Positions 1 to 64,000 of a DNA stretch of 64,000 bases are shown here, piece by piece. The position numbers and the translations under genes are program-made. Within the stretch, counting starts at the first letter, position 1. Each line of letters begins with the position of its first letter. The notes beneath the pieces are model-generated. The model was given only the letters and a program-made list of their open reading frames with translations, was not told the origin of the DNA and made no database searches. The DNA lies in assembly GCA_003577145.1 (NCBI GenBank), contig QEUP01000009.1, forward strand, positions 62,001 to 126,000. The letters run 5' to 3'. The DNA comes from Acidobacteriota bacterium (GTDB lineage Bacteria > Actinomycetota > Acidimicrobiia > Acidimicrobiales > Microtrichaceae).

Positions 1-92
1 CACAGAGGGTCATATATATCGGAAGCGGAGATCGGAACCTTTAGCAGTATTCCCGGCGGGAGCGAGAGCTGCGGCGGGTGGAAGAGGCGGGA

Positions 93-1088
93 ATGAAGGC
101 GGGAGAGAACTCAGCGACACGGGCAGACACCACGGATCCGGCATTCGACGACGTCGTGATCGACCTTCGTGAGGTCGACCAGGGCAGACGTGACGGCAGC
201 GGCGACGGCGGCTCGAACGGGCGCGGCGACAACGGCCATGGGCGGCTCGCGCAGGGCGGCAAGGGCGCGTTGGTGTTGCAGCTGGCCACCGACACCCGAG
301 ACCTCGAGGCGATAGAAGCCGAGGTTGCCGAAGCGGCTCGCCAATCGACGGACGAAACCACTGAGGTGACCGGTTCTTCGGACGTGGCGGTGGTCGAGCC
401 CGAGGAGACCATCGAAGAGCAGGTTCGGCGCCGTTCCAGGCAAGCGAAGGTGGTCGTCCATCCCAACCCCTCACCGGTGTACCGGTTGTGCAAGAGGGCG
501 CTGGACCTGCTCATAGCAGTGCCGGCTCTCCTGCTCGCCCTGCCCATGATCGCGATCATGTGCCTGATCATCCGCATCGAGTCCCCGGGGCCGGCCATCT
601 TCCGGCAGTACCGGGTAGGCCAGGGCGGCAAGCTGATCAGGTTCTACAAGTTCAGGACCATGTACTCCGACGCCAAGGAGCGGTGGCCCGAGCTGTACGA
701 CTACCGGTTCACCGAGGACGAGCTGGAGAACCTCTACTACAAGAACGAGGTCGATCCCCGCAACACCCGCTTCGGGGCGTGGATCCGCAAGACGACCCTC
801 GACGAGCTGCCGAACCTGTTCAACGTTGTCATAGGCAACGTCAGCCTCGTCGGCCCCCGGCCCGAGCTCGAGGACATGGTCAAGTACTACACGCCCGAGC
901 AGTTGGCCAAGTTCAGTGTGAAGTCGGGCATCACCGGCCTGGCGGCCAGCACCGGGCGGAACAAGCTGACCGTGGTCGAACAGATCACGGCTGATGTCGA
1001 GTACGTGGCCAACCAGTCGATGCTCTTCGACCTGAGGATCATCTTCCGGACCGCCTGGAAGGTCGTCCGTGGGGAGGGCGCCGAGTAG
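93..1088 (+). CDS. Priming sugar-1-phosphate transferase (bacterial sugar transferase family)
   Basis: Membrane enzyme expected to start polysaccharide synthesis by moving a sugar-1-phosphate from a nucleotide sugar to undecaprenyl phosphate. After an acidic, probably disordered N-terminus (about 125 residues) comes a hydrophobic segment (KRALDLLIAVPALLLALPMI), then family motifs YKFRTM, LDELPNLFNVVIGN and SLVGPRPE. ATG at 93 is preferred over an in-frame GTG at 78 because GGCGGGA lies just upstream. It is the first gene of the locus and abuts the next gene at 1089. The N-terminal tail contains DDVVIDLRE, which recurs in the flippase tail. It lacks the long multi-pass N-terminal region of WbaP/CpsE-type enzymes, so it is of the short type. 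The sugar donor cannot be told from the sequence. Confidence 0.9.
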   Translation: MKAGENSATRADTTDPAFDDVVIDLREVDQGRRDGSGDGGSNGRGDNGHGRLAQGGKGALVLQLATDTRDLEAIEAEVAEAARQSTDETTEVTGSSDVAVVEPEETIEEQVRRRSRQAKVVVHPNPSPVYRLCKRALDLLIAVPALLLALPMIAIMCLIIRIESPGPAIFRQYRVGQGGKLIRFYKFRTMYSDAKERWPELYDYRFTEDELENLYYKNEVDPRNTRFGAWIRKTTLDELPNLFNVVIGNVSLVGPRPELEDMVKYYTPEQLAKFSVKSGITGLAASTGRNKLTVVEQITADVEYVANQSMLFDLRIIFRTAWKVVRGEGAE

Positions 1089-2012
1089 ATGCCTCGCCCC
1101 GACCTCACCGTCTGCCTTGTCGCCTACAACTGCCGTGAAGATCTCGTCAGGTGCGCGCGCTCGATCTACGACTCCCTGAAGGAGATCAGCGTCGAGGTCG
1201 TCCTTGCCGACAACGCGTCGAGCGACGACGTGCTCGAGGTCTTCCGTCGCGACTGGCCCCAGGTCCGGTTGGTGGAGATGGGGGAGAATGCCGGCTTCGC
1301 CAAGGCGAACAACGCCGGCATCGAGGTTTCGAGCGGGCGTCACGTCCTGTTGCTGAACCCCGACACGGAGGTGCACCCGGGCGCACTCGACGAGATGGTT
1401 GCTTTCGCAGACGCTCATCCCGGTGCCGGCGCAGTCGCGCCGAGGCTGCTCAATCCCGATCTCACCGACCAGGGCACCGCGCGGGCGTTTCCCACTGCGG
1501 CAGCGGCGCTTTTCGGGCGCCGCTCGCCGCTGACTCGCATGTTCCCCGGTAACCGCTGGTCGAAGAAGTTCCTCATCGGTCTCGAAGCCCGCGGAGAGGC
1601 ACCCTTCGAGGTCGACTGGGTCTCGGGGGCCTGCCTCATGGTGCCGCGTGAGGTCGTCACCGAGGTCGGACCTCTCGACGAGGACTTCTTCATGCACTGG
1701 GAAGATGCCGAATGGTGCCACCGGATCAAGTCGACTGGACGGGGCGTGTGGGCGGTGCCTGGCGCCCAGGTCGTGCACCACGAGGGGGGAAGCCGGAGGG
1801 GCTGGCCGCCCGCGCAGGTCTGGCACTTCCATCACGGCGCTTACCTGTACTGGAAGAAGACGCAAGCTCCCAACCCCCTGAACCCACTTCGGTGGCTCGC
1901 TGGGGCAGCATTGATGGCACGGGCGGCGCTCATCATCGCCCGCGACTCGTTGCTGCGGCGGGTCCGCCGGCCGGCCCCGGAGCCGGTTCCCTCGACGATT
2001 GCGAGTAGGTGA
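1089..2012 (+). CDS. Family 2 glycosyltransferase (rhamnosyltransferase-like)
   Basis: Inverting GT-A glycosyltransferase, probably adding a sugar to the lipid-linked repeat unit on the cytoplasmic face. Visible GT2 features are the N-terminal TVCLVAYNCRE strand, LADNASSDD, GENAGFAKANNAG, the LLNPDTEV metal-binding region and WVSGACLMVPREV, which is typical of WcaE/rhamnosyltransferase-like enzymes. A short hydrophobic stretch near the C-terminus (about 270-290) may associate with the membrane. It begins directly after the priming transferase stop and its TGA overlaps the GTG of the next gene, so it is translationally coupled. It is a clear paralogue of the gene at 10635, which shares the MGENAGF-anchored block. 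Donor and acceptor are unknown. Confidence 0.9.
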   Translation: MPRPDLTVCLVAYNCREDLVRCARSIYDSLKEISVEVVLADNASSDDVLEVFRRDWPQVRLVEMGENAGFAKANNAGIEVSSGRHVLLLNPDTEVHPGALDEMVAFADAHPGAGAVAPRLLNPDLTDQGTARAFPTAAAALFGRRSPLTRMFPGNRWSKKFLIGLEARGEAPFEVDWVSGACLMVPREVVTEVGPLDEDFFMHWEDAEWCHRIKSTGRGVWAVPGAQVVHHEGGSRRGWPPAQVWHFHHGAYLYWKKTQAPNPLNPLRWLAGAALMARAALIIARDSLLRRVRRPAPEPVPSTIASR

Positions 2013-3499
2013 TTCCTGTGGAACCCCATGAGATGTGGGTCGAGATGCGCCGGTACTGGCGCGTGGCCGTGGTGGCGGTCCTCGGCGCGATCCTGGCCTT
2101 CGGGCTGTCGTTCGCTGTGCCGAGGGAATACGAGTCCACCACGATGTTCCTCATCCGCGCCGCGGACACGTCCTACCAGCACACCGACGCGAACCCGCAA
2201 GGCAACCAGTTCATCGATCTCACCTCCGGCCTCACCGTCGGTCAGACCCAGGTCGAGTTGGCAACCTCGCGAACCGTGGCCGAGCAGGTGGTCGACGAGC
2301 TCGACCTGGACGCGCCGGAGAACGACGAGGAGCAAGGGCCGATCGGCAAGGCTCTCGGCCTGGTGACCGGAGGGCTCACCCGCGGGATCGCCTACATCAC
2401 CCATGGGCACTACCGCGAGCCCGATCCGTACGAGAAGGCGGTCGGTGAGGTGCAGGGGAGCCTGGTCGCCGAGGTGCAGCAGAACAGCTGGGTCCTGAAC
2501 CTGAAGTGCTACGCGGGAGAGGCCGAGGAAGCCCAGCAGATCTGCGACACCGCCAGCCAGGTCATCGAGGCGGAGAGTCAGGCCCGCTTCCGGGAGAACG
2601 CCGAGAACCAGGTGGAGTTCCTCACCGAGGAGCTGACGCGCATGTCCAACGAGGTCACGGCTGCGGCCCAGGCGTTGGCCGACTACGAGTCGGAAAACGA
2701 CATCGTGACCGCCAACGACGCGCTCAACAGCCTCGACGCCCAGACCGCCCGGAGCGTGCCCCAGCAAATCCAGGACCTCACGATCGACCTGGCCTCGGAG
2801 CAGGCACGTCTGGCGTCCCTACAGGCGGACTTGGCGGGTACGCCCGAGTTCCAGACCAGCAACCAGCAGATCGTCACGGGCAGATCCTCGACCGATGTCG
2901 AGACGAGCCTCAACAATCCGACCTACAGCAGCCTCCAGAGCCAGATCGACACCACCAACGCGAACATCGCCTCGATCGAAGCCGAGCTGGCCCAGCTGCA
3001 GGGCCTGATGGGTGACCTCACGGTCGAGGACGTCAACAACCAGCAGGTCGAGCTGTTGGGGCTCCAGGCCGATCTCGATGCGGCCAACATCGCCTACCAG
3101 GCCGTGGCCAGCCAGTACGAGCTGGCCGTGGTGGCCGCCAACGGATCCGAGACCCGCTTCGACCTGACGCTCGAGCAGGACCAGCCCACCTTGCCCACCT
3201 ACCCGGCGCGACCTCTGCGCTACCTGTACCTCTTCCTCGGGCTGTTCATCGGGGCTCTGGCGGGCGGCCTGCTGACATGGATGCACAGCCACCGGCCCTT
3301 GTCGACGGACGAGGAAGGCGACGCCGTTGCACCACCGGCGGCCGATGAGATCGATCTCACCGAGATGGAGCCGACCCCGGCGGCGGAGACCCAGCGGATC
3401 GACCTGACGCGCCTCAAGGCGCTCTCGGAACAGGGAGCAGTAGGCGAACCGCCGGGGACGGGCCGTGGCAACGGCGGCGAATCTGACCTCCACGGTTGA
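2009..3499 (+). CDS. Wzz-like polysaccharide co-polymerase / chain-length regulator
   Basis: Likely sets polymer length together with the Wzy-type polymerase. One membrane helix lies near the N-terminus (residues about 15-35), followed by a long Glu/Gln/Ala-rich helical extracytoplasmic domain with coiled-coil character. A proline-rich stretch (PTLPTYPARP) precedes a second membrane helix (about 406-425), which is the Wzz/PCP architecture. No Walker motifs or tyrosine-rich tail follow, so no BY-kinase is fused and none is nearby. The cytoplasmic C-terminal tail carries DEIDLTEM and QRIDLTRLKAL, loosely resembling the VVIDLR peptide of two neighbouring proteins. The GTG start overlaps the preceding stop by 4 bases (GTGA). 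Confidence 0.87.
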   Translation: MIPVEPHEMWVEMRRYWRVAVVAVLGAILAFGLSFAVPREYESTTMFLIRAADTSYQHTDANPQGNQFIDLTSGLTVGQTQVELATSRTVAEQVVDELDLDAPENDEEQGPIGKALGLVTGGLTRGIAYITHGHYREPDPYEKAVGEVQGSLVAEVQQNSWVLNLKCYAGEAEEAQQICDTASQVIEAESQARFRENAENQVEFLTEELTRMSNEVTAAAQALADYESENDIVTANDALNSLDAQTARSVPQQIQDLTIDLASEQARLASLQADLAGTPEFQTSNQQIVTGRSSTDVETSLNNPTYSSLQSQIDTTNANIASIEAELAQLQGLMGDLTVEDVNNQQVELLGLQADLDAANIAYQAVASQYELAVVAANGSETRFDLTLEQDQPTLPTYPARPLRYLYLFLGLFIGALAGGLLTWMHSHRPLSTDEEGDAVAPPAADEIDLTEMEPTPAAETQRIDLTRLKALSEQGAVGEPPGTGRGNGGESDLHG

Positions 3500-3521
3500 G
3501 CAACCTCCGGCGGAAGTCGCT

Positions 3522-5366
3522 ATGAGCACGATCGAGCAGCAGCCCGGAGTCGCAGTGGTCGACGGGGACGTCGCCAACAGGGCTGCCGTCAGCACTGGCA
3601 GCGAAGCGGTCAAGACCTTCGTGATGGTCGTGTTCAACGCCGTCACCTGGTTTGCCATCGCCCGCTACCTGGGTGCCGACCAGTTCGGCCAGTACGTCCT
3701 GGTGACGTTCGTGGCCAACTTCGTGTCGCTGATCCCCGCGGCACGGCTCGACAAGCTGGTCGTGCGGGAGATCACCCAGGGCGCCGACGAACGGGAGATC
3801 CTCGGAAACGTCATCGTGGTCCAGCTCGGGCTGGCCCTCGGTGCAACCGCCTTGAACCAGCTCATCCTGCTCGGTATCGGGCTGGCCAAAGGCGAGATCT
3901 CCTGGGCGATCCAGCTCGGTGGCCTGCTGGCGTCGGCGATGTTCTTCACCGACTCGCTGCTGACGGTCTTCGCGGTGTTCCAGGCCAGGTTGAAGTCGCA
4001 GTGGGAGGCGCTGGCCCGGATCGCCTCGGTGACCGTCAAGACGATCATCGTCTTCGCCCTGATCTTCGCCGGTGCACCGATGTGGACCTTCCTGGGGGCG
4101 CTGCCGGCGGGCCAGGTGGTGGCGATATTCGTCGCCTACTACGTCGTCCGGCGCAAGTTCGGCATCTGGCCGCGCTGGACCACCGCGCGCGCAGGCTGGA
4201 TACTCCGCCAGGCGGTGCCCCTGGGCCTGGGCATGCTGCTGGCCATGGGGTGGATGCAGTTCGACACGGTGATGGTGTCGATCATGAGGAGCGACGCGGA
4301 GACCGCTTACTACGGCGGGGTCATGCAGCTGATCCAGTACTCGATGCTGGCAGGCGGGATCATCGCGCTGGTGATGTTCCCGATCCTGTCGGCCCACTGG
4401 GGTCGCGACCACCGGCGATTCGACAACGTCAACCGGGGCACCTTCGACACCGCCTTCGTGGTCTACACGCCCGTGGCGGTCATCCTGTGGTGCATCGACC
4501 TCCCGGCCTTCCTGGAGAAGCTCTACGGCCCCGGATACGGGCAGGCGGCAACGGCCTTTCGGCTGTTGAGCCTCGCGCTCATCTTCATGACGGTTGTGGC
4601 GTGGCAGTCGTTCGTGCTGCTGGCGGCCGACCGCCAGCGCCTCACCGTGTGGGTCAACGCCATGGGTCTGGTGCTGACAGTCGTGATGAACCTCATCTTC
4701 ATCCCGACGTATGGCATCAGCGGTGCCGCCTTTGCATCGGCGATGACCATGTTCACGACCATGGCGGTCGCGCTGGTCGTGACATGGAAGGTCGCCCATA
4801 CCCGCCCGGGGATCGGCCGGCTGGTACGGACGCTGGTGGCCAACGCGCTCCTGCTGGTCGGTCTGTGGCGTCTGGCCGATGTCGGCCTCGGCAACCTCGC
4901 CCTCATAGCGATCGCGGTCCTCGCGTACCTACCGCTCCTGTTGCTCTGCGGCGTGGTGAGGCCGTCGATGCTGGATGTGCTGAGGAAGCGCCCACCTGGT
5001 CCAGAGGAGGAGCAGCGAGCTCCCGGAAGGTTCCTGGGTGAGCTACTGGAGGAGGAAGCCTTGTCCTCGACTACGACATCTGTCCTGAGTCTGCCGGCCG
5101 AGGAGGTGCTCGGTCCCTCGACCCACGACATGGTGCTGGAGATCCTCGCCCGCGTCGGTGCGGACCGGTACCTCAACCCCGAAGCCCGCATGCGTGCCCA
5201 ACTGCTCGCTGCCGGCGCCCGGAGCGCTGAGACCGCAACGACCGACGACGAGGTTGTCATCGACCTGCGGGCCCAGCCGCAGGAGCAGAGCGGTCCGCAG
5301 GAGCAGAGCGGCTCGCAGGGGCAGGGCGGCTCGCAGGAGGAGACCCTGGTGGAGGTGGACGCATGA
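3522..5366 (+). CDS. Polysaccharide flippase, Wzx/MATE-like, with long acidic C-terminal tail
   Basis: Multi-pass membrane protein expected to flip the undecaprenyl-linked repeat unit. The first roughly 490 residues hold about 12-14 hydrophobic segments with Wzx hallmarks: an early YLGADQFGQYVLV segment and a late LIFIPTYGISGAAFASAM segment. The last roughly 120 residues are hydrophilic, including EEEQRAPGRF, a predicted helical STHDMVLEILARVG segment, DDEVVIDLR and a Q/E/S/G-rich repeat. Such a tail is unusual for Wzx. ATG at 3522 is preferred because GGCGGAAG lies 5-12 bases upstream and the gene then starts just after the wzz stop. A GTG at 3465 would overlap that gene. It overlaps the next gene by ATGA. 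Confidence 0.88.
   Translation: MSTIEQQPGVAVVDGDVANRAAVSTGSEAVKTFVMVVFNAVTWFAIARYLGADQFGQYVLVTFVANFVSLIPAARLDKLVVREITQGADEREILGNVIVVQLGLALGATALNQLILLGIGLAKGEISWAIQLGGLLASAMFFTDSLLTVFAVFQARLKSQWEALARIASVTVKTIIVFALIFAGAPMWTFLGALPAGQVVAIFVAYYVVRRKFGIWPRWTTARAGWILRQAVPLGLGMLLAMGWMQFDTVMVSIMRSDAETAYYGGVMQLIQYSMLAGGIIALVMFPILSAHWGRDHRRFDNVNRGTFDTAFVVYTPVAVILWCIDLPAFLEKLYGPGYGQAATAFRLLSLALIFMTVVAWQSFVLLAADRQRLTVWVNAMGLVLTVVMNLIFIPTYGISGAAFASAMTMFTTMAVALVVTWKVAHTRPGIGRLVRTLVANALLLVGLWRLADVGLGNLALIAIAVLAYLPLLLLCGVVRPSMLDVLRKRPPGPEEEQRAPGRFLGELLEEEALSSTTTSVLSLPAEEVLGPSTHDMVLEILARVGADRYLNPEARMRAQLLAAGARSAETATTDDEVVIDLRAQPQEQSGPQEQSGSQGQGGSQEETLVEVDA
5279..5340 (+). repeat. Three tandem 18-bp coding repeats in the flippase tail
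   Basis: Units at 5279-5296, 5297-5314 and 5315-5332, with a partial unit at 5333-5340. Each has the pattern GCAGGAGCAGAGCGGCTC with one to three changes. They encode PQEQSG/SQEQSG/SQGQGG-like hexapeptides at the very end of the flippase. The length is a multiple of three, so copy-number change would lengthen or shorten the tail without a frameshift. Confidence 0.85.
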
Positions 5367-6403
5367 CCGCTGCCCCGGTGGATGTCCACCGCATCCCCGA
5401 TTCGCAGCTTCCCACCTTCTCGGTGATCATTCCCACCTACAACCGGTGTGCCGTCGGCGAGAGGACAATCGACTGCCTGCTGGCATGCGACTACCCGGAC
5501 GACAGGTACGAGCTGATCATCTGCGACAACTCCTCTGACGGCACCCCCGACATGGTCAAGCGCAAGGCCGAGGAGTCGACCGTACCCATCCACCTGCTCT
5601 TCAACGACGAGCGCCTGCCGGCGGTCAAGCGCAACCAGGGTCTGGCCATGGCCGGTGGGGACTACGTCTGCTACATGAACGACGATGTGTGGGTGAGGCC
5701 TTCGTTTCTCAGGGAGCACCTGCGTACCCATCTGCAGTACGCCCCCGAGCCGATCGCTGTGCTCGGACACTGCGAGCAGTCGGGACAGATGCCCGATACC
5801 GCCTACCTGGCGTGGTATCGCCCCTTCGCGTATCACCTCATCGCCGATCAGGCCGACGGGCCGGTTCCGTACCAGTTCAACTGGTCCATGAACCTCTCGC
5901 TGCCCAGGTCGGAGATGCTCGATCGCAACCTGGTCTTTCACGAGGACTGGGCCAACATCGGGCACGAGGACGTCGAGCTGGGCTTCAGGTGGCAGAAGGC
6001 CGGCAACCGGTTGATCTACAACCCGAAGGCCTGGGGTGAGCACTACCACCCCCACACCCTCGACAGCACGTGCGACCTCCAGGTGTCGATCGGTCGTGGC
6101 CTCCGCGATCTCGAAGTGCTCATTCCCGAGCGCGAGCTGGCGGCGACCTACGGGCTGTTCAATTGGTCCAATCCGCGACCTGTGCTGGTCCGCCAGGTGG
6201 CTCGCAAGGCACTCTTCAACAGGTGGACGGCACCGTTCCTGCGTCGGAGGCTTGCCACCTACAACCGGCGCAGCCGCCTGGCCGAGTGGACCTATCCCAA
6301 GATCGTCCTCCACTACATGGAGAAGGGGTACCGGGAGCAGGGCCCGCGCTGCCCCGCTCCCACTCCGATCCAACATCGACCTGCCGAACTAATCGCCTCC
6401 TGA
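5363..6403 (+). CDS. Family 2 glycosyltransferase
   Basis: Cytoplasmic GT-A glycosyltransferase of the polysaccharide locus. It starts with FSVIIPTYNRC, then LIICDNSSDGTPDMV, PAVKRNQGLAMAGGDY and the YMNDDVW acidic motif expected to bind the metal-nucleotide sugar. NIGHEDVELGFRWQKAG supplies the downstream ED acceptor/catalytic-base motif common in chondroitin-synthase-like GT2 enzymes. No membrane helix is obvious. The ATG overlaps the flippase TGA (ATGA) and the stop is followed at once by the ATG of the polymerase fusion, so it sits between flippase and polymerase. It is only distantly related to the GT2 genes at 1089 and 10635. Substrate unknown. Confidence 0.88.
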   Translation: MTAAPVDVHRIPDSQLPTFSVIIPTYNRCAVGERTIDCLLACDYPDDRYELIICDNSSDGTPDMVKRKAEESTVPIHLLFNDERLPAVKRNQGLAMAGGDYVCYMNDDVWVRPSFLREHLRTHLQYAPEPIAVLGHCEQSGQMPDTAYLAWYRPFAYHLIADQADGPVPYQFNWSMNLSLPRSEMLDRNLVFHEDWANIGHEDVELGFRWQKAGNRLIYNPKAWGEHYHPHTLDSTCDLQVSIGRGLRDLEVLIPERELAATYGLFNWSNPRPVLVRQVARKALFNRWTAPFLRRRLATYNRRSRLAEWTYPKIVLHYMEKGYREQGPRCPAPTPIQHRPAELIAS

Positions 6404-9400
6404 ATGATCGTCACTCCGACTCCTACCGAAGAGGTGGCCGGTAGCGACACCGGACAAGCCTCGTCCCGCCGTGCCAGACCGCGCGGCTGGCGCCGGCTGT
6501 GGTCCTGGCTGGTGTTCTGGGCGTTCGCCGGTACCGCGGCGATCCTCGCGTGGGTGTTCGCCTCCGCGGGCATCAAAGGGGTTGTCTTCGCTGTCTTCCT
6601 GATCCTCGTCGGGGTCGCCCTCTACGTCTTCCGTGACTTCGTCCGTTACTGGGTCTTCATGCCTTCTGACGACGTGCCGCCACCTCGCGTCGACGGGTGG
6701 ACCTACGTCCTTCGCCAGGCCATGGCACGCAAGACGCTGCCGTTCCAGGGCAGCGCGGTGGTGATAGCCGCCTTCCTGTCGGCTGTGGCGGCCCTGGTGG
6801 CCACCCAGCTTGGCCTGCTCTGGGTGATCATCGCGTTGGGCCTCGTGAGCGTGCTGACCTTGCTGGTGATCGTGAAGAACCGGACGCTGTTCTTCTTGTT
6901 CGCCGTGTCGGTCTCGATGTGCATCATCTTGTACAAGGCGATCTCCGAGCTGACGCCCAACAGCTACGTCCCTGGCGTCTACATCACGACCTTGGACGTG
7001 ATGCTGATAGTCCTGTACCTGATCTGGATAGCCGAGGGCACCTTCGCACAGGACCTCAAGGAGGGTTTCCAGCAGAAGATCCTCTGGCTCCCGCTGCTGG
7101 TGATGCCACTGGTGTTCATCTCCGCCCTCAATGCGCCAAGCTTCACACTGGTCATGGGCGAGTTCGTGCGCTTCCTCTGGATGTGGGCGCTGTTCGTCTA
7201 CATGGCGGTACGGATCAGGCGCAAGGAGCACATCTGGGCGCTGCTTCTCGGCTGGGGTGTGATCTGCCTGATCGAGGTGCTGGTGACCGGCAGCCAGTAC
7301 GCCACCGGTGGCTTCCTCGGCATCGGCATGTTCGAGGTGAACTTCGATCCTGAAGCACGTCAGTCAGGCCGGCCCTTCGGCACCTTCATACACCCGGTGT
7401 TCCTGGCCACGGTCCAGGGCATGCTGGCCATCATGCTCGGCGCATTCGCCCTGCACCTGCGCAAGGGCACGGTGCTACGCATCCTCGCGCTGGCGTTCGT
7501 GCCGATCGCCCTGACACCGATGTTCTTCTCCATGACGAGGGCTCCGCTGGCCGTGGTTTCGGTGCCCCTCATCGTCCTCATCGTCTGGGCGGTGAGGAAG
7601 CAGTGGTTGTCCATCAAGGTCGTGCTGCTCGTTCTGCTCATCGGCTGCGTCGGTCTGGTCGTGTTCAACCAGCAGGTCGCCGGCGTGTTCGGCACCAACT
7701 TCAGCGGCGGGGAGTTCCGTGAGCAATGGGATGCCAGGTGGGAGACCAACATCGTCGGCTATCGGATGATCAAGGACGAGCCGCTCATCGGGACAGGCAT
7801 CAACAACTTCCAGCGCCACCTCATGGAGTACCTGGAGAACAACCTGCTCTTCTACGGGCACCCATCGCACAACTTCTACATCCTGATGACAGCCGAGTCG
7901 GGCTTCCTGGGGCTGTTCGCGGTGCTGATCATAGGCATCACCTTCTTCGTGCTCGCCATCAGGCTGTCGCGGGTCAAAGACCGCTTCCTCGCCAGCATCG
8001 GGGTGGGCGCAACGGTCGCGTTCGTGTATCTCACACTCGAGGAGATGTTCAGCTTCTCGCTCAAACAGGACATCCCTCTCGCCTTCTACTGGGTCATCTG
8101 CGGTGTCGTCGTGGCCTGCCTGAAGATGGCCGGCGAGGACGGGCCGACCAGGGCCGCCCGGCGGCGTGAGGCGCTCGGCAGTGGTGATGCCGGTGACGGA
8201 TCATCACCGCGCCCACAAGAGAGTGCTGTCGGGTCGGTGCAGGTCGCAGTGCACCCGCGTGCGCCTGCCGGCCCGGTGTCGAACCGCGACCGCCGGCCTG
8301 TGCCGGTTGGTGCGCGAGCGGTTTCCACCGGACGGGACTTCGGGGCGCACGGCCGCGTCCGCTCCTGGGGTGAGCGGGTCACGTTGGGCTTCGATCGCTT
8401 CACCGACATGCTGCTGGCCCCCATCGCTGCGTCGGGCCGGCTCATCGCCTTGGTCGTGAGGGGAACAGCGAGGGTTGTCGCCAAGGGTGCCAGCCGGTTC
8501 ATGTCGTGGTGGGGGTCGGGGCCGGTGCCGGTCGAGAGGCCACCGGAGCCGAGCCTTGCCGCCGGGGGCGGCGGGCGGCTCTCCGGCATCGGGCGGAGGT
8601 TCCGGGGCTTCGGCTGGAAGAAGCCGGCCGCGGCGGGCGTGGTCGTGGCGGTTCTGGCGCTTGCCTCGTCGGTCGTGGCTCAGAGCGGGCCCACCAACAC
8701 CGACGGTATGGAGATGGTCTTCGGAGCCACGCACAAGGGCACGGGTCAATCGGGTATCTACGTGGCAGACGGCAATGGCGGGCACCTCCAGAGGATCACA
8801 CCGGCTGACGGCAGGCGCTACGAGGCACCCGTTTGGTCCCACGGAGGGAACAAGATCGTGTTCAGCTCGGGGGGTGGGGCCGCGCACGAACCGTTGAACC
8901 TCTACCTCATGAACCCCGACGGGTCCGGTGTCGAGCAGATCACCGACGTCGACTGGCAGGTACGGGCGACTGACTCGCTGGACGGGCGCCGCATTCTCGC
9001 CGAGGCCGATGTACCGGGCGTGGGGCAGGGTGTCTACGAGATCGACCTGGACACCCTCGCAATCGTCCCGGTCACGAGCGGCTCGTCTCTCAGCTCCGAT
9101 GGGGGAGGTTCCTACGAAGCTGGGGGCGGCGGCATCGTGTTCGCTAGCCAGGGCGAAGCTGTCCCGAGCCAGCTCTACCGGGTCGGGCTCGACGGCACGG
9201 GCCTGGCGCCCGTCGCTCAGGGCCAGTACGCCAACATCCAACCCGACGTGTCGGCGGAAGGCATGACGGCGTATGCGTCCTTCCGTGGGAGCGATCCGCT
9301 GACGGCCGATATCTCCGAGCCGTCTGGCTCCGCTGACTGGAAGGTCGCGGTGATGGACCCTGAGACCGGTGAGGAGAAACTGCTGGGCGACGGGCGCAGT

Positions 9401-10630
9401 CCCAGGTGGCTGGCCAACGGGGACGCGGTGGCCTACGTCGGCGCGGCGGGTGGTGACGGTGAGTGCATCTGCGTGGCTGCGACTGACGGGTCCGAGGTCA
9501 GATCGGTACTCGATGTCGACGATCTCGTTCTGGGTTCGTTCGACGTGGTCACGCCCGTCGCCTCACCAGCGGGCGCGGTGGCCTCGGTCGGTGCGTCGGA
9601 AGCTCCCTTGGAGTTGCTCGTCAGTGGGGTGAGCAGCACCGGCGAGCCGGTGTTGCGTGCGGTATCGGCCGACGGCTGGCGCAGCATCGACTACGACACG
9701 AACGGCCTCGTCCCCCAGAGCGCCGATTGGAGCGCGGACGGCAGCCGTATCGTCTTCACGGCCGAGGTTCCCTACGATCCAGGCGGCTTCGCCCCGTGGC
9801 CGCCGCCGCCACAGGGACAGGTCAGGCAGACCCACCTGACCATGAGCACCCTGGGCGGGCTCCCGGTCACCAACCGCTACCGTCCCGAGGTCGCCGAGCA
9901 GCAGGTCTTCCTCTGGGAGAACGGCGAGGTCCGCCAACTCACCGATCCATGGATCGAGGACTACATGGACGGCCTCCCGCAGGGTGAAGCCCGAGGTAAC
10001 ATCGATCCCGTCCTTTCCCCCGATGGCCGCTATGTCACGTTCACGAACGTCTCATCGGTCACCAACGAGACTTTCCTCCTCAGATACGACATCGAATCAG
10101 GGCAGGTCTACAGCCTCACGAACGCAACGGCCGGGGCCCAGGGCGTCGATGACAAGACGGCTGCGTATTCACGTGACGGTTCCCGCCTCGCGTTCAGTTG
10201 GACCGAAGGAGGCCAGAACAGCATCTACACGATGTCGGCCGGTGACGGACTCGACGTCGCACCGGTGACGAACAACCAGTTCACCAACCTGTACCCGTCC
10301 TGGTCCCCTGATGGGAAGAGCATCGTGTTCGTGCAGTACCGGGGTTCCATCGAAGAGATCGACGTTAACGCCACGACGATCAGCGAGCTCCCCCTCACCG
10401 ACTGGTACATCGTGAGAGTCGACCTGGCCACCGGTGTGGAGGCGACGCTGACCGGTGCGGGCAACGCTCCCGTCCTCTCCCCGACGGTGTCCGGCGACGG
10501 GAGCCAGATGGCATACGTGGGCCTCTCCGGCGTCACCACGGACATCCTCGTCATGGACACCAGCGACGGTTCCGTACGGCCCCTCGTCTCGACCCCGGAC
10601 GTGCTCGAGACCCACGTTGCCTGGCGGTGA
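6404..10630 (+). CDS. Wzy/WaaL-like O-antigen polymerase fused to an extracytoplasmic TolB-type beta-propeller
   Basis: Single uninterrupted frame of 1408 residues. Residues 1-570 are a polytopic membrane protein with many helices and Wzy/O-antigen-ligase hallmarks: SMTRAPLAVVSVP, LIGTGINNFQRHL and the GHPSHNFYILMTAESGFLGL loop. Residues about 575-735 are a charged, Gly/Pro/Arg-rich linker with an amphipathic part. A further membrane helix (KKPAAAGVVVAVLALASSVV, about 739-758) leads into about 640 residues of PD40/TolB-like repeats such as YPSWSPDGKSIVFVQY and DPVLSPDGRYVTFTN, enough for one propeller of about eight blades or two small ones. Usual Wzy proteins are 400-500 residues. The propeller probably lies outside the membrane and may bind polymer, peptidoglycan or a partner. 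The ATG follows the preceding stop directly. Confidence 0.88.
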   Translation: MIVTPTPTEEVAGSDTGQASSRRARPRGWRRLWSWLVFWAFAGTAAILAWVFASAGIKGVVFAVFLILVGVALYVFRDFVRYWVFMPSDDVPPPRVDGWTYVLRQAMARKTLPFQGSAVVIAAFLSAVAALVATQLGLLWVIIALGLVSVLTLLVIVKNRTLFFLFAVSVSMCIILYKAISELTPNSYVPGVYITTLDVMLIVLYLIWIAEGTFAQDLKEGFQQKILWLPLLVMPLVFISALNAPSFTLVMGEFVRFLWMWALFVYMAVRIRRKEHIWALLLGWGVICLIEVLVTGSQYATGGFLGIGMFEVNFDPEARQSGRPFGTFIHPVFLATVQGMLAIMLGAFALHLRKGTVLRILALAFVPIALTPMFFSMTRAPLAVVSVPLIVLIVWAVRKQWLSIKVVLLVLLIGCVGLVVFNQQVAGVFGTNFSGGEFREQWDARWETNIVGYRMIKDEPLIGTGINNFQRHLMEYLENNLLFYGHPSHNFYILMTAESGFLGLFAVLIIGITFFVLAIRLSRVKDRFLASIGVGATVAFVYLTLEEMFSFSLKQDIPLAFYWVICGVVVACLKMAGEDGPTRAARRREALGSGDAGDGSSPRPQESAVGSVQVAVHPRAPAGPVSNRDRRPVPVGARAVSTGRDFGAHGRVRSWGERVTLGFDRFTDMLLAPIAASGRLIALVVRGTARVVAKGASRFMSWWGSGPVPVERPPEPSLAAGGGGRLSGIGRRFRGFGWKKPAAAGVVVAVLALASSVVAQSGPTNTDGMEMVFGATHKGTGQSGIYVADGNGGHLQRITPADGRRYEAPVWSHGGNKIVFSSGGGAAHEPLNLYLMNPDGSGVEQITDVDWQVRATDSLDGRRILAEADVPGVGQGVYEIDLDTLAIVPVTSGSSLSSDGGGSYEAGGGGIVFASQGEAVPSQLYRVGLDGTGLAPVAQGQYANIQPDVSAEGMTAYASFRGSDPLTADISEPSGSADWKVAVMDPETGEEKLLGDGRSPRWLANGDAVAYVGAAGGDGECICVAATDGSEVRSVLDVDDLVLGSFDVVTPVASPAGAVASVGASEAPLELLVSGVSSTGEPVLRAVSADGWRSIDYDTNGLVPQSADWSADGSRIVFTAEVPYDPGGFAPWPPPPQGQVRQTHLTMSTLGGLPVTNRYRPEVAEQQVFLWENGEVRQLTDPWIEDYMDGLPQGEARGNIDPVLSPDGRYVTFTNVSSVTNETFLLRYDIESGQVYSLTNATAGAQGVDDKTAAYSRDGSRLAFSWTEGGQNSIYTMSAGDGLDVAPVTNNQFTNLYPSWSPDGKSIVFVQYRGSIEEIDVNATTISELPLTDWYIVRVDLATGVEATLTGAGNAPVLSPTVSGDGSQMAYVGLSGVTTDILVMDTSDGSVRPLVSTPDVLETHVAWR

Positions 10631-10634
10631 GCGA

Positions 10635-11576
10635 ATGGCGCATCACGACATCACCACCGTCATCGTCAACTGGAACACCTCGGAGCTGCTCGACGGGGCG
10701 CTGCGAAACCTCGTCGACAACCCCGCCTCCGGTCGCACCAACGAGATCATCGTCGTCGACAACGACTCGTCAGACGACTCGACGCAGATGATGGCGCAGA
10801 ACTGGCCGTCGATACGAGTCATCCAGATGGGGGAGAACGCGGGCTTCTGCCGGGCGAACAACGCCGCCATCAGAGCCAGCGACTCGGACTACGTGCTTCT
10901 CATCAACACCGACGGCCGCCTGTATCCGGGCACGTTCGACGCCATGCTCGGCTACATGGACGCTGATCCCCAGTGCGCCGTGGTCGGACCCCGTCTCGAG
11001 TACGGCGACGGAAGCTTCCAACGCTGGACGGGCGGCGAGCTGCCCGGGCTACGCAGCGTCGCCAACTTCTCGTTCGGGCTGGACAGGCTGGCGAGCCGCA
11101 AACCGTCCTTTGCCGGGGTCTATGCGTCGCATGACTCGACTGCACCGCGACGCTGCGGCTGGGTCAGCAGCGCGGTGATGCTCCTGCGGAGGTCGGCCCT
11201 GGACGACTTCGGTCCCCTCGATGAGGCGATCTTCCTCTACATGGATGATGTCGACCTGTGCCAGAGAGCCGCAGATGCGGGCTGGAACACCTGGTACGCG
11301 GCTGACGCGACCGCCGTTCACTTCATGAGCGCCTCCAGCCGGAAGCAGGTGGGGGCTGTTTCGCCCGAGACAATCCGCAGCGCCATTCGCTGGTACGCAC
11401 GACACAACCCGGGGTTGGAGACGGCGGCGTTTCGTGCCATCCTCGCTACAGGGTTCGGTCTTCGAGGTACGGTCTACCGGATGAGGGCGGCACTGGGTGG
11501 GGACGCAGATGCCGGAGCAATGGCGGAGGCACACTGGACAATGGCAAAGCTCTCCCTGGAGCGGGTCGATGCTTGA
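10635..11576 (+). CDS. Family 2 glycosyltransferase (rhamnosyltransferase-like)
   Basis: GT-A glycosyltransferase starting TTVIVNWNTSELL, with IIVVDNDSSDDS, GENAGFCRANNAAI, LLINTDGRLYPG and CGWVSSAVMLLRR. FLYMDDVDLCQRA is the late acidic motif. ATG at 10635 is chosen because it follows the polymerase stop by four bases with GGTGAG as ribosome-binding site; the frame stays open upstream only inside the polymerase gene. It resembles the GT2 at 1089 closely enough to be a within-locus duplicate. The stop overlaps the start of the methyltransferase by 8 bases. Substrate unknown. Confidence 0.9.
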   Translation: MAHHDITTVIVNWNTSELLDGALRNLVDNPASGRTNEIIVVDNDSSDDSTQMMAQNWPSIRVIQMGENAGFCRANNAAIRASDSDYVLLINTDGRLYPGTFDAMLGYMDADPQCAVVGPRLEYGDGSFQRWTGGELPGLRSVANFSFGLDRLASRKPSFAGVYASHDSTAPRRCGWVSSAVMLLRRSALDDFGPLDEAIFLYMDDVDLCQRAADAGWNTWYAADATAVHFMSASSRKQVGAVSPETIRSAIRWYARHNPGLETAAFRAILATGFGLRGTVYRMRAALGGDADAGAMAEAHWTMAKLSLERVDA

Positions 11577-12402
11577 ACACGCACACGCCCACGATCACGG
11601 GCAGCTCACCCTCGAGGAACGTCACGAGCACGAGGCGGAGACCTACGACGAGTTGGCCAAGCTCTTCCTCGAGCAATGGGGCGAGGAAGAGTATCTACTC
11701 GACCGGGCGACACCCCCGTTCCCGAACAAGGAGCATGTGAGCTTCCTCGGGTACGCGCTCGATCAGATCGGACCTCTCGAAGGGAAGCGCATCCTCGAAG
11801 CTGGTACCGGAACCGGCAACCTGCTGGTGTGGTTTGCGATGAACGGTGCCGAGGTGGTCGGCAACGACGTGTCCGCCGGAGTGATGGAGGTGGCTCGCAA
11901 ACGAGCGAGCATCAACGGGGTGCTCGAAGGGGTTGACTTCGTCCACCAGCCAATCGAGTCGCTGGATCATCCCGCTGGATCGTTCGACGTCGTGTTCGGC
12001 AACGTGGTCGCCCATCACTTCGACGTCGGCCGGGCCGGTCGCAACATCTACCGTCTGCTCAAGCCCGGCGGCGTCGCCGTCTTCAGCGAGCCCGTCCTCT
12101 TCGCCCCCGATTGGGTTTCGAAGCTGCGGACCAGCAGTGCCGTGACCAGGTACTTTCCAGACGTCAAGCACTCTCCGGACGAGAGGGCGTTCAGCCGCAG
12201 GATGCTGACCGAGTTCTCCGAGCCGTTCGACTCGGTGGACCTCAGGTACTTCCAGATCCTGGGTCGTGTGCAGAACTTCGCGCAGGTGTCGGATGAGACC
12301 TGGGCACGCATCGAGAAGGTCGATACCTGGCTGCTGGACCATGTCCCGTGGCTCTACCCGGTCAGTCGCTGGGTGGTCATGACCATGAGGAAGGCCGACT
12401 GA
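11569..12402 (+). CDS. Class I SAM-dependent methyltransferase with His-rich N-terminus
   Basis: Small-molecule or sugar methyltransferase. The Rossmann motif I is ILEAGTGTGNLL, an acidic residue follows in VVGNDVSAGVM, and SFDVVFGNVVAHHF and LLKPGGVAVFSEP are motifs II-III. The first about 20 residues (MLEHAHAHDHGQ and HEHE) are strikingly histidine-rich and could bind metal. ATG at 11569 lies inside the end of the preceding glycosyltransferase and is preferred to in-frame starts further up, because conserved sequence begins here. In this setting it probably O-methylates a sugar of the polysaccharide or its nucleotide precursor. Confidence 0.85.
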   Translation: MLEHAHAHDHGQLTLEERHEHEAETYDELAKLFLEQWGEEEYLLDRATPPFPNKEHVSFLGYALDQIGPLEGKRILEAGTGTGNLLVWFAMNGAEVVGNDVSAGVMEVARKRASINGVLEGVDFVHQPIESLDHPAGSFDVVFGNVVAHHFDVGRAGRNIYRLLKPGGVAVFSEPVLFAPDWVSKLRTSSAVTRYFPDVKHSPDERAFSRRMLTEFSEPFDSVDLRYFQILGRVQNFAQVSDETWARIEKVDTWLLDHVPWLYPVSRWVVMTMRKAD

Positions 12403-12458
12403 TTCCTCGGCCAACGCCCGTGGCGACGAACCCGGGTGGTGCCAGGGGTCACACAGGC

Positions 12459-12499
12459 TGTAATTTGGAATATTCGAACTAGGCGGAAGGCGGAACCTC
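12459..12499 (+). promoter_or_regulatory. Putative promoter/operator before the RmlD-like gene
   Basis: The 98-base gap 12403-12500 is the first real break in the locus. It holds an AT-rich island in very GC-rich DNA: a -10-like TGTAAT at 12459-12464 and an imperfect 14-base dyad, TTGGAATATTCGAA, at 12465-12478 whose core GAATATTC is a perfect palindrome. A strong ribosome-binding site (GGAAGGCGGA) follows. No convincing -35 is visible. A new transcript for 12501 onward is inferred. Confidence 0.45.
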
Positions 12500-12500
12500 C

Positions 12501-13448
12501 ATGAAGATGCTCGTGACCGGCGGGGCCGGCATGCTTGGCAGTTCCCTCGTGCCTGCGTTGGTCGGCGCAGGGCACGAATTGACCGTGACCGACATCGATC
12601 TGAGCAACCCGGCGCCCTGGGGTCCCCAGATGCCGGTCATCGGCGAGCTCGACGTGCGCGACCGTTACGCCGTCGCCGACGCGTTCGATCAGGTGAACCC
12701 CGATGCCGTGGTGCACCTTGCGGCCGAGACCTCGCTCGAGTTCTCCGACGACAATCCCGACCACGCATATCTGACCAACACCATCGCCACCAAGTACGTG
12801 ACACTCCAGTGCAAGAAGCACGACGTGCCCCTCACCTACATCAGCACCGCGGGAGTGTTCGACGGCGAGAAGCCGTCGGAGGTGTACACCGAGTACGACC
12901 AGCCGAACCCGCTCAACGTCTACGGCGACTCGAAGTACCGAGGCGAGATCGTAGTTCGGGACTTCCTCGACAAGTTCTACATCATCCGCGCGGGTTGGAT
13001 GGTGGGCGGCGGCCGCACTAAGGATCACAAGTTCGTCGCCCGGATGCTCAACCAGATCCGCGATGGGAAGAAGACCCTGCATGCGGTCGGCGACAAGCTC
13101 GGGACGCCCACCTACACGCCTGACTTCGCTCGCACCTACCTGAATCTCATCGAGAGCGAGCAGTACGGCCTCTACCACATGGCCTGCGAGGGCAAGGGCA
13201 GCAGGTACGACGTCGCCCAGCGCATCCTGGAGGTGCTCGGGCTCCAATCCGACATCGAGCTCATCGAGGTGACCTCGGATTTCTTCGCCGAGCAGTTCCC
13301 TTCGGTGCGCCCGTACTCGGAGATCATGCGCAACATGAACCTCGACCTGCAGGGCATGAACCTGATGCGACCGTGGCAGGTCGCACTCGAGGAGTACCTG
13401 ACCGTCAACTTCGCGGAGTTGATGGCGACCGAGAAGGCCACGGCCTGA
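12501..13448 (+). CDS. RmlD-like NAD(P)-dependent sugar reductase/epimerase (SDR superfamily)
   Basis: Extended short-chain dehydrogenase. MLVTGGAGMLGSSLVPAL is the dinucleotide-binding loop, VVHLAAETSLE follows, YISTAGVFDG carries the Ser/Thr of the active site and NPLNVYGDSKYRGE the Tyr-x3-Lys pair. The overall pattern and length (315 residues) fit dTDP-4-dehydrorhamnose reductase-like proteins. No rmlA, rmlB or rmlC is in the window, so the exact substrate is inferred from family only. The purple-AT promoter island upstream and an excellent ribosome-binding site suggest it starts a second transcription unit of the locus. A 33-base gap separates it from the RGP-like gene. Confidence 0.82.
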   Translation: MKMLVTGGAGMLGSSLVPALVGAGHELTVTDIDLSNPAPWGPQMPVIGELDVRDRYAVADAFDQVNPDAVVHLAAETSLEFSDDNPDHAYLTNTIATKYVTLQCKKHDVPLTYISTAGVFDGEKPSEVYTEYDQPNPLNVYGDSKYRGEIVVRDFLDKFYIIRAGWMVGGGRTKDHKFVARMLNQIRDGKKTLHAVGDKLGTPTYTPDFARTYLNLIESEQYGLYHMACEGKGSRYDVAQRILEVLGLQSDIELIEVTSDFFAEQFPSVRPYSEIMRNMNLDLQGMNLMRPWQVALEEYLTVNFAELMATEKATA

Positions 13449-13481
13449 GACCCACCCGGACTTTCAAGGAGCAGATGACGC

Positions 13482-14558
13482 ATGGCCGACAAGGCTAAGG
13501 ACGACCGCAAGGTGGCGGTGGTGATCCCCATCCCGAACGATCCCCCGTGGGAGCTGTTCGACGCCATTCCGACGGAGATCCCGATCATCGTGGCCGACGA
13601 CAGCGACGGTCAGCTCGCACCGCCGCCGCGGGAGAACGTCCACTACTTCGACTATGCCGCGCAGGAGGCCTACTGCGGGAGGCACTATGCCGCGATGCCC
13701 CACAAGTCGGCGGCGAGCCGCAACTTCGGTCACTACTACGCCTACAAGGAGGGCTACGACGTCATCATCGCCCTCGACTACGACTGCGGAACCAGGTCTG
13801 GATGGCTCGAGACCCACCTCGAATGCCTGACCACCGTCACCGACGCCCCCGCTCTGGAGCCCAAGGTCGAGAACGGTTGGGTCAACTCCATAGAGGCCGA
13901 GGGCTTCTACGCCCGCGGCTACCCTTACGAGTTCCGCACACCCGAGCTGGCCGAGGTCCGGGAGACCACGGCGTCGGGCGAGGTGAAGATCAACATGGGT
14001 GTCTGGGACAACATCCTCGACTTGAACGGGGTCGACAAGTTCCAGGCTGAGCCACCTTACGACCCCGGCTTGCGAGGCGATCAGAACTTCGTCTCCCTGG
14101 GCAACATCCCGGTCTGTGGCATGAACACCGCCTTCACCGCAGATCTGACCCCCGCCTACTACTTCCTGCCCGACATGTGGGTGAACGACGGGTCCCCCGG
14201 CAGTTGGCATCTCAGCCGCCACGACGACATCTGGGGTGGGTATGTCGTGAAGAAGCTGATGGACGTGCGCGGTGACCTCTTCACGTTCGGGCGGCCGGTC
14301 GTCGAGCACACGAAGCAGACCAAGCTCGAGCGGGTAGCGGTCCTCGAGCAGTACATGCACCTCATGTCCGTGCCGTTCTATGACATCGTCGACGAGGCGG
14401 TTGCCGAGCTGGAGCCATCCGACTACGCAGCCATGTACGCTCACTTCGTGGAGGAGTACCAGCGCCGAGTGGAGAAGAGCCCGGCCCCGCCTCATTTCAA
14501 GGCGGTGTACGAGGGCCTCGGCGAGTGGATGGAGCGCTGGGCCCAGGCCTTCGTATGA
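13482..14558 (+). CDS. RGP-like protein (reversibly glycosylated polypeptide / UDP-arabinopyranose mutase family)
   Basis: 358 residues matching, from memory, the plant RGP/UAM (GT75, Pfam RGP) pattern along most of its length. IIALDYDCGTR (residues 95-105) corresponds to the DxD loop, YARGYPYEFR (143-152) to the plant VRGYPFSLR block, INMGVWDNILDLN to the HGLWLNIPDYD region, and PVCGMNTAF plus RHDDIWGGYVVKK to CGMNLAF and RYDDMWAGWCVK. Arg145 and Arg152 keep the seven-residue spacing of the two arginines reported as essential in rice UAM. Plant enzymes interconvert UDP-arabinopyranose and UDP-arabinofuranose. Here it may supply a furanose donor or act as a glycosyltransferase. It overlaps the next gene by ATGA. 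Confidence 0.82.
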   Translation: MADKAKDDRKVAVVIPIPNDPPWELFDAIPTEIPIIVADDSDGQLAPPPRENVHYFDYAAQEAYCGRHYAAMPHKSAASRNFGHYYAYKEGYDVIIALDYDCGTRSGWLETHLECLTTVTDAPALEPKVENGWVNSIEAEGFYARGYPYEFRTPELAEVRETTASGEVKINMGVWDNILDLNGVDKFQAEPPYDPGLRGDQNFVSLGNIPVCGMNTAFTADLTPAYYFLPDMWVNDGSPGSWHLSRHDDIWGGYVVKKLMDVRGDLFTFGRPVVEHTKQTKLERVAVLEQYMHLMSVPFYDIVDEAVAELEPSDYAAMYAHFVEEYQRRVEKSPAPPHFKAVYEGLGEWMERWAQAFV

Positions 14559-15331
14559 GCGACTATGACCAGTTCCTCGGGCATCCGCCCGAGGAGAAGG
14601 ACGTGAAGTTCTGGCCGCTCTGGAAATCCGACATCCTGCGCCTCGGCGAAGCGTTCGGGTTCGATTTCGAGAAGATGGGCGTCAAGGAGAAGATCGCTGG
14701 ACTCGCCCACCTCCTGACGATTCCCGGCGTCCTGGCCGTCGGGCTCTTCCGCGTGGCCAGCGCGCTCAACGCTCGCGGCGGCTTCTTCAAGATCTTCTCC
14801 AGGCTCGTCTACCTGGCGAACTACATCCTCTTCGGTACCGAGATGGCGCCCAGTGCCCGCGTGGGGCCCGGGCTCGTGGTTCCCCACCCGATGGGAGTGG
14901 GGATCGGCCACGGGGTCCGCATGGGTAGCCGTGTGAGCGTGTTCCGCTTCGTAGGCATCGGTGGCTCCCCGAAGCTCGGTTCGACCGGCAAGGGTGGGCT
15001 CCCCGTCATCGGCGACGACGTGTGGCTCATGGACAGCTCTGCGGTTGCCGGCGGTGTGACGATCCACAACAAGGTCATCGTGGGGGCCAAGGCAGCGGTG
15101 AACAGGGATGTACCGCCGGGAACCTTCGTGTTCCCACCCCGCCCGTACCGCAAGTTCGTGCCCCTCAACAAGGTGATCCCCCGCCGTGTCCTCGATGCAG
15201 GAGTCGAGTCCGCTTTCGTGAAGGATCACGAGGCCGCGCAGCGGCGCCGGCGCCTCGAAGAGCCGCCCTCGGCGAACGGGGATTCTGCCTCGGCCGCCGA
15301 GGCTGCCAACGCCACCGGCACGATTCCGTGA
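14555..15331 (+). CDS. Hexapeptide-repeat acetyltransferase (serine acetyltransferase/WcaB-like)
   Basis: Left-handed beta-helix acyltransferase of 258 residues. After a helical N-terminus (about 90 residues), hexapeptide-type turns run from GPGLVVPHPMGVGIGHGVRM through PVIGDDVWLMDSSAVAGG to VIVGAKAAVNRDVPPG. The HPMGVGIG segment carries the catalytic-type histidine seen in serine acetyltransferase relatives. A Pro/Arg-rich end (FPPRPYRKF) and an Ala/Glu-rich tail follow. No cysteine pathway gene is nearby, so O-acetylation of the polysaccharide is more likely than serine acetylation. ATG at 14555 overlaps the previous stop (ATGA). Confidence 0.82.
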   Translation: MSDYDQFLGHPPEEKDVKFWPLWKSDILRLGEAFGFDFEKMGVKEKIAGLAHLLTIPGVLAVGLFRVASALNARGGFFKIFSRLVYLANYILFGTEMAPSARVGPGLVVPHPMGVGIGHGVRMGSRVSVFRFVGIGGSPKLGSTGKGGLPVIGDDVWLMDSSAVAGGVTIHNKVIVGAKAAVNRDVPPGTFVFPPRPYRKFVPLNKVIPRRVLDAGVESAFVKDHEAAQRRRRLEEPPSANGDSASAAEAANATGTIP

Positions 15332-15341
15332 ATGATCAGGG
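15326..15341 (+). promoter_or_regulatory. 16-base motif before the GT4 gene, shared with the trpF leader
   Basis: CCGTGAATGATCAGGG spans the end of the acyltransferase and stops three bases before the GT4 ATG, so its AGGG can act as Shine-Dalgarno. The same motif with one change (CCGTGAATAATCAGGG) lies at 45410-45425 just before trpF. The reverse complement of 15327-15341 is identical over 15 bases to 45307-45321. Function unknown; it could be a regulatory site or a mobile-element end. Confidence 0.5.
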
Positions 15342-15344
15342 TTG

Positions 15345-16484
15345 ATGCGGGTCGCTGTCGATGCCCACACCCTCGGGTCCGGGCAGGGTGGGGACGAGAC
15401 GATGCTCGGGGGGGTCCTCGTCGGCCTCAGCGAGACCAAAGCCCCTGAGGACGTCTTCCCGCTTTTCGTCGCGTCCGACGGTGTGCTCCCCGAGGCGGTA
15501 GCCGGCAGGTCGGACTTCCCGGTTGTGCAGCGGATGCAACGGCTGCCGGGTGTCGCCCATTTCCCGGTTCGCATGCCATGGCTCCTCTACCGGAACCGGC
15601 GAGCGCTGGCTGCCGAGCTGATCTTCGCGGTCAACCACGGTCCGGTGGTCTCGCCCGTACCGGTCGTGCTCATGATCCAGGACCTCTCGTTCTTCCATCG
15701 GCCGGACTTCTACCCCTTGACGGACCGCATTCGGTTGAACCAGGTCATGCGTCGCCAAGCCCTCAGAGCGCGAGCTGTGGCAACCGTGAGCGAGTTTTGC
15801 CGCAACGACATCATCGAAACCTTCGGGGTGGCCGGCGATCGGGTCTTCACCATTCCCAACGCCATCACCGAACCGCCCCCTTTCGACGAGGCCGACCGGG
15901 CCGCCGGCACCCGCTGGTTGAAGGAGAAGGGCGTTGACGGGCCGTTCGTCCTGTACCTGGGCAATCTCCATCCCAGGAAGAACCTGCCCAGGCTCATCCG
16001 CGCGTTCCTCCGGGCGAAGGACCATGACAGCGTCCTCGAGGACTGCAAGCTGGTCATCGCAGGAGCCAGATGGTGGGGTGAGGGCGCAGAGGAGAGGGCG
16101 GCGACAGAACGTCCCGACGAGATAGTCCTTCTCGGCAGGATCTCGGCGCTAGAGCGTGAATGGTGCATGCGGCTGGCCACCGCCATGGCCTATGTCTCGT
16201 TGTTCGAGGGATTCGGACTGCCGCCTCTCGAGGCGATGATCAGGGGTACGCCCGTGCTCACCTCAAACGTGACATCGCTGCCAGAGGTCACCGGTGAGGC
16301 CTCCCTCCAGGTGGATCCCCTCGACGAGGATGCGATCGCCGACGGGCTGATCAAGGTGGTAAGCGACGAGGTCCTGCGCAGCGACCTGATCGACAGAGGG
16401 CTAGACCAGGCGCGCACATTCAACACTCGGCGCACGGGTGAGGCGGCCATGCGCGCATTTCACGCCGCTGTCGCACTCAACTGA
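15345..16484 (+). CDS. Family 4 (GT-B) glycosyltransferase
   Basis: Retaining GT-B glycosyltransferase related to mannosyl- and rhamnosyltransferases of surface polysaccharide loci. The C-terminal half has the nucleotide-sugar-binding signature: [20 protein letters not shown], then [20 protein letters not shown] with the E-x7-E motif, and [15 protein letters not shown]. The N-terminal half has [22 protein letters not shown] at 15345 follows a TTG at 15342 that could also serve; both lie right after the AGGG of the motif at 15326-15341. Sugar specificity unknown. Confidence 0.88.
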
Positions 16485-16515
16485 ACGGCAATCGAGGGGC
16501 GGTTACGCTATCGGG

Positions 16516-16998
16516 ATGGCGGACGAAGAGCAGCTCATCGACAAGCTGGTGAGCTGGCGAACGATCCCGGTTGTCGGCAAGCTCGTGCGCTACGTGCTGC
16601 GTGTCGTGTTCGGTACTATGCTGCCGGACTCGACCTTCCTGGGCGAGGGCACGCGGATCGTGCACGGGAACAGCACGAACCTCCACCCCAAGGTCGTTGT
16701 GGGGCGCAACTGCATGATCTTCCAGAACACGAGCGTCGGGCGTTCAAACATCGATGTCGACGAACCCGAGGACTTCATCGTGGTCGTCGAGGACTACGCG
16801 GTGATCTCGACGGGAGTAGTGGTCGCTGCTCCAGACGAAGGTCTTGTGGTGGGAGAAGGCACGCTGGTCGCAGCAAACAGCGTGCTGAAGGAGTCGACGG
16901 GGAAGTGGGAGATATGGGGCGGGATACCAGCTCGCAAGATCGGCGAGCGCACAAATCGTGCCGAGATCCTCGCCCGTTTCGGCGCTGACGAGAAGTAG
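16516..16998 (+). CDS. Small hexapeptide-repeat acyltransferase
   Basis: 160-residue protein with hexapeptide-type turns: FLGEGTRIVHGNSTNLHPKV, VVGRNCMIFQNTSVG, YAVISTGVVVAAPD and LVVGEGTLVAANSVLKE, ending WEIWGGIPARKIGERT. The WGG(I/V)PAR(K/V)IG end is typical of sugar O-acetyltransferases. ATG at 16516 is chosen; an upstream in-frame ATG at 16438 lies inside the GT4 gene. It probably acylates one residue of the polymer, giving the locus two acyltransferases. No His-Pro-type active-site motif is obvious. Confidence 0.78.
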   Translation: MADEEQLIDKLVSWRTIPVVGKLVRYVLRVVFGTMLPDSTFLGEGTRIVHGNSTNLHPKVVVGRNCMIFQNTSVGRSNIDVDEPEDFIVVVEDYAVISTGVVVAAPDEGLVVGEGTLVAANSVLKESTGKWEIWGGIPARKIGERTNRAEILARFGADEK

Positions 16999-17020
16999 CC
17001 GCGGAAGGGAAGGCGGGACA

Positions 17021-17794
17021 TTGGATATTGCAGAGCTGCGAAAGCGTGTCGAAGACATCGCCTGGTTCCACCAGTTCGAGGTCGTGCCGGGTGTCAGCAC
17101 CAGGGGAGTGTACGAACCCTCCGCGCACCTCGAACGTGCGCGCATCCCGGAGCACCTGGAAGGGAAGTCCGTTCTCGACATCGGAGCATGGGACGGGTAC
17201 TTCTCTTTCGAGGCCGAAGAACGCGGCGCGGCGCGTGTATTGGCCACCGACTCGTGGGCATGGCAGGGCAGGAGTCCGCTGCCGTTCAAGCCCGGCAATC
17301 CTGATCCGCAGTTCGGCTCGAAGCGGGGCTTCGAGCTGGTGCGCGAGGTGCGTGAGTCCAAGGTCGAGGACTGCGAGGTTGACGTAATGGACCTCGACCC
17401 GGCCGAGATCGGAACCTTCGATCTCACGATCTTCCTCGGAGTCCTGTACCACCTCAAGAACCCCGTCGAAGCCTGCGAGCGGGTCGCGAGCGTGACATCG
17501 GGAACCGCGATTGTCGAAACCGTCACCGACCAGCTGTTCTCCCGCCATCCGGCTGCCGCCTTCTACCCGGCGGACGAGCAGTGGGGAGACGAATCGAACT
17601 GGTGGGGCACGAACATCGCCTGCACCGTCGGCATGCTGAAGGCCGCAGGCTTCTCCCGGGTGGACGTCGTGTGGAATCCCGGCGTGCTGCATCGATTGGG
17701 CAGCTGGGCCAAGGCGCGAGCCGCGGGCGACAAACGCCCGATGATTCGCAGCATCCAGCAAGGGCGGGCGGTCTTCCACGCCCACAAGCGATGA
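17021..17794 (+). CDS. SAM-dependent methyltransferase, CmoB/DUF1698-like
   Basis: 257 residues. Motif I is VLDIGAWDGYFSFEAEERGA, resembling CmoB and DUF1698 methyltransferases rather than the other enzymes of this locus. IAWFHQFEVVPGVSTRG at the N-terminus and FLGVLYHLKNPVEACERVA further on also fit that family. A tRNA role as for CmoB is unlikely in this context; sugar methylation is inferred. TTG at 17021 is the start, since GGGAAGGCGGGA lies immediately upstream and the family sequence begins there. It overlaps the next gene by ATGA. Confidence 0.8.
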   Translation: MDIAELRKRVEDIAWFHQFEVVPGVSTRGVYEPSAHLERARIPEHLEGKSVLDIGAWDGYFSFEAEERGAARVLATDSWAWQGRSPLPFKPGNPDPQFGSKRGFELVREVRESKVEDCEVDVMDLDPAEIGTFDLTIFLGVLYHLKNPVEACERVASVTSGTAIVETVTDQLFSRHPAAAFYPADEQWGDESNWWGTNIACTVGMLKAAGFSRVDVVWNPGVLHRLGSWAKARAAGDKRPMIRSIQQGRAVFHAHKR

Positions 17795-18819
17795 CCGATC
17801 AGACCAAGACCCCCGTGCTGAGTGGGTCGAGACTCAAGGCGGGGCGCGCACTCGCCAGGAAGGGGTTCTCGTGGGATCACTGGAGATTCGTGACCCCGGA
17901 GCGAGTGTCCTGTGCCGCATGCGGTGCCGATGACGCCGACCCTTTCTTCGATGCGCCACTCGCCCCAGGCCAGGTAGTCAAGTGCCGTCGATGCGACATG
18001 GTCTATGTGTCACCCGTGGACATCCGCGGCCTGAACTACTCGGAAGACGATCTCGCCTACATGGAGCACCTGCGGACGAGCTCCGATCTGGACGACTTGG
18101 AAAAGGGTTGGGAGTTTGCATTCCTGCAGGCACGTCTCGAGGAGAGACCCGCTCTCCAGAAGAACTACGAGGGGATTCTGGACCGGATTGCCCGACACGT
18201 GGGCTCGGCCGACGGTCGGCTGCTCGACTTCGGAGCAGGGTGGGGCTTCTTCCTCGCTGAGGCCCGGAACGCTGGCTGGGATACTGCCGGGGTTGAGCCT
18301 CTACCCGGTCACGCGCTCTATGCACGCGAGGAGCTCGGTCTGGATGTCATTCCTGACGTGCTGCGTCCCGATACGTTCCCTTCCGAGTCATTCGACGTCG
18401 TCACGTCGCTTCAGGTCTTCGAGCACCTCGACGATCCTGCCGCAGAGTTGGCGAAGATCGTCGAGGTCCTCAGGCCCGGAGGATTGCTGGCTCTCGAGGT
18501 GCCGAGCATCGACACGCCCTTGCTCAAGCTCGCCAGGGGCAAGCACAGGCATTTCGTGCCCGATCACTACTGGTTCTTCACGCCCGAGACTCTCCAGCGG
18601 TTCGTCACCCGGCACGATCTCGAGACGATCGAGTCGTACCATCCGACACGACGGCTCTCGGTTCGGTGGCTGGTCAACGTGATAGGAAAGCGGTACATGC
18701 CCGCGGGTTTGACGCAGAGGCTCTCCGCGGCGAGTGAACGCCTTCGAGTCGCGGATCTGGAGGTCCCGCTCAACTTCTTGGACGTGGCCCTCATCATCGC
18801 CCGCAAGCCGCTCGATTGA
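17791..18819 (+). CDS. SAM-dependent methyltransferase with N-terminal zinc ribbon
   Basis: 342 residues. Four cysteines in C41-x2-C44 and C65-x2-C68 form a probable zinc ribbon. A Rossmann methyltransferase follows: RLLDFGAGWGFFLAEARNAG is motif I, SFDVVTSLQVFEHLDDPA motif II and VLRPGGLLALEVPS motif III. The build (zinc ribbon plus methyltransferase) is common among sugar C- or O-methyltransferases. ATG at 17791 overlaps the preceding stop. It closes the run of synthesis genes before the structured leader at 18822. Confidence 0.82.
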   Translation: MTDQTKTPVLSGSRLKAGRALARKGFSWDHWRFVTPERVSCAACGADDADPFFDAPLAPGQVVKCRRCDMVYVSPVDIRGLNYSEDDLAYMEHLRTSSDLDDLEKGWEFAFLQARLEERPALQKNYEGILDRIARHVGSADGRLLDFGAGWGFFLAEARNAGWDTAGVEPLPGHALYAREELGLDVIPDVLRPDTFPSESFDVVTSLQVFEHLDDPAAELAKIVEVLRPGGLLALEVPSIDTPLLKLARGKHRHFVPDHYWFFTPETLQRFVTRHDLETIESYHPTRRLSVRWLVNVIGKRYMPAGLTQRLSAASERLRVADLEVPLNFLDVALIIARKPLD

Positions 18820-18821
18820 CC

Positions 18822-18926
18822 CAGTAAACCGCTCAAGCCAGCGGCGGGGAGCGACGAAACCTCTCCTAGGAACGGTGCCCGTACGCGGGTAGGTCCAAGG
18901 CCCGTTCTCAGCTAGGGGAACAACCG
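18822..18926 (+). ncRNA. Structured leader RNA, possible riboswitch (c-di-GMP-I-like elements), sequestering a Shine-Dalgarno
   Basis: The 107-base gap before the propeller lipoprotein is full of complementary segments. They are CCGCT/AGCGG (18829-18833/18840-18844), GAACGG/CCGTTC (18870-18875/18902-18907), CCCG/CGGG with a 4-base loop (18878-18881/18886-18889), and an 8-bp helix pairing 18862-18869 with 18912-18919. The last helix covers the AGGGGA ribosome-binding site. The order AAACC-hairpin-GG, ACGAAACC and GGGTAGGT loosely follows the c-di-GMP-I (GEMM) aptamer as remembered from Vc2, but key positions differ. A switch between an aptamer fold and the SD-masking helix is inferred. Confidence 0.42.
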
Positions 18927-20087
18927 ATGAATGCTGCGCCGACGCGCGGGCGGCGCCGCCTCCTGGCGGCGCTCACGGTGCTGGCTATCGCAACTGCATC
19001 TTGTGCCGCTCTCATCGAAGAGGGAGCCGGCTCGATCGGCGACGCGGCCGACCCGCCTGCAGAGGATCCCCCTGCGCCGGCGCCGGAAGACCCCGCCGAG
19101 CCTCCAGCAGAGGATCCCGCCGACCCAGCGCCTGACAACGGCTCAGAACCCCCTCCGCCGCCCGACACCCAACAACCGCCGGCACCGGCCGAACAGCTTC
19201 GCTTCATCTTCAGCTCGACCAGGAGCGGGAACCTCGAGCTGTGGAGCATCGACGAGAACGGCGCTGACCCGGTGCAGCTCACCAGTGATCCCGCCTACCA
19301 GTCCTGGTGGGCCCGGGTGGCTCCGGACGGCGAGAGGCTCCTGCTCTACAGGACCCCCGCGGCCTTCAGGGCGAACGACTACCAGCGCACCGAGTTGTGG
19401 GTCATGAACGTCGACGGAACCGGTCTCCGCCGGTTGCGGGCGGCGGGGCAGGACGGATGGCTGAGCCAGGGGCACGCCGAGTGGTCCCCTGATGGCCGGC
19501 GGATGGTGATGGCAGGCATGCTGCCTGACATGTCCTGGCACCTGTTCGTTACCGACCACGAAGGGGCGAATCCCGTCGAGGTGCAGACGGATTCGCTGAG
19601 CCCCATCGATCCGAGTTGGTCGTCCGACGGAACTGAGATCGTGTTCAGTGCGGTGCCCCCCGACGACACCGGCTTGCCGGTCATCTACGACTACGAGATC
19701 CACGTCATCGGCGTCGACGGCACCGGCGAGCGCCGGATCACCTACGACGGGCTTCGTGATCATGACCCGTACATGTCACCCGACGGGGAGACGATCGTGT
19801 GGATCACCGAGGTCGTGCCCTTCTACGTGTTGCTGGGCAAGTGGGCGCTGCGGGCAGCCCCAAGCGATGGCACGGGTGTATCACAGCTCACCAGCGGCGA
19901 AAGCGTTGACTCCGTTCCTCAGTGGATCGACGAGACGTCCTTCGTCTTCTTTCGCTGGGAGTTCAATGCACCTGGTGCCGGCCTGTACACGCTACGTCTA
20001 GGGGAAGCTCAGCCCATCCCGCTGATCGATGCTGCGGAGCCGACACACGACGAGAACCCGACACCGTTTGCCGTGCCCGGCAGTTGA
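18927..20087 (+). CDS. Secreted lipoprotein with TolB/PD40 beta-propeller
   Basis: 386 residues. An Arg-rich n-region and hydrophobic core end at a lipobox with Cys26 (ATASC). Residues about 40-90 are a Pro/Asp/Glu-rich spacer, and the rest are PD40-type blades such as HAEWSPDGRRMVMAG, IDPSWSSDGTEIVFSAV and HDPYMSPDGETIVWITE, roughly six. Anchored at the outer face of the membrane, it is a second propeller in the same locus as the polymerase-propeller fusion. The two may act together in polymer handling. AGGGGA lies seven bases before the ATG and is paired in the predicted leader structure. Confidence 0.85.
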   Translation: MNAAPTRGRRRLLAALTVLAIATASCAALIEEGAGSIGDAADPPAEDPPAPAPEDPAEPPAEDPADPAPDNGSEPPPPPDTQQPPAPAEQLRFIFSSTRSGNLELWSIDENGADPVQLTSDPAYQSWWARVAPDGERLLLYRTPAAFRANDYQRTELWVMNVDGTGLRRLRAAGQDGWLSQGHAEWSPDGRRMVMAGMLPDMSWHLFVTDHEGANPVEVQTDSLSPIDPSWSSDGTEIVFSAVPPDDTGLPVIYDYEIHVIGVDGTGERRITYDGLRDHDPYMSPDGETIVWITEVVPFYVLLGKWALRAAPSDGTGVSQLTSGESVDSVPQWIDETSFVFFRWEFNAPGAGLYTLRLGEAQPIPLIDAAEPTHDENPTPFAVPGS

Positions 20088-20137
20088 ACAGCTCGCCGAC
20101 TGGCGATAGGGCAGAGCCCATCTGGCAAACTGGCCCG

Positions 20138-20992
20138 ATGAACGCACCAGGCGGCCTCTTTCGGGCCAAAGAGGCTCTGAAGTCGGCGGTGATGGATCCC
20201 AAGACCATCCTGCAGGAGGTGCTGCGCCGTTCCGGCAAAGCGAGCTACGGGAAGAAGGTCTTCTGGGACGCCGTCGACAGGCCCCACTACGCGTACTGCG
20301 TGTACCAAGCGGCCAGCCAGGCCAAGTCCATCGGCCTCCACGCGATCAGCGTGATCGAGTTCGGCGTAGCGGGCGGGAACGGCCTCGTTGCCCTGGAGCG
20401 CATCGGCCGTGACGTGGAGGCCGAGCTCGGCGTGAAGGTGCATCCCTTCGGGTTCGACACCGGCTCGGGCATGCCCGAGCCACTCGACTACCGCGACCTT
20501 CCGTATCTGTGGCGCAAGGGCGACTTCGAGATGGATGTCGACAGGCTCCGCGAACGCCTCACTGACGCCGAGCTGGTGTTGGGGAACGTGCGGGACACGG
20601 TACCGAGCTTCATCCACGACTACGACCCTCCGCCGATCGGCTTCATCGCCTTCGACCTCGACTTCTACTCCTCGACCGTGGACGCGATGCAGCTGTGTGA
20701 TGCGGCTGTCGAGCGCTTCATCCCACGGGCCTTCTGCTACATGGATGACGTGATCGGATCCGACGTCGAGATCCATTGCGAGTTCGTGGGTGAGCTGCTC
20801 GCGATCGAGGAGTTCAACACAGGTCACCAGGACCGCAAGATGGCTCCGATACACGGGCTTCAGCACAAGCGCCCGGTACCGGCGTTGTGGAACTCGCAGA
20901 TATGGGTTCTCCATCTCTTCGAGCACCCCGAGTACGGCCACTACATCGAACAACCGAGGGCCGAGATCTTCGATCTGTCGCTCGAGGACTGA
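20138..20992 (+). CDS. TylF-like / putative SAM-dependent methyltransferase of a polysaccharide-locus family
   Basis: 284 residues. ISVIEFGVAGGNGLVALE resembles motif I of the macrocin O-methyltransferase (TylF) and cephalosporin-hydroxylase-like group, and GFIAFDLDFYSSTVDAMQL with AFCYMDDVIGSD supplies acidic residues expected for a metal-dependent site. The N-terminal WDAVDRPHYAYCVYQAASQA is predicted helical. ATG at 20138 is chosen; earlier in-frame starts lie inside the lipoprotein gene. It is the last gene of the polysaccharide locus and probably modifies a sugar. Whether it is a methyltransferase or a hydroxylase-like relative is uncertain. Confidence 0.68.
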   Translation: MNAPGGLFRAKEALKSAVMDPKTILQEVLRRSGKASYGKKVFWDAVDRPHYAYCVYQAASQAKSIGLHAISVIEFGVAGGNGLVALERIGRDVEAELGVKVHPFGFDTGSGMPEPLDYRDLPYLWRKGDFEMDVDRLRERLTDAELVLGNVRDTVPSFIHDYDPPPIGFIAFDLDFYSSTVDAMQLCDAAVERFIPRAFCYMDDVIGSDVEIHCEFVGELLAIEEFNTGHQDRKMAPIHGLQHKRPVPALWNSQIWVLHLFEHPEYGHYIEQPRAEIFDLSLED

Positions 20993-21028
20993 ACGGGCTC
21001 CGACCGAGGCCGGCCCCAGCTCCCGCTG

Positions 21029-22675
21029 TCAGCCTTGGAGTGCCTGCTCCTTCGCCCAGCGGTAGTCGGCCTTGCCGGCAGGGCTCCGGGTGATGCTGTC
21101 CCTGAAGACGAAGGCCTTCGGGAGCTTGAAGCGTGCTATGTGTCGAGCCGCCACCTCGATGAGTTCCTCGGCGGTGACGAGGGCCTCGGGGCGAAGCTGG
21201 ACCACGGCCACCACCTCGCTACCCCAGCGCTGGCTGGGTCGGCCGCAGACGACCACGTCACGGACCGCGGGATGGTGGGTGAGCGCCTGCTCGACCTCCT
21301 CGGCATAGATCTTCTCGCCGCCGGAGTTGATGGTCACCGAATCCCTCCCCAACAACTCCAGGGTCCCGTCCCCGCGCAGCCGGGCCCGATCACCGGGCAC
21401 GGCGTAGCGAACCCCGTCTATCACCGGGAAGGTGCGGGCAGTCTTCTCCGCGTCACCGAGGTAGCCGAGAGGAACCCGTCCTCGTTGAGCGAGCCAGCCG
21501 ATCTCGTCGTGACCCGCTTCGAGGACCCGATCGAAGCTGTCCGAGACGATGCACATCCCGGGGCCGGGGGTGAAGTCACCCGTCGACGCCTTGGTGCCTG
21601 CGGATGAGAGCTGGGCGGCCTGCTGGCCCGTCTCCGATGCGCCGAGCCCGTCCATGATCCCCACGGTCGGGAGCGCGCGGTGGAAGCGCTCCTTGATGGT
21701 CGGGCTGAGAGCGGCACCGCCGTTGACCAGCATGAGCAGCGAGCTGAGGTCGTATCCGCCCGACTCGATCTCCTCGATGAGGGGCCGGCCGAACGCGTCG
21801 CCGACGATGAGCAAGACGTTGACGCCTTCTCGCTCGACGGTGGAGAGGATGTCGGCTGGATCGAGGCGTTCGACGTTCTCTGGAAGCACGACCGTGCTCC
21901 CCATGGTGAAGGCGTTGAAGGCCATCCAGTGGGCCGCGCCGTGCATGAACGGCGGTGCCGGCATCATCCGGGCGCCACCACCACTTGCTGCTGCCTGGAT
22001 CTCCTCCAGCCCGGCAAACTCGTTGCCGGTGCCGAGCTGCCTCCCGCCGAGGGCGGCCACGAAGATGTCGGCCTGACGCCAGAGCACACCCTTGGGCATT
22101 CCTGTCGTCCCCCCGGTGTAGAGGATGTAGAGGTCATCGGGTGACCAGCAGGCCCTGGTGGAATCGTCGAGGACCGGGTGGGCCGTTGCGAGGGCCTCCT
22201 CGTACCACCGGGCGCCCGGGAGCAGGGCGTTGCCCGATTCGTCAGCGACCTGCAACAGCAGGTGCAGGTCGCTGAGCTCGGCGCGCACTTCTTGGAGGAT
22301 CGGCGCAAATGCCGAGTGGTACACGATTCCCCTGGCTCGGGAGTCGTTCAGCAGGTAGACGAGCTCCTCGGCCACGTAGCGGTAGTTGACGTTGAACGGC
22401 GCCACCCGCGCCTTGTACGCGCCGAGCATCCCCTCCAGGTACTCGTTGCCGTTGTACAGGTACAGGGCGAGGTGGTCCTGTCCCGACTGGTGCCCGGCCA
22501 GCTCAGGTCGCTCCTGGTGCACCGAGAAACCGTGGTCCAGTAGGACGTTCGCCAGTCGCCGGGTGCGGTCTCCGACGTCGTGGAAGGTTAGGCGGCGCTC
22601 TCCCATGACGATGCAGTCGCGGCCGGCGGCGACGGCCTCGATCGCTTCGTGTACCCGGGCGAGGTTGAACTCCAT
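21029..22675 (-). CDS. AMP-dependent acyl-CoA synthetase (FadD-like)
   Basis: Activates a carboxylic acid as acyl-adenylate and transfers it to CoA. 548 residues with the ANL-family motifs in order: LYILYTGGTTGMPKGVLW (P-loop), LGASETG, YAVPGDRARLRGDGTLELL, RDSVTINSGGEKIYAEEVE (hinge) and a C-terminal SPAGKADYRW with the catalytic lysine. It is closest in style to actinobacterial FadD enzymes linked to sterol or fatty-acid breakdown, but no catabolic genes are alongside. It lies 54 bases downstream of the TAP-like lipoprotein on the same strand and could be co-transcribed. The substrate cannot be assigned. Confidence 0.88.
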   Translation of the reverse strand: MEFNLARVHEAIEAVAAGRDCIVMGERRLTFHDVGDRTRRLANVLLDHGFSVHQERPELAGHQSGQDHLALYLYNGNEYLEGMLGAYKARVAPFNVNYRYVAEELVYLLNDSRARGIVYHSAFAPILQEVRAELSDLHLLLQVADESGNALLPGARWYEEALATAHPVLDDSTRACWSPDDLYILYTGGTTGMPKGVLWRQADIFVAALGGRQLGTGNEFAGLEEIQAAASGGGARMMPAPPFMHGAAHWMAFNAFTMGSTVVLPENVERLDPADILSTVEREGVNVLLIVGDAFGRPLIEEIESGGYDLSSLLMLVNGGAALSPTIKERFHRALPTVGIMDGLGASETGQQAAQLSSAGTKASTGDFTPGPGMCIVSDSFDRVLEAGHDEIGWLAQRGRVPLGYLGDAEKTARTFPVIDGVRYAVPGDRARLRGDGTLELLGRDSVTINSGGEKIYAEEVEQALTHHPAVRDVVVCGRPSQRWGSEVVAVVQLRPEALVTAEELIEVAARHIARFKLPKAFVFRDSITRSPAGKADYRWAKEQALQG

Positions 22676-22729
22676 GCCGGCGGGAGCGTAGCGGGGTCTG
22701 CGGTGGGCCCCAAGCCGCGGCCGGCGGGA

Positions 22730-24250
22730 TCAGCAGTCGGGGTCCTCGGGGGGGAGAGCGAGCGTGACCAGGTAGTCGTCGACCACTTCGTCGACGCAGG
22801 TGCTCTTGCCGTAGCTCGTGTGCCCTTCCCCCTCGTAGGTGACCAGGAACCCCTCGGAGAGCGTCTCGGCGACGTTGACCGAGTTCTCGTAGGGGGTGGC
22901 GGCGTCGCCGGTGTTGCCCAGCACGAGGATCGGGGGCGAGCCCTCGGCTACGACCTCGCCCGGAGTCCCGGTCGGCTCGACGGGCCAGAACGCGCAGGGG
23001 AGGAGCTCGTTGGCGGTCGGTGCGCCGACGCGCGCGGAGATCTCAGCCAGGCGGTCGGCGAACTCCTGGTACTCCTGTGCGCCGACCGGGTGCGGGGAGT
23101 CGACACAGACCACAGCCGCATAGGAGGTGTAGGCACCGAAGGAGTAGTAGGTGTCCGCCAGCTCCATCAGCCTGGAACCATCTCCCTCGAGCGCCTCGGC
23201 CAGCCCCTCGATGAGGTCGGGCCACATGGCCGGGTCATAGGTGGCAGAGATGGCAGCGATGGCGAACTCGGCCGGGCCCAGCGAACGTCCCCCTGCGGGG
23301 AGCGGTTCGGTCTCGACCATCTCGGCGACCTCGTCGAAAGCGCCCGCGGCGTCGTCGAGGGGGCAGGTGCTGTCGCTCTCGCATCTCTCGAAGGCTCGAG
23401 CGAGGGCGGCGTCCATCGCCTCGGTCTGCTGCGCCAGCCACCCCTCGAGGTCCAACGCGGGATCGACCACCCCGTCGAGGACCATTGCCCGGATGGAGGA
23501 GGGGAAGAACTCGGCGTACTGGAGGCCGATCGACGTGCCGTAGGAGAATCCGAGGTAGTTGAGGGCATCGGCCCCCAGGGCGAGGCGGATGGCCTCCATG
23601 TCGCGGGCGACGTCATCGGTTCCCAGGTGGGGCAACAGGTCCGTGTCGGACTCCTCGCATTCCTCGGCGACTGCTTTTGCCGCCTCGTCGAGGCTCTGCT
23701 GTTCGCCCTCGTCGTCGGGATCCGAGTCGAGCGCCTGAAACGTCGTGACCTGCTCCCCGCAGGCCAAAGCGGTGGACTCGCCCACCCCCCTGGGGTCCCA
23801 TCCGACTATGTCGAAGCTCGATTCGATCGCTGGGTTGAAGTAGCCGTCTCGCACGAACGCCACACCCTCGCCGCCGGGTCCACCCGGGTTCACCAGCAGC
23901 GGTCCGATGGGGTCACCGGTTGCCGGTCGCCGTGCCAGGGCCAGGTCGATCGTGGGCCCGGACGGCTCATCCCAGTCGAGGGGCACGGTGAGAGAGGCAC
24001 ATTCCGACCCGGCGCCGCAGCCGGCCCAGTTCAGGGTCGGGGGGACCCAGTCGGAGGGGAACCCGTTGCCGCCGGGCGAGACGGGGTCATCTGTCGAGGT
24101 GGGGTCATCGGCCTGAGCAGAGTCCTCGGTGGCGGCAGGGCTGTCGGAGGAGGCCTCGTCGAGTTGGTTGCCGACGCAGGCGGCAGCCGGGACGAGGGTC
24201 GCGATGAGCATTGCCACCACCAGACGCGCGTTCGAAGCGGGCGTACGCAT
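22730..24250 (-). CDS. Secreted lipoprotein alpha/beta hydrolase (TAP-like, SlpD/CaeA family)
   Basis: 506 residues. The signal peptide ends in a lipobox with Cys25 (PAAAC), then a Ser/Asp-rich spacer. PLLVNPGGPGGEGVAF forms the oxyanion region, YLGFSYGTSIGLQYAEFFP carries the nucleophile serine (GFSYG), and EGEGHTSYGKS near the end carries the catalytic histidine, followed by the TAP-like C-terminal domain. Actinobacterial relatives (Streptomyces SlpD/SlpE, mycobacterial CaeA/Hip1) are tripeptidyl aminopeptidases or esterases at the cell surface. Paired cysteines suggest disulfides. A perfect 10-base palindrome (24245-24254) spans the start codon. Confidence 0.86.
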   Translation of the reverse strand: MRTPASNARLVVAMLIATLVPAAACVGNQLDEASSDSPAATEDSAQADDPTSTDDPVSPGGNGFPSDWVPPTLNWAGCGAGSECASLTVPLDWDEPSGPTIDLALARRPATGDPIGPLLVNPGGPGGEGVAFVRDGYFNPAIESSFDIVGWDPRGVGESTALACGEQVTTFQALDSDPDDEGEQQSLDEAAKAVAEECEESDTDLLPHLGTDDVARDMEAIRLALGADALNYLGFSYGTSIGLQYAEFFPSSIRAMVLDGVVDPALDLEGWLAQQTEAMDAALARAFERCESDSTCPLDDAAGAFDEVAEMVETEPLPAGGRSLGPAEFAIAAISATYDPAMWPDLIEGLAEALEGDGSRLMELADTYYSFGAYTSYAAVVCVDSPHPVGAQEYQEFADRLAEISARVGAPTANELLPCAFWPVEPTGTPGEVVAEGSPPILVLGNTGDAATPYENSVNVAETLSEGFLVTYEGEGHTSYGKSTCVDEVVDDYLVTLALPPEDPDC

Positions 24251-24329
24251 GCGTCTTCATGGTAAGCCCCGATTCAGTCCTCGGGGTGGTCGCCTCGCGA
24301 AGCCGGATCGCAGTCGGTAGCGTGCCGGC

Positions 24330-25283
24330 ATGATATTCGGCGCATTCGTACCCCAGGGTTGGAAGAGCGAGCTTGCCGGAGCAGGTGAGGCGGACGAGCA
24401 GTGGCAGGTCGCCGTCGACACAGCTCTCCTCGCAGAGCAGCTCGGCTACGACTCGCTGTGGGTCTACGACCACTTCCACAACGTGCCGCTGCCGGCTCAT
24501 GAGACCGTCTTCGAGAGCTGGACGACGCTTACTGCTATCAGCCAGCTCACTTCGCGGGCACGGCTCGGCCATATGGTCGGCTGTGCCGCCTACCGCAACC
24601 CTGCGCTCGTCGCCAAGATCGCCGCGACGCTCGATGTCATCAGCGGTGGTCGGCTGGACTGGGGGATTGGCGCAGGCTGGTACGACCAGGAGTTCCGGGC
24701 CTATGGATACGGGTTCCCGTCTGCTGCAGATCGGATCCGGGTACTGCGCGAGACGGTCGAGATCGTGAAGCTCCTCTGGACCGAGCCCGACGCGGATTAT
24801 GAAGGGGGTCATCTCGCGGTACATGGCGCTCAGTGCGATCCCAAACCTCTCCAGCGGCCGCACCCGCCTGTTTGGATCGGTGGCGGAGGCGAAGAGCTGA
24901 CGTTGCGGGTCGTTGCCGAGCACGCCACCCACAGCAACTTCGGGGGGAAGCCGCCCGAGTTCGCCCACAAGTGCGAGGTGTTGCGGCGTCATTGTGCCGA
25001 GGTGGGCCGGGACTACGACGAGATCACCAAGACGATCAGCCAGGAGGTGTTCATTCGTGAGTCCGCCGCCGAAGTGGAGGCCGCCGGGACCCGCTCGTTG
25101 TGGAACGAACCCGTCGAGTCGTGGCGCGAGGGGAACCTGGTCGGTACGCCCGAGGAGGTCTGTGAGAAGATCCAGGTCTACGCCGAGCTCGGTTGTGAGG
25201 GGTTCGTCCCGTGGTGCGCCGACTACCCGGACACGACGACGCTGCGCCTCTTTGCCGAGCAGGTGATCGCCGAGTTCCGCTGA
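24330..25283 (+). CDS. LLM-class F420-dependent oxidoreductase
   Basis: 317 residues with the luciferase-like TIM barrel. It has FGAFVPQGWKSE at the start, LWVYDHFHNVP, ISGGRLDWGIGAGWYDQEF and HPPVWIGGGGEELTLRVVAEHA, ending in LVGTPEEVCEKIQVYAELGC. GAGWY is typical of the actinobacterial F420-binding members. These enzymes use coenzyme F420 for oxidation or reduction of varied small molecules. It is transcribed away from the lipoprotein hydrolase across a 79-base gap. No specific substrate can be proposed. Confidence 0.86.
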   Translation: MIFGAFVPQGWKSELAGAGEADEQWQVAVDTALLAEQLGYDSLWVYDHFHNVPLPAHETVFESWTTLTAISQLTSRARLGHMVGCAAYRNPALVAKIAATLDVISGGRLDWGIGAGWYDQEFRAYGYGFPSAADRIRVLRETVEIVKLLWTEPDADYEGGHLAVHGAQCDPKPLQRPHPPVWIGGGGEELTLRVVAEHATHSNFGGKPPEFAHKCEVLRRHCAEVGRDYDEITKTISQEVFIRESAAEVEAAGTRSLWNEPVESWREGNLVGTPEEVCEKIQVYAELGCEGFVPWCADYPDTTTLRLFAEQVIAEFR

Positions 25284-25313
25284 GCGATCATGTGCCACAC
25301 CGCTGCGTCCGAG

Positions 25314-25751
25314 CTATTTGAACCAGATCTTCTCGTATTCACGCGATTGGGTGTGCAGCACCAGCACCAGGAGCGCCACGTTGAAGATCCAGCTGATCAC
25401 GTTGTTGACGTCGCTGGTGGGGAGCACCGCGTCGATCACGGAGCGACCGAGGCCGGCGCCGGTGGCCTGCAAGAGGTAGAAGTTGATGAGGAACGGCGAC
25501 GCTGCGGCCACGATCGCGCTGGCGTAGCCCCATTTCCTCTCGTTGGCTATGCCGTAGCCTCCGTAGGCGTAGAGCAGCACCGACACGAAGAGCAGGGCCT
25601 GTGTGACCGTGTAGGGAGTCGAGTCGCGAAAGGCTGGTACTTCGATCCGGATGGCGTCGATCAGCGTGAAGAAGCCGCTGATGTAGAGCAGGAAGGTGGC
25701 GATCTGGAGCGTCTGGGGCTGCGACGGGTTGAAGAATCGGCGGCTGGCCAT
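25314..25751 (-). CDS. Four-helix membrane protein of unknown function
   Basis: 145 residues with about four hydrophobic segments: LQIATFLLYISGFFTLIDAI, TQALLFVSVLLYAYGGYGIA, ASAIVAAASPFLINFYLLQA and VISWIFNVALLVLVLHT. It has a charged end (QSREYEKIWFK). I do not recognise the family. The ATG at 25751 overlaps the ATG of the divergent nucleotidyltransferase within one CCATGG palindrome. A longer frame exists upstream but would run antisense through conserved codons of that gene. No clear ribosome-binding site is seen, so leaderless initiation is possible. Confidence 0.72.
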   Translation of the reverse strand: MASRRFFNPSQPQTLQIATFLLYISGFFTLIDAIRIEVPAFRDSTPYTVTQALLFVSVLLYAYGGYGIANERKWGYASAIVAAASPFLINFYLLQATGAGLGRSVIDAVLPTSDVNNVISWIFNVALLVLVLHTQSREYEKIWFK

Positions 25752-26496
25752 GGGTGACAGTGTGGCAGGTCTCGCTCTCGCGGCTGGAGCCGGCACAAGG
25801 TTGTGGCCCTTGACACGGCTGTTGCCCAAGCCCCTGTGCCCGGTGGGCGGCGTGCCCTTGATAGACCAAGCCGTACAACGCCTGCACGCGGCAGTCGGTG
25901 ATGTGGCCGTGAACGTGCACCACGGCCGGGCCCTGATCGAGGGACATCTGGCCGGTACGGCTCATCTCTCGGTCGAGGAGGAGATGCCGCTGGGGACCGC
26001 GGGGGCGCTCGGTCTGCTCCGTCCGTGGCTGGCCGGTCGGGCAGTCCTGGTGGTGAACTCCGACACCTGGTGCGAGGCCGACCTCGGCACCTTCGTGACC
26101 GGCTGGGACGGTGAGAGGACGCGGATCTTGAGGCTGGGTGACGCAGCACTGGGGCCGCGAAGCACGATCGTGGCGTCGCTGATGCCGTGGCCGGTCGTGG
26201 CAGAGCTACCGCCTGAACCAGCGGGCCTCTACGAGCGCGTCTGGGGGCCCGCCTACGAGGCCGGGCTCGTCGAGTTGGTGCGGTTCCACGGGGCGGTGAT
26301 CGACTGCGGCACGCCGGCCCGCTATCTCGAGGCGAACATGCGCTCCTCAGGCGGGGAGTCGGTCGTACCCGAGAGCGCGGTGGTGTTCGGGGAGGTCGAG
26401 CGAACCGTGCTGTGGCCCGGGGCCGTGGTCGAGAAAGGGGAGACGTTGCGCAACGCGATCCGCACCCACACCGCGATGACGGTGCTGGTCCGCTAG
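25750..26496 (+). CDS. Nucleotidyltransferase (sugar-1-phosphate NTP transferase family)
   Basis: 248 residues. The pyrophosphorylase signature GLALAAGAGTRLWPLTRLLPK is at the N-terminus, with KPLCPVGG after it. EEEMPLGTAGALGLL and VVNSDTWCEADL supply the nucleotide and metal sites. The C-terminal part (VVPESAVVFGEVERTVLWPG) looks like a short left-handed helix. It fits mannose-1-phosphate guanylyltransferase or MurNAc-phosphate uridylyltransferase-like enzymes, so it may supply a sugar nucleotide for cell-envelope work. The ATG at 25750 shares bases with the opposite gene's start; GTG at 25762 is an alternative. Its stop overlaps the rlmN stop by four bases. Confidence 0.78.
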   Translation: MGDSVAGLALAAGAGTRLWPLTRLLPKPLCPVGGVPLIDQAVQRLHAAVGDVAVNVHHGRALIEGHLAGTAHLSVEEEMPLGTAGALGLLRPWLAGRAVLVVNSDTWCEADLGTFVTGWDGERTRILRLGDAALGPRSTIVASLMPWPVVAELPPEPAGLYERVWGPAYEAGLVELVRFHGAVIDCGTPARYLEANMRSSGGESVVPESAVVFGEVERTVLWPGAVVEKGETLRNAIRTHTAMTVLVR

Positions 26497-27527
26497 GTTC
26501 TCCGCGGGCGGCCTGTGGCTGTGCTCACGCCGGCCCGTAGCTGTCCGCAAGCCGCGTCCATGTCGACGCCGCGGCTGTGGCGGATCGTGGTGTTCACGCC
26601 TCGAGACCGGAGGTTGTCCCGGAAGAGGCGGATGCGCTCCGGGGGACTTCCCCGAGCGGATGATCCAGGCGTGGGGTTGAGCGGCAAGAGGTTGACATGT
26701 GCCTGCAGGGGCGCGGCGTAAGCCGCGAGCTTCTCGGCGTCGGATTGGCTGTCGTTGGTTCCGTCGATCATCGCCCATTCGAACGACAACCGTCGTCCGG
26801 TCCGAACGCAGTACTCCCGACAGGCGTCTGCGAGCATGACGAGCGGGTACCGCCGGTTGAGTGGCACGAGCTCGTCCCGCAGGGAGTCATCAGCAGCGTG
26901 AAGCGACACGGCGAGGCCGACCTGGCTTCTCAGGGCTGCGAGTCGACGGATCCCTGGCACGACCCCGACAGTCGACAGCGTGATCTTGCGGGCGGCTATG
27001 CCCATGTCGCGGTTGATGCGAAGCAGCCCAGCCCACGTTGCGGAGAAGTTGGCGAAGGGCTCGCCCATGCCCATGAACACGACGTTGGAGACCCGCTGCG
27101 CACCTGACGCCCTGGCCGCCCGTACCACCTGCTCGACGATCTCACCGATGGTCAGGTTTCGCTCGAAGCCGGCCTGTCCTGTGGCACAGAAGCCGCAGCC
27201 CATGCCGCATCCGGCCTGGGTGCTGACACAAACGGTGGTGCGGGAGCTGTAGCGCATCAACACCGTCTCGATGCGCACGCCATCGCGGAGCCCCCACAGC
27301 CATTTGATCGTGTCACCGTTGGTCGAGCTGCGTGTGCTGACCTGCCGCAAGGCCGGGGGGAAGTTCTGCGACAGGGTCTCGCGCACAGACAGCGGGAGAT
27401 CGGTCATCTCTGCCGGATCCAAGTGGCGCCGATACAACCCCTGCCAGATCTGCTCGACCCGGTAGCGGGGCTCACCCTGGAGTAGCGACGCGATGTCGTC
27501 TCGGCATGCGTCATAGCGGGTGAGCAT
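26493..27527 (-). CDS. rlmN: Dual-specificity RNA methyltransferase RlmN (radical SAM)
   Basis: Methylates C2 of adenosine 2503 in 23S rRNA and A37 in some tRNAs. The radical-SAM cluster is CGMGCGFC (C-x3-C-x2-C) after TTVCVSTQAG, preceded by MLTRYDACRDDIASLLQG and RVEQIWQGLYRRH. GMGEPFANFSA is the usual GEP motif, and SLHAADDSLRDELVPLNRRY and EWAMIDGTNDS follow in order. ATG at 27527 gives 344 residues, normal for the family; a longer frame upstream looks non-coding. It ends tail-to-tail with the nucleotidyltransferase and is divergent from the subtilase gene. Confidence 0.93.
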   Translation of the reverse strand: MLTRYDACRDDIASLLQGEPRYRVEQIWQGLYRRHLDPAEMTDLPLSVRETLSQNFPPALRQVSTRSSTNGDTIKWLWGLRDGVRIETVLMRYSSRTTVCVSTQAGCGMGCGFCATGQAGFERNLTIGEIVEQVVRAARASGAQRVSNVVFMGMGEPFANFSATWAGLLRINRDMGIAARKITLSTVGVVPGIRRLAALRSQVGLAVSLHAADDSLRDELVPLNRRYPLVMLADACREYCVRTGRRLSFEWAMIDGTNDSQSDAEKLAAYAAPLQAHVNLLPLNPTPGSSARGSPPERIRLFRDNLRSRGVNTTIRHSRGVDMDAACGQLRAGVSTATGRPRRT

Positions 27528-27634
27528 CCGCCAGAGCCTATTCCCCCCGGAGGCTGCACTCCCGGCGCATCCTCGCGCCGCTCGGGCCGGCTGTTCACGA
27601 AGCAGCATTCTGGGACGGCGGAAGCAGAAGCGGT

Positions 27635-27640
27635 TACAAT
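27635..27640 (+). promoter_or_regulatory. -10-like TACAAT before the subtilase gene
   Basis: In the 159-base divergent gap between rlmN and the subtilase, TACAAT at 27635-27640 is the best -10 hexamer, 46 bases before the ATG. No good -35 lies 16-18 bases upstream (GGGACG). GGCGGGGTGA is the ribosome-binding site. Confidence 0.4.
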
Positions 27641-27686
27641 CGCCGACACTGCGAGAAGGCGACACGGCGATACGGCGGGGTGAACC

Positions 27687-29348
27687 ATGCTTTCGGCTAC
27701 ACGTAAGGCGGTTGCGGTCTTGTTGGCGGTATCGGTGGCAGCTCTCCTACTGGTGTCTGCCCCCGGCGCCGCCGGTGCTGCGGCTGCCGAGAGGGTGATC
27801 GTGGCGTTCGCTGCGGGCACTGCTCCATCCGCGCAGAACGCGGCGTTGGCCTCGGTCGGAATCGGTGCAGCGAGCACGGTTCACCGCCTGCCTCAGGTCG
27901 ATCAAGCCGTCGTCGTAGCCACGCCCGCCCAGCGCTTCCTGCTCGAGCAGAATGCAGCGATCGAGGCCGTGGTCAGCGACGTGGTGGTCGAACTGGCGTA
28001 CACGCCCAGTGACCCCGAGGTAGCGGGCATGCAGGGCCTCGACGACATCGGTGTCGAAGCAGCATGGGATACCTACCCGGGTGCAGGCGGATTCAGCGCC
28101 ACCGGGCCTTTCACGGGTGCCCCCATCGCCGTCATCGACTCGGGTGTGGATCCCCACCAGGAGTTCGCAGGACCCGGGGGTGACCTGTTCGACGACAAGG
28201 TCCCGGTCTGCGTGCACTACCCGCCGAACATCTTGTTCGATCCCGTCGACTGCACCAACGGGAGCGCCGACGACATCTCTCATGGCACCCACGTCGCGGG
28301 AACCGCCGCCGCCATCGCCGACGACGGGCTGGGGATTCCCGGCGTCTCGCCCACGTCACCGATCTACAGCTACAAGGCTTGTCAAGGACGACTGTGCTGG
28401 CTGGGCGACCTGGAGGCAGCGCTCATCGATGCCACCGACGACGGGGCCAAGGTGATCAACCTGAGCGTGGGCGGGCTCGTTGCGCTCAGCGTGTGGCAGG
28501 ACGCCATCCGCTACGCGATCGCCAACGATGTCGTCGTCGTGGCAGCCGCGGGGAATCTGGGCAACACCCTCTACAGCTACCCGGCTTCGTTCAACGGTGT
28601 GCTCTCGGTGGCGGCCACCGACACCGGCGCCGACACCCGCGCGTACTTCAGCCAGTACAACGACAAGGTTCGCATCGCCGCTCCCGGCACGGGGATCATC
28701 TCATCGGTCGCGCCGGAGGCTGCCGGCGGTCAGCCGAACGCCTACGCGGTCTACAGCGGTACGTCGATGGCGACCCCCCACGTGGCCGGTGCAGCGGCGC
28801 TGATCCGCTCCGCCCATCCTGACTGGACTGCGGGCCAGGTGGTCGGCGCGATCCTCAACACCGCCGATGACATCGGGACGCCGGGCACAGACAACGAGTT
28901 CGGCTACGGCCGGATCGACGTCGCTGCGGCGATCAACCATGTGCCGGCGCCCGACGGCGACCTCGACGATGACGGGTTCTCCGACGCGGTCGACGGTGAT
29001 CCTTACAACCCGCTGCGGTTCGACGTCACGGCTGCTTCGGTCAGTACTTCGGTCAGCGGCACGACCGTTGCCATCGCGTCGTTCCTGGGCATCGGAATCG
29101 CAGTGGTGAGCGCCCCTGACCGGCTGGCTATCGGCTTCCTGACCCTGAAGCAGTCGGCGACCTCCCTGGGGATGGCCAATCTCTCTGGGACTGCGTTGCA
29201 GATCGGTCCCGGGCTGTTCCAGTCCGTGCCGATCGGGATCGCCATGCCGGATGGCGGTGGCACGGCCTCGATCTCCCTGGGTGGCACGAGCCCGCTGAAC
29301 GTGAGCGGTCCGACGAGCGGTGGAACGGTGAGCTTCACCATCACATGA
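27687..29348 (+). CDS. Secreted subtilisin-family (S8) serine protease
   Basis: 553 residues: a signal peptide (cleavage near residue 33), an inhibitor-I9-like propeptide (about 35-105), and the S8 catalytic domain with Asp151 (AVIDSGVD), His199 (SHGTHVAGT) and Ser360 (GTSMATPH). Two cysteine pairs (CVHYPPN...DC and CQGRLC) suggest disulfides. Residues about 425-437 (DGDLDDDGFSDAVDGD) form a calcium-binding thrombospondin-type-3-like loop. An uncharacterised beta-rich domain of about 115 residues ends the protein. It is secreted by Sec, since there is no lipobox or LPxTG. Its stop overlaps the mshD stop by eight bases on the opposite strand. Confidence 0.93.
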   Translation: MLSATRKAVAVLLAVSVAALLLVSAPGAAGAAAAERVIVAFAAGTAPSAQNAALASVGIGAASTVHRLPQVDQAVVVATPAQRFLLEQNAAIEAVVSDVVVELAYTPSDPEVAGMQGLDDIGVEAAWDTYPGAGGFSATGPFTGAPIAVIDSGVDPHQEFAGPGGDLFDDKVPVCVHYPPNILFDPVDCTNGSADDISHGTHVAGTAAAIADDGLGIPGVSPTSPIYSYKACQGRLCWLGDLEAALIDATDDGAKVINLSVGGLVALSVWQDAIRYAIANDVVVVAAAGNLGNTLYSYPASFNGVLSVAATDTGADTRAYFSQYNDKVRIAAPGTGIISSVAPEAAGGQPNAYAVYSGTSMATPHVAGAAALIRSAHPDWTAGQVVGAILNTADDIGTPGTDNEFGYGRIDVAAAINHVPAPDGDLDDDGFSDAVDGDPYNPLRFDVTAASVSTSVSGTTVAIASFLGIGIAVVSAPDRLAIGFLTLKQSATSLGMANLSGTALQIGPGLFQSVPIGIAMPDGGGTASISLGGTSPLNVSGPTSGGTVSFTIT

Positions 29349-30234
29349 CCCGGCGGTAGGCGATGTCGGTCTGGTGGAGCGTGAAGCCCAGGCTGCGATA
29401 GAGCTCTCGAGCCGGCGCGTTGTCGGCTTCGACGTAGAGCATGCCCAGTTGGCATCCGTGGCGGTGGAGCCAGTCCAGACCCGTGAGGACCAGCTTCCTC
29501 CCCAGGCCGGTCCGGTGATGGTCGGGATCGGTGGCGATCACGAAGATCTCACCGAGTGGGGGATTCGTGTCGACGTGGATCTTCGTCCAGCAAAACCCGG
29601 CGAGGTGGTCGCCGACGAAGTGCAGCAGGAACCCCGCGGGGTCGAACCAGGATTCAGCCATGCGTTCCCGGAGGTTCTCGTGGGTCCAACCCCCCTGCTC
29701 CGGGTGCCAGTGGAACGCCCGGTTGTTGACCCGGAGCCATTCGTCGTCGTCGACGCCCGGGCGGAAGGCAGTCGTCGAGAGATCCGATCGGTGCGGGAGG
29801 GGAAGCGCGACTCGTAGCTGCTCGAGGCGGCGGTGTGGTTCGAAGCCGGCTGCACCGGCAACCCTGGTGTCCTCCTCGGTAGCGGCCTCGACCCAGTAGA
29901 GGACCGCACCACCTCCCCGTTCGGCCACCGCGTCGCAGGTGGCACCGAGAAGTGCAACTGTGAGCGGGGCTTGGTCAACACCTTCCCGTTCGCCGGTGAT
30001 CAGTTCGATGGTCCAGTTGTTGTCCCGCCGTAGCGCGACCGCCGCACCGATCAGGTCGCCGGAGCCGGCCGCGACGGTGGCCGCCGTGGCCGTCGCCCGG
30101 CCTGCGATCGCATCTGCCCACGGGGCCACGTCGGGTCGGGCCAGCGGCAGATCTGTCCTCACGTGGGCCTGCAACGCGGCCACCGCGGGAAGATCCTCCT
30201 CGGTCAGTCCAACCCTGATCTCGAAACCGGTCAC
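29341..30234 (-). CDS. mshD: Mycothiol synthase MshD (GNAT acetyltransferase)
   Basis: Acetylates Cys-GlcN-Ins to form mycothiol, the actinobacterial low-molecular-weight thiol. 297 residues with tandem GNAT folds. The C-terminal domain has GEIFVIATDPDHHRTGLGRK (acetyl-CoA loop) and LYVEADNAPARELYRSLGF, and the preceding FCWTKIHVD matches the MshD pattern. GTG at 30234 is chosen because MshD similarity starts there and the length is then normal; the upstream in-frame extension crosses the intergenic dyad. Its presence marks the host as an actinobacterium. It is divergent from nth with a 124-base shared control region. Confidence 0.88.
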   Translation of the reverse strand: MTGFEIRVGLTEEDLPAVAALQAHVRTDLPLARPDVAPWADAIAGRATATAATVAAGSGDLIGAAVALRRDNNWTIELITGEREGVDQAPLTVALLGATCDAVAERGGGAVLYWVEAATEEDTRVAGAAGFEPHRRLEQLRVALPLPHRSDLSTTAFRPGVDDDEWLRVNNRAFHWHPEQGGWTHENLRERMAESWFDPAGFLLHFVGDHLAGFCWTKIHVDTNPPLGEIFVIATDPDHHRTGLGRKLVLTGLDWLHRHGCQLGMLYVEADNAPARELYRSLGFTLHQTDIAYRRVM

Positions 30235-30265
30235 GACCTTGTCGGTGCCATAGCGCAGCTCGTTT

Positions 30266-30307
30266 TGTGAACCGAAAAGGCCCCTATAGGGGCCACGCGC
30301 GTTCACA
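30266..30307. promoter_or_regulatory. Co-centred nested dyad between mshD and nth
   Basis: A perfect 16-base palindrome, GGCCCCTATAGGGGCC (30279-30294), sits inside a second inverted repeat, TGTGAAC (30266-30272) and GTTCACA (30301-30307). Both share the same symmetry centre at 30286.5. The two layers are separated by six unpaired bases on each side. The position in a divergent promoter region suggests a dimeric or tetrameric regulator site, or a cruciform/hairpin. Confidence 0.65.
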
Positions 30308-30358
30308 GAATAGGTATGTCGACCATAGCCGGGGCGAGGGGGAGCTACGGTCCAGCGG

Positions 30359-31000
30359 ATGGGAATGCCGAGGTCACCTCGCGGGCGGGCGCGCCTCACC
30401 CATGAGCGCCTTGCCGGCGAGTACGAAGCGGTGTGTCAGCTGCGGCACCAGAGCGCCTATCAGCTCCTCGTCGCCACCATCTTGTCCGCGCAGTGCACCG
30501 ACGAGCGCGTCAACATGGTCACCCCGGCGCTGTTCAGCGCTTACCCGACTCCGGCGGACCTTGCCGCAGCCGAGCCGGAGCGACTCGAGGACCTGATACG
30601 AAGCACCGGCTTCTTCCGGTCGAAGGCCAAGAACCTGATTGGTATGGCTCGAGAGGTCACGGAGCGCTACGGGGGTGAGATACCCGCGACGATGAAGGAC
30701 CTCGTTTCGCTGCCGGGTGTCGGTCGCAAGACGGCCAACGTCGTCCGCAGCGTCGCGATGGGTCTACCGGGATTGCCCGTCGACACCCATGTGCTGCGCC
30801 TGAGCCGGCGGCTGGGGCTCACCGAGGAGACCGATGCCGTCAAGGTGGAGCTCGAGTTGAACCCGATGATCCCGGCGCGCGAGCGCGGCGACTTCAGCCT
30901 GCGCCTGATCCTGCACGGCCGGCGGGTCTGCCTGGCCCGCGGTCCCCGCTGTGAGGACTGCATCTTGAGCGACTTCTGCCCATCGGCGGGGCGCCCGTGA
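30359..31000 (+). CDS. nth: Endonuclease III (DNA glycosylase/AP lyase)
   Basis: Base-excision repair enzyme removing oxidised pyrimidines. 213 residues. The helix-hairpin-helix SLPGVGRKTANVV holds catalytic Lys124, Asp142 lies in PVDTHVLRLS, and the C-terminal CLARGPRCEDCILSDFC gives the C-x6-C-x2-C-x5-C iron-sulfur cluster. The YQLLVATILSAQCTD segment is also characteristic. The start may be ATG 30359 or ATG 30365. It is followed by a 356-base gap with no convincing gene but strong secondary structure. Confidence 0.94.
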   Translation: MGMPRSPRGRARLTHERLAGEYEAVCQLRHQSAYQLLVATILSAQCTDERVNMVTPALFSAYPTPADLAAAEPERLEDLIRSTGFFRSKAKNLIGMAREVTERYGGEIPATMKDLVSLPGVGRKTANVVRSVAMGLPGLPVDTHVLRLSRRLGLTEETDAVKVELELNPMIPARERGDFSLRLILHGRRVCLARGPRCEDCILSDFCPSAGRP

Positions 31001-31024
31001 CCCCTGCCACGCGTGTCACGATGA

Positions 31025-31336
31025 GCGCGAAGAATCGCGCGAATAGAGGCAGCGAGTGCCAGGTTGTTAAGCGCAGAGTGGCATACCGGGTAGGTCGGGA
31101 CCTCTGAGACCTCGCTGGCGGTCACGAAGAGTGAAACCGACAGCTGTAACAGCGAGCAAAAAGCGATGTCACTTTCGTGAAAATCGGCCGGGAACAGCCA
31201 AAAGGAGATCGACTTTTGGCGCCAGTTGGGTATTGTTACCCCTAACCAGGTTCCCGCCACCTGGTACCCGGCGAAACAAGGGATCCGCCGCCCGGTTTCG
31301 CCCCGCCGGCGCCCCACGGGGCGTCGGCGCAGTTTT
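31025..31336 (+). ncRNA. Candidate structured non-coding RNA: chain of hairpins ending in a terminator
   Basis: No protein-like frame is seen here, but paired segments are dense. GCGCG/CGCGC (31025-31029/31036-31040). CAGCGAG/CTCGCTG (31050-31056/31111-31117), enclosing TGCCA/TGGCA (31057-31061/31079-31083) and AGGT/ACCT (31092-31095/31100-31103), a three-way junction. A 12-bp helix with one bulge (31122-31134/31169-31180). GCCAAAAG/CTTTTGGC (31197-31204/31213-31220). GGGTA/TACCC (31228-31232/31237-31241). ACCAGGT/ACCTGGT (31245-31251/31259-31265). GGCGAAAC/GTTTCGCC (31270-31277/31295-31302). Then a 12-bp terminator stem and TTTT. It does not match RNase P, tmRNA, SRP or 6S signatures I can recall. 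It could alternatively be an nth 3' UTR. Confidence 0.5.
31304..31336 (+). terminator. Rho-independent terminator
   Basis: A stem of up to 12 bp (31304-31315 with 31318-31329, one G-U pair, innermost pairs probably open as a 4-base loop), very GC-rich, followed by TTTT at 31333-31336. It is oriented to stop + strand transcription coming from nth or from the hairpin block. Confidence 0.72.
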
Positions 31337-31356
31337 GTCCACGACTTGAGCTGTGT

Positions 31357-31626
31357 TCAGCGCCGACGTCGCAGGTTCCGTACGCTGCGCTCGAGGCGAC
31401 GGGTCCCGCTTCGCAGGATTCTCTCGGACTCGTAGAGATCCGCAGCGATGTCCTCTAGAGAGCCCGTCGCCAACTCGTCGGCGATCTTGGAAATGCGCTC
31501 GACGATCTGGTCGAGAACGGATACCGCCGATTCCAGGTCTGCGTCTGCGCTCACGACGCCGATGTCTAGCAGCAATCCCGCGATGTGCCCGTCACGACCG
31601 GCGCGGCCGAGGTGCACCACGGTCAC
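31357..31626 (-). CDS. Small helical protein of unknown function
   Basis: 89 residues, GTG start. The composition is protein-like and the third-codon GC matches the neighbours. The middle and end form a probable amphipathic helix or coiled coil (VLDQIVERISKIADELATGS, then ADLYESERILRSGTRRLERS) finishing in a very basic NLRRRR. I do not recognise the family. It is transcribed away from hisD across a 119-base gap. The ribosome-binding site is weak (GGCGGA). The basic tail could contact nucleic acid, which is inference only. Confidence 0.55.
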   Translation of the reverse strand: MTVVHLGRAGRDGHIAGLLLDIGVVSADADLESAVSVLDQIVERISKIADELATGSLEDIAADLYESERILRSGTRRLERSVRNLRRRR

Positions 31627-31745
31627 CAGATCCGCCAGGAGCCATCGTCTGGGGCCGTGGCAGCCGCGCCGAATTGCCGGGCGTTGCCGGGGGCTTGCCG
31701 GTAGCGTGAGACCTCCGTCATGTTCGGACCGGGGGCGCCAGCGCC

Positions 31746-33035
31746 GTGACCATGCTCAAGCGACTCGACCTGAGAGGTACCGGGGACGACTTGGCCTCGC
31801 GCCTGCCGCGCCCGGCGCCACCAGGTGATGGGCATCTCGATGCGGTGCGCCAGATCCTCCGCGAGGTTCGGGAACGAGGTGACGCGGCCGTCCTCGAGTA
31901 CACCGCCGAGCTCGACGGTGTGGAGCTGGCCTCCACATTGGTGCCGGCCGCCCGACTCCGGGAGGCGCTGGACGGCATCGACGCGGAGCTGCGAGAAGCC
32001 ATGGAGGTCGCGCGGGATTCCATCGCCGATTTCCATCGCACCGAGCTACCAGCGCCGGTCGACTACGCACGCGACGGATTGCACGTGACCGGTCGCCGAC
32101 AGCCCGTGGATCGGGCGGGCCTCTACGTTCCCGGGGGCCGCGCCGCATACCCCTCCACGGTTCTCATGACCGCGGTTCCGGCTCGGGTCGCAGGAGTCGA
32201 TGAGCTCGTCCTTTGCGTACCGCCGAGCCGGGACACCGGCGAAGTCGCGGACGTGACGCTGGCCGCAGCCGCACTGGCTGGGGTCGATGAGGTCCACTCC
32301 GTCGGGGGCGCGCAGGCCATTGCCGCCCTCGCCTACGGGACCGAGACCATCCGGATGGTAGATGTCGTAGTGGGGCCGGGGAACGTCTACGTGGCGCTCG
32401 CCAAGCGGGAGGTGGCCGGCGTCGTAGGAGTTCCAGCAGCTTTCGCCGGTCCCAGCGAGGTGGTGGTCGTAGCCGACGAGACGACCCCTCCGGAGTTCGC
32501 CGCCGTCGACGTGGTGGTGCAGGCCGAGCACGGGCCCGACGGGTTCGCCTGGCTCATCTCCTGGTCCGAGAGCACCGTGGACGCGGTCAGTGCGGCGGTG
32601 GACCTGATCGTTGCCGGCTCACCCAGGCGAGAGCACATAGAGTCGACACTCGTCTCGAACGGCTATGCAGTTCTGGTCGACGGGCCGCAGGAGGCCATCG
32701 CGGTTGCCAACTCCATCGCCCCTGAGCATCTCGAGTTGATGAACGCAGACCCGGACGGGCTCGTTCCGGAGGTGAGGCACGCGGGCGCGGTCTTCTGCGG
32801 TCCTTGGTCGCCGGCCTCGATAGGGGACTACCTGGCCGGACCGAGTCACGTGCTGCCCACAGCGGGAACAGCGCGCTTTTCCGGTGCGTTGAACGTGGAG
32901 GACTTCACCAAACCGCTGCACGTCATCTCGCTGGACCGCGAAGCCTTCGAGCGTGTCGGACCGTACGTCGAGCGCTTCGCCGAAGCCGAGGGCCTCGATG
33001 CCCACGCCCAGTCGATCCGGGCGCGCTGGTCATGA
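31746..33035 (+). CDS. hisD: Histidinol dehydrogenase
   Basis: Last step of histidine synthesis: L-histidinol to L-histidine with two NAD+. 429 residues. AGLYVPGGRAAYPSTVLMTA, the zinc-ligand region VVVQAEHGPDG and the catalytic IAPEHLELM are all present. GTG at 31746 is preferred for spacing to a purine-rich GGGGGCG; ATG at 31752 is possible. It opens the histidine cluster, and its stop overlaps hisC by ATGA. hisG and hisE are not in the window. Confidence 0.96.
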   Translation: MTMLKRLDLRGTGDDLASRLPRPAPPGDGHLDAVRQILREVRERGDAAVLEYTAELDGVELASTLVPAARLREALDGIDAELREAMEVARDSIADFHRTELPAPVDYARDGLHVTGRRQPVDRAGLYVPGGRAAYPSTVLMTAVPARVAGVDELVLCVPPSRDTGEVADVTLAAAALAGVDEVHSVGGAQAIAALAYGTETIRMVDVVVGPGNVYVALAKREVAGVVGVPAAFAGPSEVVVVADETTPPEFAAVDVVVQAEHGPDGFAWLISWSESTVDAVSAAVDLIVAGSPRREHIESTLVSNGYAVLVDGPQEAIAVANSIAPEHLELMNADPDGLVPEVRHAGAVFCGPWSPASIGDYLAGPSHVLPTAGTARFSGALNVEDFTKPLHVISLDREAFERVGPYVERFAEAEGLDAHAQSIRARWS

Positions 33036-34147
33036 GGGGTGCCGAACGCCCGCCGTCTCCGGTCGGTCCTGCCGAGAGGGACGACCTCGCCCTCATGGAG
33101 GGCTATCACTCGCCCCAACTCGACGTCGCCGTGCGGCTCAACACCAACGAGGCACCGGAGGCGCCACCGCGTGAGTTCGTGGAGGCTCTCACCAGGTCGC
33201 TCGGCAAGGTCGAATGGAACAGGTATCCCGACCGGGCTGCCTCTGAACTGCGGGCCCGGGTAGCCGAGCGGGAAGGGCTGGCGCCGGACCAGGTCTTCGC
33301 TGCCAACGGCTCCAACGAAGTGCTGCAGACCCTGTGCCTGGCCTTCGGGGGTCCGGGTCGTGCTGCCGCAGTGTTCGAGCCGACGTATGCGCTGCATTCC
33401 CACATCCCCCGGACAACCGGCACCAGGGTGGTCGTCGGTGAACGAGCGGCCGACTTCACGCTGGACCTCAACGAGGTCGAAAGGGTCCTGGCGGAGGCCG
33501 AGCCGGCGATCACGTTCCTGTGCTCGCCGAACAACCCCACCGGCATGGTGGAGGCCGCCGACACCGTGGAGCGGGTCCTCGAGGAGGTGATCCGGATCGG
33601 CGGGATCTTGGTCGTCGACGAGGCGTACGGGCAGTTCGCTGCCCGGTCGGCGCTGTCGATGGTCGCTGATGACCTACCTGTCGTTGTGACACGGACCTAC
33701 TCCAAGACGTGGAGCATGGCGGCGGTACGACTCGGCTACATGGCCGGGCCCGCGTCGGTGGTGTCCACGCTGGAGAAGGTGGTCCTGCCTTATCACCTCG
33801 GCACCATGACCCAGATCGCGGGGATAGTCGCCCTTGACTTCGTGGAGCAGATGAAAGCGCGGGTGGCCGCCCTGGTCGAGGAACGCGGGAGGCTGCTCGC
33901 ATCACTGACGGAGCTGCCGGTCGAGGTCTGGCCCTCAGAGGCGAACTTCATACTCTTCCGGCCACTGGGCATGTCGGGCGCGCGGGTGTGGAGAGAGCTG
34001 GTCGAGCGGTCCGTGCTCGTACGGGACTGCTCGTCGTGGCCTCGCTTGAGGGACTGCCTACGAGTCACAGTGGGTACGCCGGAGGAGGACAACGCTTTCC
34101 TGGACGCGCTGTCCACGGTACTCCTGGGCGGGACGGAGGGAGCATGA
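33032..34147 (+). CDS. hisC: Histidinol-phosphate aminotransferase
   Basis: PLP-dependent transamination of imidazole acetol-phosphate with glutamate. 371 residues, fold-type I. RLNTNEAPEAPP at the N-terminus, FAANGSNEVLQTLCLAF, FLCSPNNPTGMVE, VVDEAYGQF and TRTYSKTWSMAAVRLGY with the PLP lysine are in order, then FILFRP and a late Arg region. It is coupled to hisD and hisB by 4-base overlaps. Confidence 0.94.
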   Translation: MRGAERPPSPVGPAERDDLALMEGYHSPQLDVAVRLNTNEAPEAPPREFVEALTRSLGKVEWNRYPDRAASELRARVAEREGLAPDQVFAANGSNEVLQTLCLAFGGPGRAAAVFEPTYALHSHIPRTTGTRVVVGERAADFTLDLNEVERVLAEAEPAITFLCSPNNPTGMVEAADTVERVLEEVIRIGGILVVDEAYGQFAARSALSMVADDLPVVVTRTYSKTWSMAAVRLGYMAGPASVVSTLEKVVLPYHLGTMTQIAGIVALDFVEQMKARVAALVEERGRLLASLTELPVEVWPSEANFILFRPLGMSGARVWRELVERSVLVRDCSSWPRLRDCLRVTVGTPEEDNAFLDALSTVLLGGTEGA

Positions 34148-34734
34148 GCCGAGCTGCGAGGTGCAGTCGCAGCACCAACGAGACATCGATCGAGATCGAG
34201 CTCGACATCGATGGAGGCGGGGGGTGTGAGGTCGCGACGGGGCTGCCGTTCTTCGACCACATGCTCGACCAGCTGGGTCGCCACGGGGGCTTCGACCTGA
34301 CGATCCGCGCTCGAGGCGACTTGGCGATTGACGCCCATCACACGGTCGAGGACGTCGGCATCCTCCTCGGTTCGGCACTGAACGACGCGCTCGGGGACAA
34401 GAAGGGCATCCGGCGCTTCGGGTCGAACTCGGTGCCGCTCGACGAAGCCTGCGTCGATGTCTCGCTCGACCTGTCGGGGCGGCCCTTCCTGCTGTACGAG
34501 GTGAACCCACCGGGCCAGAAGATCCTCAGCGATCCGCCGTTCGACCCGCAGCTGATGGAGGAGTTCTGGCGGGCCTTCGTCACGAGCGGCCGTTTCACGA
34601 TGCACATGGTCATGGTGAGGGGCAGGAACACCCATCACATAATCGAGGCCTCCTTCAAGGCGGCAGCCCGCTCGCTACGGGACGCCGTCACCGTCGAAGG
34701 AGGCGACGTTCCCTCCACCAAGGGCGCGCTGTGA
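34144..34734 (+). CDS. hisB: Imidazoleglycerol-phosphate dehydratase
   Basis: Dehydrates imidazole glycerol phosphate in histidine synthesis. 196 residues, monofunctional (no phosphatase domain). The manganese-binding histidine clusters are visible as FFDHMLDQLGRHGG, DAHHTVEDVGILLG and NTHHIIEASFKAAARSL. ATG at 34144 overlaps hisC (ATGA), and the stop overlaps hisH (GTGA). Confidence 0.96.
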   Translation: MSRAARCSRSTNETSIEIELDIDGGGGCEVATGLPFFDHMLDQLGRHGGFDLTIRARGDLAIDAHHTVEDVGILLGSALNDALGDKKGIRRFGSNSVPLDEACVDVSLDLSGRPFLLYEVNPPGQKILSDPPFDPQLMEEFWRAFVTSGRFTMHMVMVRGRNTHHIIEASFKAAARSLRDAVTVEGGDVPSTKGAL

Positions 34735-35363
34735 GCACGAACGGCAGGCTCGTCGCAGTTCTCGACTACGGGATCGGCAACCTCCGCTCGGCCCAGAAGG
34801 CGCTCCAGCGCCAGGGTGCCGATGCCAGGCTCACCGCCGACCCTGCGCTGGTCGCTGATGCCGAGGGGGTCGTCCTGCCCGGTGTGGGCGCGTTCGGGCA
34901 GTGCATGCGCGCCCTCGAATCGAGCGGGCTGGCGCAGCCGGCGCTGGATGCCATCGTCGCCGGCAAGCCCTTTCTCGGCATCTGTGTCGGCATGCAGATG
35001 CTCTACGAGGGGTCCGAGGAGGCCCCTGACATCCCGGGACTCGGCATCCTCCCTGGGCAGGTCAGGCTGCTGCCCGGGGAGGTCAAGCGTCCCCAGATGC
35101 AATGGAACGCCCTTCGGGTCCGCCGCCGGTCGCCGCTGCTGGCAGGCCTGGACGAACCAATCTGGATGTACTTCGTGCACTCGTACGTCCCGGACGACCG
35201 AGCCAATGCCATCGCGACCTGCGAGTACGGGACCGAGATCGTCGCGGCTGTGGAGAAGGAATCCTTGTGGGCCACGCAATTCCACCCCGAGAAATCGGGT
35301 TCTGCGGGACTGCGCTTGCTGTCGAACTTCCTCGACCTCGTCGCGTCGTCCGGGGCGACCTGA
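34731..35363 (+). CDS. hisH: Imidazole glycerol phosphate synthase, glutaminase subunit
   Basis: Class I glutamine amidotransferase supplying ammonia to HisF. 210 residues: VLDYGIGNLRSAQKAL, LPGVGAFGQCM, nucleophile Cys85 in FLGICVGMQMLYEGS, and the His-Glu pair in ATQFHPEKSG. The GTG start overlaps hisB. hisF lies downstream after hisA and a lipoprotein gene, so the two subunits are not adjacent. Confidence 0.96.
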   Translation: MSTNGRLVAVLDYGIGNLRSAQKALQRQGADARLTADPALVADAEGVVLPGVGAFGQCMRALESSGLAQPALDAIVAGKPFLGICVGMQMLYEGSEEAPDIPGLGILPGQVRLLPGEVKRPQMQWNALRVRRRSPLLAGLDEPIWMYFVHSYVPDDRANAIATCEYGTEIVAAVEKESLWATQFHPEKSGSAGLRLLSNFLDLVASSGAT

Positions 35364-35372
35364 GGGCCGGAC

Positions 35373-36104
35373 TTGGACCTGTACCCTGCGATCGACCTCC
35401 TCGACGGGAGATGTGTCAGGCTCGAGCAGGGCGACTACGGGCGCGAGACCCGCTACGGGGACGATCCGGTTGCCCAGGCCGAGCAGTTCGCAGCCGCCGG
35501 GGCCCCGTGGATACACGTGGTCGACCTCGATGCGGCGCGATCCGGCGTTGCGGCCAACCGGGAGGTGATCGCATCCATCGTCACCGCGGTCGATGTCCCG
35601 GTTCAAGCCGGCGGAGGTGTGCGGGATGAAGCCGCGGCCGCGGCGTTGTTCGAGTCCGGTGTGGCACGGGTCGTGATCGGCACCGCTGCGCTCCGGGACC
35701 CCGACCTCGTCCGGCGCATTGCGCTGCGCCAGCCCGTGGCGGTGGGCCTCGACGCCCGCGGGGGAGAGGTAGCGGTCGAGGGCTGGACCGAGGGCTCCGG
35801 TCAGGGCGTCCTCGAGGTGGCTGCACGGTTCGAGGACACGGGCGTCGAGGCGCTCGTGGTAACCGACATCGGGCGGGACGGCATGCTCGTCGGACCCGAC
35901 ATCGAGGGACTCGCGACGCTGCTCGAGGCAACGAGTCTGGACGTGATCGCCTCGGGCGGAGTGGGTGGGCTCGGTGACCTCCGTGCTCTCGCGAGACTGG
36001 GTTCGGGAAGGCGCCGGCTGGCGGGAGTCATCTGTGGTCGCGCAATATATGTCGAGGCCTTCACCGTCCAAGAGGCGTTGGCGGTCCTGGACGAAGGGTC
36101 TTAG
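35373..36104 (+). CDS. hisA: Phosphoribosyl-ProFAR isomerase (HisA)
   Basis: TIM-barrel isomerase converting ProFAR to PRFAR. 243 residues. [16 protein letters not shown] carries the N-terminal catalytic Asp, QAGGGVRDE the first phosphate loop, and [14 protein letters not shown] the second catalytic Asp. TTG at 35373 is the start. In many actinobacteria this gene is PriA and also does the TrpF reaction. Here a dedicated trpF exists at 45434, so a histidine-only role is likely, though this would need assay. Confidence 0.92.
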
Positions 36105-36124
36105 GAGCGTGGAGGGAGAGAACT

Positions 36125-37222
36125 GTGTGGAGTCGCCGGTACAACAGGTCGTTGGCTTTGCTGCTGGTCATTGCGTCGGTTGCGCTCGGCGCGTGCACGA
36201 GCGACGAGGGGCCGGAGGTGGCCGGTGCGACGGAGCAGCGCGACGACGCCGAGCAGGGGGCCGAGCCCGATGCATACGGCCCTTCGCCGGGCTGTGGTGC
36301 GGACGCAGCGGTTTCGACAGGCGTCTCCGAGAACCTGCTGTCGACCGGGGACGTCGAGCGCCACTACCGGCTGTTCGTTCCTTCGGACTACGACGGGGAA
36401 ACCCCTCTCCCCCTCGTGGTCTCTCTGCACGGGCTGACGATGACCTCGGATATGCAGGCGGTGGCGACCGGCTTCGAGGATCTGGCCGAGCGTGACGGTG
36501 CGGTGGTCGTGACCCCCGACGGATACGGTGCGGTGCAGTTCTGGAACATCATCGACCACGAACTGGCGCAGGATGATGTTGCCTTCATCGCGGAGCTTCT
36601 CGAGGAGTTGGAGGGCACGCTCTGCATCGACACCGGTCGGGTCTACGCCACGGGGATCTCGAATGGTGCTTTGATGTCGGGCGTCCTGGCCTGTCGCCTG
36701 CCAGAGAGCTTCGCTGCGATCGGGTCGGTGGCGGGGATCATGACGCTGCCGCCGTGTGAGGACGGTGAGCCCGTTGCGGTTCTCGCCATCCACGGCACCG
36801 ACGACGCCATCGTCCCCTACGAGGGAGGGCTCAGCGCCAGCATCGAGGCGTTCCTCCACTCGACCGATCTGCTGGGGCTCGAGGGTGGGCTGGACGCGCA
36901 GGCCGAGGCGATCCCCGTGCTGGACGAGGCACTGCCGCCGGTGGAAGATGCCGCCGCCGAGTGGGCGGAGATCGACGGCTGCGCGCCCGACCCGGAGGAG
37001 TCGGCGGTCTCTGAAGAGGTGACGTTGCTCAACTGGGGCGGATGCGAGGACAACACGGAGGTCTCCTTCTACGTCGTCGAGGGTGGTGGCCACACCTATC
37101 CTCGTGGTGAGTCGCTGGAGGGATTCGACTGGGGACTCATCGAGGCCTTCGTCGGCTACACGACGACCGACATCGACTCGACGGAGTTGATCTGGGACTT
37201 CTTCGCAGAGCACCAGCGATGA
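36125..37222 (+). CDS. Lipoprotein esterase, PHB depolymerase/feruloyl esterase-like (LpqC-type)
   Basis: 365 residues. The lipobox is VALGAC with Cys24, then a Glu/Ala-rich spacer. The alpha/beta-hydrolase core has PLPLVVSLHGLTM, the nucleophile in YATGISNGALMSG (GxSNG), VLAIHGTDDAIVPYEGG with the acid, and GGGHTYPRG with the histidine. The family cleaves polyhydroxybutyrate-like or feruloyl esters outside the cell. GGAGGGAGAG gives a strong ribosome-binding site before GTG 36125. It interrupts the histidine genes between hisA and hisF with no obvious link to histidine. Confidence 0.84.
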   Translation: MWSRRYNRSLALLLVIASVALGACTSDEGPEVAGATEQRDDAEQGAEPDAYGPSPGCGADAAVSTGVSENLLSTGDVERHYRLFVPSDYDGETPLPLVVSLHGLTMTSDMQAVATGFEDLAERDGAVVVTPDGYGAVQFWNIIDHELAQDDVAFIAELLEELEGTLCIDTGRVYATGISNGALMSGVLACRLPESFAAIGSVAGIMTLPPCEDGEPVAVLAIHGTDDAIVPYEGGLSASIEAFLHSTDLLGLEGGLDAQAEAIPVLDEALPPVEDAAAEWAEIDGCAPDPEESAVSEEVTLLNWGGCEDNTEVSFYVVEGGGHTYPRGESLEGFDWGLIEAFVGYTTTDIDSTELIWDFFAEHQR

Positions 37223-37252
37223 CCTCCGCGGCACCGCGGGTAGCTTGAGCGC

Positions 37253-38038
37253 GTGCGTGTACCAAGAGTCATCCCCTGTCTGGATGTCGATGCCGGGCGG
37301 GTGGTCAAAGGCGTCAACTTCGTGGATCTCGTCGACGCGGGCGATCCGGTCGAACTGGCCCGTCGCTACGACGAGGAGGGAGCCGACGAACTGGTCTTCC
37401 TCGACATCACCGCCTCTTCGGGCGGGCGTGACACAATGGTCGAGGTTGCCCGGCACACTGCCGAAGAGGTCTTCATCCCGTTCACGATCGGGGGCGGTAT
37501 CAGATCTCTCGACGATGCCCGCAGGCTGCTGCGGGCCGGTGCCGACAAGATCTCGGTCAACACGGCTGCCGTCGAACGCCCCGAGCTGATCACTGAGCTG
37601 AGCGCGGAGTTCGGTGCTCAATGTGTGGTGGCCGCCATCGACGCGCGGCGCAACGACGGCGGGGAATCGCCTGGAGAAGCCGCCGGCTTCGAGGTGTACA
37701 CCCACGGAGGTCGCACGGCTACCGGCACCGAAGCCGTCGCATGGGCTCGGCGCTGCGAGCGCTTGGGGGCCGGCGAGATCCTGCTCACCTCGATGGATCG
37801 GGACGGCACCAGAGACGGCTTCGACACAGAACTGACCCGGCGTGTCGTGGACGCCACCAACATCCCGGTGATCGCCAGCGGCGGGGTGGGAACACTCGAT
37901 CACCTCGTGGAAGGGATCACCGAGGGCGGAGCCGACGCTGTGCTGGCGGCATCTATCTTCCACTTCTCACAGCATTCGATCGCCGAGGCCAAAGAGCACA
38001 TGGCGAGGGCCGGGCTGCAGGTGCGGCCGGTCGCCTAA
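37253..38038 (+). CDS. hisF: Imidazole glycerol phosphate synthase, cyclase subunit
   Basis: TIM-barrel synthase making IGP and AICAR from PRFAR and ammonia. 261 residues. [16 protein letters not shown] has the catalytic Asp, [16 protein letters not shown] and SVNTAAV follow, and [14 protein letters not shown] supplies the second Asp. GTG at 37253. It ends tail-to-tail with the minus-strand hydrolase (4-base overlap). Confidence 0.96.
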
Positions 38039-38682
38039 CCCAGGCCGGCGAGGAACCTCGTGGCGATCCCTGTGACGACCTGCATCTGCCCTGCGAGGAA
38101 GTGGTCGCCCCGCGTCACCACCTCGATGCCGGTGTTCACCCAATCTGCAACGCGGGAGGCTGCTTGCTCAGGCGGGTTGAACTGGTCGTGCTCGGGTACG
38201 GCCAGCAACTTGGGTCGCTGATCGCTGGATGCGGCCATCGACGCTTGCGCCACCGAGCGCAGTGGAGGCGCGATGAGGAGCCAGCCGTCCAGGCGGTTGT
38301 CGACGACCTGCAATGCGACATCGGCGCCGAAGGAGTACCCGACTATTGCCAGCGGGATCTCGGCCAGCGCCGTGGGTACGGCATCGATGGCTGCGTGCAC
38401 ATCGTTGGCCTCGGCGACACCTTCGCCGAAGGTGCCACTGGAGTTGCCCGCACCACGGAAGTCGAACCGCAACACGGCCACCTGCGATTTCGGGAGGAAA
38501 CGGAACAAGGAGGCTGTCACCGGTGAGTGCATATCGCCACCCATCAACGGGTGGGGATGCGTGAGCACCGCGACGGAGGCAGGTCTCGGTGGCACGATCA
38601 GCTCAGCGGCGAGGTCGACCCCGTCGCAGGTGGTCAGCGTCAGTCGCGACGTGGCTGATGGCGGTTCGGTCGAGTCGTCCAA
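38035..38682 (-). CDS. Small alpha/beta hydrolase (dienelactone hydrolase-like/YqhA-type)
   Basis: About 215 residues. [18 protein letters not shown] and [18 protein letters not shown] form the N-terminal part, [14 protein letters not shown] holds the nucleophile serine (GYSFG), and [10 protein letters not shown] the catalytic histidine. This pattern is typical of the conserved HPHP-type hydrolases annotated as alpha/beta hydrolases of unknown substrate. The start is uncertain: TTG at 38682 fits the domain edge, whereas an ATG at 38820 would overlap the divergent groES-like gene. It lies convergent with hisF. Confidence 0.75.
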
Positions 38683-38728
38683 AATGCTTGGAGGCGGTAG
38701 CTTCGGAGTTCTGGAGAAGGGCTGATCA

Positions 38729-39109
38729 GTGACCGAGAATACCGACGATGAACCGATGATCGAGACCTCGACTGCCGGGACCCTGGGCCGGCAGGACAAG
38801 CTACCGATCCAGATGCTCAACGACCGTATTCTGGTTCAGATCGATCACCCTGAAGGCGAGCGACGCTCCTCGGGCGGGATCCTCATTCCCGCAACCGCTC
38901 ACATGGGGAAGCGCCTGACCTGGGCGAAGGTGAAGGCCGTAGGCCCCAATGTGCGCAACATGGAACCCGGTGACCAGGCGCTGTTCAATCCCGAGGACGT
39001 CTACGAGGTGGAGGTGCGCGGAGAGGACTACATCATCCTGCGGGAACGCGATGTGCACGCAGTGGCCTCCGACCGTCTCGAGGAAGGCTCCACGGGCCTG
39101 TACCTGTGA
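38729..39109 (+). CDS. GroES-like co-chaperonin (Cpn10 family), extended N-terminus
   Basis: 126 residues, compared with about 97 for typical GroES. MLNDRILVQIDHPEGERRSS, GGILIPATAH, KVKAVGPNVRNMEPGDQALF and YIILRERDVHAVAS follow the Cpn10 pattern. The mobile-loop region differs (EGERRSSGGILIPAT), and about 27 hydrophilic residues precede the domain. No groEL is adjacent. It may be a second GroES or a specialised variant. GTG at 38729 has AGAAGGG upstream. It sits between hisF and hisI without obvious functional relation. Confidence 0.82.
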   Translation: MTENTDDEPMIETSTAGTLGRQDKLPIQMLNDRILVQIDHPEGERRSSGGILIPATAHMGKRLTWAKVKAVGPNVRNMEPGDQALFNPEDVYEVEVRGEDYIILRERDVHAVASDRLEEGSTGLYL

Positions 39110-39476
39110 GGCAAATCGGCTTCGAACGCACGGAGACCCACCTCTACGATGAGTGCCATGCCCGAGAGCACCCCGATCCAGGTGAGCGAAGAGCAGCTCT
39201 CCAGGATCAAATACAACGAGGACGGCCTCGTGCCGGCCATCATCCAGCAGGAGGGAACCGGGAGCGTTCTGATGATGGCGTGGATGAACGAGGCCACGCT
39301 GCGCGAGAGCTTGAGTTCGGGGCGGACCTGCTTCTGGTCGCGGTCGCGCCAGGAGCTCTGGCGGAAGGGAGACACATCCGGCGATCGCCAGTACATCCGC
39401 GAGGCCTACTACGACTGCGACGGCGACACACTGCTACTGGTGGTCGAACAGGAGGGCAACGGAGCGTGCCACACCG

Positions 39477-41033
<1,557 letters not shown>

Positions 41034-41041
41034 ACGGCGCG

Positions 41042-41953
41042 ATGCCCACCCGCGACGATCGACTCGCCATTGATTACGCCGCGCTGAGGACAGGTGTGGC
41101 TGCGGTGAGGGTCCCACGTGACGCGGTGTCGGTCAGCGGCTCGGACGCCCGGGCGTTCCTCCAGGGCCAGCTCTCCCAGGACGTCGAGGCGCTCGAGGTC
41201 GGAGGATCCGCCTGGTCGCTCCTGCTGCAACCTCAGGGGAAGGTTGTCGCCTGGTTGCGGGTCACCTGCCTCTCTGGGGATTGGTTCGTGCTCGACGTCG
41301 ACGGCGGGTATGGAGAACCGGTCATCGAGAGACTGGGGCGGTTCAAGCTGAGGGTCGAGTGCGAGATCCGGTCCCTCGGCTGGCAGTGCGTCGCTGTCCG
41401 AGGGCCCAAGTCCTACGAAGTCAAGACGGGTGACGCGCCGGTCGTGGCGCCGGTCGACTGGGGCGGTGTCACCGGTGTCGACCTGCTCGGCCCGGAGGTC
41501 GCCATCCCGATGGGAGTACCGGAAGCCGGACGCGAAGCGCTCGAGATCGTGCGCATCGAGGGAGGGATTCCGGCCATGGGTTCAGAGCTGACGGAGAAGA
41601 CGATTCCTGCCGAGGCCGGCATCGTGGCCCCGTCGGTCAGCTTCACCAAGGGCTGCTACGTCGGCCAGGAGCTCGTTGCCCGGATCGACTCGCGCGCCGC
41701 GACGACGCCTCGCGTGTTGCAAGGCGTGGCCATGGCAGCCGGTGAGATCCCCCCGGTGGGAGCGGTGCTGCACGTCGCTCCCCGGGACGTGGGCGCTCTG
41801 ACCAGCGTCGCTGAGTCACCCGCTACCGGCACTCCGGTGGCGCTCGCCTACGTCCGGCGCGAGATCGCTCCACCGGCCGATGCCGAGGTCGTCTGGAACG
41901 GTCACCGGTTGCCGGCGCGCATCCGGCACCTGCCCCTCACCCAGCCCCGCTAA
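41042..41953 (+). CDS. ygfZ: YgfZ-type folate-binding protein (GcvT-like)
   Basis: 303 residues. The diagnostic YgfZ motif is FTKGCYVGQELVARIDSRAA (K-G-C-Y-x-G-Q-E with the reactive cysteine). The N-terminal GcvT-like domain has SGSDARAFLQGQLSQDVEAL. YgfZ/IBA57 proteins use tetrahydrofolate and help maintain iron-sulfur enzymes. ATG at 41042 is chosen since upstream in-frame codons overlap trpE. It is probably co-transcribed with trpE. Its stop overlaps the histidine-kinase stop on the other strand. Confidence 0.88.
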   Translation: MPTRDDRLAIDYAALRTGVAAVRVPRDAVSVSGSDARAFLQGQLSQDVEALEVGGSAWSLLLQPQGKVVAWLRVTCLSGDWFVLDVDGGYGEPVIERLGRFKLRVECEIRSLGWQCVAVRGPKSYEVKTGDAPVVAPVDWGGVTGVDLLGPEVAIPMGVPEAGREALEIVRIEGGIPAMGSELTEKTIPAEAGIVAPSVSFTKGCYVGQELVARIDSRAATTPRVLQGVAMAAGEIPPVGAVLHVAPRDVGALTSVAESPATGTPVALAYVRREIAPPADAEVVWNGHRLPARIRHLPLTQPR

Positions 41954-43329
41954 GCCTGCTGCTCTGGGAGAGGCAGCCTCACGCTCATGCTCGTACCCAA
42001 CCCCACGGTTGACTCGGCGGTGACCGAGCCACCCATGGCCTTGACCAGCTCGTTGACGATCGCCAGTCCGAGCCCGGAACCCGACTCCTTGCGGGCCGGG
42101 TCATGCCGGGCGACGTAGAGCCGCTCGAACACGTGCGGGAGGTCGTCGGGGGAGATGCCCGGGCCGTCGTCGGTGATCGCTATCCGGGCAGCTGCGCCGT
42201 CGGAGCCCGTCGTCACCCTGATCGCCCCACGGGCGAACTTCAGGGCGTTCTCGGCCAGGTTGGAGACGACCTGGCTGAGCCTGTCCGGGTCGACCTCGAC
42301 AATGGTGGGTGGGCCGAGATCCCACTCGAGCTCGATGTCGGCTTCTTCGAGCTCGGGAAGGAATCCCGCGAGAGCTGTCTGGACGATCTCGTTCAACTCG
42401 GCGCTTCTCGGCGTGAGGCCGAAGCGGTGGGCGTCGAGCTTGGCGAGGTCCAAGAGATCGGAGACCAGGCGCTCGAGACGCCCCGACTCGCTGAGGATCA
42501 CGTTGGCCGCGCTCGTCGCATCCTCGGCAGTCCCGTCGGCGAGGGCTTCGGCGTAGCCGCGGATGGAGGTGAGGGGGGTGCGAAGATCGTGAGACACCGA
42601 CATCAGGAACTGTCGCTCGAGGCCCCGTGAACGTTCGAGGGACTCGGCCATAGCGTTGATGGAGCGGGCGAGCACCGCCAGCTCGTCCTCGGATGCCTCC
42701 TCGGGCCCGGGAAGGCGGGTCGACAGGTCCCCGGCGGCGATCCGGCGGGTTGCTTCGGTGGCGTCTCGCACCGGCTCGGCGAGACGCCGGCCGAGCCGCA
42801 GCGAGATCAACACCGCGATGATGATCGTCGCCCCGCTGGCCAGCAACAGCCAGCGAAGGGTCCGGCCGACGATCGGTTCCTGTGAGGCTGTCAACGCGAC
42901 GATCAGGAGGCCCTCGTCGCGAGGGGCAGCTGATGCCGCATAGAGCAAGGTGCCCTTCTCCCCCGAGATCGTCAGGCCAGCGGAGAGAGCGGGGATATCC
43001 AGGTCATCCAACGTCAGTCCCTGTGGTGGCTCCCCGAGGACCTGGCCCGAACCGGCCTGGGGTTGGTCCAGGTAGATGAGCAGTCCGATGCCCTGGAGGC
43101 GAATGGATTGCGCGAAGCGGGTGAAGCGTTCCTGGGCTGGCAGACCGTCGGGGTCGTTGGGGATGGTCGCAACCTGGAGCAGCTCGGCAAGGGCCTCGGC
43201 TTGGTCCTCGAGCCCGTCAATCGTGCGCTTCCGTTCCCCGACTCGGGACAGGAGGACGGTCCCGATGCCGGAGATCAACAGCGTGGCGATTACCACGCCG
43301 ATGATGGCGATGGTGATACGCCGGTTCAC
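41950..43329 (-). CDS. Two-component sensor histidine kinase
   Basis: 459 residues. An N-terminal membrane helix (about 5-27), an extracytoplasmic domain of about 140 residues, a second helix (LLLASGATIIIAVLISLRLG), a HAMP segment, the dimerisation/phosphorylation motif SVSHDLRTPLTSIRGYAEAL (His near 245), and an ATPase domain with ENALKFARGAI (N box), DDGPGISPDDLPHVF (G1/F) and GSGLGLAIVNELV (G2). GTG start, three bases after the response-regulator stop, so the pair is one operon with the regulator first. The signal sensed is unknown. Confidence 0.93.
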   Translation of the reverse strand: MNRRITIAIIGVVIATLLISGIGTVLLSRVGERKRTIDGLEDQAEALAELLQVATIPNDPDGLPAQERFTRFAQSIRLQGIGLLIYLDQPQAGSGQVLGEPPQGLTLDDLDIPALSAGLTISGEKGTLLYAASAAPRDEGLLIVALTASQEPIVGRTLRWLLLASGATIIIAVLISLRLGRRLAEPVRDATEATRRIAAGDLSTRLPGPEEASEDELAVLARSINAMAESLERSRGLERQFLMSVSHDLRTPLTSIRGYAEALADGTAEDATSAANVILSESGRLERLVSDLLDLAKLDAHRFGLTPRSAELNEIVQTALAGFLPELEEADIELEWDLGPPTIVEVDPDRLSQVVSNLAENALKFARGAIRVTTGSDGAAARIAITDDGPGISPDDLPHVFERLYVARHDPARKESGSGLGLAIVNELVKAMGGSVTAESTVGLGTSMSVRLPLPEQQA

Positions 43330-43332
43330 GCC

Positions 43333-44028
43333 TCAGTCCAGCCGGTAGCCCACTCCCCAGACCGTGGCCAGGTTGAAGCTGTCCCCGAGCTTCTTGCGGA
43401 GTTGGCGGACGTGGACGTCGACGGTGCGCTCGTCGCCCACCCAGCCCGCTCCCCAGACCCCGTCCAGGATCTGTCGGCGGCTCAGTGCGAGGCCTGGGTT
43501 CTCGGCGAAATATGCCAGTAGGTCGAACTCCCGGGTGGCGAGTGCCACGACTGCATCGCCGACGCGAGCTTCGCGTCGGGCCAGGTCGACGCTCACACCG
43601 CCACGTTCGAGCACCGGCGACGGGTCCTTCGGGGGGCCCTCGGCGCGGCGGAGGATGGCCTTGACCCGGGCGACGATCTCGCGTGGCGAGAACGGCTTGG
43701 TGACGTAGTCGTCAGCGCCGAGCTCGAGGCCGAGGACCCGGTCGATCTCGTTGTCGCGAGCGGTGAGCATGATGATCGGGACGTCGGAGCCCGAGCGGAG
43801 TCGCCTGCACACATCCAGCCCGTCTAGGTCACCGGGCAGGCCGATGTCGATGATCACCAACTTCGGGTCGTGACGGCTCACCGCTGTCAGGCCGGTAGCG
43901 CCATCGAGTGCCTGGTAGACGCGGAAGCCGGATTGGCGCAGATACATGTCGAGTAGGTCGGCGATGCTGGCATCGTCCTCGACCACCACGATGCTGGACT
44001 CGGAGGTCATCGCGATCAATGGTGTCAT
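43333..44028 (-). CDS. OmpR/PhoB-family response regulator
   Basis: 231 residues. The receiver domain has acidic VVVEDD, phospho-acceptor Asp61 (LVIIDIGLPG), the IIMLTARD threonine region and VTKPFSPREIVAR lysine. The C-terminal winged helix has LATREFDLLAYFAENPG and WVGDERTVDVHVRQLRKKLG. ATG at 44028 or 44010. It is the cognate regulator of the following kinase; targets are unknown. It lies divergent from the small monooxygenase gene across a 114-base gap. Confidence 0.93.
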   Translation of the reverse strand: MTPLIAMTSESSIVVVEDDASIADLLDMYLRQSGFRVYQALDGATGLTAVSRHDPKLVIIDIGLPGDLDGLDVCRRLRSGSDVPIIMLTARDNEIDRVLGLELGADDYVTKPFSPREIVARVKAILRRAEGPPKDPSPVLERGGVSVDLARREARVGDAVVALATREFDLLAYFAENPGLALSRRQILDGVWGAGWVGDERTVDVHVRQLRKKLGDSFNLATVWGVGYRLD

Positions 44029-44142
44029 GCCCGGGGGAAGATGGGGGGATCAGGCACCGGGTCGCCCGGCTACCGGTCCCGAATTGCGCTGTCCTGCCGG
44101 CGCGACGAGGTTTTGCGCCAGGAGCCGGTAAGGTGACCGGCC

Positions 44143-44454
44143 ATGTCCAAGACTGCAGTCATCGCCAAGATCGTTGCCGCTCCGGGGCGCCGGGACGAAG
44201 CTGTCTCGGTATTGGAGAAGCTGTTCAGCGCGGTGTCGGAGGAACCGGGTACCGAGCAGTACATCCTTCACACCGACACCCGGGACGAGGACACCATCTG
44301 GATGTACGAGCTGTATACCGATGACGAGGCCCTCGCCGTGCACAGCTCCAGTGAGACGATGGCAATCGTCTTCGGTGAGATCGGTCCGTTGCTGGGCGCC
44401 GCGCCGGAACTGATCGTGCTGGAAGCGAAGCGGGCGAAGGCAACCGACGTCTGA
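44143..44454 (+). CDS. Antibiotic-biosynthesis-monooxygenase-fold (YgiN-like) protein
   Basis: 103 residues of dimeric alpha/beta-barrel type. AVIAKIVAAPGRRDEAVSVL, EEPGTEQYILHTDTRDEDTI and MYELYTDDEALAVHSSSETM fit the ABM family, which includes quinol monooxygenases and many uncharacterised stress proteins. It sits 31 bases upstream of trpC and may be co-transcribed. No specific reaction can be assigned. Confidence 0.83.
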   Translation: MSKTAVIAKIVAAPGRRDEAVSVLEKLFSAVSEEPGTEQYILHTDTRDEDTIWMYELYTDDEALAVHSSSETMAIVFGEIGPLLGAAPELIVLEAKRAKATDV

Positions 44455-44485
44455 TCGTGGCCAACTTGACCGTTTCGGGGTACAC

Positions 44486-45268
44486 GTGGCCACCTACCTC
44501 GACCGAATAGTCGGCGCCCACCGGACCGCGGCAGCGGCCGACCCCCGGTCCACCGAAGAACTGATCGGCCGTGCCAGCTCTCTGTCCCGGCCGCGCCCCT
44601 TCTGCGAGGCTCTCGTCGCAGGTGACGAGTTGGGGGTCATAGCCGAGATCAAGCGCCGGTCGCCGTCGAAGGGTGACCTGAGGCCGGACCTCGATCCCCG
44701 AGCGCTCGCGTCCGAGTACGAGTCGGGAGGGGCCGCCTGCTTGAGCGTGTTGACCGACACCGAGTTCTTCGGCGGTGCTGCCGCGGATCTGGTGGCGGCA
44801 CGCGACGCCTGTGCTCTGCCCGTGCTGCGCAAGGACTTCACGGTGAGCGCCAATGACGTGTGTGACGCTCGATTGATGGGTGCCGACGCGGTGCTGCTCA
44901 TCGTGGCTGCGCTGAGCGACGACGAGCTGAGGGGTCTCTCCGAACTGGCGGTGAGCCTGGACCTCGATGTCCTCGTCGAGACCCACGACGAGCTCGAGCT
45001 CGAACGGGCGCTGGCCCATAGCTCAGCGGGGATGATCGGTGTCAACCAGCGTGACCTGCTCAGCTTCGCGGTAGATCCCGACCGCGCCGTTCGCATGGGT
45101 CCGATGATCCCCGACGGCTATGTGAGGGTCGCCGAGTCAGGCGTGCAGGGACCCGCTGACGCTCGGCGCCTGTCCGAAGCCGGCTTCCACGCCATCCTCG
45201 TCGGCGAGGCGCTGGTCGTGTCGGGCGACGCGGCCGGGGCCGTGCGAGAGCTCCGCGTGCCCCGCTGA
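44486..45268 (+). CDS. trpC: Indole-3-glycerol-phosphate synthase
   Basis: TIM-barrel enzyme forming indole-3-glycerol phosphate from CdRP. 260 residues. GVIAEIKRRSPSKGDL (catalytic Lys), LSVLTDTEFFGG, VLRKDFTVSANDV, LLIVAALSDDEL, LVETHDELELERAL and IGVNQRDLLSFAVD are in order. It is monofunctional, with trpF separate. GTG at 44486. It is separated from trpF by an inverted-repeat element rather than the usual tight overlap. Confidence 0.95.
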   Translation: MATYLDRIVGAHRTAAAADPRSTEELIGRASSLSRPRPFCEALVAGDELGVIAEIKRRSPSKGDLRPDLDPRALASEYESGGAACLSVLTDTEFFGGAAADLVAARDACALPVLRKDFTVSANDVCDARLMGADAVLLIVAALSDDELRGLSELAVSLDLDVLVETHDELELERALAHSSAGMIGVNQRDLLSFAVDPDRAVRMGPMIPDGYVRVAESGVQGPADARRLSEAGFHAILVGEALVVSGDAAGAVRELRVPR

Positions 45269-45302
45269 TCCTTCCTCGAACAGCCACCCAGTCGATCGGG
45301 AG

Positions 45303-45429
45303 CTAGCCCTGATCATTCACGAGCTCGCACGAGCAACTCGCAGCAGGACGGTTACAACCCTCTCAGCCTTGGAGGATCCAAGTTGGGCAACACAAGAGAT
45401 GGGCCCTCACCGTGAATAATCAGGGCTAG
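45303..45429. repeat. 127-bp element with 19-bp terminal inverted repeats between trpC and trpF
   Basis: The left arm (45303-45321) and right arm (45411-45429) are reverse complements over 19 bases with one mismatch (CTAGCCCTGAT-C/T-ATTCACG). Both ends finish in CTAG, which could be a 4-bp target duplication, since CTAG is itself palindromic. The interior (about 89 bases) has no frame but holds GCTCG/CGAGC and CTTGGA/TCCAAG hairpins. It looks like a small non-autonomous mobile element or a large attenuator stem. The right arm's AGGG may act as the trpF ribosome-binding site. Confidence 0.68.
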
Positions 45430-45433
45430 TTTC

Positions 45434-46096
45434 GTGAGCGTGTTCGTCAAGATCTGCGGGATGACCAATGAGGACGACGCTCTCCTGGCCGTCGGGATGG
45501 GCGCGGATGCTGTCGGTTTCGTGTTCGCGCCGAGCCCCCGCCAGATCACACCCGGAAAGGTCGCCGACATCGTCAAGCGCCTGCCGTACGAAGTGCTGAC
45601 CGTCGGCGTCTTCCGTGACCAGGCGCCCGATCTCGTCGCCCGCACGGTACATGAGACCGGTCTGCGCGCAGCTCAGCTGCACGGGCACGAGACCCCGGCG
45701 GATGCCCAATGGCTGGCTAGTCGTGTACCGGTCGTCATCTGTGCCTTCCCCGCCGGCGATCCCGCGCTCGAACACGTCGACGACTTCGGCGCCGACGCCA
45801 TCCTCATCGACAGCCCGACACCGGGGTCCGGTGAGGTCTTCGACTGGTCTCTTGCCGAAGGGGCACCCGTCAACCGCCGGCTCATACTCGCCGGCGGCCT
45901 GACACCCGAGAACGTCGCCGAGGCGGTCAGGCTCGTGGAGCCATGGGGTGTCGACGTGTCAACTGGTGTCGAGGCCGCGCCGGGCCGGAAGGACCCGATC
46001 AAGGTCCAGTCCTTCGTTCGCAATGCCAAGGCAGCCGAGCCACCGCAGTACGAGTCAGTCGAGGGGCTGCCCTTCAACTGGCAGGAGGACGGTTGA
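45434..46096 (+). CDS. trpF: Phosphoribosylanthranilate isomerase
   Basis: 220 residues, TIM barrel. [20 protein letters not shown] carries the catalytic Cys, [15 protein letters not shown] and [15 protein letters not shown] follow, and [14 protein letters not shown] and [17 protein letters not shown] give the phosphate site and catalytic Asp. GTG at 45434. A stand-alone TrpF is notable because many actinobacteria lack it and use PriA. An inverted-repeat element ends five bases upstream. Confidence 0.95.
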
Positions 46097-46106
46097 GCGA
46101 GCGGCG

Positions 46107-47276
46107 ATGACCGATAGAAGTGTCATGGGTGAACCCACGGCCGAGGGGCGCTTCGGCGAGTTCGGGGGGCGTTTCGTTCCGGAGGCGCTGGTGCCGGCGT
46201 GCATCGAGTTGGAGGCGGCGTTTCGGTCGGCTTGGGCCGATCCAGGTTTTCGCTCGGAGCTGGACCGGCTCCTCATCCACTACGCCGGTAGGCCCTCACC
46301 GCTCACCGAGTGCAGCCGGCTGAGCGACGAGCTCGGGGTGCGGATCCTCCTGAAGCGTGAGGACCTCAATCACACCGGCTCGCACAAGATCAACAACGTC
46401 CTCGGTCAGGCGCTGCTCGCTCAGAGGATGGGGAAGGGGAGGCTGGTAGCCGAGACCGGAGCCGGCCAACATGGTGTAGCGACCGCAACCGCAGCCGCCA
46501 AGTTCGGCATGGACTGCGTCATCTACATGGGTGCGGTGGACATGAGGCGCCAGGAGCTGAACGTGTTCCGGATGCGACTCCTCGGTGCCGAGGTGAGGTC
46601 GGCGGAGACCGGCAGTCGGACCCTGAAGGACGCGGTGAACGAGGCGATGCGGGACTGGGTCGCGACAGTTGAGTCGACCCACTACTGCCTCGGCTCGGCG
46701 ATGGGGCCACACCCGTACCCATGGATGGTCAGAGAGCTGCAGCGGGTCATCGGTGACGAGGCACGTGAGCAGTGCCGTGACCTGTTGGGAGGTGGCGTTC
46801 CCGACGTGGTGGTCGCCTGCGTGGGAGGTGGGTCGAACGCAGCCGGGCTGTTCACCGGCTTCGCCGACTCGACGGCCGAGTTGGTCGGAGTGGAACCGGC
46901 AGGCGGGGCGGCAATAGGTCACGGGGTGCCGGGTGTCGTCCACGGCATGAAGTCATATCTCTTGCAGGATGAGTTCGGTCAGGTGATGGAGGCAGAGTCG
47001 ATCTCGGCCGGGCTCGACTATCCGGGAGTCGGACCGGAGCACGCCCACCTGGCCCTGACCGGCAGGGCCACCTACGTGGCCGTGTCCGACGACGAGGTCG
47101 TGGATGCCTTCCAGCTCCTTTCCCGCACTGAAGGGATCATTCCCGCGCTCGAGCCGGCTCACGCCCTGGCGTGGGTATCGAAGGAGAGGAGCATGCTGCG
47201 GGGTAGGACCGTTCTCATCAACCTGTCCGGGCGGGGCGACAAGGACGTCGCCCAGATGATGGAGCTTCTCTCGTGA
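46107..47276 (+). CDS. trpB: Tryptophan synthase beta chain
   Basis: PLP enzyme joining indole and serine. 389 residues. [51 protein letters not shown] (PLP Lys94), [19 protein letters not shown] and [12 protein letters not shown] are the standard TrpB1 landmarks. ATG at 46107 follows trpF by ten bases, and the stop overlaps trpA (GTGA). Confidence 0.96.
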
Positions 47277-48079
47277 GACCGGCTGGAGGTCTGGAGGCGG
47301 CTCTGCGCCGGCGCCTGGAGAGCGGCGGCAAGTGCCTGGTGCCCTACCTGACGGGGGGTCTGCGAGAGGACTGGTTGGAGGTTGTCCGGGCGATCGCCGG
47401 CGCCGGTGCGGATGCCGTCGAGGTCGGCATTCCCTTCTCCGATCCGGTCATGGACGGCCCGACCATCCAGCAGGCCTCAGATCGTGCCCTCAGGTCCGGG
47501 GCGACACCGGTCTCGGTCCTCGATGAGCTCGCCACGGTGGACGCGGGGGTCCCCTTGGCGGTGATGACCTACTACAACATCGTCTATCGGTTCGGCCACG
47601 AGCGCTTCGCCCGCACGCTGGTGAGCAGCGGCGTGGCGGCCGCGATCCTGCCCGATCTCCCACTCGAGGAGTCGGGGGCCTGGACCGCGGCGGCAGACCT
47701 TGCCGGTGTCGAGACGGTCATGCTCGCCGCCCCTACGGCACCTGACGAGAGGCTCCCGCTGGTGTGTCACCGGGCCCGCGGGTTCGTGTACGGGGTGGGG
47801 TTGTTAGGCGTCACGGGGGAACGTAGTGAGCTGGCCCGCAGTGCGACCGTGATCGCCCGGCGGCTCAAGTCCGTCACCGACAAGCCGGTGCTGGTAGGCG
47901 TGGGCATCTCGAGCCCCGCGCAGGCCGCGGAGGTGTGCGCCGACGCCGATGGGGTGGTGGTCGGCTCGGCGATCGTACGTCGCTTGCTCGAAGGGGCTGA
48001 TCCGGAACAGATCGCTGCGACGGTGGCCGAGTTCCGTGAAGCCCTCGACGTCCTCGCGGCGGGAGTTGGCCAGGGATGA
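47273..48079 (+). CDS. trpA: Tryptophan synthase alpha chain
   Basis: Cleaves indole-3-glycerol phosphate to indole. 268 residues, TIM barrel. [32 protein letters not shown] with the catalytic Glu, [13 protein letters not shown] with the catalytic Asp, and [16 protein letters not shown] are visible. GTG at 47273 overlaps trpB. It is coupled downstream to a small zinc-motif protein. Confidence 0.95.
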
Positions 48080-48417
48080 GCGCTGGTTCCGCCGCAGGCC
48101 CGCCGGATGAGGCCCGGCGCGCATGGGCCAGGGCGCAGCGAGGCGGCTGTGACCTCTGTGAGGCGGCACCGATCACCCGCCGGTATGCGGAGGACGACCT
48201 GTGCTGGGTCGCTGATTGTGAATCTTGCGGCGTACCCATGGTCGTATGGCGTCGTCATGGTGCCGAGCCGCAGCCGGCTGCTGTTGCGCACATGATCGAT
48301 GTGCTCAGCCGGGCTGCAGCCGAGAGATGGGGGCCGGAGGGATTCCGCCTCGATCGCCAGATGAGGCAGATACCCGACCACTTCCATGCCCACGCCCGGC
48401 CCCGCTGGAATCGCTGA
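48076..48417 (+). CDS. Small cysteine-motif protein, last gene of the trp run
   Basis: 113 residues, unrecognised. C-x2-C (CDLC) near residue 25 and CESC near residue 48 could bind zinc, and the C-terminus has RQMRQIPDHFHAHARP, rich in His. The middle (VAHMIDVLSRAAAERWG) is helical. ATG at 48076 overlaps the trpA stop, so it is translated with the tryptophan genes. That does not prove a role in the pathway. Confidence 0.72.
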   Translation: MSAGSAAGPPDEARRAWARAQRGGCDLCEAAPITRRYAEDDLCWVADCESCGVPMVVWRRHGAEPQPAAVAHMIDVLSRAAAERWGPEGFRLDRQMRQIPDHFHAHARPRWNR

Positions 48418-48516
48418 TCCAGAGCGGTTTCGCGTGCCTGTGCCCCGCTGTGACTGCGATGCCGGCTGGTCGCCTCGCCGCAGAAGCCTCCCACGCGGTA
48501 GGAGCGTTCGGCGCCG

Positions 48517-48544
48517 TGCAGGACCCCGATTTCGGCGTCCTGCA
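48517..48544. terminator. Strong hairpin after the trp cluster
   Basis: TGCAGGAC (48517-48524) pairs perfectly with GTCCTGCA (48537-48544), with a further CCGA/TCGG inside after one mismatch. It lies 100 bases past the stop of the last trp-run gene and before the HU promoter region. No U-run follows, so termination by this stem alone is uncertain. Confidence 0.45.
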
Positions 48545-48587
48545 AGGGAATCTGGCGGGTTGCCGCCCCCCGGAGGTCGGCTGCCCC

Positions 48588-48593
48588 TATAAT
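48588..48593 (+). promoter_or_regulatory. Consensus -10 TATAAT in the HU upstream region
   Basis: The 353-base gap 48418-48770 has no supported gene. It contains a perfect TATAAT at 48588-48593, 177 bases before the HU ATG; no matching -35 is clear. A 6-bp hairpin (ATGCTT/AAGCAT, 48684-48701) and a TTGACT at 48688-48693 lie closer to HU and may mark a second control site. Confidence 0.45.
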
Positions 48594-48770
48594 CACACGC
48601 GTGTCATCTGCTCGACTCACCTTGCCGCACAAGGGATCCGGGGGTGGCGCGCAAGAGGGCCGCAACGGCCAAAGAGGTCGGAAATGCTTGACTTGAAGCA
48701 TCTGATCTACTCGGCTTGGCGCTGAGAAGGCCCGATTTCGGCCCATGGTCGGGTACCGAGGAGGACAACA

Positions 48771-49064
48771 ATGAACAAGAGCGAACTCGTGGAAACGATT
48801 GCCCAGCGAACCGGGGTATCCGCGAGCAACGTCAACGCCACGCTCAACGGCCTGTTCGAAGTCGTAGCCGGTGTGGTGGCCAAAGGCGACGAGAAGGTGA
48901 CCATTCCCGGTTTCATCGCCTTCGAGCAGACCACCCGCAAGGCCCGGACCGGACGCAACCCCCAGACGGGCGAAGCGATCCACGTCCCGGAGAGCAAGGC
49001 GGTCAAGATCAGCGCTGGGTCCAAGCTGAAGAGCATCGCCAAGGGCGAGACCGCAGCACCCTGA
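48771..49064 (+). CDS. hup: DNA-binding protein HU
   Basis: 97 residues, the short HU form without the Lys/Ala-rich tail found in many actinobacteria. MNKSELVETIAQRTGVSASN, GFIAFEQTTRKARTGRNPQTG (DNA-intercalating arm) and IHVPESKAVKISAGSKLK match the family. GAGGAGGA is an excellent ribosome-binding site. A perfect hairpin terminator follows. It condenses the chromosome and bends DNA. Confidence 0.95.
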   Translation: MNKSELVETIAQRTGVSASNVNATLNGLFEVVAGVVAKGDEKVTIPGFIAFEQTTRKARTGRNPQTGEAIHVPESKAVKISAGSKLKSIAKGETAAP

Positions 49065-49098
49065 GACCCAAGCAACCAACTCGATATCGAGCAAGTCG

Positions 49099-49131
49099 AC
49101 CACAGGGGAGCAGTGACTGCTCCCCTGTGGT
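49099..49131 (+). terminator. 15-bp perfect hairpin downstream of HU
   Basis: ACCACAGGGGAGCAG (49099-49113) pairs with CTGCTCCCCTGTGGT (49117-49131) around a 3-base loop. There is no T-run, which is common for high-GC actinobacterial terminators. It ends 16 bases before the bcp start. Confidence 0.7.
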
Positions 49132-49142
49132 GACAGCTGTCA
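49131..49142. promoter_or_regulatory. 12-bp palindrome just before bcp
   Basis: TGACAGCTGTCA is a perfect palindrome ending four bases before the bcp ATG and abutting the HU terminator stem. The position suggests an operator or a block to translation. No regulator can be named. Confidence 0.45.
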
Positions 49143-49146
49143 AACC

Positions 49147-49605
49147 ATGCAACTGAAGGCGGGAGACCGAGCACCGGCGTTCCACCTGGCCGATCAGAGC
49201 GGTCACAAGCAGCGCCTGTCACACCACAAAGGGCGCGTAGTACTGCTCTACTTCTACCCCCGAGCTGACACGCCCGGCTGCACCACTCAAGCCTGCGGGC
49301 TGCGAGACGTCGCTCCGCGTCTCGCAGGTGTGGACATCATCGGGGTCAGCCCCGACAGCCCCGAGCGGCTTTCCCGGTTCGACGAGAAGTACGGGCTCGG
49401 CTTCACCCTCCTCTCAGACCCGGATCACGAGGTGGCGATGCGATACGGGGTTTGGGGGGAGAAGAAGATGTACGGAAAGACACGCATGGGGATCGTCCGC
49501 TCCGCCTTCCTGATCGACGAGAAGGGCCGCATCGCCCGGGCGTGGTACAAGATAAGCCCCAAGGACACGCCGTTGAAGCTCGAGGAAGCCTTGGAGGCAC
49601 GATGA
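49147..49605 (+). CDS. bcp: Thiol peroxidase, Bcp/PrxQ peroxiredoxin
   Basis: Reduces peroxides using thioredoxin-type thiols. 152 residues. YFYPRADTPGCTTQACGLRD carries the peroxidatic Cys45 and the resolving Cys50 (C-x4-C), the atypical 2-Cys arrangement of PrxQ. GVSPDSPERLSRFDEKYGL and GIVRSAFLIDEKGRI follow. It is coupled to fabZ by ATGA. Confidence 0.94.
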   Translation: MQLKAGDRAPAFHLADQSGHKQRLSHHKGRVVLLYFYPRADTPGCTTQACGLRDVAPRLAGVDIIGVSPDSPERLSRFDEKYGLGFTLLSDPDHEVAMRYGVWGEKKMYGKTRMGIVRSAFLIDEKGRIARAWYKISPKDTPLKLEEALEAR

Positions 49606-50048
49606 CCGATCTCCAGCCGACCGACCTGCTCGATCACCGGCCCCCGTTCCTGTTCGTCGACGAGCTGACCGAGATGGTGCCCGGCCAGTCGGCCCGGGGG
49701 TTGTGGACCCCCGCGCCCGATCTGCCGTTCTTCGAAGGCCATTTCCCCGGTCGTCCCGTGCTTCCCGGGGTCATCCTCATAGAGGCCATGGCCCAGGTCG
49801 GAGCCTGTGCGGTCCTGGCCGATGACAGCTTCACCGGCAAGCTCCCCATGCTGGGCGGTATCGACAAGGCTCGCTTCCGGCGCCAGGTCCAACCCGGGGA
49901 TCTCGTCGAGATGGAGGCGGAGGTGACCAAGCTCACGAAGGTGGGCGGCCGGGGTCGCTTCCGTGCCACAGTCGGCGGCGAGAAGGCGGCCGAAGCCGAC
50001 ATCATGTTCGTCGTCGTCGACAAGGCGGCCATCGAGGGCGCTGGTTGA
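49602..50048 (+). CDS. fabZ: 3-hydroxyacyl-ACP dehydratase FabZ
   Basis: Dehydration step of type II fatty-acid synthesis. 148 residues, hot-dog fold. DLLDHRPPFLFVDELTEM precedes FEGHFPGRPVLPGVILIEAM with the catalytic His and, further on, the Glu. ARFRRQVQPGDLVEMEAEV also fits. It lies apart from, and opposite to, the fabD-kasB operon, giving that pathway its otherwise missing dehydratase nearby. Confidence 0.93.
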   Translation: MTDLQPTDLLDHRPPFLFVDELTEMVPGQSARGLWTPAPDLPFFEGHFPGRPVLPGVILIEAMAQVGACAVLADDSFTGKLPMLGGIDKARFRRQVQPGDLVEMEAEVTKLTKVGGRGRFRATVGGEKAAEADIMFVVVDKAAIEGAG

Positions 50049-50058
50049 GGTGGGCCTC

Positions 50059-50616
50059 GTGCAGGAGTTGACAGCCGCGCCGACCGACCGGGCCCGGGAG
50101 GCAGGCGCGGTCAACCTGAGCTGGGGCGTGATGGAGTCCCCGCTGGGCCCACTGGGGCTGGTCGTGTCACCCGAGGGCCTCGTCACGCTGACGTTTTCTG
50201 CGGTCGAGGAAGCCGTCGCAACCCTGACCGAAAGGTTGCCGGCGCGCATCGAGCACCTGCAGCGGCCCACCCGTCCGGTCGCGCAGCAGCTGGAGGAGTA
50301 CTTCGCGGGCGAGCGGCGGGTGTTCGACCTCGCCATCGACTGGCGGCTGGTCAGCGGCTTCAGGGCCGAGGTCCTGCGCGAGCTGCGGTCGGTTCCGTAC
50401 GGGACCACCGTCAGCTACCAGGACTTGGCCGGACGGGTTGGCAAGCCACGAGCGGTGCGCGCGGTCGGATCCGCCATGGCGACCAACCCGATTCCGATCG
50501 TGTTGCCCTGTCACCGGGTCCTGCGGACCGGGGGTGGGCTCGGAGGCTACGGCGCCGGCCTCGATGCCAAGCGCTTTCTGTTGCGGCTCGAAGGTGTCGA
50601 GGCACCGCCCGCATAG
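50059..50616 (+). CDS. ogt: Methylated-DNA-protein cysteine methyltransferase
   Basis: Suicide repair of O6-alkylguanine. About 185 residues. The active site IPIVLPCHRVLRTGGGLGGY contains the acceptor Cys in PCHRV, with TTVSYQDLAGRVGKPRAVRA as recognition helix. GTG at 50059 has GAGGTGGG five bases upstream; GTG at 50050 is the alternative and nearly abuts fabZ. Tail-to-tail with the ketosynthase gene. Confidence 0.93.
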   Translation: MQELTAAPTDRAREAGAVNLSWGVMESPLGPLGLVVSPEGLVTLTFSAVEEAVATLTERLPARIEHLQRPTRPVAQQLEEYFAGERRVFDLAIDWRLVSGFRAEVLRELRSVPYGTTVSYQDLAGRVGKPRAVRAVGSAMATNPIPIVLPCHRVLRTGGGLGGYGAGLDAKRFLLRLEGVEAPPA

Positions 50617-50649
50617 AGCGAGATCACCCTGGGGCAGGCTGGAGCGGGA

Positions 50650-51831
50650 TCACTCGTAAGGGGCGAGCACTAGCGCGGAGTTGTGGCCGCCGAAGGCGAA
50701 GTTGGCGCTCACCGTCGGCGCCGGCGTCCACTTGCGGGACTTCCCGTCAGGAACCACGTCGATCGGCGGGAACGAAGGGTCGAGCGTCCGGTGGTTCTTG
50801 CTCGCCGGGAGGGTCTGTTTGACGAACGAGAGCAGCACCGCGATGGCTTCGACCGCGCCGCTGCCGTCGATGGCGTGCCCGATGCTCCCCTTGAGCGCAC
50901 ACACCGCGGGGCCATCGGTGCCGAAGATCTCGGCAACGAGGTTCGCCTCCATCGAGTCGTTGAACTCCGTACCGGTGCCGTGGGCGCTGTAGCAGCGGAT
51001 GTCTCCGGGTCGGAGGCCGGCATCGGCGAGTGCTACCTGCAGCGCCCCCTTGGCGATCGTGCCGTCAGGATCGGGGGTGGTGATGTGATGAGCATCGGTG
51101 GTGCAGCCGTGCCCCAGTATCTCGCCGTAGATGCGGGCGCCTCGTTCGAGGGCGTGCTCGAGCGACTCCAGGACGAGGAGCCCGGCACCCTCACTCACCA
51201 CGAATCCGTCGCGGTCGACGTCGAAGGGCCGGCACAGGCCCTGCTCGGATGCGCCGCCGGTCCGGTCGAAGCCGGTTACGACTGCTTCGTTGATCGGCGC
51301 TTCGCCACCGCCGGCGAGCACCACCTCGCAGCGCCCGGCGGCGATCAGGCGGGCGGCGTTACCGAGAGCATTGGTGCCCGATGAACAGGCCGTCCCGTGG
51401 CACTCGCACGGGCCTTGCAGGCCGTAGCGCATCGATATCTGCGCCGCCGCCCCGTTGGGCATGTAGGAGGGGATGGCGAACGGCGAGACCCGCCGAGCGC
51501 CCTTCTCGTCGTGGACGAAGACGTTCTCACGGAACGTGCCCACCCCTCCGCCGGTCGTGAAGACGATGCCGATCCGACGAGGATCGAGGCCCAGCTCACC
51601 GGCGTCGTCCAAGGCTTCGGCGGCGGCGGCGAGCCCGAGCGCGATCACTCGGTCAGAGCGCCGCAGTTCCTTGGGCGAGTCGTACTGGGCGCCAGCGTCG
51701 AAGTCGGCGACGCCGTCTTTGGGTTCGTGGGCCGGCTCGCCGACCATGCCCTGCCAGAACGCATCCAGCCCGGACCCCGCGGGCGACACGACGCCCAGGC
51801 CGGTTGCCACGACACGGCGATCTCCCAGCAT
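50650..51831 (-). CDS. Beta-ketoacyl-ACP synthase II (KasB-like)
   Basis: Chain-elongating condensing enzyme. 393 residues. Catalytic Cys in ECHGTACSSGTNALG, first His in YSAHGTGTEFNDSMEANL, second in LKGSIGHAIDGSGAVEAI, and a C-terminal NFAFGGHNSALVLAPYE. All three catalytic residues are kept, so it should be active. It directly follows a second ketosynthase (gap five bases), as kasA-kasB do in mycobacteria. Chain-length preference cannot be read from sequence. Confidence 0.9.
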   Translation of the reverse strand: MLGDRRVVATGLGVVSPAGSGLDAFWQGMVGEPAHEPKDGVADFDAGAQYDSPKELRRSDRVIALGLAAAAEALDDAGELGLDPRRIGIVFTTGGGVGTFRENVFVHDEKGARRVSPFAIPSYMPNGAAAQISMRYGLQGPCECHGTACSSGTNALGNAARLIAAGRCEVVLAGGGEAPINEAVVTGFDRTGGASEQGLCRPFDVDRDGFVVSEGAGLLVLESLEHALERGARIYGEILGHGCTTDAHHITTPDPDGTIAKGALQVALADAGLRPGDIRCYSAHGTGTEFNDSMEANLVAEIFGTDGPAVCALKGSIGHAIDGSGAVEAIAVLLSFVKQTLPASKNHRTLDPSFPPIDVVPDGKSRKWTPAPTVSANFAFGGHNSALVLAPYE

Positions 51832-51836
51832 GGGGC

Positions 51837-53021
51837 TCAGCCTTCACCCGGTCCGATGACCAGGGTTCCGTTGTGGCCACCGAAGCCGAAGGAGTTGGAG
51901 ATGGCCGGAGCCGGCCGCCAGTCCCGCGGCTCTGCGTGGACAAGATCGATCGAGGGCATGTCGGGGTCGGGCTCGGAGAATCCCACGGTCGGGGGGATCT
52001 GGCCGTGCAGCATCGACAGCACCACCGAGACCGCTTCGATGGATCCGGCGGCACCCAAGCCGTGGCCGGTCACCCCTTTGATGGAGGTGACCGCCGGAGC
52101 CGGGTCGGTGCCGAAGACCTTGACGACGGCCTCTGCTTCGGCCTGATCGTTCAATGGAGTCGAGGTTCCGTGCGCGTTCACGTAGGTGATCTCCCCGGGG
52201 GGGAGACCAGCATCTTCGAGGGCCGATTCCATGCAGTTCACCGCGCCGGCACCGCCGGGAAGGGGCGCGGTTATGTGATGGGCGTCAGCGGTGCTGGCAC
52301 CTCCGAGTATCTCTCCCAGTATCCTCGCCCCCCGCTGCACCGCGAGGTCCCAGGCCTCGAGCAGGAGCACGCCGGCGCCTTCCCCCATGACGAAGCCATC
52401 TCGGTTCCGGTCGAAGGGGACGCTTCTGTCCTGAGGCGACAGAGCTGTCATGTTCCGGAACGCTGCTATGCAGACCGGGGTGAGGGCAGCTTCGCTGCTA
52501 CCTGCCAGCACGGCATCACAGCGATCATCTTGGATGAGCCTGGCACCGTTGGCCACGGAGTGGGTACCGGCGGCGCAGGCCGTGCAGGTGGAGTCGCTCG
52601 GCCCCTGGAACCGGTGAGCCATGGCGACGGTTGCGGCGGCGGCGTTGTTCATGAGCATCGGGATCATGAAGGGACTCACCCGGCGTGGACCTTGATCACG
52701 CAGGGCCCGGATCTGGCTCTCGTAGGTGGAGATCCCCCCGATACCGGTGCCTATCCACACACCGCATCTGAGTGGGTCGTAGTCGGGCCGGCCGGCCTGC
52801 TCGATCGCCATCTTGGCCGCCGCCACTGCGTACTGCGTGTAGAGGTCTGTGCGCCGAGCATCCTTCGGGTTGTCGAAGAACGGCTCAGCGTCGAATCCAC
52901 GGACGCTGAAGGTCTCCCCGTTCGTGGCCGGCCCTTGGAGCCCTTTCCAGAACTCGTCGAGGCCGATTCCACAGGGGGCGACGACCCCCAATCCGGTGAC
53001 CGCTACACGCCGACGGGGCAT
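51837..53021 (-). CDS. fabF: Beta-ketoacyl-ACP synthase II (FabF/KasA-like)
   Basis: 394 residues. VAVTGLGVVAPCGIGLDEFW at the start, the catalytic Cys in CTACAAGTHSVANGA, His in VNAHGTSTPLNDQAEAE and KGVTGHGLGAAGSIEAV, and SNSFGFGGHNGTLV at the end. ATG at 53021 shares its A with the acpP stop. It is the first of two tandem condensing enzymes after acpP, paralleling the mycobacterial acpM-kasA-kasB order. Confidence 0.93.
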   Translation of the reverse strand: MPRRRVAVTGLGVVAPCGIGLDEFWKGLQGPATNGETFSVRGFDAEPFFDNPKDARRTDLYTQYAVAAAKMAIEQAGRPDYDPLRCGVWIGTGIGGISTYESQIRALRDQGPRRVSPFMIPMLMNNAAAATVAMAHRFQGPSDSTCTACAAGTHSVANGARLIQDDRCDAVLAGSSEAALTPVCIAAFRNMTALSPQDRSVPFDRNRDGFVMGEGAGVLLLEAWDLAVQRGARILGEILGGASTADAHHITAPLPGGAGAVNCMESALEDAGLPPGEITYVNAHGTSTPLNDQAEAEAVVKVFGTDPAPAVTSIKGVTGHGLGAAGSIEAVSVVLSMLHGQIPPTVGFSEPDPDMPSIDLVHAEPRDWRPAPAISNSFGFGGHNGTLVIGPGEG

Positions 53022-53257
53022 CAGAGCTTGCTTTGGAGCAGCTCGTACGCCGCGCCGACGGTGTCCACGCCTTCGAGCTCCTCCTCTTCGATCGTCACGT
53101 CGAACTCCTCTTCGAGCGCCATCACCAGCTCGACGAGATCGAGGCTGTCGGCATCGAGATCGTCGTCGAAGCGGGCCTCCAGCGTCACCTGGTCCGGCTC
53201 GACTGACAGGACCTCGACAGCGCACTTGCGGAACCGTTCCAAGTTCTGATCACTCAT
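53021..53257 (-). CDS. acpP: Acyl carrier protein
   Basis: 78 residues, acidic. The phosphopantetheine site is DLDADSLDLVELVMALEEEF with Ser38. It carries the growing acyl chain for the FAS-II enzymes encoded around it. A 124-base gap separates it from fabG and may hold its own weak promoter (TTCGCG, 17 bases, TATCAA on the minus strand). GGGAG lies upstream of the ATG. Confidence 0.95.
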   Translation of the reverse strand: MSDQNLERFRKCAVEVLSVEPDQVTLEARFDDDLDADSLDLVELVMALEEEFDVTIEEEELEGVDTVGAAYELLQSKL

Positions 53258-53381
53258 TGTCGTTCATCTCCCGTTGGTCGTGCAGCAACCGACACCGGTG
53301 GCGAGGGTGGCTCTGGCAGCTCATTTGATACACCTTTGCCTCGTCACCGCGAAAGCTCACGGGTTTGGCAACCGCCGTCAT

Positions 53382-54092
53382 TCACGCGCCCATCCCGAGG
53401 CCCCCGTCGACGGCAATGACCGCTCCGGTCATGTATCCGGCATCATCCGACGCGACGAACTCGATCGTAGCTGCGATCTCGTCGACCTCGCCGAAGCGGC
53501 CCAGCGGTACCATTCCGGTCAGCTGAGCCTGCTGTTCATCGTCGACTGTGCTCATGAGGCTGCTCGGGAAGGGACCGGGGGCAACGACGTTGACGGTGAT
53601 GCCACGGCTGGCGAACTCGCGGGCGATGGAGCGGGCCATGCCGATCAGGCCGGCCTTCGATGCGGCGTAGTTGGCCTGTCCCACCTGCCCGGTTCGTCCG
53701 GCGACTGAAGAGACGAAGATGATCCTGCCCCAGCGGGCGCGCATCATGTTCCTCACAGCCCGCTTGGCGGCGCGAAAAGCCCCCACGAGGTTGACGTCGA
53801 GGATGTCTGTGAAGTCCGCCTCCGACATGCGCAGGAAGAGCGTGTCGCGGATCATCCCGGCGTTCGAGACGAGGATCTCCACCTTGCCCAGGGTGTCCTC
53901 GACCTCGGTGAAGGCGCTGTCGAGGGAGTCGGCATCGGTCACGTCGGCACGAACCCAGAGGATCTCGTTGTCGCCGTCGGGCCGTTGCGAGCGGTAGGTA
54001 CCGGCTACCCGGTAACCGGCTTTGGCGAACCTCCGGGCCGTGACCAGCCCCAACCCGCTGTTGGCGCCGGTCACCAGAGCCACCCTGCTCAT
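53382..54092 (-). CDS. fabG: 3-oxoacyl-ACP reductase FabG
   Basis: NADPH-dependent reductase of the SDR family, 236 residues. VALVTGANSGLGLVTARRFA binds the cofactor, VSNAGMIRDTLFLRM supplies the NAG motif, and Ser in FVSSVAG with YAASK form the catalytic triad. ATG at 54092 overlaps the fabH stop. Third gene of the minus-strand FAS-II operon. Confidence 0.94.
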   Translation of the reverse strand: MSRVALVTGANSGLGLVTARRFAKAGYRVAGTYRSQRPDGDNEILWVRADVTDADSLDSAFTEVEDTLGKVEILVSNAGMIRDTLFLRMSEADFTDILDVNLVGAFRAAKRAVRNMMRARWGRIIFVSSVAGRTGQVGQANYAASKAGLIGMARSIAREFASRGITVNVVAPGPFPSSLMSTVDDEQQAQLTGMVPLGRFGEVDEIAATIEFVASDDAGYMTGAVIAVDGGLGMGA

Positions 54093-55015
54093 GCGCTCCA
54101 CCTGACGATCGCAGAGCCCCAGGACATGCCCGCCCCGAAGCCGGCCAACAGAACCGTGTCGCCGTCGTGGATCCGGCCTCGCTCCAGGGCATGGGCGATG
54201 GCCACCGGTATCGACCCTGCGGAGGTGTTTCCGGTGTGGGCGAGGGTGTTCACAGACTTCTCGCACGGAATTCCGAGGCGGGAGCAGACAGCTTCCACGA
54301 TGCGGTAGTTGGCCTGGTGAGGCACGAAGACGTCGATGTCGCCGGCATCCATCTCGGCTGCCTTGAGCGCCCGCTGGATGGAGTCGACCACCGAGCGGAC
54401 CGCGACCTTGAACACCTCGCGGCCCTCCATCTGGAGCTTGGAGCCTACGTCACAGTAGAGGATGTGACGGCTCGCCGAGTCGGTTCCCATGTCGTAGGTG
54501 ACGAGTCCCCCGTCCCCGCCGGCCTCCAGCACGAGTGCTCCGGCACCGTCGCCGAAGAGGATGGCGGTACCACGGTCCTGCCAGTCGACGATTCGGCTCA
54601 TCGCGTCGGACCCGACGACGAGGACCCGCTTCATGCCGGTGGCGAGGAAGCCGTAGGCCGTCACCAGGGCGTAGACGAAGCCCGAGCAGGCGGCGTTGAT
54701 GTCGAACGCCCCGCAGTTCGCACCCAGAGCGTCGTGGACGCGAGAAGCCGCTGCCGGGAGATGCTGATCGGTGGTGGAGGTAGCCACCAGTATGAGGTCC
54801 AGCGTGGAAGCCTCACATCCTGCCACCGCCATGGCCTCGCAGGCTGCGGTGACGGCCATGGAGGGGGGGTGGCCACCGACCCTTCGCTCGCTGATCCCGG
54901 TGCGCTCCCTGATCCACGCATCCGTCGTGTCGAGTGTGCGCTCGAGGTCATCGTTGGTCACGACCTCATCAGGGAGGTGGCTCGCCCACCCGATTGCCCT
55001 GGCCGGCTGGATCAT
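54089..55015 (-). CDS. fabH: Beta-ketoacyl-ACP synthase III FabH
   Basis: Starts fatty-acid synthesis by condensing an acyl-CoA with malonyl-ACP. 308 residues. Catalytic Cys in INAACSGFVYAL, His in FVPHQANYRIVE and Asn in NTLAHTGNTSAGSIP. W-I-R-E-R-T-G-I at about residue 35 is the CoA-binding patch. ATG at 55015 overlaps the fabD stop (ATGA). Confidence 0.95.
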   Translation of the reverse strand: MIQPARAIGWASHLPDEVVTNDDLERTLDTTDAWIRERTGISERRVGGHPPSMAVTAACEAMAVAGCEASTLDLILVATSTTDQHLPAAASRVHDALGANCGAFDINAACSGFVYALVTAYGFLATGMKRVLVVGSDAMSRIVDWQDRGTAILFGDGAGALVLEAGGDGGLVTYDMGTDSASRHILYCDVGSKLQMEGREVFKVAVRSVVDSIQRALKAAEMDAGDIDVFVPHQANYRIVEAVCSRLGIPCEKSVNTLAHTGNTSAGSIPVAIAHALERGRIHDGDTVLLAGFGAGMSWGSAIVRWSA

Positions 55016-56187
55016 GCGGTCCTCAGCCACGCCACCGGCTGGGTCGCAGTGACCCGTTCCCCGTCGACGACGAGGAGGTCGAGAAGCTCTCCCGCGAACG
55101 GTGACCTCACCTCGGCTTCACCGACGATGCCGAGCGAATCGCCGACCTGGAGGAGCTTGCCCTGGGCGGGAGCGTCGAGCGCGCGGTACACGCCCGCAGC
55201 GGGGCTCACCACCATTCGCTCGGTGGTGAAGAGATGCTCACCCTGGGTGTGCGGCAACTCGATGCCCGGCATGTCGGCCAGAGACTCGATGAGGCCGTCG
55301 AGGTCGTCGGGTGTGCGGACCGAGAGAGCCTTGGCCCCCGGGACCGTGCGCTTCACCGTGGCGGTGAGGACCTTGCCAGGGCCGACCTCGACGAAGGAAT
55401 TGACACCCTCATCGGCCATGCGGCTCAGTCCGTGTCGCCAGAGCACTGGATGCGAGACGTGCTGGGGCAGGATCTCGAGGAACTCGTCTGCTGTGATGTG
55501 GATGTCACCGTCGAAGTTGGAGACGACGGGGATCTCCGGATCGCGTAGGTCGAGCTTGTGGAGGGTGGCCTCGATCTCGGGGCCGGCCTGGGACAGGTAC
55601 GGGCAGTGGCCTGCGCCGCTCACGGCGACCTCGAGGACCTTGGACGCTCCGGCCTGCTTGGCTGCGGCGGCGGCCGTCGCGAGACCTGACGGAGACCCGG
55701 CTATGACGACCTGGCCCGGCGAGTTGAAGTTGGCGGCCCACACGTCGTCGTCGACGCAAGCGCAGATGTCGGCGACGGCATCGTCCTCGAGTCCCAGTAC
55801 GGCCCGCATTCCGCCCTGGTTGATCTCGGCCGCCTTCTGGATCTGGGTACCCCGCTCGTTCACCGCCGTGATCCCGTCAGAGAACGACAGTGCTCCGCTG
55901 GCGATGAGTGCGGTGTACTCGCCCAGGCTGTGCCCGGCGACGAAGCGAGGCTCGACGCCGACCCGCAAGATGGCGTCCAGAGCGACCAGGCACAGCGTGA
56001 CCGTCGCGATCTGGGTGTTGGACGTCTCCCGCAGGTCCTCAGCCGGGGCGTCGAGCAGTAGTGCGGCGACATCACGACCGGCGATCTCGGACGCCTCGTC
56101 CACCAACTCCCACGAAGGGTGGTCGACCCATGCCCTGCCCATGCCCGCGTGTTGGGATCCCTGGCCTGGGAATAGAAACGCGATCAT
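55012..56187 (-). CDS. fabD: Malonyl-CoA:ACP transacylase FabD fused to a BCCP-like domain without biotin lysine
   Basis: 391 residues; FabD alone is about 310. The transacylase part has FLFPGQGSQHAGMG, nucleophile Ser in AGHSLGEYTALIAS and GAGHCPYLSQAG with the catalytic His. Residues about 325-391 (VVSPAAGVYRALDAPAQGKL, then LLQVGDSLGIVGEAEVRSPF, AGELLDLLVVDGERV) read like a biotinyl/lipoyl barrel of AccB type, but the EAMKM biotin site is replaced by GEAEV. It therefore cannot be biotinylated at that point. The domain may recognise the carboxylase or malonyl donor. First gene of the FAS-II operon. Confidence 0.88.
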   Translation of the reverse strand: MIAFLFPGQGSQHAGMGRAWVDHPSWELVDEASEIAGRDVAALLLDAPAEDLRETSNTQIATVTLCLVALDAILRVGVEPRFVAGHSLGEYTALIASGALSFSDGITAVNERGTQIQKAAEINQGGMRAVLGLEDDAVADICACVDDDVWAANFNSPGQVVIAGSPSGLATAAAAAKQAGASKVLEVAVSGAGHCPYLSQAGPEIEATLHKLDLRDPEIPVVSNFDGDIHITADEFLEILPQHVSHPVLWRHGLSRMADEGVNSFVEVGPGKVLTATVKRTVPGAKALSVRTPDDLDGLIESLADMPGIELPHTQGEHLFTTERMVVSPAAGVYRALDAPAQGKLLQVGDSLGIVGEAEVRSPFAGELLDLLVVDGERVTATQPVAWLRTA

Positions 56188-56493
56188 GGATCAACCCGCC
56201 TCGCCATGAGTAGTGCTGCCGCCGGAAGGGTCATCGACATTTTCTGACCCTCCTCCAGACAAGAAGGTTTCGCGGCCGTTGTCAATGGCTCGCTCAGAGC
56301 CGGGTGAGGCCGGTCTGGCCGCAGTCGAAGCGCTGCTCGTTGCGGACGAAGAGGGCGCTACGAACCGCCGCGACGACTGCCATGACGCCGATGGTGGTCA
56401 CCAGCCAGTGGATTCGTGATCGGGATCGGCTCGAGTTGCGCACCAGGAGACATCTTATCTGGCAGTCGTTGAGTAGCCTGAGCAGTTGCCCCC
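56188..56493. other. Gap between fabD and tRNA-Leu
   Basis: About 300 bases. A 6-bp hairpin, GGGTCA/TGACCC (56228-56233/56245-56250), sits 41-63 bases upstream of the fabD start and could be an operator or leader stem. A short possible membrane-protein gene lies on the minus strand at 56294-56443. Nothing else is supported. Confidence 0.5.
56294..56443 (-). CDS. Possible 49-residue single-helix membrane protein
   Basis: GTG start at 56443. An Arg/Ser-rich n-region (VRNSSRSRSRIHW), one hydrophobic helix (LVTTIGVMAVVAAVRSALFV) and a polar tail. TAAGAT sits about ten bases upstream and could be the -10 of a leaderless message; no Shine-Dalgarno is seen. It is upstream of, and on the same strand as, fabD. 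The upstream in-frame extension would run through the tRNA and is not credible. Confidence 0.38.
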   Translation of the reverse strand: MRNSSRSRSRIHWLVTTIGVMAVVAAVRSALFVRNEQRFDCGQTGLTRL

Positions 56494-56579
56494 GCCCGGG
56501 TGGCGGAATGGAAGACGCGGAGGACTCAAAATCCTCTGTCCGCAAGGACGTGTGGGTTCGACTCCCACCCCGGGCACCA
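56494..56579 (+). tRNA. tRNA-Leu (anticodon CAA)
   Basis: Acceptor GCCCGGG (56494-56500) pairs with CCCGGGC (56569-56575). Anticodon stem GAGGA/TCCTC surrounds the loop CTCAAAA, giving anticodon CAA at 56527-56529 (reads UUG). A long variable arm (about 56537-56551) marks a class II tRNA. T arm GTGGG-TTCGACT-CCCAC (56552-56568). The discriminator A and encoded CCA end at 56579. Confidence 0.96.
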
Positions 56580-56620
56580 CGACACCACTCCACCACACCA
56601 CGACGAGTGAGCGAGACCGG

Positions 56621-57160
56621 CTATTCGGCTTCGTGGGGGTCGACCTCCCGGGCGTGGTCGGCGACGAACTGCTCCAGCACCGCCTCGTCGAGGCGGCTGC
56701 AGACCTGTTTCACAGTCCAAGCCGTGGCGACCACGAGGTCGGGCAACTCCGGGTTCGGTGCGACCACCACATCGTCTGACGCAAGTTCCCGGAGGTCGGC
56801 TTCTTCGGCGAGGGTCAGGTCCCGGTACTGGAGCAGCACACTTCCCTGTTCCAGGATGGCGGTCTGTTGGAGACGAGGGAGTGGATCCTGTTGCACCGGC
56901 GTCGGCGGGGGCCCTGGGACATGAGGCCCCGAGGTCGGCGGATCGGACAGGAACCGGGGCTCTTCCGCTGAGGTGGTGAGGTGGATGGCGCTGTTGGGGT
57001 CCAGTCGTTCCTGGGTCACGGGACCACAGCTCGCATCACCGTTGTCGCTCGAACAGCCGGCGCTCATGAGGGTCACGGCCACGAGGAGCCAGGTGGTCGA
57101 GCGCCACCTGCCCCACAGCCCCAACACCCGCCTGGAGCTCACGATGAGAGTTCTCGGCAC
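56621..57160 (-). CDS. DUF3105-like lipoprotein
   Basis: About 179 residues. A basic n-region, hydrophobic core and lipobox SAGC (Cys36 from GTG 57160; GTG 57142 is an alternative start). FLSDPPTSGPHVPGP and the later VLLQYRDLT match the DUF3105 pattern of actinobacterial surface proteins. Function of the family is unknown. It is divergent from the coiled-coil gene, 69 bases away. Confidence 0.8.
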   Translation of the reverse strand: MPRTLIVSSRRVLGLWGRWRSTTWLLVAVTLMSAGCSSDNGDASCGPVTQERLDPNSAIHLTTSAEEPRFLSDPPTSGPHVPGPPPTPVQQDPLPRLQQTAILEQGSVLLQYRDLTLAEEADLRELASDDVVVAPNPELPDLVVATAWTVKQVCSRLDEAVLEQFVADHAREVDPHEAE

Positions 57161-57229
57161 CCGACCAGTCTCGTATCTCCGTTCGCAACGGGCGATTCTG
57201 TCCGAAGCTGCGGGAATAGACTGCTCCTC

Positions 57230-57532
57230 ATGGTGCAGTCGCTCGTCGAACGGCGTCTGAGTGAGATAGTGAGCCGGCTCAAGCAGTTGCGTGGCGACCT
57301 GGCAGTTGCAGACGAGCAACTGGCTCACTTCACCGAGGCCACCGACGAGGCCCGCCTGCGAGCGCTGGTCTCGGAGACGCCGTTGGCCGATCGCGAGCAC
57401 CGGGACGCCAAGAAGCACTCCGACGCCATGGCGCGTCACCGGGAGGAGTTGGTCACAGCCATAGCCAAGCTCGAGGTCGATCAGGATGAGCTCCTCGACC
57501 GCCTGCTGGAGGAGCGGGCCCGTAGGGGCTGA
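57230..57532 (+). CDS. Short coiled-coil protein
   Basis: 100 residues, almost entirely helical and charged: SLVERRLSEIVSRLKQLRGD, LAVADEQLAHFTEATDEARL and ELVTAIAKLEVDQDELLDRL. It resembles small conserved actinobacterial proteins of unknown function. It ends 25 bases before pdtaR and may share its transcript. No catalytic motif is seen. Confidence 0.78.
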   Translation: MVQSLVERRLSEIVSRLKQLRGDLAVADEQLAHFTEATDEARLRALVSETPLADREHRDAKKHSDAMARHREELVTAIAKLEVDQDELLDRLLEERARRG

Positions 57533-57557
57533 GCTATCGGGCTGTGGAGGGTGAGGC

Positions 57558-58133
57558 TTGAGGACGCGGGTCGTGATCGCCGAAGACGAGGCCATCATTC
57601 GTCTCGACCTGAAGGAGACTCTCGAGGAGGAGGGTTACGAGGTCGTCGGTGAGACCTCGCGTGGTGACGAAGCCGTGCGTCTGGCCGAGGATCTCGAGCC
57701 CGACCTGGTCATCCTCGACATAAAGATGCCGGGGATGGACGGTCTGGCGGCCGCCCGGGAGATCACTCGGCAGAGCCTGGCGGCCGTCCTGATCCTGACT
57801 GCCTTCAGCCAACGCCACCTCATCGAAGAGGCCCGCGACTCCGGCGTGCTGGCGTACCTGGTGAAGCCGTTCCAGAAGACCGATCTGGTGCCGTCGATCG
57901 AGGTCGCGCTGGGCCGTTTCCGGGAGCTCCGGACGTTGCAGGACCAGACCGAGGTGCTGGAGGAGCGGCTGGCCACCCGAAAGCTGATCGATCGCGCCAA
58001 GGGCATCCTGATGGACAGGTACGGCCTCGCCGAGCATGATGCCTTCAACTTCATCCAGAAGACCGCCATGCAACAGCGGCGGGCGATGAAGGTCGTCGCC
58101 GAAGAGGTGATCGAGGGTTTGCTGACGCCGTGA
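57558..58133 (+). CDS. pdtaR: ANTAR-domain response regulator (PdtaR-like)
   Basis: 191 residues. The receiver domain has VVIAEDEAIIRLDLKETL, phospho-acceptor Asp54 (LVILDIKMPGMDGL), LTAFSQ and YLVKPF. The C-terminal ANTAR domain has LIDRAKGILMDRYGLAEHDA and FIQKTAMQQRRAMKVVAEEV. ANTAR proteins bind twin-hexaloop RNA and act as antiterminators after phosphorylation by a PdtaS-type kinase, which is not in the window. TTG at 57558 follows GGAGGGTGAGGC. The stop overlaps polA (GTGA), as expected for actinobacteria. Confidence 0.92.
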   Translation: MRTRVVIAEDEAIIRLDLKETLEEEGYEVVGETSRGDEAVRLAEDLEPDLVILDIKMPGMDGLAAAREITRQSLAAVLILTAFSQRHLIEEARDSGVLAYLVKPFQKTDLVPSIEVALGRFRELRTLQDQTEVLEERLATRKLIDRAKGILMDRYGLAEHDAFNFIQKTAMQQRRAMKVVAEEVIEGLLTP

Positions 58134-60802
58134 CGGTGATGCTGATAGACGGGAACTCCCTCACGTACCGGGCTTTCTTCGCGCTCCCGACCGACATGGC
58201 AACGGCCGGCGGGCAGGTGACCAACGCCGTCTTCGGATTCACGTCGATGCTGCTCAACCTCGTTCGCGATCACAAGCCCGACCGGATCGTGGTCGCGTTC
58301 GACCGCCCTGAGCGGACCTTCCGGCATGAGGCCGTTGAGACCTACAAGGCCAATCGTAAAGAGGCGCCCGACATCCTCCGCCAGCAGATGGGCCTGGTGC
58401 GCCAGGTGATCGAGACGTTGCGGATACCGACAGTGGATTCGCCCGGCTATGAAGCCGATGACGTGATCGCGACACTTGCCACGCAGGCGGCATCCGAGGG
58501 CCAAAGCGTCATGATCGTCACCGGCGACCGCGACACCTACCAGTTGGTCGAGGATCCGCTGGTGAAGGTGCTCTACAACAAGCGGGGTGTCTCGGACTAC
58601 GCGCTCTACGACGAGGCAGGAATCCGCGAGCGCACGGGTGTCGACCCGGACAAGTACGTCGAGTACGCCGCATTGCGCGGGGACCCTTCGGACAACCTTC
58701 CGGGCGTCCCCGGCGTGGGTGAGAAGACCGCAGCCAAGTTGATCAACACCTACGGGAGCCTCGAGGAGGTTTTCGCCCACCTCGATGAGCAGACTCCCAA
58801 GCTACGGGCGAACCTGGCTGCTTCGGAGGAGCAGGTTCGCAACAACGCCGAGGTGATGGCACTGGTCCGAGATGTCGACCTGGCGGTGGACCCCGACGAC
58901 CTCGTGCAGGAGGCGTTCTCGCCTGAGGAGGTGCGCGAGCTCTTCCACTTCCTGGAGTTCAACTCCCTGCTGGAGCGCCTCGATGAGGCCTTCCCCGGCA
59001 GGGTCGGGGACGTGACCGGGGGCGTCGAAGTGCTCGCCGCCGAGTCGAGGGTCGTGGCCGGGCTCGACGACGCGCTGGCCGTCATCGCCGAGCTCGCTGA
59101 GGACAAGGACGAACCGCTCGCCTTCGAGGTCGCATGGGGGGCCGAGCCGGGAAAGCATCCGCTCGGTCTGGCGCTGGCGACCCATCCGGGTGCAGGCGAG
59201 ACGGCTTTCCTGCCTGCTGATCTCTGGGAAGCCGAAGAGGTCGGTCGGGCTCTCGACGAGCTGTTCTCGGTCCGCTCCTTGACGGCTCACGACGCCAAGC
59301 CCGCCACCGTCGCCTTCCGTCAGGCCGGTATCGATGTCCGGAACCTGGCCCTCGACACCAAGCTGGCTGCCTACCTTCTCGACCCTGCTGACACCCGATA
59401 CCGGCTCGAGGACCTGCTGCGGCGGTTCTCCCGGTACGAGTTGGCCTTCGAGGGCGAGGACGGAGGCGGGCAGCTGGCGCTTGCCGCAGACGCGGTGGAC
59501 CACGGCCAGCTCGCGGCGGTCCATGCCCTCGCGGTGGCGCTGATCACAGGGCCTATTCGCGAGGCTCTCGACGCCACGGGCCTGCGGAAGCTGAACGACG
59601 AGATCGAGGTCCCTCTCGTGAGGGTCCTGGCCAAGATGGAGTGCGTCGGTGTAGGAGTCGACGTGGCCGAGCTGAAGGCTCTGAACGACCGCATCGGCGC
59701 GGAATGCGAACGCTTGCGCCGCGAGATCGTCGCCGACGCCGGCGGGGAGTTCAACGTCAACTCGACCAAGCAGCTACGTGAGGTCCTCTTCGAGAAGCTG
59801 GCCCTCACCCCCCAGAAGAAGACCAAGACCGGCTACTCCACCGATGCAGCTTCTCTGGAGCGGCTCAGGGGCGAGCACCCCATCATCGAACACCTCCTCG
59901 ACTACCGCGAGGTGGAGAAGCTTCGCAGCACCTACGCAGAAGGCCTCTTGGCCGAGGTTGGCCCTGATGGCCGCATCCATGCGACCTTCAACCAGACCGT
60001 TGCCCGGACCGGTCGGTTGAGCTCGGATGCGCCCAACCTGCACAACATCCCCGTCCGTAGCGAGATCGGTCGCGAGTTCCGCAGGGCCTTCGTTCCCGCT
60101 GAGGGTTACGAGCTCATGGTGGCCGACTACAACCAGATCGAGCTGCGCTGCATCGCGCACCTTGCCGAGGACCCAGGGCTCATAGAGGCCTTCGAGAGCG
60201 GCGCGGACATACACCGCGAGACCGCTGCACGGGTCTTCGGGTTGAAGCCCGACGACGTCGGCATCGAGCATCGATCGAAGGCGAAGATGGTTTCATACGG
60301 GCTGGCGTACGGAATGGAGGCCTACGGCCTCGGTCAGCGACTCAACATCCCGACCGAGGAAGCCCAGGAGATCCTCGACGCCTACTTCGAGGCCTTTCCC
60401 CGGGTAAAGGCCTACATGGAGGCCACCGTCGCCGAGGCGCGAGAGCGGGGCTACACCGAGACGTTGTTCGGTCGACGTCGACAGATCCCGGAGCTGAGCT
60501 CGGCGAACTATCGCATACGGCAGGCCGGTGAGAGGCAGGCCATGAACGCCGGGATCCAGGGACTTGCTGCTGACATCTTCAAGATCGCGCTCGTGGGAAT
60601 CGACTCGGCCCTCGAGGAGGAGCAGATGGGTAGTCGCCTGATACTCCAGGTTCACGACGAGGTGATCCTCGAGGTGCCTCCCGAGGAGCACGAGGCGGCT
60701 TCGGCTCTGGTCGTCGACATGATGCGAGGCTCGTTCGACCTCAGAGTCCCGCTCGAGGTCGACGTTGCCTTCGGCGTCTCCTGGGCGGAGGCGAAGGGCT
60801 AG
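58130..60802 (+). CDS. polA: DNA polymerase I
   Basis: 890 residues. The 5'-3' exonuclease domain has VMLIDGNSLTYRAFFALP, VVAFDRPERTFRHEAVETYK, YEADDVIATLA and PGVPGVGEKTAAKLI. The middle exonuclease-like domain lacks the usual acidic residues, so proofreading is unlikely. The polymerase domain has ARTGRLSSDAPNLHNIPVRS, VADYNQIELRCIAHLAED, KMVSYGLAYGMEAYGL, ETLFGRRRQIPEL and LQVHDEVILEV. GTG at 58130 overlaps pdtaR. Confidence 0.96.
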   Translation: MTVMLIDGNSLTYRAFFALPTDMATAGGQVTNAVFGFTSMLLNLVRDHKPDRIVVAFDRPERTFRHEAVETYKANRKEAPDILRQQMGLVRQVIETLRIPTVDSPGYEADDVIATLATQAASEGQSVMIVTGDRDTYQLVEDPLVKVLYNKRGVSDYALYDEAGIRERTGVDPDKYVEYAALRGDPSDNLPGVPGVGEKTAAKLINTYGSLEEVFAHLDEQTPKLRANLAASEEQVRNNAEVMALVRDVDLAVDPDDLVQEAFSPEEVRELFHFLEFNSLLERLDEAFPGRVGDVTGGVEVLAAESRVVAGLDDALAVIAELAEDKDEPLAFEVAWGAEPGKHPLGLALATHPGAGETAFLPADLWEAEEVGRALDELFSVRSLTAHDAKPATVAFRQAGIDVRNLALDTKLAAYLLDPADTRYRLEDLLRRFSRYELAFEGEDGGGQLALAADAVDHGQLAAVHALAVALITGPIREALDATGLRKLNDEIEVPLVRVLAKMECVGVGVDVAELKALNDRIGAECERLRREIVADAGGEFNVNSTKQLREVLFEKLALTPQKKTKTGYSTDAASLERLRGEHPIIEHLLDYREVEKLRSTYAEGLLAEVGPDGRIHATFNQTVARTGRLSSDAPNLHNIPVRSEIGREFRRAFVPAEGYELMVADYNQIELRCIAHLAEDPGLIEAFESGADIHRETAARVFGLKPDDVGIEHRSKAKMVSYGLAYGMEAYGLGQRLNIPTEEAQEILDAYFEAFPRVKAYMEATVAEARERGYTETLFGRRRQIPELSSANYRIRQAGERQAMNAGIQGLAADIFKIALVGIDSALEEEQMGSRLILQVHDEVILEVPPEEHEAASALVVDMMRGSFDLRVPLEVDVAFGVSWAEAKG

Positions 60803-60987
60803 CACTCCCAGGCGGGCGGGAAGAACGTCCACTCCTTCTGCGGGTTGCTCCAACCACCGCAGTCGCTCACGGTCAACACCGCCGAGGCGCCGGAGATGAG
60901 GGCGTAGGCGACGACGAGGGCGATGACGAGGAAGGCTACGGGCGAATGCCCTTTTCTCCTGCCCTGGCGGAACGTCTTCTTGCTCAT
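60799..60987 (-). CDS. Small single-pass membrane protein
   Basis: 62 residues. A Lys/Arg-rich N-terminus (MSKKTFRQGRRKGHS), one helix (VAFLVIALVVAYALISGASA) and a short Trp/Pro/Cys-containing outer segment ending PPAWEC; two cysteines could form a disulfide. GGGGAGGG eight bases before the ATG is a very good ribosome-binding site, which supports the gene. Overlaps the polA stop tail-to-tail by four bases. Function unknown. Confidence 0.75.
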   Translation of the reverse strand: MSKKTFRQGRRKGHSPVAFLVIALVVAYALISGASAVLTVSDCGGWSNPQKEWTFFPPAWEC

Positions 60988-61059
60988 GACCCTCCCCGAA
61001 CGGGTCCGATCTCCCTATCGGCGCGCGGCGTGGCCAGGTGAAGCCACAATGATGCCCGC

Positions 61060-61818
61060 ATGCAGCGACACTGGTTCGAGGACCTCGCCGATCATATGGG
61101 TGCTGCGTATCTGCGGTACTCGTTCACACGCGGCACCGAGCAGGAGGTCGGGTTCCTGATCGACGTGCTGGGGCTCCAGCCGGGCGATCGGGTGCTGGAC
61201 GTGGGCTGCGGGCCGGGCCGACACGCCAATGCCCTCGCCGCTGCGGGGATGGTCGTCACCGGGATCGACATAAGCAGGCGTTTCGTGGAGATCGCGAGCG
61301 AGCGGGCTGCTCCTGGCGCCAGCTTCGTCCGAGCCGACGCCAGGCGGCTCTCCTTCGACGCCGAGTTCGATGCCGCCATCTCGCTCTGCCAGGGCGCCTT
61401 CGGTCTCGGGGGCCCCGATCTTGACGCGGGCGACCCGGCGAACATCACCTCCGACGAAATGGTCCTGCGCGGCATGCAGCGCGCCCTCGTCCCCGGAGGT
61501 AGGGCGGCGGTGAGTGCCTTCTCCTCCTACTTCCAGGTGCGGTTCCTCGAAGAGGGCGACCACTTCGACGCCGCGACCGGGATCAACCGCGAACATACGA
61601 CGGTCCTCGACGAGGGGGGCAACTCCTCCGAGCACGACGCGTGGACCACCTGCTACACGCCACGCGAGCTACGCCTGGTCTTCGACCGCGTCGGGTTGCG
61701 CGTCGACGACGTCTGGTCTGTGACACCTGGGAACTACGCCGCCCGCCCACCGGACACCGATCACGCCGAGTTCCTGGTGCTCGCGCACCGTCCGGCGGTC
61801 GGGTGCTCGAAGGGGTGA
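61060..61818 (+). CDS. SAM-dependent methyltransferase
   Basis: 252 residues. Motif I is VLDVGCGPGRHANALAAAGM, acidic GIDISRRFVEIASE follows, then SFDAEFDAAISLCQGAF and LVPGGRAAVSAFSSY. It resembles the methyltransferase-type proteins often found beside rpsA in actinobacteria. The substrate is unknown. The rpsA leader begins right after its stop. Confidence 0.85.
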   Translation: MQRHWFEDLADHMGAAYLRYSFTRGTEQEVGFLIDVLGLQPGDRVLDVGCGPGRHANALAAAGMVVTGIDISRRFVEIASERAAPGASFVRADARRLSFDAEFDAAISLCQGAFGLGGPDLDAGDPANITSDEMVLRGMQRALVPGGRAAVSAFSSYFQVRFLEEGDHFDAATGINREHTTVLDEGGNSSEHDAWTTCYTPRELRLVFDRVGLRVDDVWSVTPGNYAARPPDTDHAEFLVLAHRPAVGCSKG

Positions 61819-61844
61819 AGCGGCGGGCGAACTGGTACGCTGTC

Positions 61845-61870
61845 GCCTCGGTGTCGCTTGGCACCGAGGC
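61845..61870 (+). promoter_or_regulatory. Perfect 9-bp hairpin in the rpsA leader
   Basis: GCCTCGGTG (61845-61853) pairs with CACCGAGGC (61862-61870) around an 8-base loop. It lies between an extended -10-like TGGTACGCT (61832-61840) and the rpsA ribosome-binding site. It is so close to the -10 that it would form at or near the 5' end of the transcript. A role in S1 autocontrol or mRNA stability is plausible but inferred. Confidence 0.6.
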
Positions 61871-61934
61871 TGTCGCGTCCCCAATGCCGATCCAAGGTCC
61901 GCCTGTGTCTGACACAACCACAGCAAGGAGTCCA

Positions 61935-63368
61935 GTGAGCACCGAATCCTCCGGCGAAGCCGCCGAATCCCGGTTCGGGACCTTTGACGAGAACGGTGTG
62001 TACCATCCCCGTCAGATCACCCAGGACGACCTCGGTGGGCAATCCCTGGACGACGCCTACACGGCCACGATGGTCGATGTCGAGGACGGCCAACTGGTCG
62101 AAGGCAGGGTAGTCAAGGTCGACCGGGACGAGGTGCTGCTCGACATCGGTTACAAGTCCGAAGGCGTCATCCCGGCTCGCGAGCTCTCGATACGCAACGA
62201 GATCGAGCCGGGTCAGGTCGTCGAACTGGGGGATCACCTCGAGGCGCTGGTGCTGCAGAAGGAGGACAAGGAGGGTCGCCTCGTACTCTCCAAGAAGCGG
62301 GCACAGTACGAGCGTGCCTGGGGTGCCATCGAGAAGATCAAAGACGAGGAGGGTGTTGTCTCCGGTCCGGTCATCGAGGTTGTGAAGGGCGGTCTCATCC
62401 TCGACATCGGTCTGCGCGGCTTCCTCCCCGCGTCGTTGGTCGAGTTGCGGCGGGTTCGCGATCTCCAGCCATATGTCGGTCGCTCGCTCGAGGCGAAGAT
62501 CATCGAGCTGGACAGAAACCGCAACAACGTGGTCCTGTCACGTCGCGCATGGCTCGAGGAGACGCAAAAGGAGCAGCGCGAGGACTTCCTCACCAACCTC
62601 AAGCCCGGTGAGGTCCGCAAAGGTGTCGTCTCCTCGGTGGTCAACTTCGGAGCATTCGTGGACCTCGGTGGCATGGATGGGCTGGTCCATGTGTCCGAGC
62701 TCTCATGGAAGCACGTCGATCATCCGGGTTCGGTCGTGCAGGTGGGAGACGAGATCGAAGTGCAGGTGCTCGAGGTCGACCTCGATCGCGAGCGGATCAG
62801 CCTTTCGCTCAAGGCGACCCAACAGGATCCGTGGCAGGAGTTCGCCACCAACCACCGGGTCGGTGAGCTGGTCTACGGCCGCGTGACCAAGCTCGTCCCG
62901 TTCGGCGCCTTCGTGCAGGTCGGAGACGGCATCGAGGGCCTCGTCCACATCTCCGAGATGTCGGCGCATCACGTCGACCTGCCCGAACAGGTCGTCACGC
63001 CGGGCGAGGAGCTGTGGGTGAAGATCATCGATCTCGATCTGCAGCGTCGTCGGATCAGCCTCTCGATCAAGCAGGCCGCCGAAGGTGGCGTGGTCGCCGC
63101 GGAGTACCAGGAGCACTTCGGCGAGCACGCCTTCGACGACGAGGGCAACTACATCGGTCCCACCGACGAGGCCGCGAGCGAAGGCCAGGAGGCGTGGGAG
63201 GAGTACTACGCCCAACACGGCTACCAAGAGGCACCGGTCGACGTTCCCCCCGGTAGCGAGCAAGCCGGCGGCGAAGCCCCCGAGACCGAAGCCCCCGAGA
63301 CCGAAGCCCCCGGCGGTGGGGAGCCGGCCTCTTCACCCGAGGCTTCGCCCGAAGACCCACCTCGCTGA
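61935..63368 (+). CDS. rpsA: 30S ribosomal protein S1
   Basis: 477 residues with four S1 RNA-binding domains: VEGRVVKVDRDEVLLDIGYK, VSGPVIEVVKGGLILDIGLR, RKGVVSSVVNFGAFVDLGGM and VYGRVTKLVPFGAFVQVGDG open them. An acidic Pro/Glu/Ala-rich tail with an APETE repeat follows. AAGGAG four bases before GTG 61935 sets the start. The four-domain form is normal in actinobacteria. Confidence 0.95.
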   Translation: MSTESSGEAAESRFGTFDENGVYHPRQITQDDLGGQSLDDAYTATMVDVEDGQLVEGRVVKVDRDEVLLDIGYKSEGVIPARELSIRNEIEPGQVVELGDHLEALVLQKEDKEGRLVLSKKRAQYERAWGAIEKIKDEEGVVSGPVIEVVKGGLILDIGLRGFLPASLVELRRVRDLQPYVGRSLEAKIIELDRNRNNVVLSRRAWLEETQKEQREDFLTNLKPGEVRKGVVSSVVNFGAFVDLGGMDGLVHVSELSWKHVDHPGSVVQVGDEIEVQVLEVDLDRERISLSLKATQQDPWQEFATNHRVGELVYGRVTKLVPFGAFVQVGDGIEGLVHISEMSAHHVDLPEQVVTPGEELWVKIIDLDLQRRRISLSIKQAAEGGVVAAEYQEHFGEHAFDDEGNYIGPTDEAASEGQEAWEEYYAQHGYQEAPVDVPPGSEQAGGEAPETEAPETEAPGGGEPASSPEASPEDPPR

Positions 63369-63388
63369 GTAGGGCTTCCGACCCCTCC

Positions 63389-63456
63389 AAAGGGTCCATT
63401 GGCAGGGCCCAGTGGGGGGAGAAATGCCCAGATTCAGCTAAGCCCGGGGACCCTTT
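63389..63456. repeat. 9-bp perfect inverted repeat downstream of rpsA
   Basis: AAAGGGTCC (63389-63397) and GGACCCTTT (63448-63456) enclose 50 bases that contain a further imperfect helix, CCATTGG/CCAGTGG (63396-63402/63408-63414). It starts 21 bases past the rpsA stop and ends about 130 bases before the next gene. It could be a terminator, or a leader structure for the pilus gene. The rest of the gap 63369-63585 holds only a CCATG/CATGG hairpin and a 10-base near-repeat around 63486-63512. Confidence 0.55.
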
Positions 63457-63585
63457 CGGCCGACCATGAACCTACATGGGCAGCGATGCCGACTCGCGTC
63501 CCGAAGAGTCGCGTCGATGGGTACTCACGTCGCACCTCGGGGTTAGTGCCAGCTCGCAGCAACACGACGGTGAAATGAGGTCGGA

Positions 63586-64000
63586 GTGAGTTCTCGAAGA
63601 ACACTGATCCTGATAGGAGCCATCGCCGTCGGGGCGGTAGCCGCCTTCCTGATCTTCCGTTACATCAGCGGCATCGAGGACCGTGCACTGGGGGACAACG
63701 AGCTCGAGATGGTCGTTGTCGTGGAAGGCGGTGACGTCGAGGCAGGCGTGAGCGCGGACGAAGCCATCCAGCAAGAGAGGCTGGTTGTGGGGGAACGTCG
63801 CCGTGTCGACATACCGAGCGGCGCGATCCGGAGCCTGGACGAGCTTTCGGGACAGGTCGCCGCAGTCAACCTTCCCGAAGGGACGATCGTCAGCTCGGCC
63901 CTGTTCGTCGACGAGAACCAACTCGGGGTCAGTAGAGCTCGTAGCCTCGACGAGGGCAACGTCGCGGTGAGCGTGTCGGTCGACCAGGTCCGCGGTGTGG
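63586..64000 (+). CDS. cpaB: CpaB/RcpC-like Flp pilus assembly protein (partial, cut by window end)
   Basis: 138 codons visible. GTG at 63586 preceded by GAGG. A short basic start (SSRRT), one membrane helix (LILIGAIAVGAVAAFLIFRY), then VVVVEGGDVEAGVSADEAIQ and IPSGAIRSLDELSGQVAAVN in the SAF-like domain, and NVAVSVSVDQVRGV at the edge, as in CpaB. CpaB is needed for tight-adherence (Flp) pili. A tad gene cluster is expected beyond the window. The reading frame is intact to the last base. Confidence 0.82.
   Translation, partial: MSSRRTLILIGAIAVGAVAAFLIFRYISGIEDRALGDNELEMVVVVEGGDVEAGVSADEAIQQERLVVGERRRVDIPSGAIRSLDELSGQVAAVNLPEGTIVSSALFVDENQLGVSRARSLDEGNVAVSVSVDQVRGV

Follow-up and report, generated by a model that had tools for sequence, protein, structure and literature searches.

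A Wzy-type polymerase gene joined in frame to a TolB-like propeller region within a polysaccharide gene cluster

The stretch of DNA that was analysed, called the window here, comprises 64,000 nt of contig QEUP01000009.1 (positions 62,001-126,000 of the forward strand, assembly GCA_003577145.1) and is free of N. It carries a Wzx/Wzy/Wzz cluster with an initiating transferase and glycosyltransferases, inside which lies a gene for a protein of 1408 residues (Table 1). The open reading frame (ORF) starts with ATG and has no internal stops. The encoded chain consists of a Wzy/O-antigen-ligase domain, a basic linker of 165 residues, a hydrophobic segment and a PD40/TolB-like propeller region, in this order. 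The unbroken frame, the additional hydrophobic segment between the linker and the repeats, and the TolB/PD40 repeats in the C-terminal part had been proposed in an initial annotation of the sequence and are borne out: there is codon signal on either side of the junction, and the Pfam profiles of Wzy_C and PD40 both match, with E 1.4e-15 and E 1.5e-21, respectively. The fusion of a polymerase and a propeller in one gene is confirmed at the sequence level. The second propeller, a lipoprotein reported for the same locus, is real as well. PD40 proteins are sparse in the host genome, which has at least five (four frames found with the Pfam profile, and the lipoprotein), two of these five being inside this cluster. 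Omp85 has no match in the host genome, consistent with a single-membrane cell, and no Tol genes were found among the scanned neighbours of the fusion.

Table 1. Coordinates of the polysaccharide cluster genes and of the parts of the fusion protein in the window.
Feature	Position	Strand	Basis
Initiating sugar-phosphate transferase (Bac_transf)	93-1088	+	profile match
Family 2 glycosyltransferase	1089-2012	+	profile match
Wzz-type co-polymerase	2033-3499	+	Pfam, NCBIfam
Wzx-type flippase (Polysacc_synt)	3522-5366	+	profile match
Family 2 glycosyltransferase, directly upstream of fusion	5363-6403	+	profile match
Wzy-propeller fusion gene, 1408 aa	6404-10630	+	ORF, Pfam, codon signal
Wzy polymerase membrane domain, residues 1-575, 16 hydrophobic segments	6404-8128	+	Pfam, hydropathy
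Wzy_C domain, residues 369-507	7508-7924	+	Pfam, E 1.4e-15
Basic linker, residues 576-740	8129-8623	+	charge/hydropathy
Hydrophobic segment, residues 741-759, anchor or internal signal peptide	8624-8680	+	hydropathy, residue inspection
Propeller region, residues 760-1408, PD40/TolB-like	8681-10627	+	Pfam, NCBIfam, blade profile
Family 2 glycosyltransferase, directly downstream of fusion	10635-11576	+	profile match
Methyltransferase	11569-12402	+	profile match
RmlD/epimerase family sugar-nucleotide enzyme	12501-13448	+	profile match
RGP-like protein (reversibly glycosylated polypeptide family)	13482-14558	+	profile match
Hexapeptide acetyltransferase-like protein	14555-15331	+	NCBIfam matches, all under cut-off
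Family 1 glycosyltransferase	15345-16484	+	profile match
Possible hexapeptide protein	16516-16998	+	match under curated cut-off
Methyltransferase-like protein	17021-17794	+	profile match
Methyltransferase	17791-18819	+	profile match
Propeller lipoprotein, 386 aa	18927-20087	+	PD40 E 2.3e-10; lipoprotein-type N-terminus ATASC, Cys26
Protein without family match, conserved in G837 cluster (E 1.5e-96)	20138-20992	+	sequence comparison

The Wzy_C score of the fusion protein is 57.8 bits, compared to a curated cut-off of 31.7 (PF04932). Related clusters are found in three relatives within the class, G017, G819 and G837, and an alignment of the four polymerases has R379 and H489-N490...E498-x-G500 in common. 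The conserved Arg and His-Asn...Glu-x-Gly positions of Wzy_C proteins presumably have a catalytic role, and because they are retained in all four sequences the polymerase domain of the fusion looks active. The fusion gene is the sole Wzy_C match on its contig, which favours polymerase over ligase activity.

The gene order in G819 is that of the window (transferase, GT2, Wzz, Wzx, GT2, Wzy), and most cluster genes are common to the window, G837 and G017. The G819 contig stops inside the wzy linker, with the frame open and coding-like up to the contig end. In both of the close relatives that can be read through, Wzy is unfused, ending 38 (G017) or 33 (G837) residues past the last helix.

The linker has 26 Lys/Arg residues compared to 12 Asp/Glu, counted over the stretches 576-666 and 686-740, and judging from this charge it is probably cytoplasmic. 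Codon usage across the junction was scored in 40-codon windows in all six frames. The coding frame is backed by codon signal on both flanks, and residues 581-640 are uninformative: no frame is preferred in the windows that begin at residues 581 and 601, and in the one from 621 the ORF is barely ahead. A single antisense frame is slightly ahead of the ORF in the windows 681 and 701 (0.13 and 0.16 compared to 0.06 and 0.08). The GC3 of the ORF is 0.69-0.97 across all 22 blocks of 64 codons. None of the in-frame starts between residues 570 and 769 has a well placed ribosome-binding motif, a test that is weak in this cluster because several genuine starts, the fusion gene's own included, also lack the motif. 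A frameshift or a missed stop at the junction is unsupported by the codon scores and the internal-start scan, both of which have weak stretches. Alternatively, a real stop early in the linker could have been lost from the assembly, the halves being separate genes; since both are in the same frame, such a consensus error needs one substitution rather than an indel. The ends of the G017 and G837 polymerases correspond to the codon-neutral stretch, and the missing ribosome-binding motif is a weak counter-argument, but from residue 641 onward, ahead of the propeller, neither of the other two forward frames scores as high as the ORF, and an error of this kind is highly improbable.

The propeller region matches PD40 with 76.2 bits (gathering score 20.9), the best stretch being residues 1287-1314 (PF07676). 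The TolB model TIGR02800 matches in three stretches with 131 bits, below its cut-off of 343. A profile of 13 blades from other genomes finds nine stretches across residues 767-1390, two of which score negative. The first half of the region aligns with the second (30% over 163 residues, E 6e-9), suggesting that the region probably consists of two tandem propellers. Twelve of the 13 solved structures that it matches are TolB chains. A predicted structure consists mostly of strands, but its confidence is too low for the model to be of use (pLDDT 38.6, pTM 0.30), as is that of a second model (pLDDT 41.6). The fused propeller shares no more than a generic similarity with the lipoprotein of the cluster (E 1.7e-4) and with a propeller of 398 aa from G017 (E 2e-9), and has no match at E 1e-3 to another G017 propeller, of 471 aa.

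The initial annotation had reckoned with relatives in which the two halves are always separate genes. This is half true: the wzy genes of G017 and G837 do lack a propeller, but propeller genes lie near both of them, so that the association exceeds the single fused frame. Relatives of the lipoprotein are found in the clusters of G837 (38%, E 7e-51) and G017 (37%, E 3e-43), and in a further genome, G260, at most about 10 kb from glycosyltransferase genes (32%, E 6e-40). The 471 aa propeller that G017 additionally encodes has an N-terminal anchor and, from its sequence, is the unfused equivalent in topology. Blade matches were absent from the examined stretches of G819, where the contig ends in wzy, and of G745, G536 and G508. 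Lipoprotein relatives occur in 28 of 298 genomes, including the host. Among 19 loci of such relatives (20 stretches, two of them from G260) only three, L103, L108 and L114, carried another match to the cluster genes of the window, and a general link between propeller and polysaccharide genes is therefore rejected. L114 was discounted as a cluster-linked propeller, having unrelated genes in between, and so was L107, where Wzy_C and PD40 are about 4 kb apart with genes of the other strand between them.

The hydrophobic segment preceding the propeller also resembles a cleavable signal peptide, a possibility absent from the initial annotation. Signal peptidase sites follow the -3,-1 rule. The segment is preceded by the basic sequence RRFRGFGWKK, which would serve as the n-region, its hydrophobic stretch is 19 residues long, and it ends with SSVVA followed by QS, placing V at -3 and A at -1 of a putative cut after VVA (residue 759). 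One frame would then give rise to a Wzy and a free secreted propeller, resembling the separately encoded parts in relatives, and the propeller would not be kept attached. The presence of separate propeller genes in relatives agrees with cleavage, as does the anchor of the 471 aa propeller of G017, which continues into QLKKD without a comparable c-region. However, there is no obvious need for a free propeller in a cluster that already encodes one of lipoprotein type, and internal signal peptides behind multi-span proteins are unusual in bacteria. Cleavage is a realistic but rather unlikely alternative to an anchor.

A search of 61 genomes with the whole fusion protein matched the polymerase part, besides the host, only in G017, where the alignment extends just beyond the TGA closing the G017 frame. 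The polymerase half was found in one of 298 genomes of the order (the host itself), four of 213 of the class and four of 396 of the phylum, the host included in both of the latter; the three samples overlap. Of two peptide-pattern scans of genome contigs, the first found none and the second the G017 contig alone. Long Wzy_C frames (about 900 aa or more), taken from stop to stop so that some lengths include upstream residues, were collected among the matches listed: all 19 others of at least 900 aa in the order, all 25 others among the 80 matches that the family's 33 genomes gave, eight of them shared with the order set, and four in the phylum. At none of these 40 loci, among the matches listed, does any frame above 150 aa contain PD40 blades, and with the readable relatives being unfused, the fusion is an apparent singleton. 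The initial annotation knew of no described Wzy with a propeller, and a limited literature search found none in the material it covered. The extra part is a Wzc-like region in 23 of the 40 loci and a Wzx flippase in three; it has no assigned family in the remaining 14, seven of which gave only Wzy_C in Pfam. In the host family, 23 of 33 genomes have another Wzy_C protein fused to a Wzc-like region, so that what Wzy is fused to in this family tends to be a partner from its pathway. This is not always so, because a Wzy_C gene adjoining one remote relative bears TPR.

An apparent singleton with unfused relatives could have arisen by chance joining of two neighbouring genes in one lineage, recently fixed or neutral and having no special role, and part of the linker does resemble an unconstrained tail. 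Against this, no stop interrupts the 165 residues of the linker, the hydrophobic segment lies where it could export the propeller, and two relatives likewise have propeller genes in their clusters. Chance joining is distinctly improbable.

The reading that we prefer, tentatively and as somewhat short of an even chance, is that of an extracytoplasmic propeller docking module tethered at the Wzy polymerase. The gene product would act as the Wzy-type polymerase of a cell-surface polysaccharide made by the Wzx/Wzy-dependent route, and its chain would continue into a cytoplasmic linker, one further membrane crossing and a TolB-like propeller region of ~640 residues outside the membrane. Lipid-linked repeat units would be polymerised by Wzy at its extracytoplasmic face, and the tethered propellers beside the exit would form a protein-docking platform. 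Partners held near the growing chain could be the propeller lipoprotein of the cluster, Wzz or a wall-attachment enzyme. We infer the topology, the lasting attachment of the propeller and the docking of protein rather than glycan. TolB propellers are protein-docking modules, and TolB relatives bind proteins, which speaks against the propeller binding the nascent polysaccharide instead and helping to set chain length or retaining polymer at the surface. Nor do the Pfam and NCBIfam matches of the fusion protein include a carbohydrate-binding family, and the cluster already has its own Wzz. Still, the propeller would sit at the point of polymer emergence, the activity of Wzy is known to be under the control of its partner Wzz (PMC10030265), and lipobox proteins that carry propellers, among other domains, are predicted in a comparative study to bind carbohydrates or other ligands (PMC12419801). 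Glycan binding is considered improbable.

The propellers of the cluster and of its relatives are hinting at working parts of this surface-sugar machinery. Possibly, though doubtfully, PD40 propellers are an undescribed extracytoplasmic accessory of a class of Wzx/Wzy machines in Actinomycetota, occurring as lipoproteins, as anchored proteins or fused to Wzy, and forming a docking platform at the exit that passes polymer on; the fusion would mark Wzy as the site of action. Little is understood of how a completed Wzy polymer is transferred from membrane to wall or surface in single-membrane bacteria. Being a natural fusion, the gene suggests that the polymerase has a physical partner, a candidate for which is the propeller lipoprotein encoded in its cluster.

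The fusion resembles members of the Wzy/WaaL/PglL superfamily (PF04932) in its multi-span architecture, its Wzy_C domain with the conserved Arg and His-Asn...Glu, and its location in a cluster that also encodes Wzx, Wzz and an initiating transferase; unlike them, it has a C-terminal linker, an extra hydrophobic segment and a TolB-like propeller region. Wzy_C proteins with C-terminal TPR (L067, 1900-3978) likewise combine a polymerase or ligase with an interaction repeat in one chain, but with TPR in place of the propeller. On the L067 contig, the Wzy_C-TPR gene is immediately followed by a separate gene whose frame has propeller-like repeats. The repeats of the fusion match the blades of TolB/PD40 propellers (TIGR02800, PF07676), but the score is far below the TolB cut-off, the N-terminal domain of TolB is unmatched, and the repeats form one chain with a polymerase, the host genome having no match to Omp85. 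The LpqB lipoprotein of actinobacteria has a propeller domain. The MtrB-LpqB pair is similar in that a lipoprotein is encoded beside the membrane protein it serves, whereas LpqB partners a sensor kinase rather than a polymerase and is unfused (PMC10714768).

The initial annotation described a Wzy-type polymerase and a PD40 propeller joined in one unbroken frame of 1408 codons, and this holds: the chain matches Wzy_C (E 1.4e-15, at residues 369-507) as well as PD40 (E 1.5e-21) in Pfam. Twelve of the 13 solved-structure matches of the protein are TolB chains, all within residues 1201-1317. GC3 lies between 0.69 and 0.97 in all 64-codon blocks of the gene. Around the junction, codon scores favor no frame in the windows that begin at residues 581 and 601; from residue 641 on, the fusion frame outscores the other two forward frames, with one antisense frame scoring slightly above it in windows 681 and 701. 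No in-frame start in the stretch separating the two halves is preceded by a suitably spaced ribosome-binding motif, but the same is true of several genuine starts of the cluster. As assembled, the fusion is genuine.

Coordinates of the fusion protein, its gene cluster and compared loci (G, other genomes; L, loci fetched from them)
Feature	Location	Strand	Remarks
Polysaccharide cluster	window 93-20992	+	
Fusion gene	window 6404-10630	+	
Polymerase part	residues 1-575		16 hydrophobic segments (hydropathy)
Basic linker	residues 576-740		one weak hydrophobic stretch, 667-685
Clear hydrophobic segment	residues 741-759		
Propeller region	residues 760-1408		PD40/TolB-like repeats
Propeller lipoprotein	window 18927-20087	+	Cys26 after ATAS
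284 aa protein, cluster end	window 20138-20992	+	strongly conserved in G837 cluster (E 1.5e-96)
G819 polymerase	L148 11590-13506	+	
G837 propeller frame	L150 5900-7347	+	
G575 Wzy_C-TPR gene and next, propeller-like frame	L067 1-3978	-	
Flippase-polymerase frames	L044 3417-7190	+	
	L141 3871-6900	-	
	L142 3035-6043	-	
Flippase-polymerase-like, by eye	L123 3381-6140	-	Pfam: Wzy_C alone
Wzy_C with Wzc-like region	L052 2483-5782	-	
	L053, L055-L058, L062, L124-L139		

A blade profile built from 13 repeats of other genomes locates nine blade stretches between residues 767 and 1390, two of them with negative scores. One half of the propeller region aligns with the other (30% over 163 residues, E 6e-9), which makes two tandem propellers likely. 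Structure models (pLDDT 38.6 for the propeller, 41.6 for the polymerase) were set aside. In the proposed topology the linker would lie in the cytoplasm, the clear hydrophobic segment would cross the membrane and the propeller region would be outside, an order that, by charge, fits a basic linker, a hydrophobic segment and soluble repeats. The segment, judged by its residues, may be either a membrane anchor or a cleaved signal. The main rival explanation, that the fusion is cleaved into two proteins, draws on the resemblance of this segment to a signal peptide: RRFRGFGWKK is followed by a hydrophobic stretch, SSVVA and then QSG. The propeller most likely serves in docking at the polymerase.

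Besides the fusion, the cluster encodes an initiating sugar-phosphate transferase, glycosyltransferases, Wzz, Wzx, methyltransferases, a sugar-nucleotide enzyme, acetyltransferase-like proteins and the propeller lipoprotein, which the initial annotation had already placed in the locus. The 284 aa protein matched no family in Pfam or NCBIfam.

The fusion appears to be rare. The order, family and phylum searches gave 40 other loci with long Wzy_C frames (~900 aa or more), the family list being complete and the order and phylum loci being those among the matches listed; a blade profile with a score of E 4e-28 for the window protein found no PD40 blade in any of these. The polymerase half is itself rare in genome searches. 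Its relatives are in G017 (37-38% identity, same family as the window genome), G819 and G837 (35% and 31%, same class) and, remotely, G745 (25%), G536 (26%), G575 (24%) and G508 (28%). The G819 cluster (transferase, GT2, Wzz, Wzx, GT2, Wzy) has the order of the window. That of G837 reads transferase, RmlD-like, GT2, Wzx, GT2, Wzy, GT2 and downstream genes, with no match to Wzz; that of G017 (JAFDWA010000746.1, Actinomycetota bacterium isolate SZAS-1) reads transferase, GT2, Wzz, Wzy, GT2, RmlD-like, with no match to Wzx on its 9.6 kb. The polymerase ends at a TGA 38 residues past the last helix in G017 and 33 in G837. The G819 frame is open for 87 residues beyond that helix, up to the contig end (GC3 0.90-0.92), and this polymerase may belong to a second fusion. 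Its frame, coding-like throughout, runs into a basic, repetitive linker that reaches the contig end.

Propellers recur as separate genes in two of these clusters. The G017 contig has two, one lipoprotein-like (398 aa) and one with an N-terminal hydrophobic anchor (471 aa), and the G837 cluster has one. Surface-type GYWLVASDGGIFAFGDAAFHGS repeats precede the latter in another frame, either as two genes or through a frameshift. The window lipoprotein resembles the propellers of G837 (38%, E 7e-51), G017 (398 aa; 37%, E 3e-43) and G260 (32%, E 6e-40), the last with glycosyltransferase matches within ~10 kb and sugar-nucleotide enzymes named by eye nearby. The fused propeller shares only generic similarity with these propellers. 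The next frame after a Wzy_C-TPR gene of G575, on the same strand, has propeller-like repeats (PD40 E 1.5e-4) behind hydrophobic segments at its N-terminus, and the contig also carries that genome's Wzy relative. No blades were detected in the fetched stretches of G819, G745, G536 and G508.

The whole window genome has four PD40 frames by PF07676 (E up to 0.01), a search that missed the lipoprotein, and at least five counting it; two are in the polysaccharide cluster. In the order, 28 of 298 genomes, the window's own included, encode a relative of the lipoprotein. A further match to window cluster genes was found at only 3 of 19 fetched loci of these relatives, which argues that the association is with this cluster type and not with propellers at large. 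The fusion sits in a cluster type with its own propeller proteins.

Other Wzy_C proteins have different partners. A Wzx-type flippase is fused to Wzy_C at three loci, as single frames in both domain orders. Among the 33 genomes of the window's family, 23 have a Wzy_C protein with a common C-terminal region of ~450-500 aa, which is Wzc-like in these 23 proteins. In L052, one of these, the C-terminal end matches BY-kinases (NCBIfam, 918-1086), with BceF the best solved-structure match (E 2.8e-4); the membrane part ahead of it is Wzz-like by eye, with no Pfam match to Wzz. The Walker A motif is absent from all eight of the 23 that were checked, and these proteins may be polymerases fused to a co-polymerase and a pseudokinase. 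At 14 of the 40 loci the extra part of the chain has no assigned family.

Searches of the open-licence literature on Wzy with propeller, TPR or TolB-like domains and on lipoprotein propellers gave no description of a Wzy-propeller fusion, nor did passages of PMC12419801, which is weak evidence that it is absent from the literature. PMC12419801 predicts ligand or carbohydrate binding for lipobox proteins with propellers. By analogy with the identified fusion partners among the 40 loci, which are members of the pathway, the propeller is probably, though not certainly, a functional partner. In Pectobacterium, Wzy and Wzz form a complex (PMC10030265).
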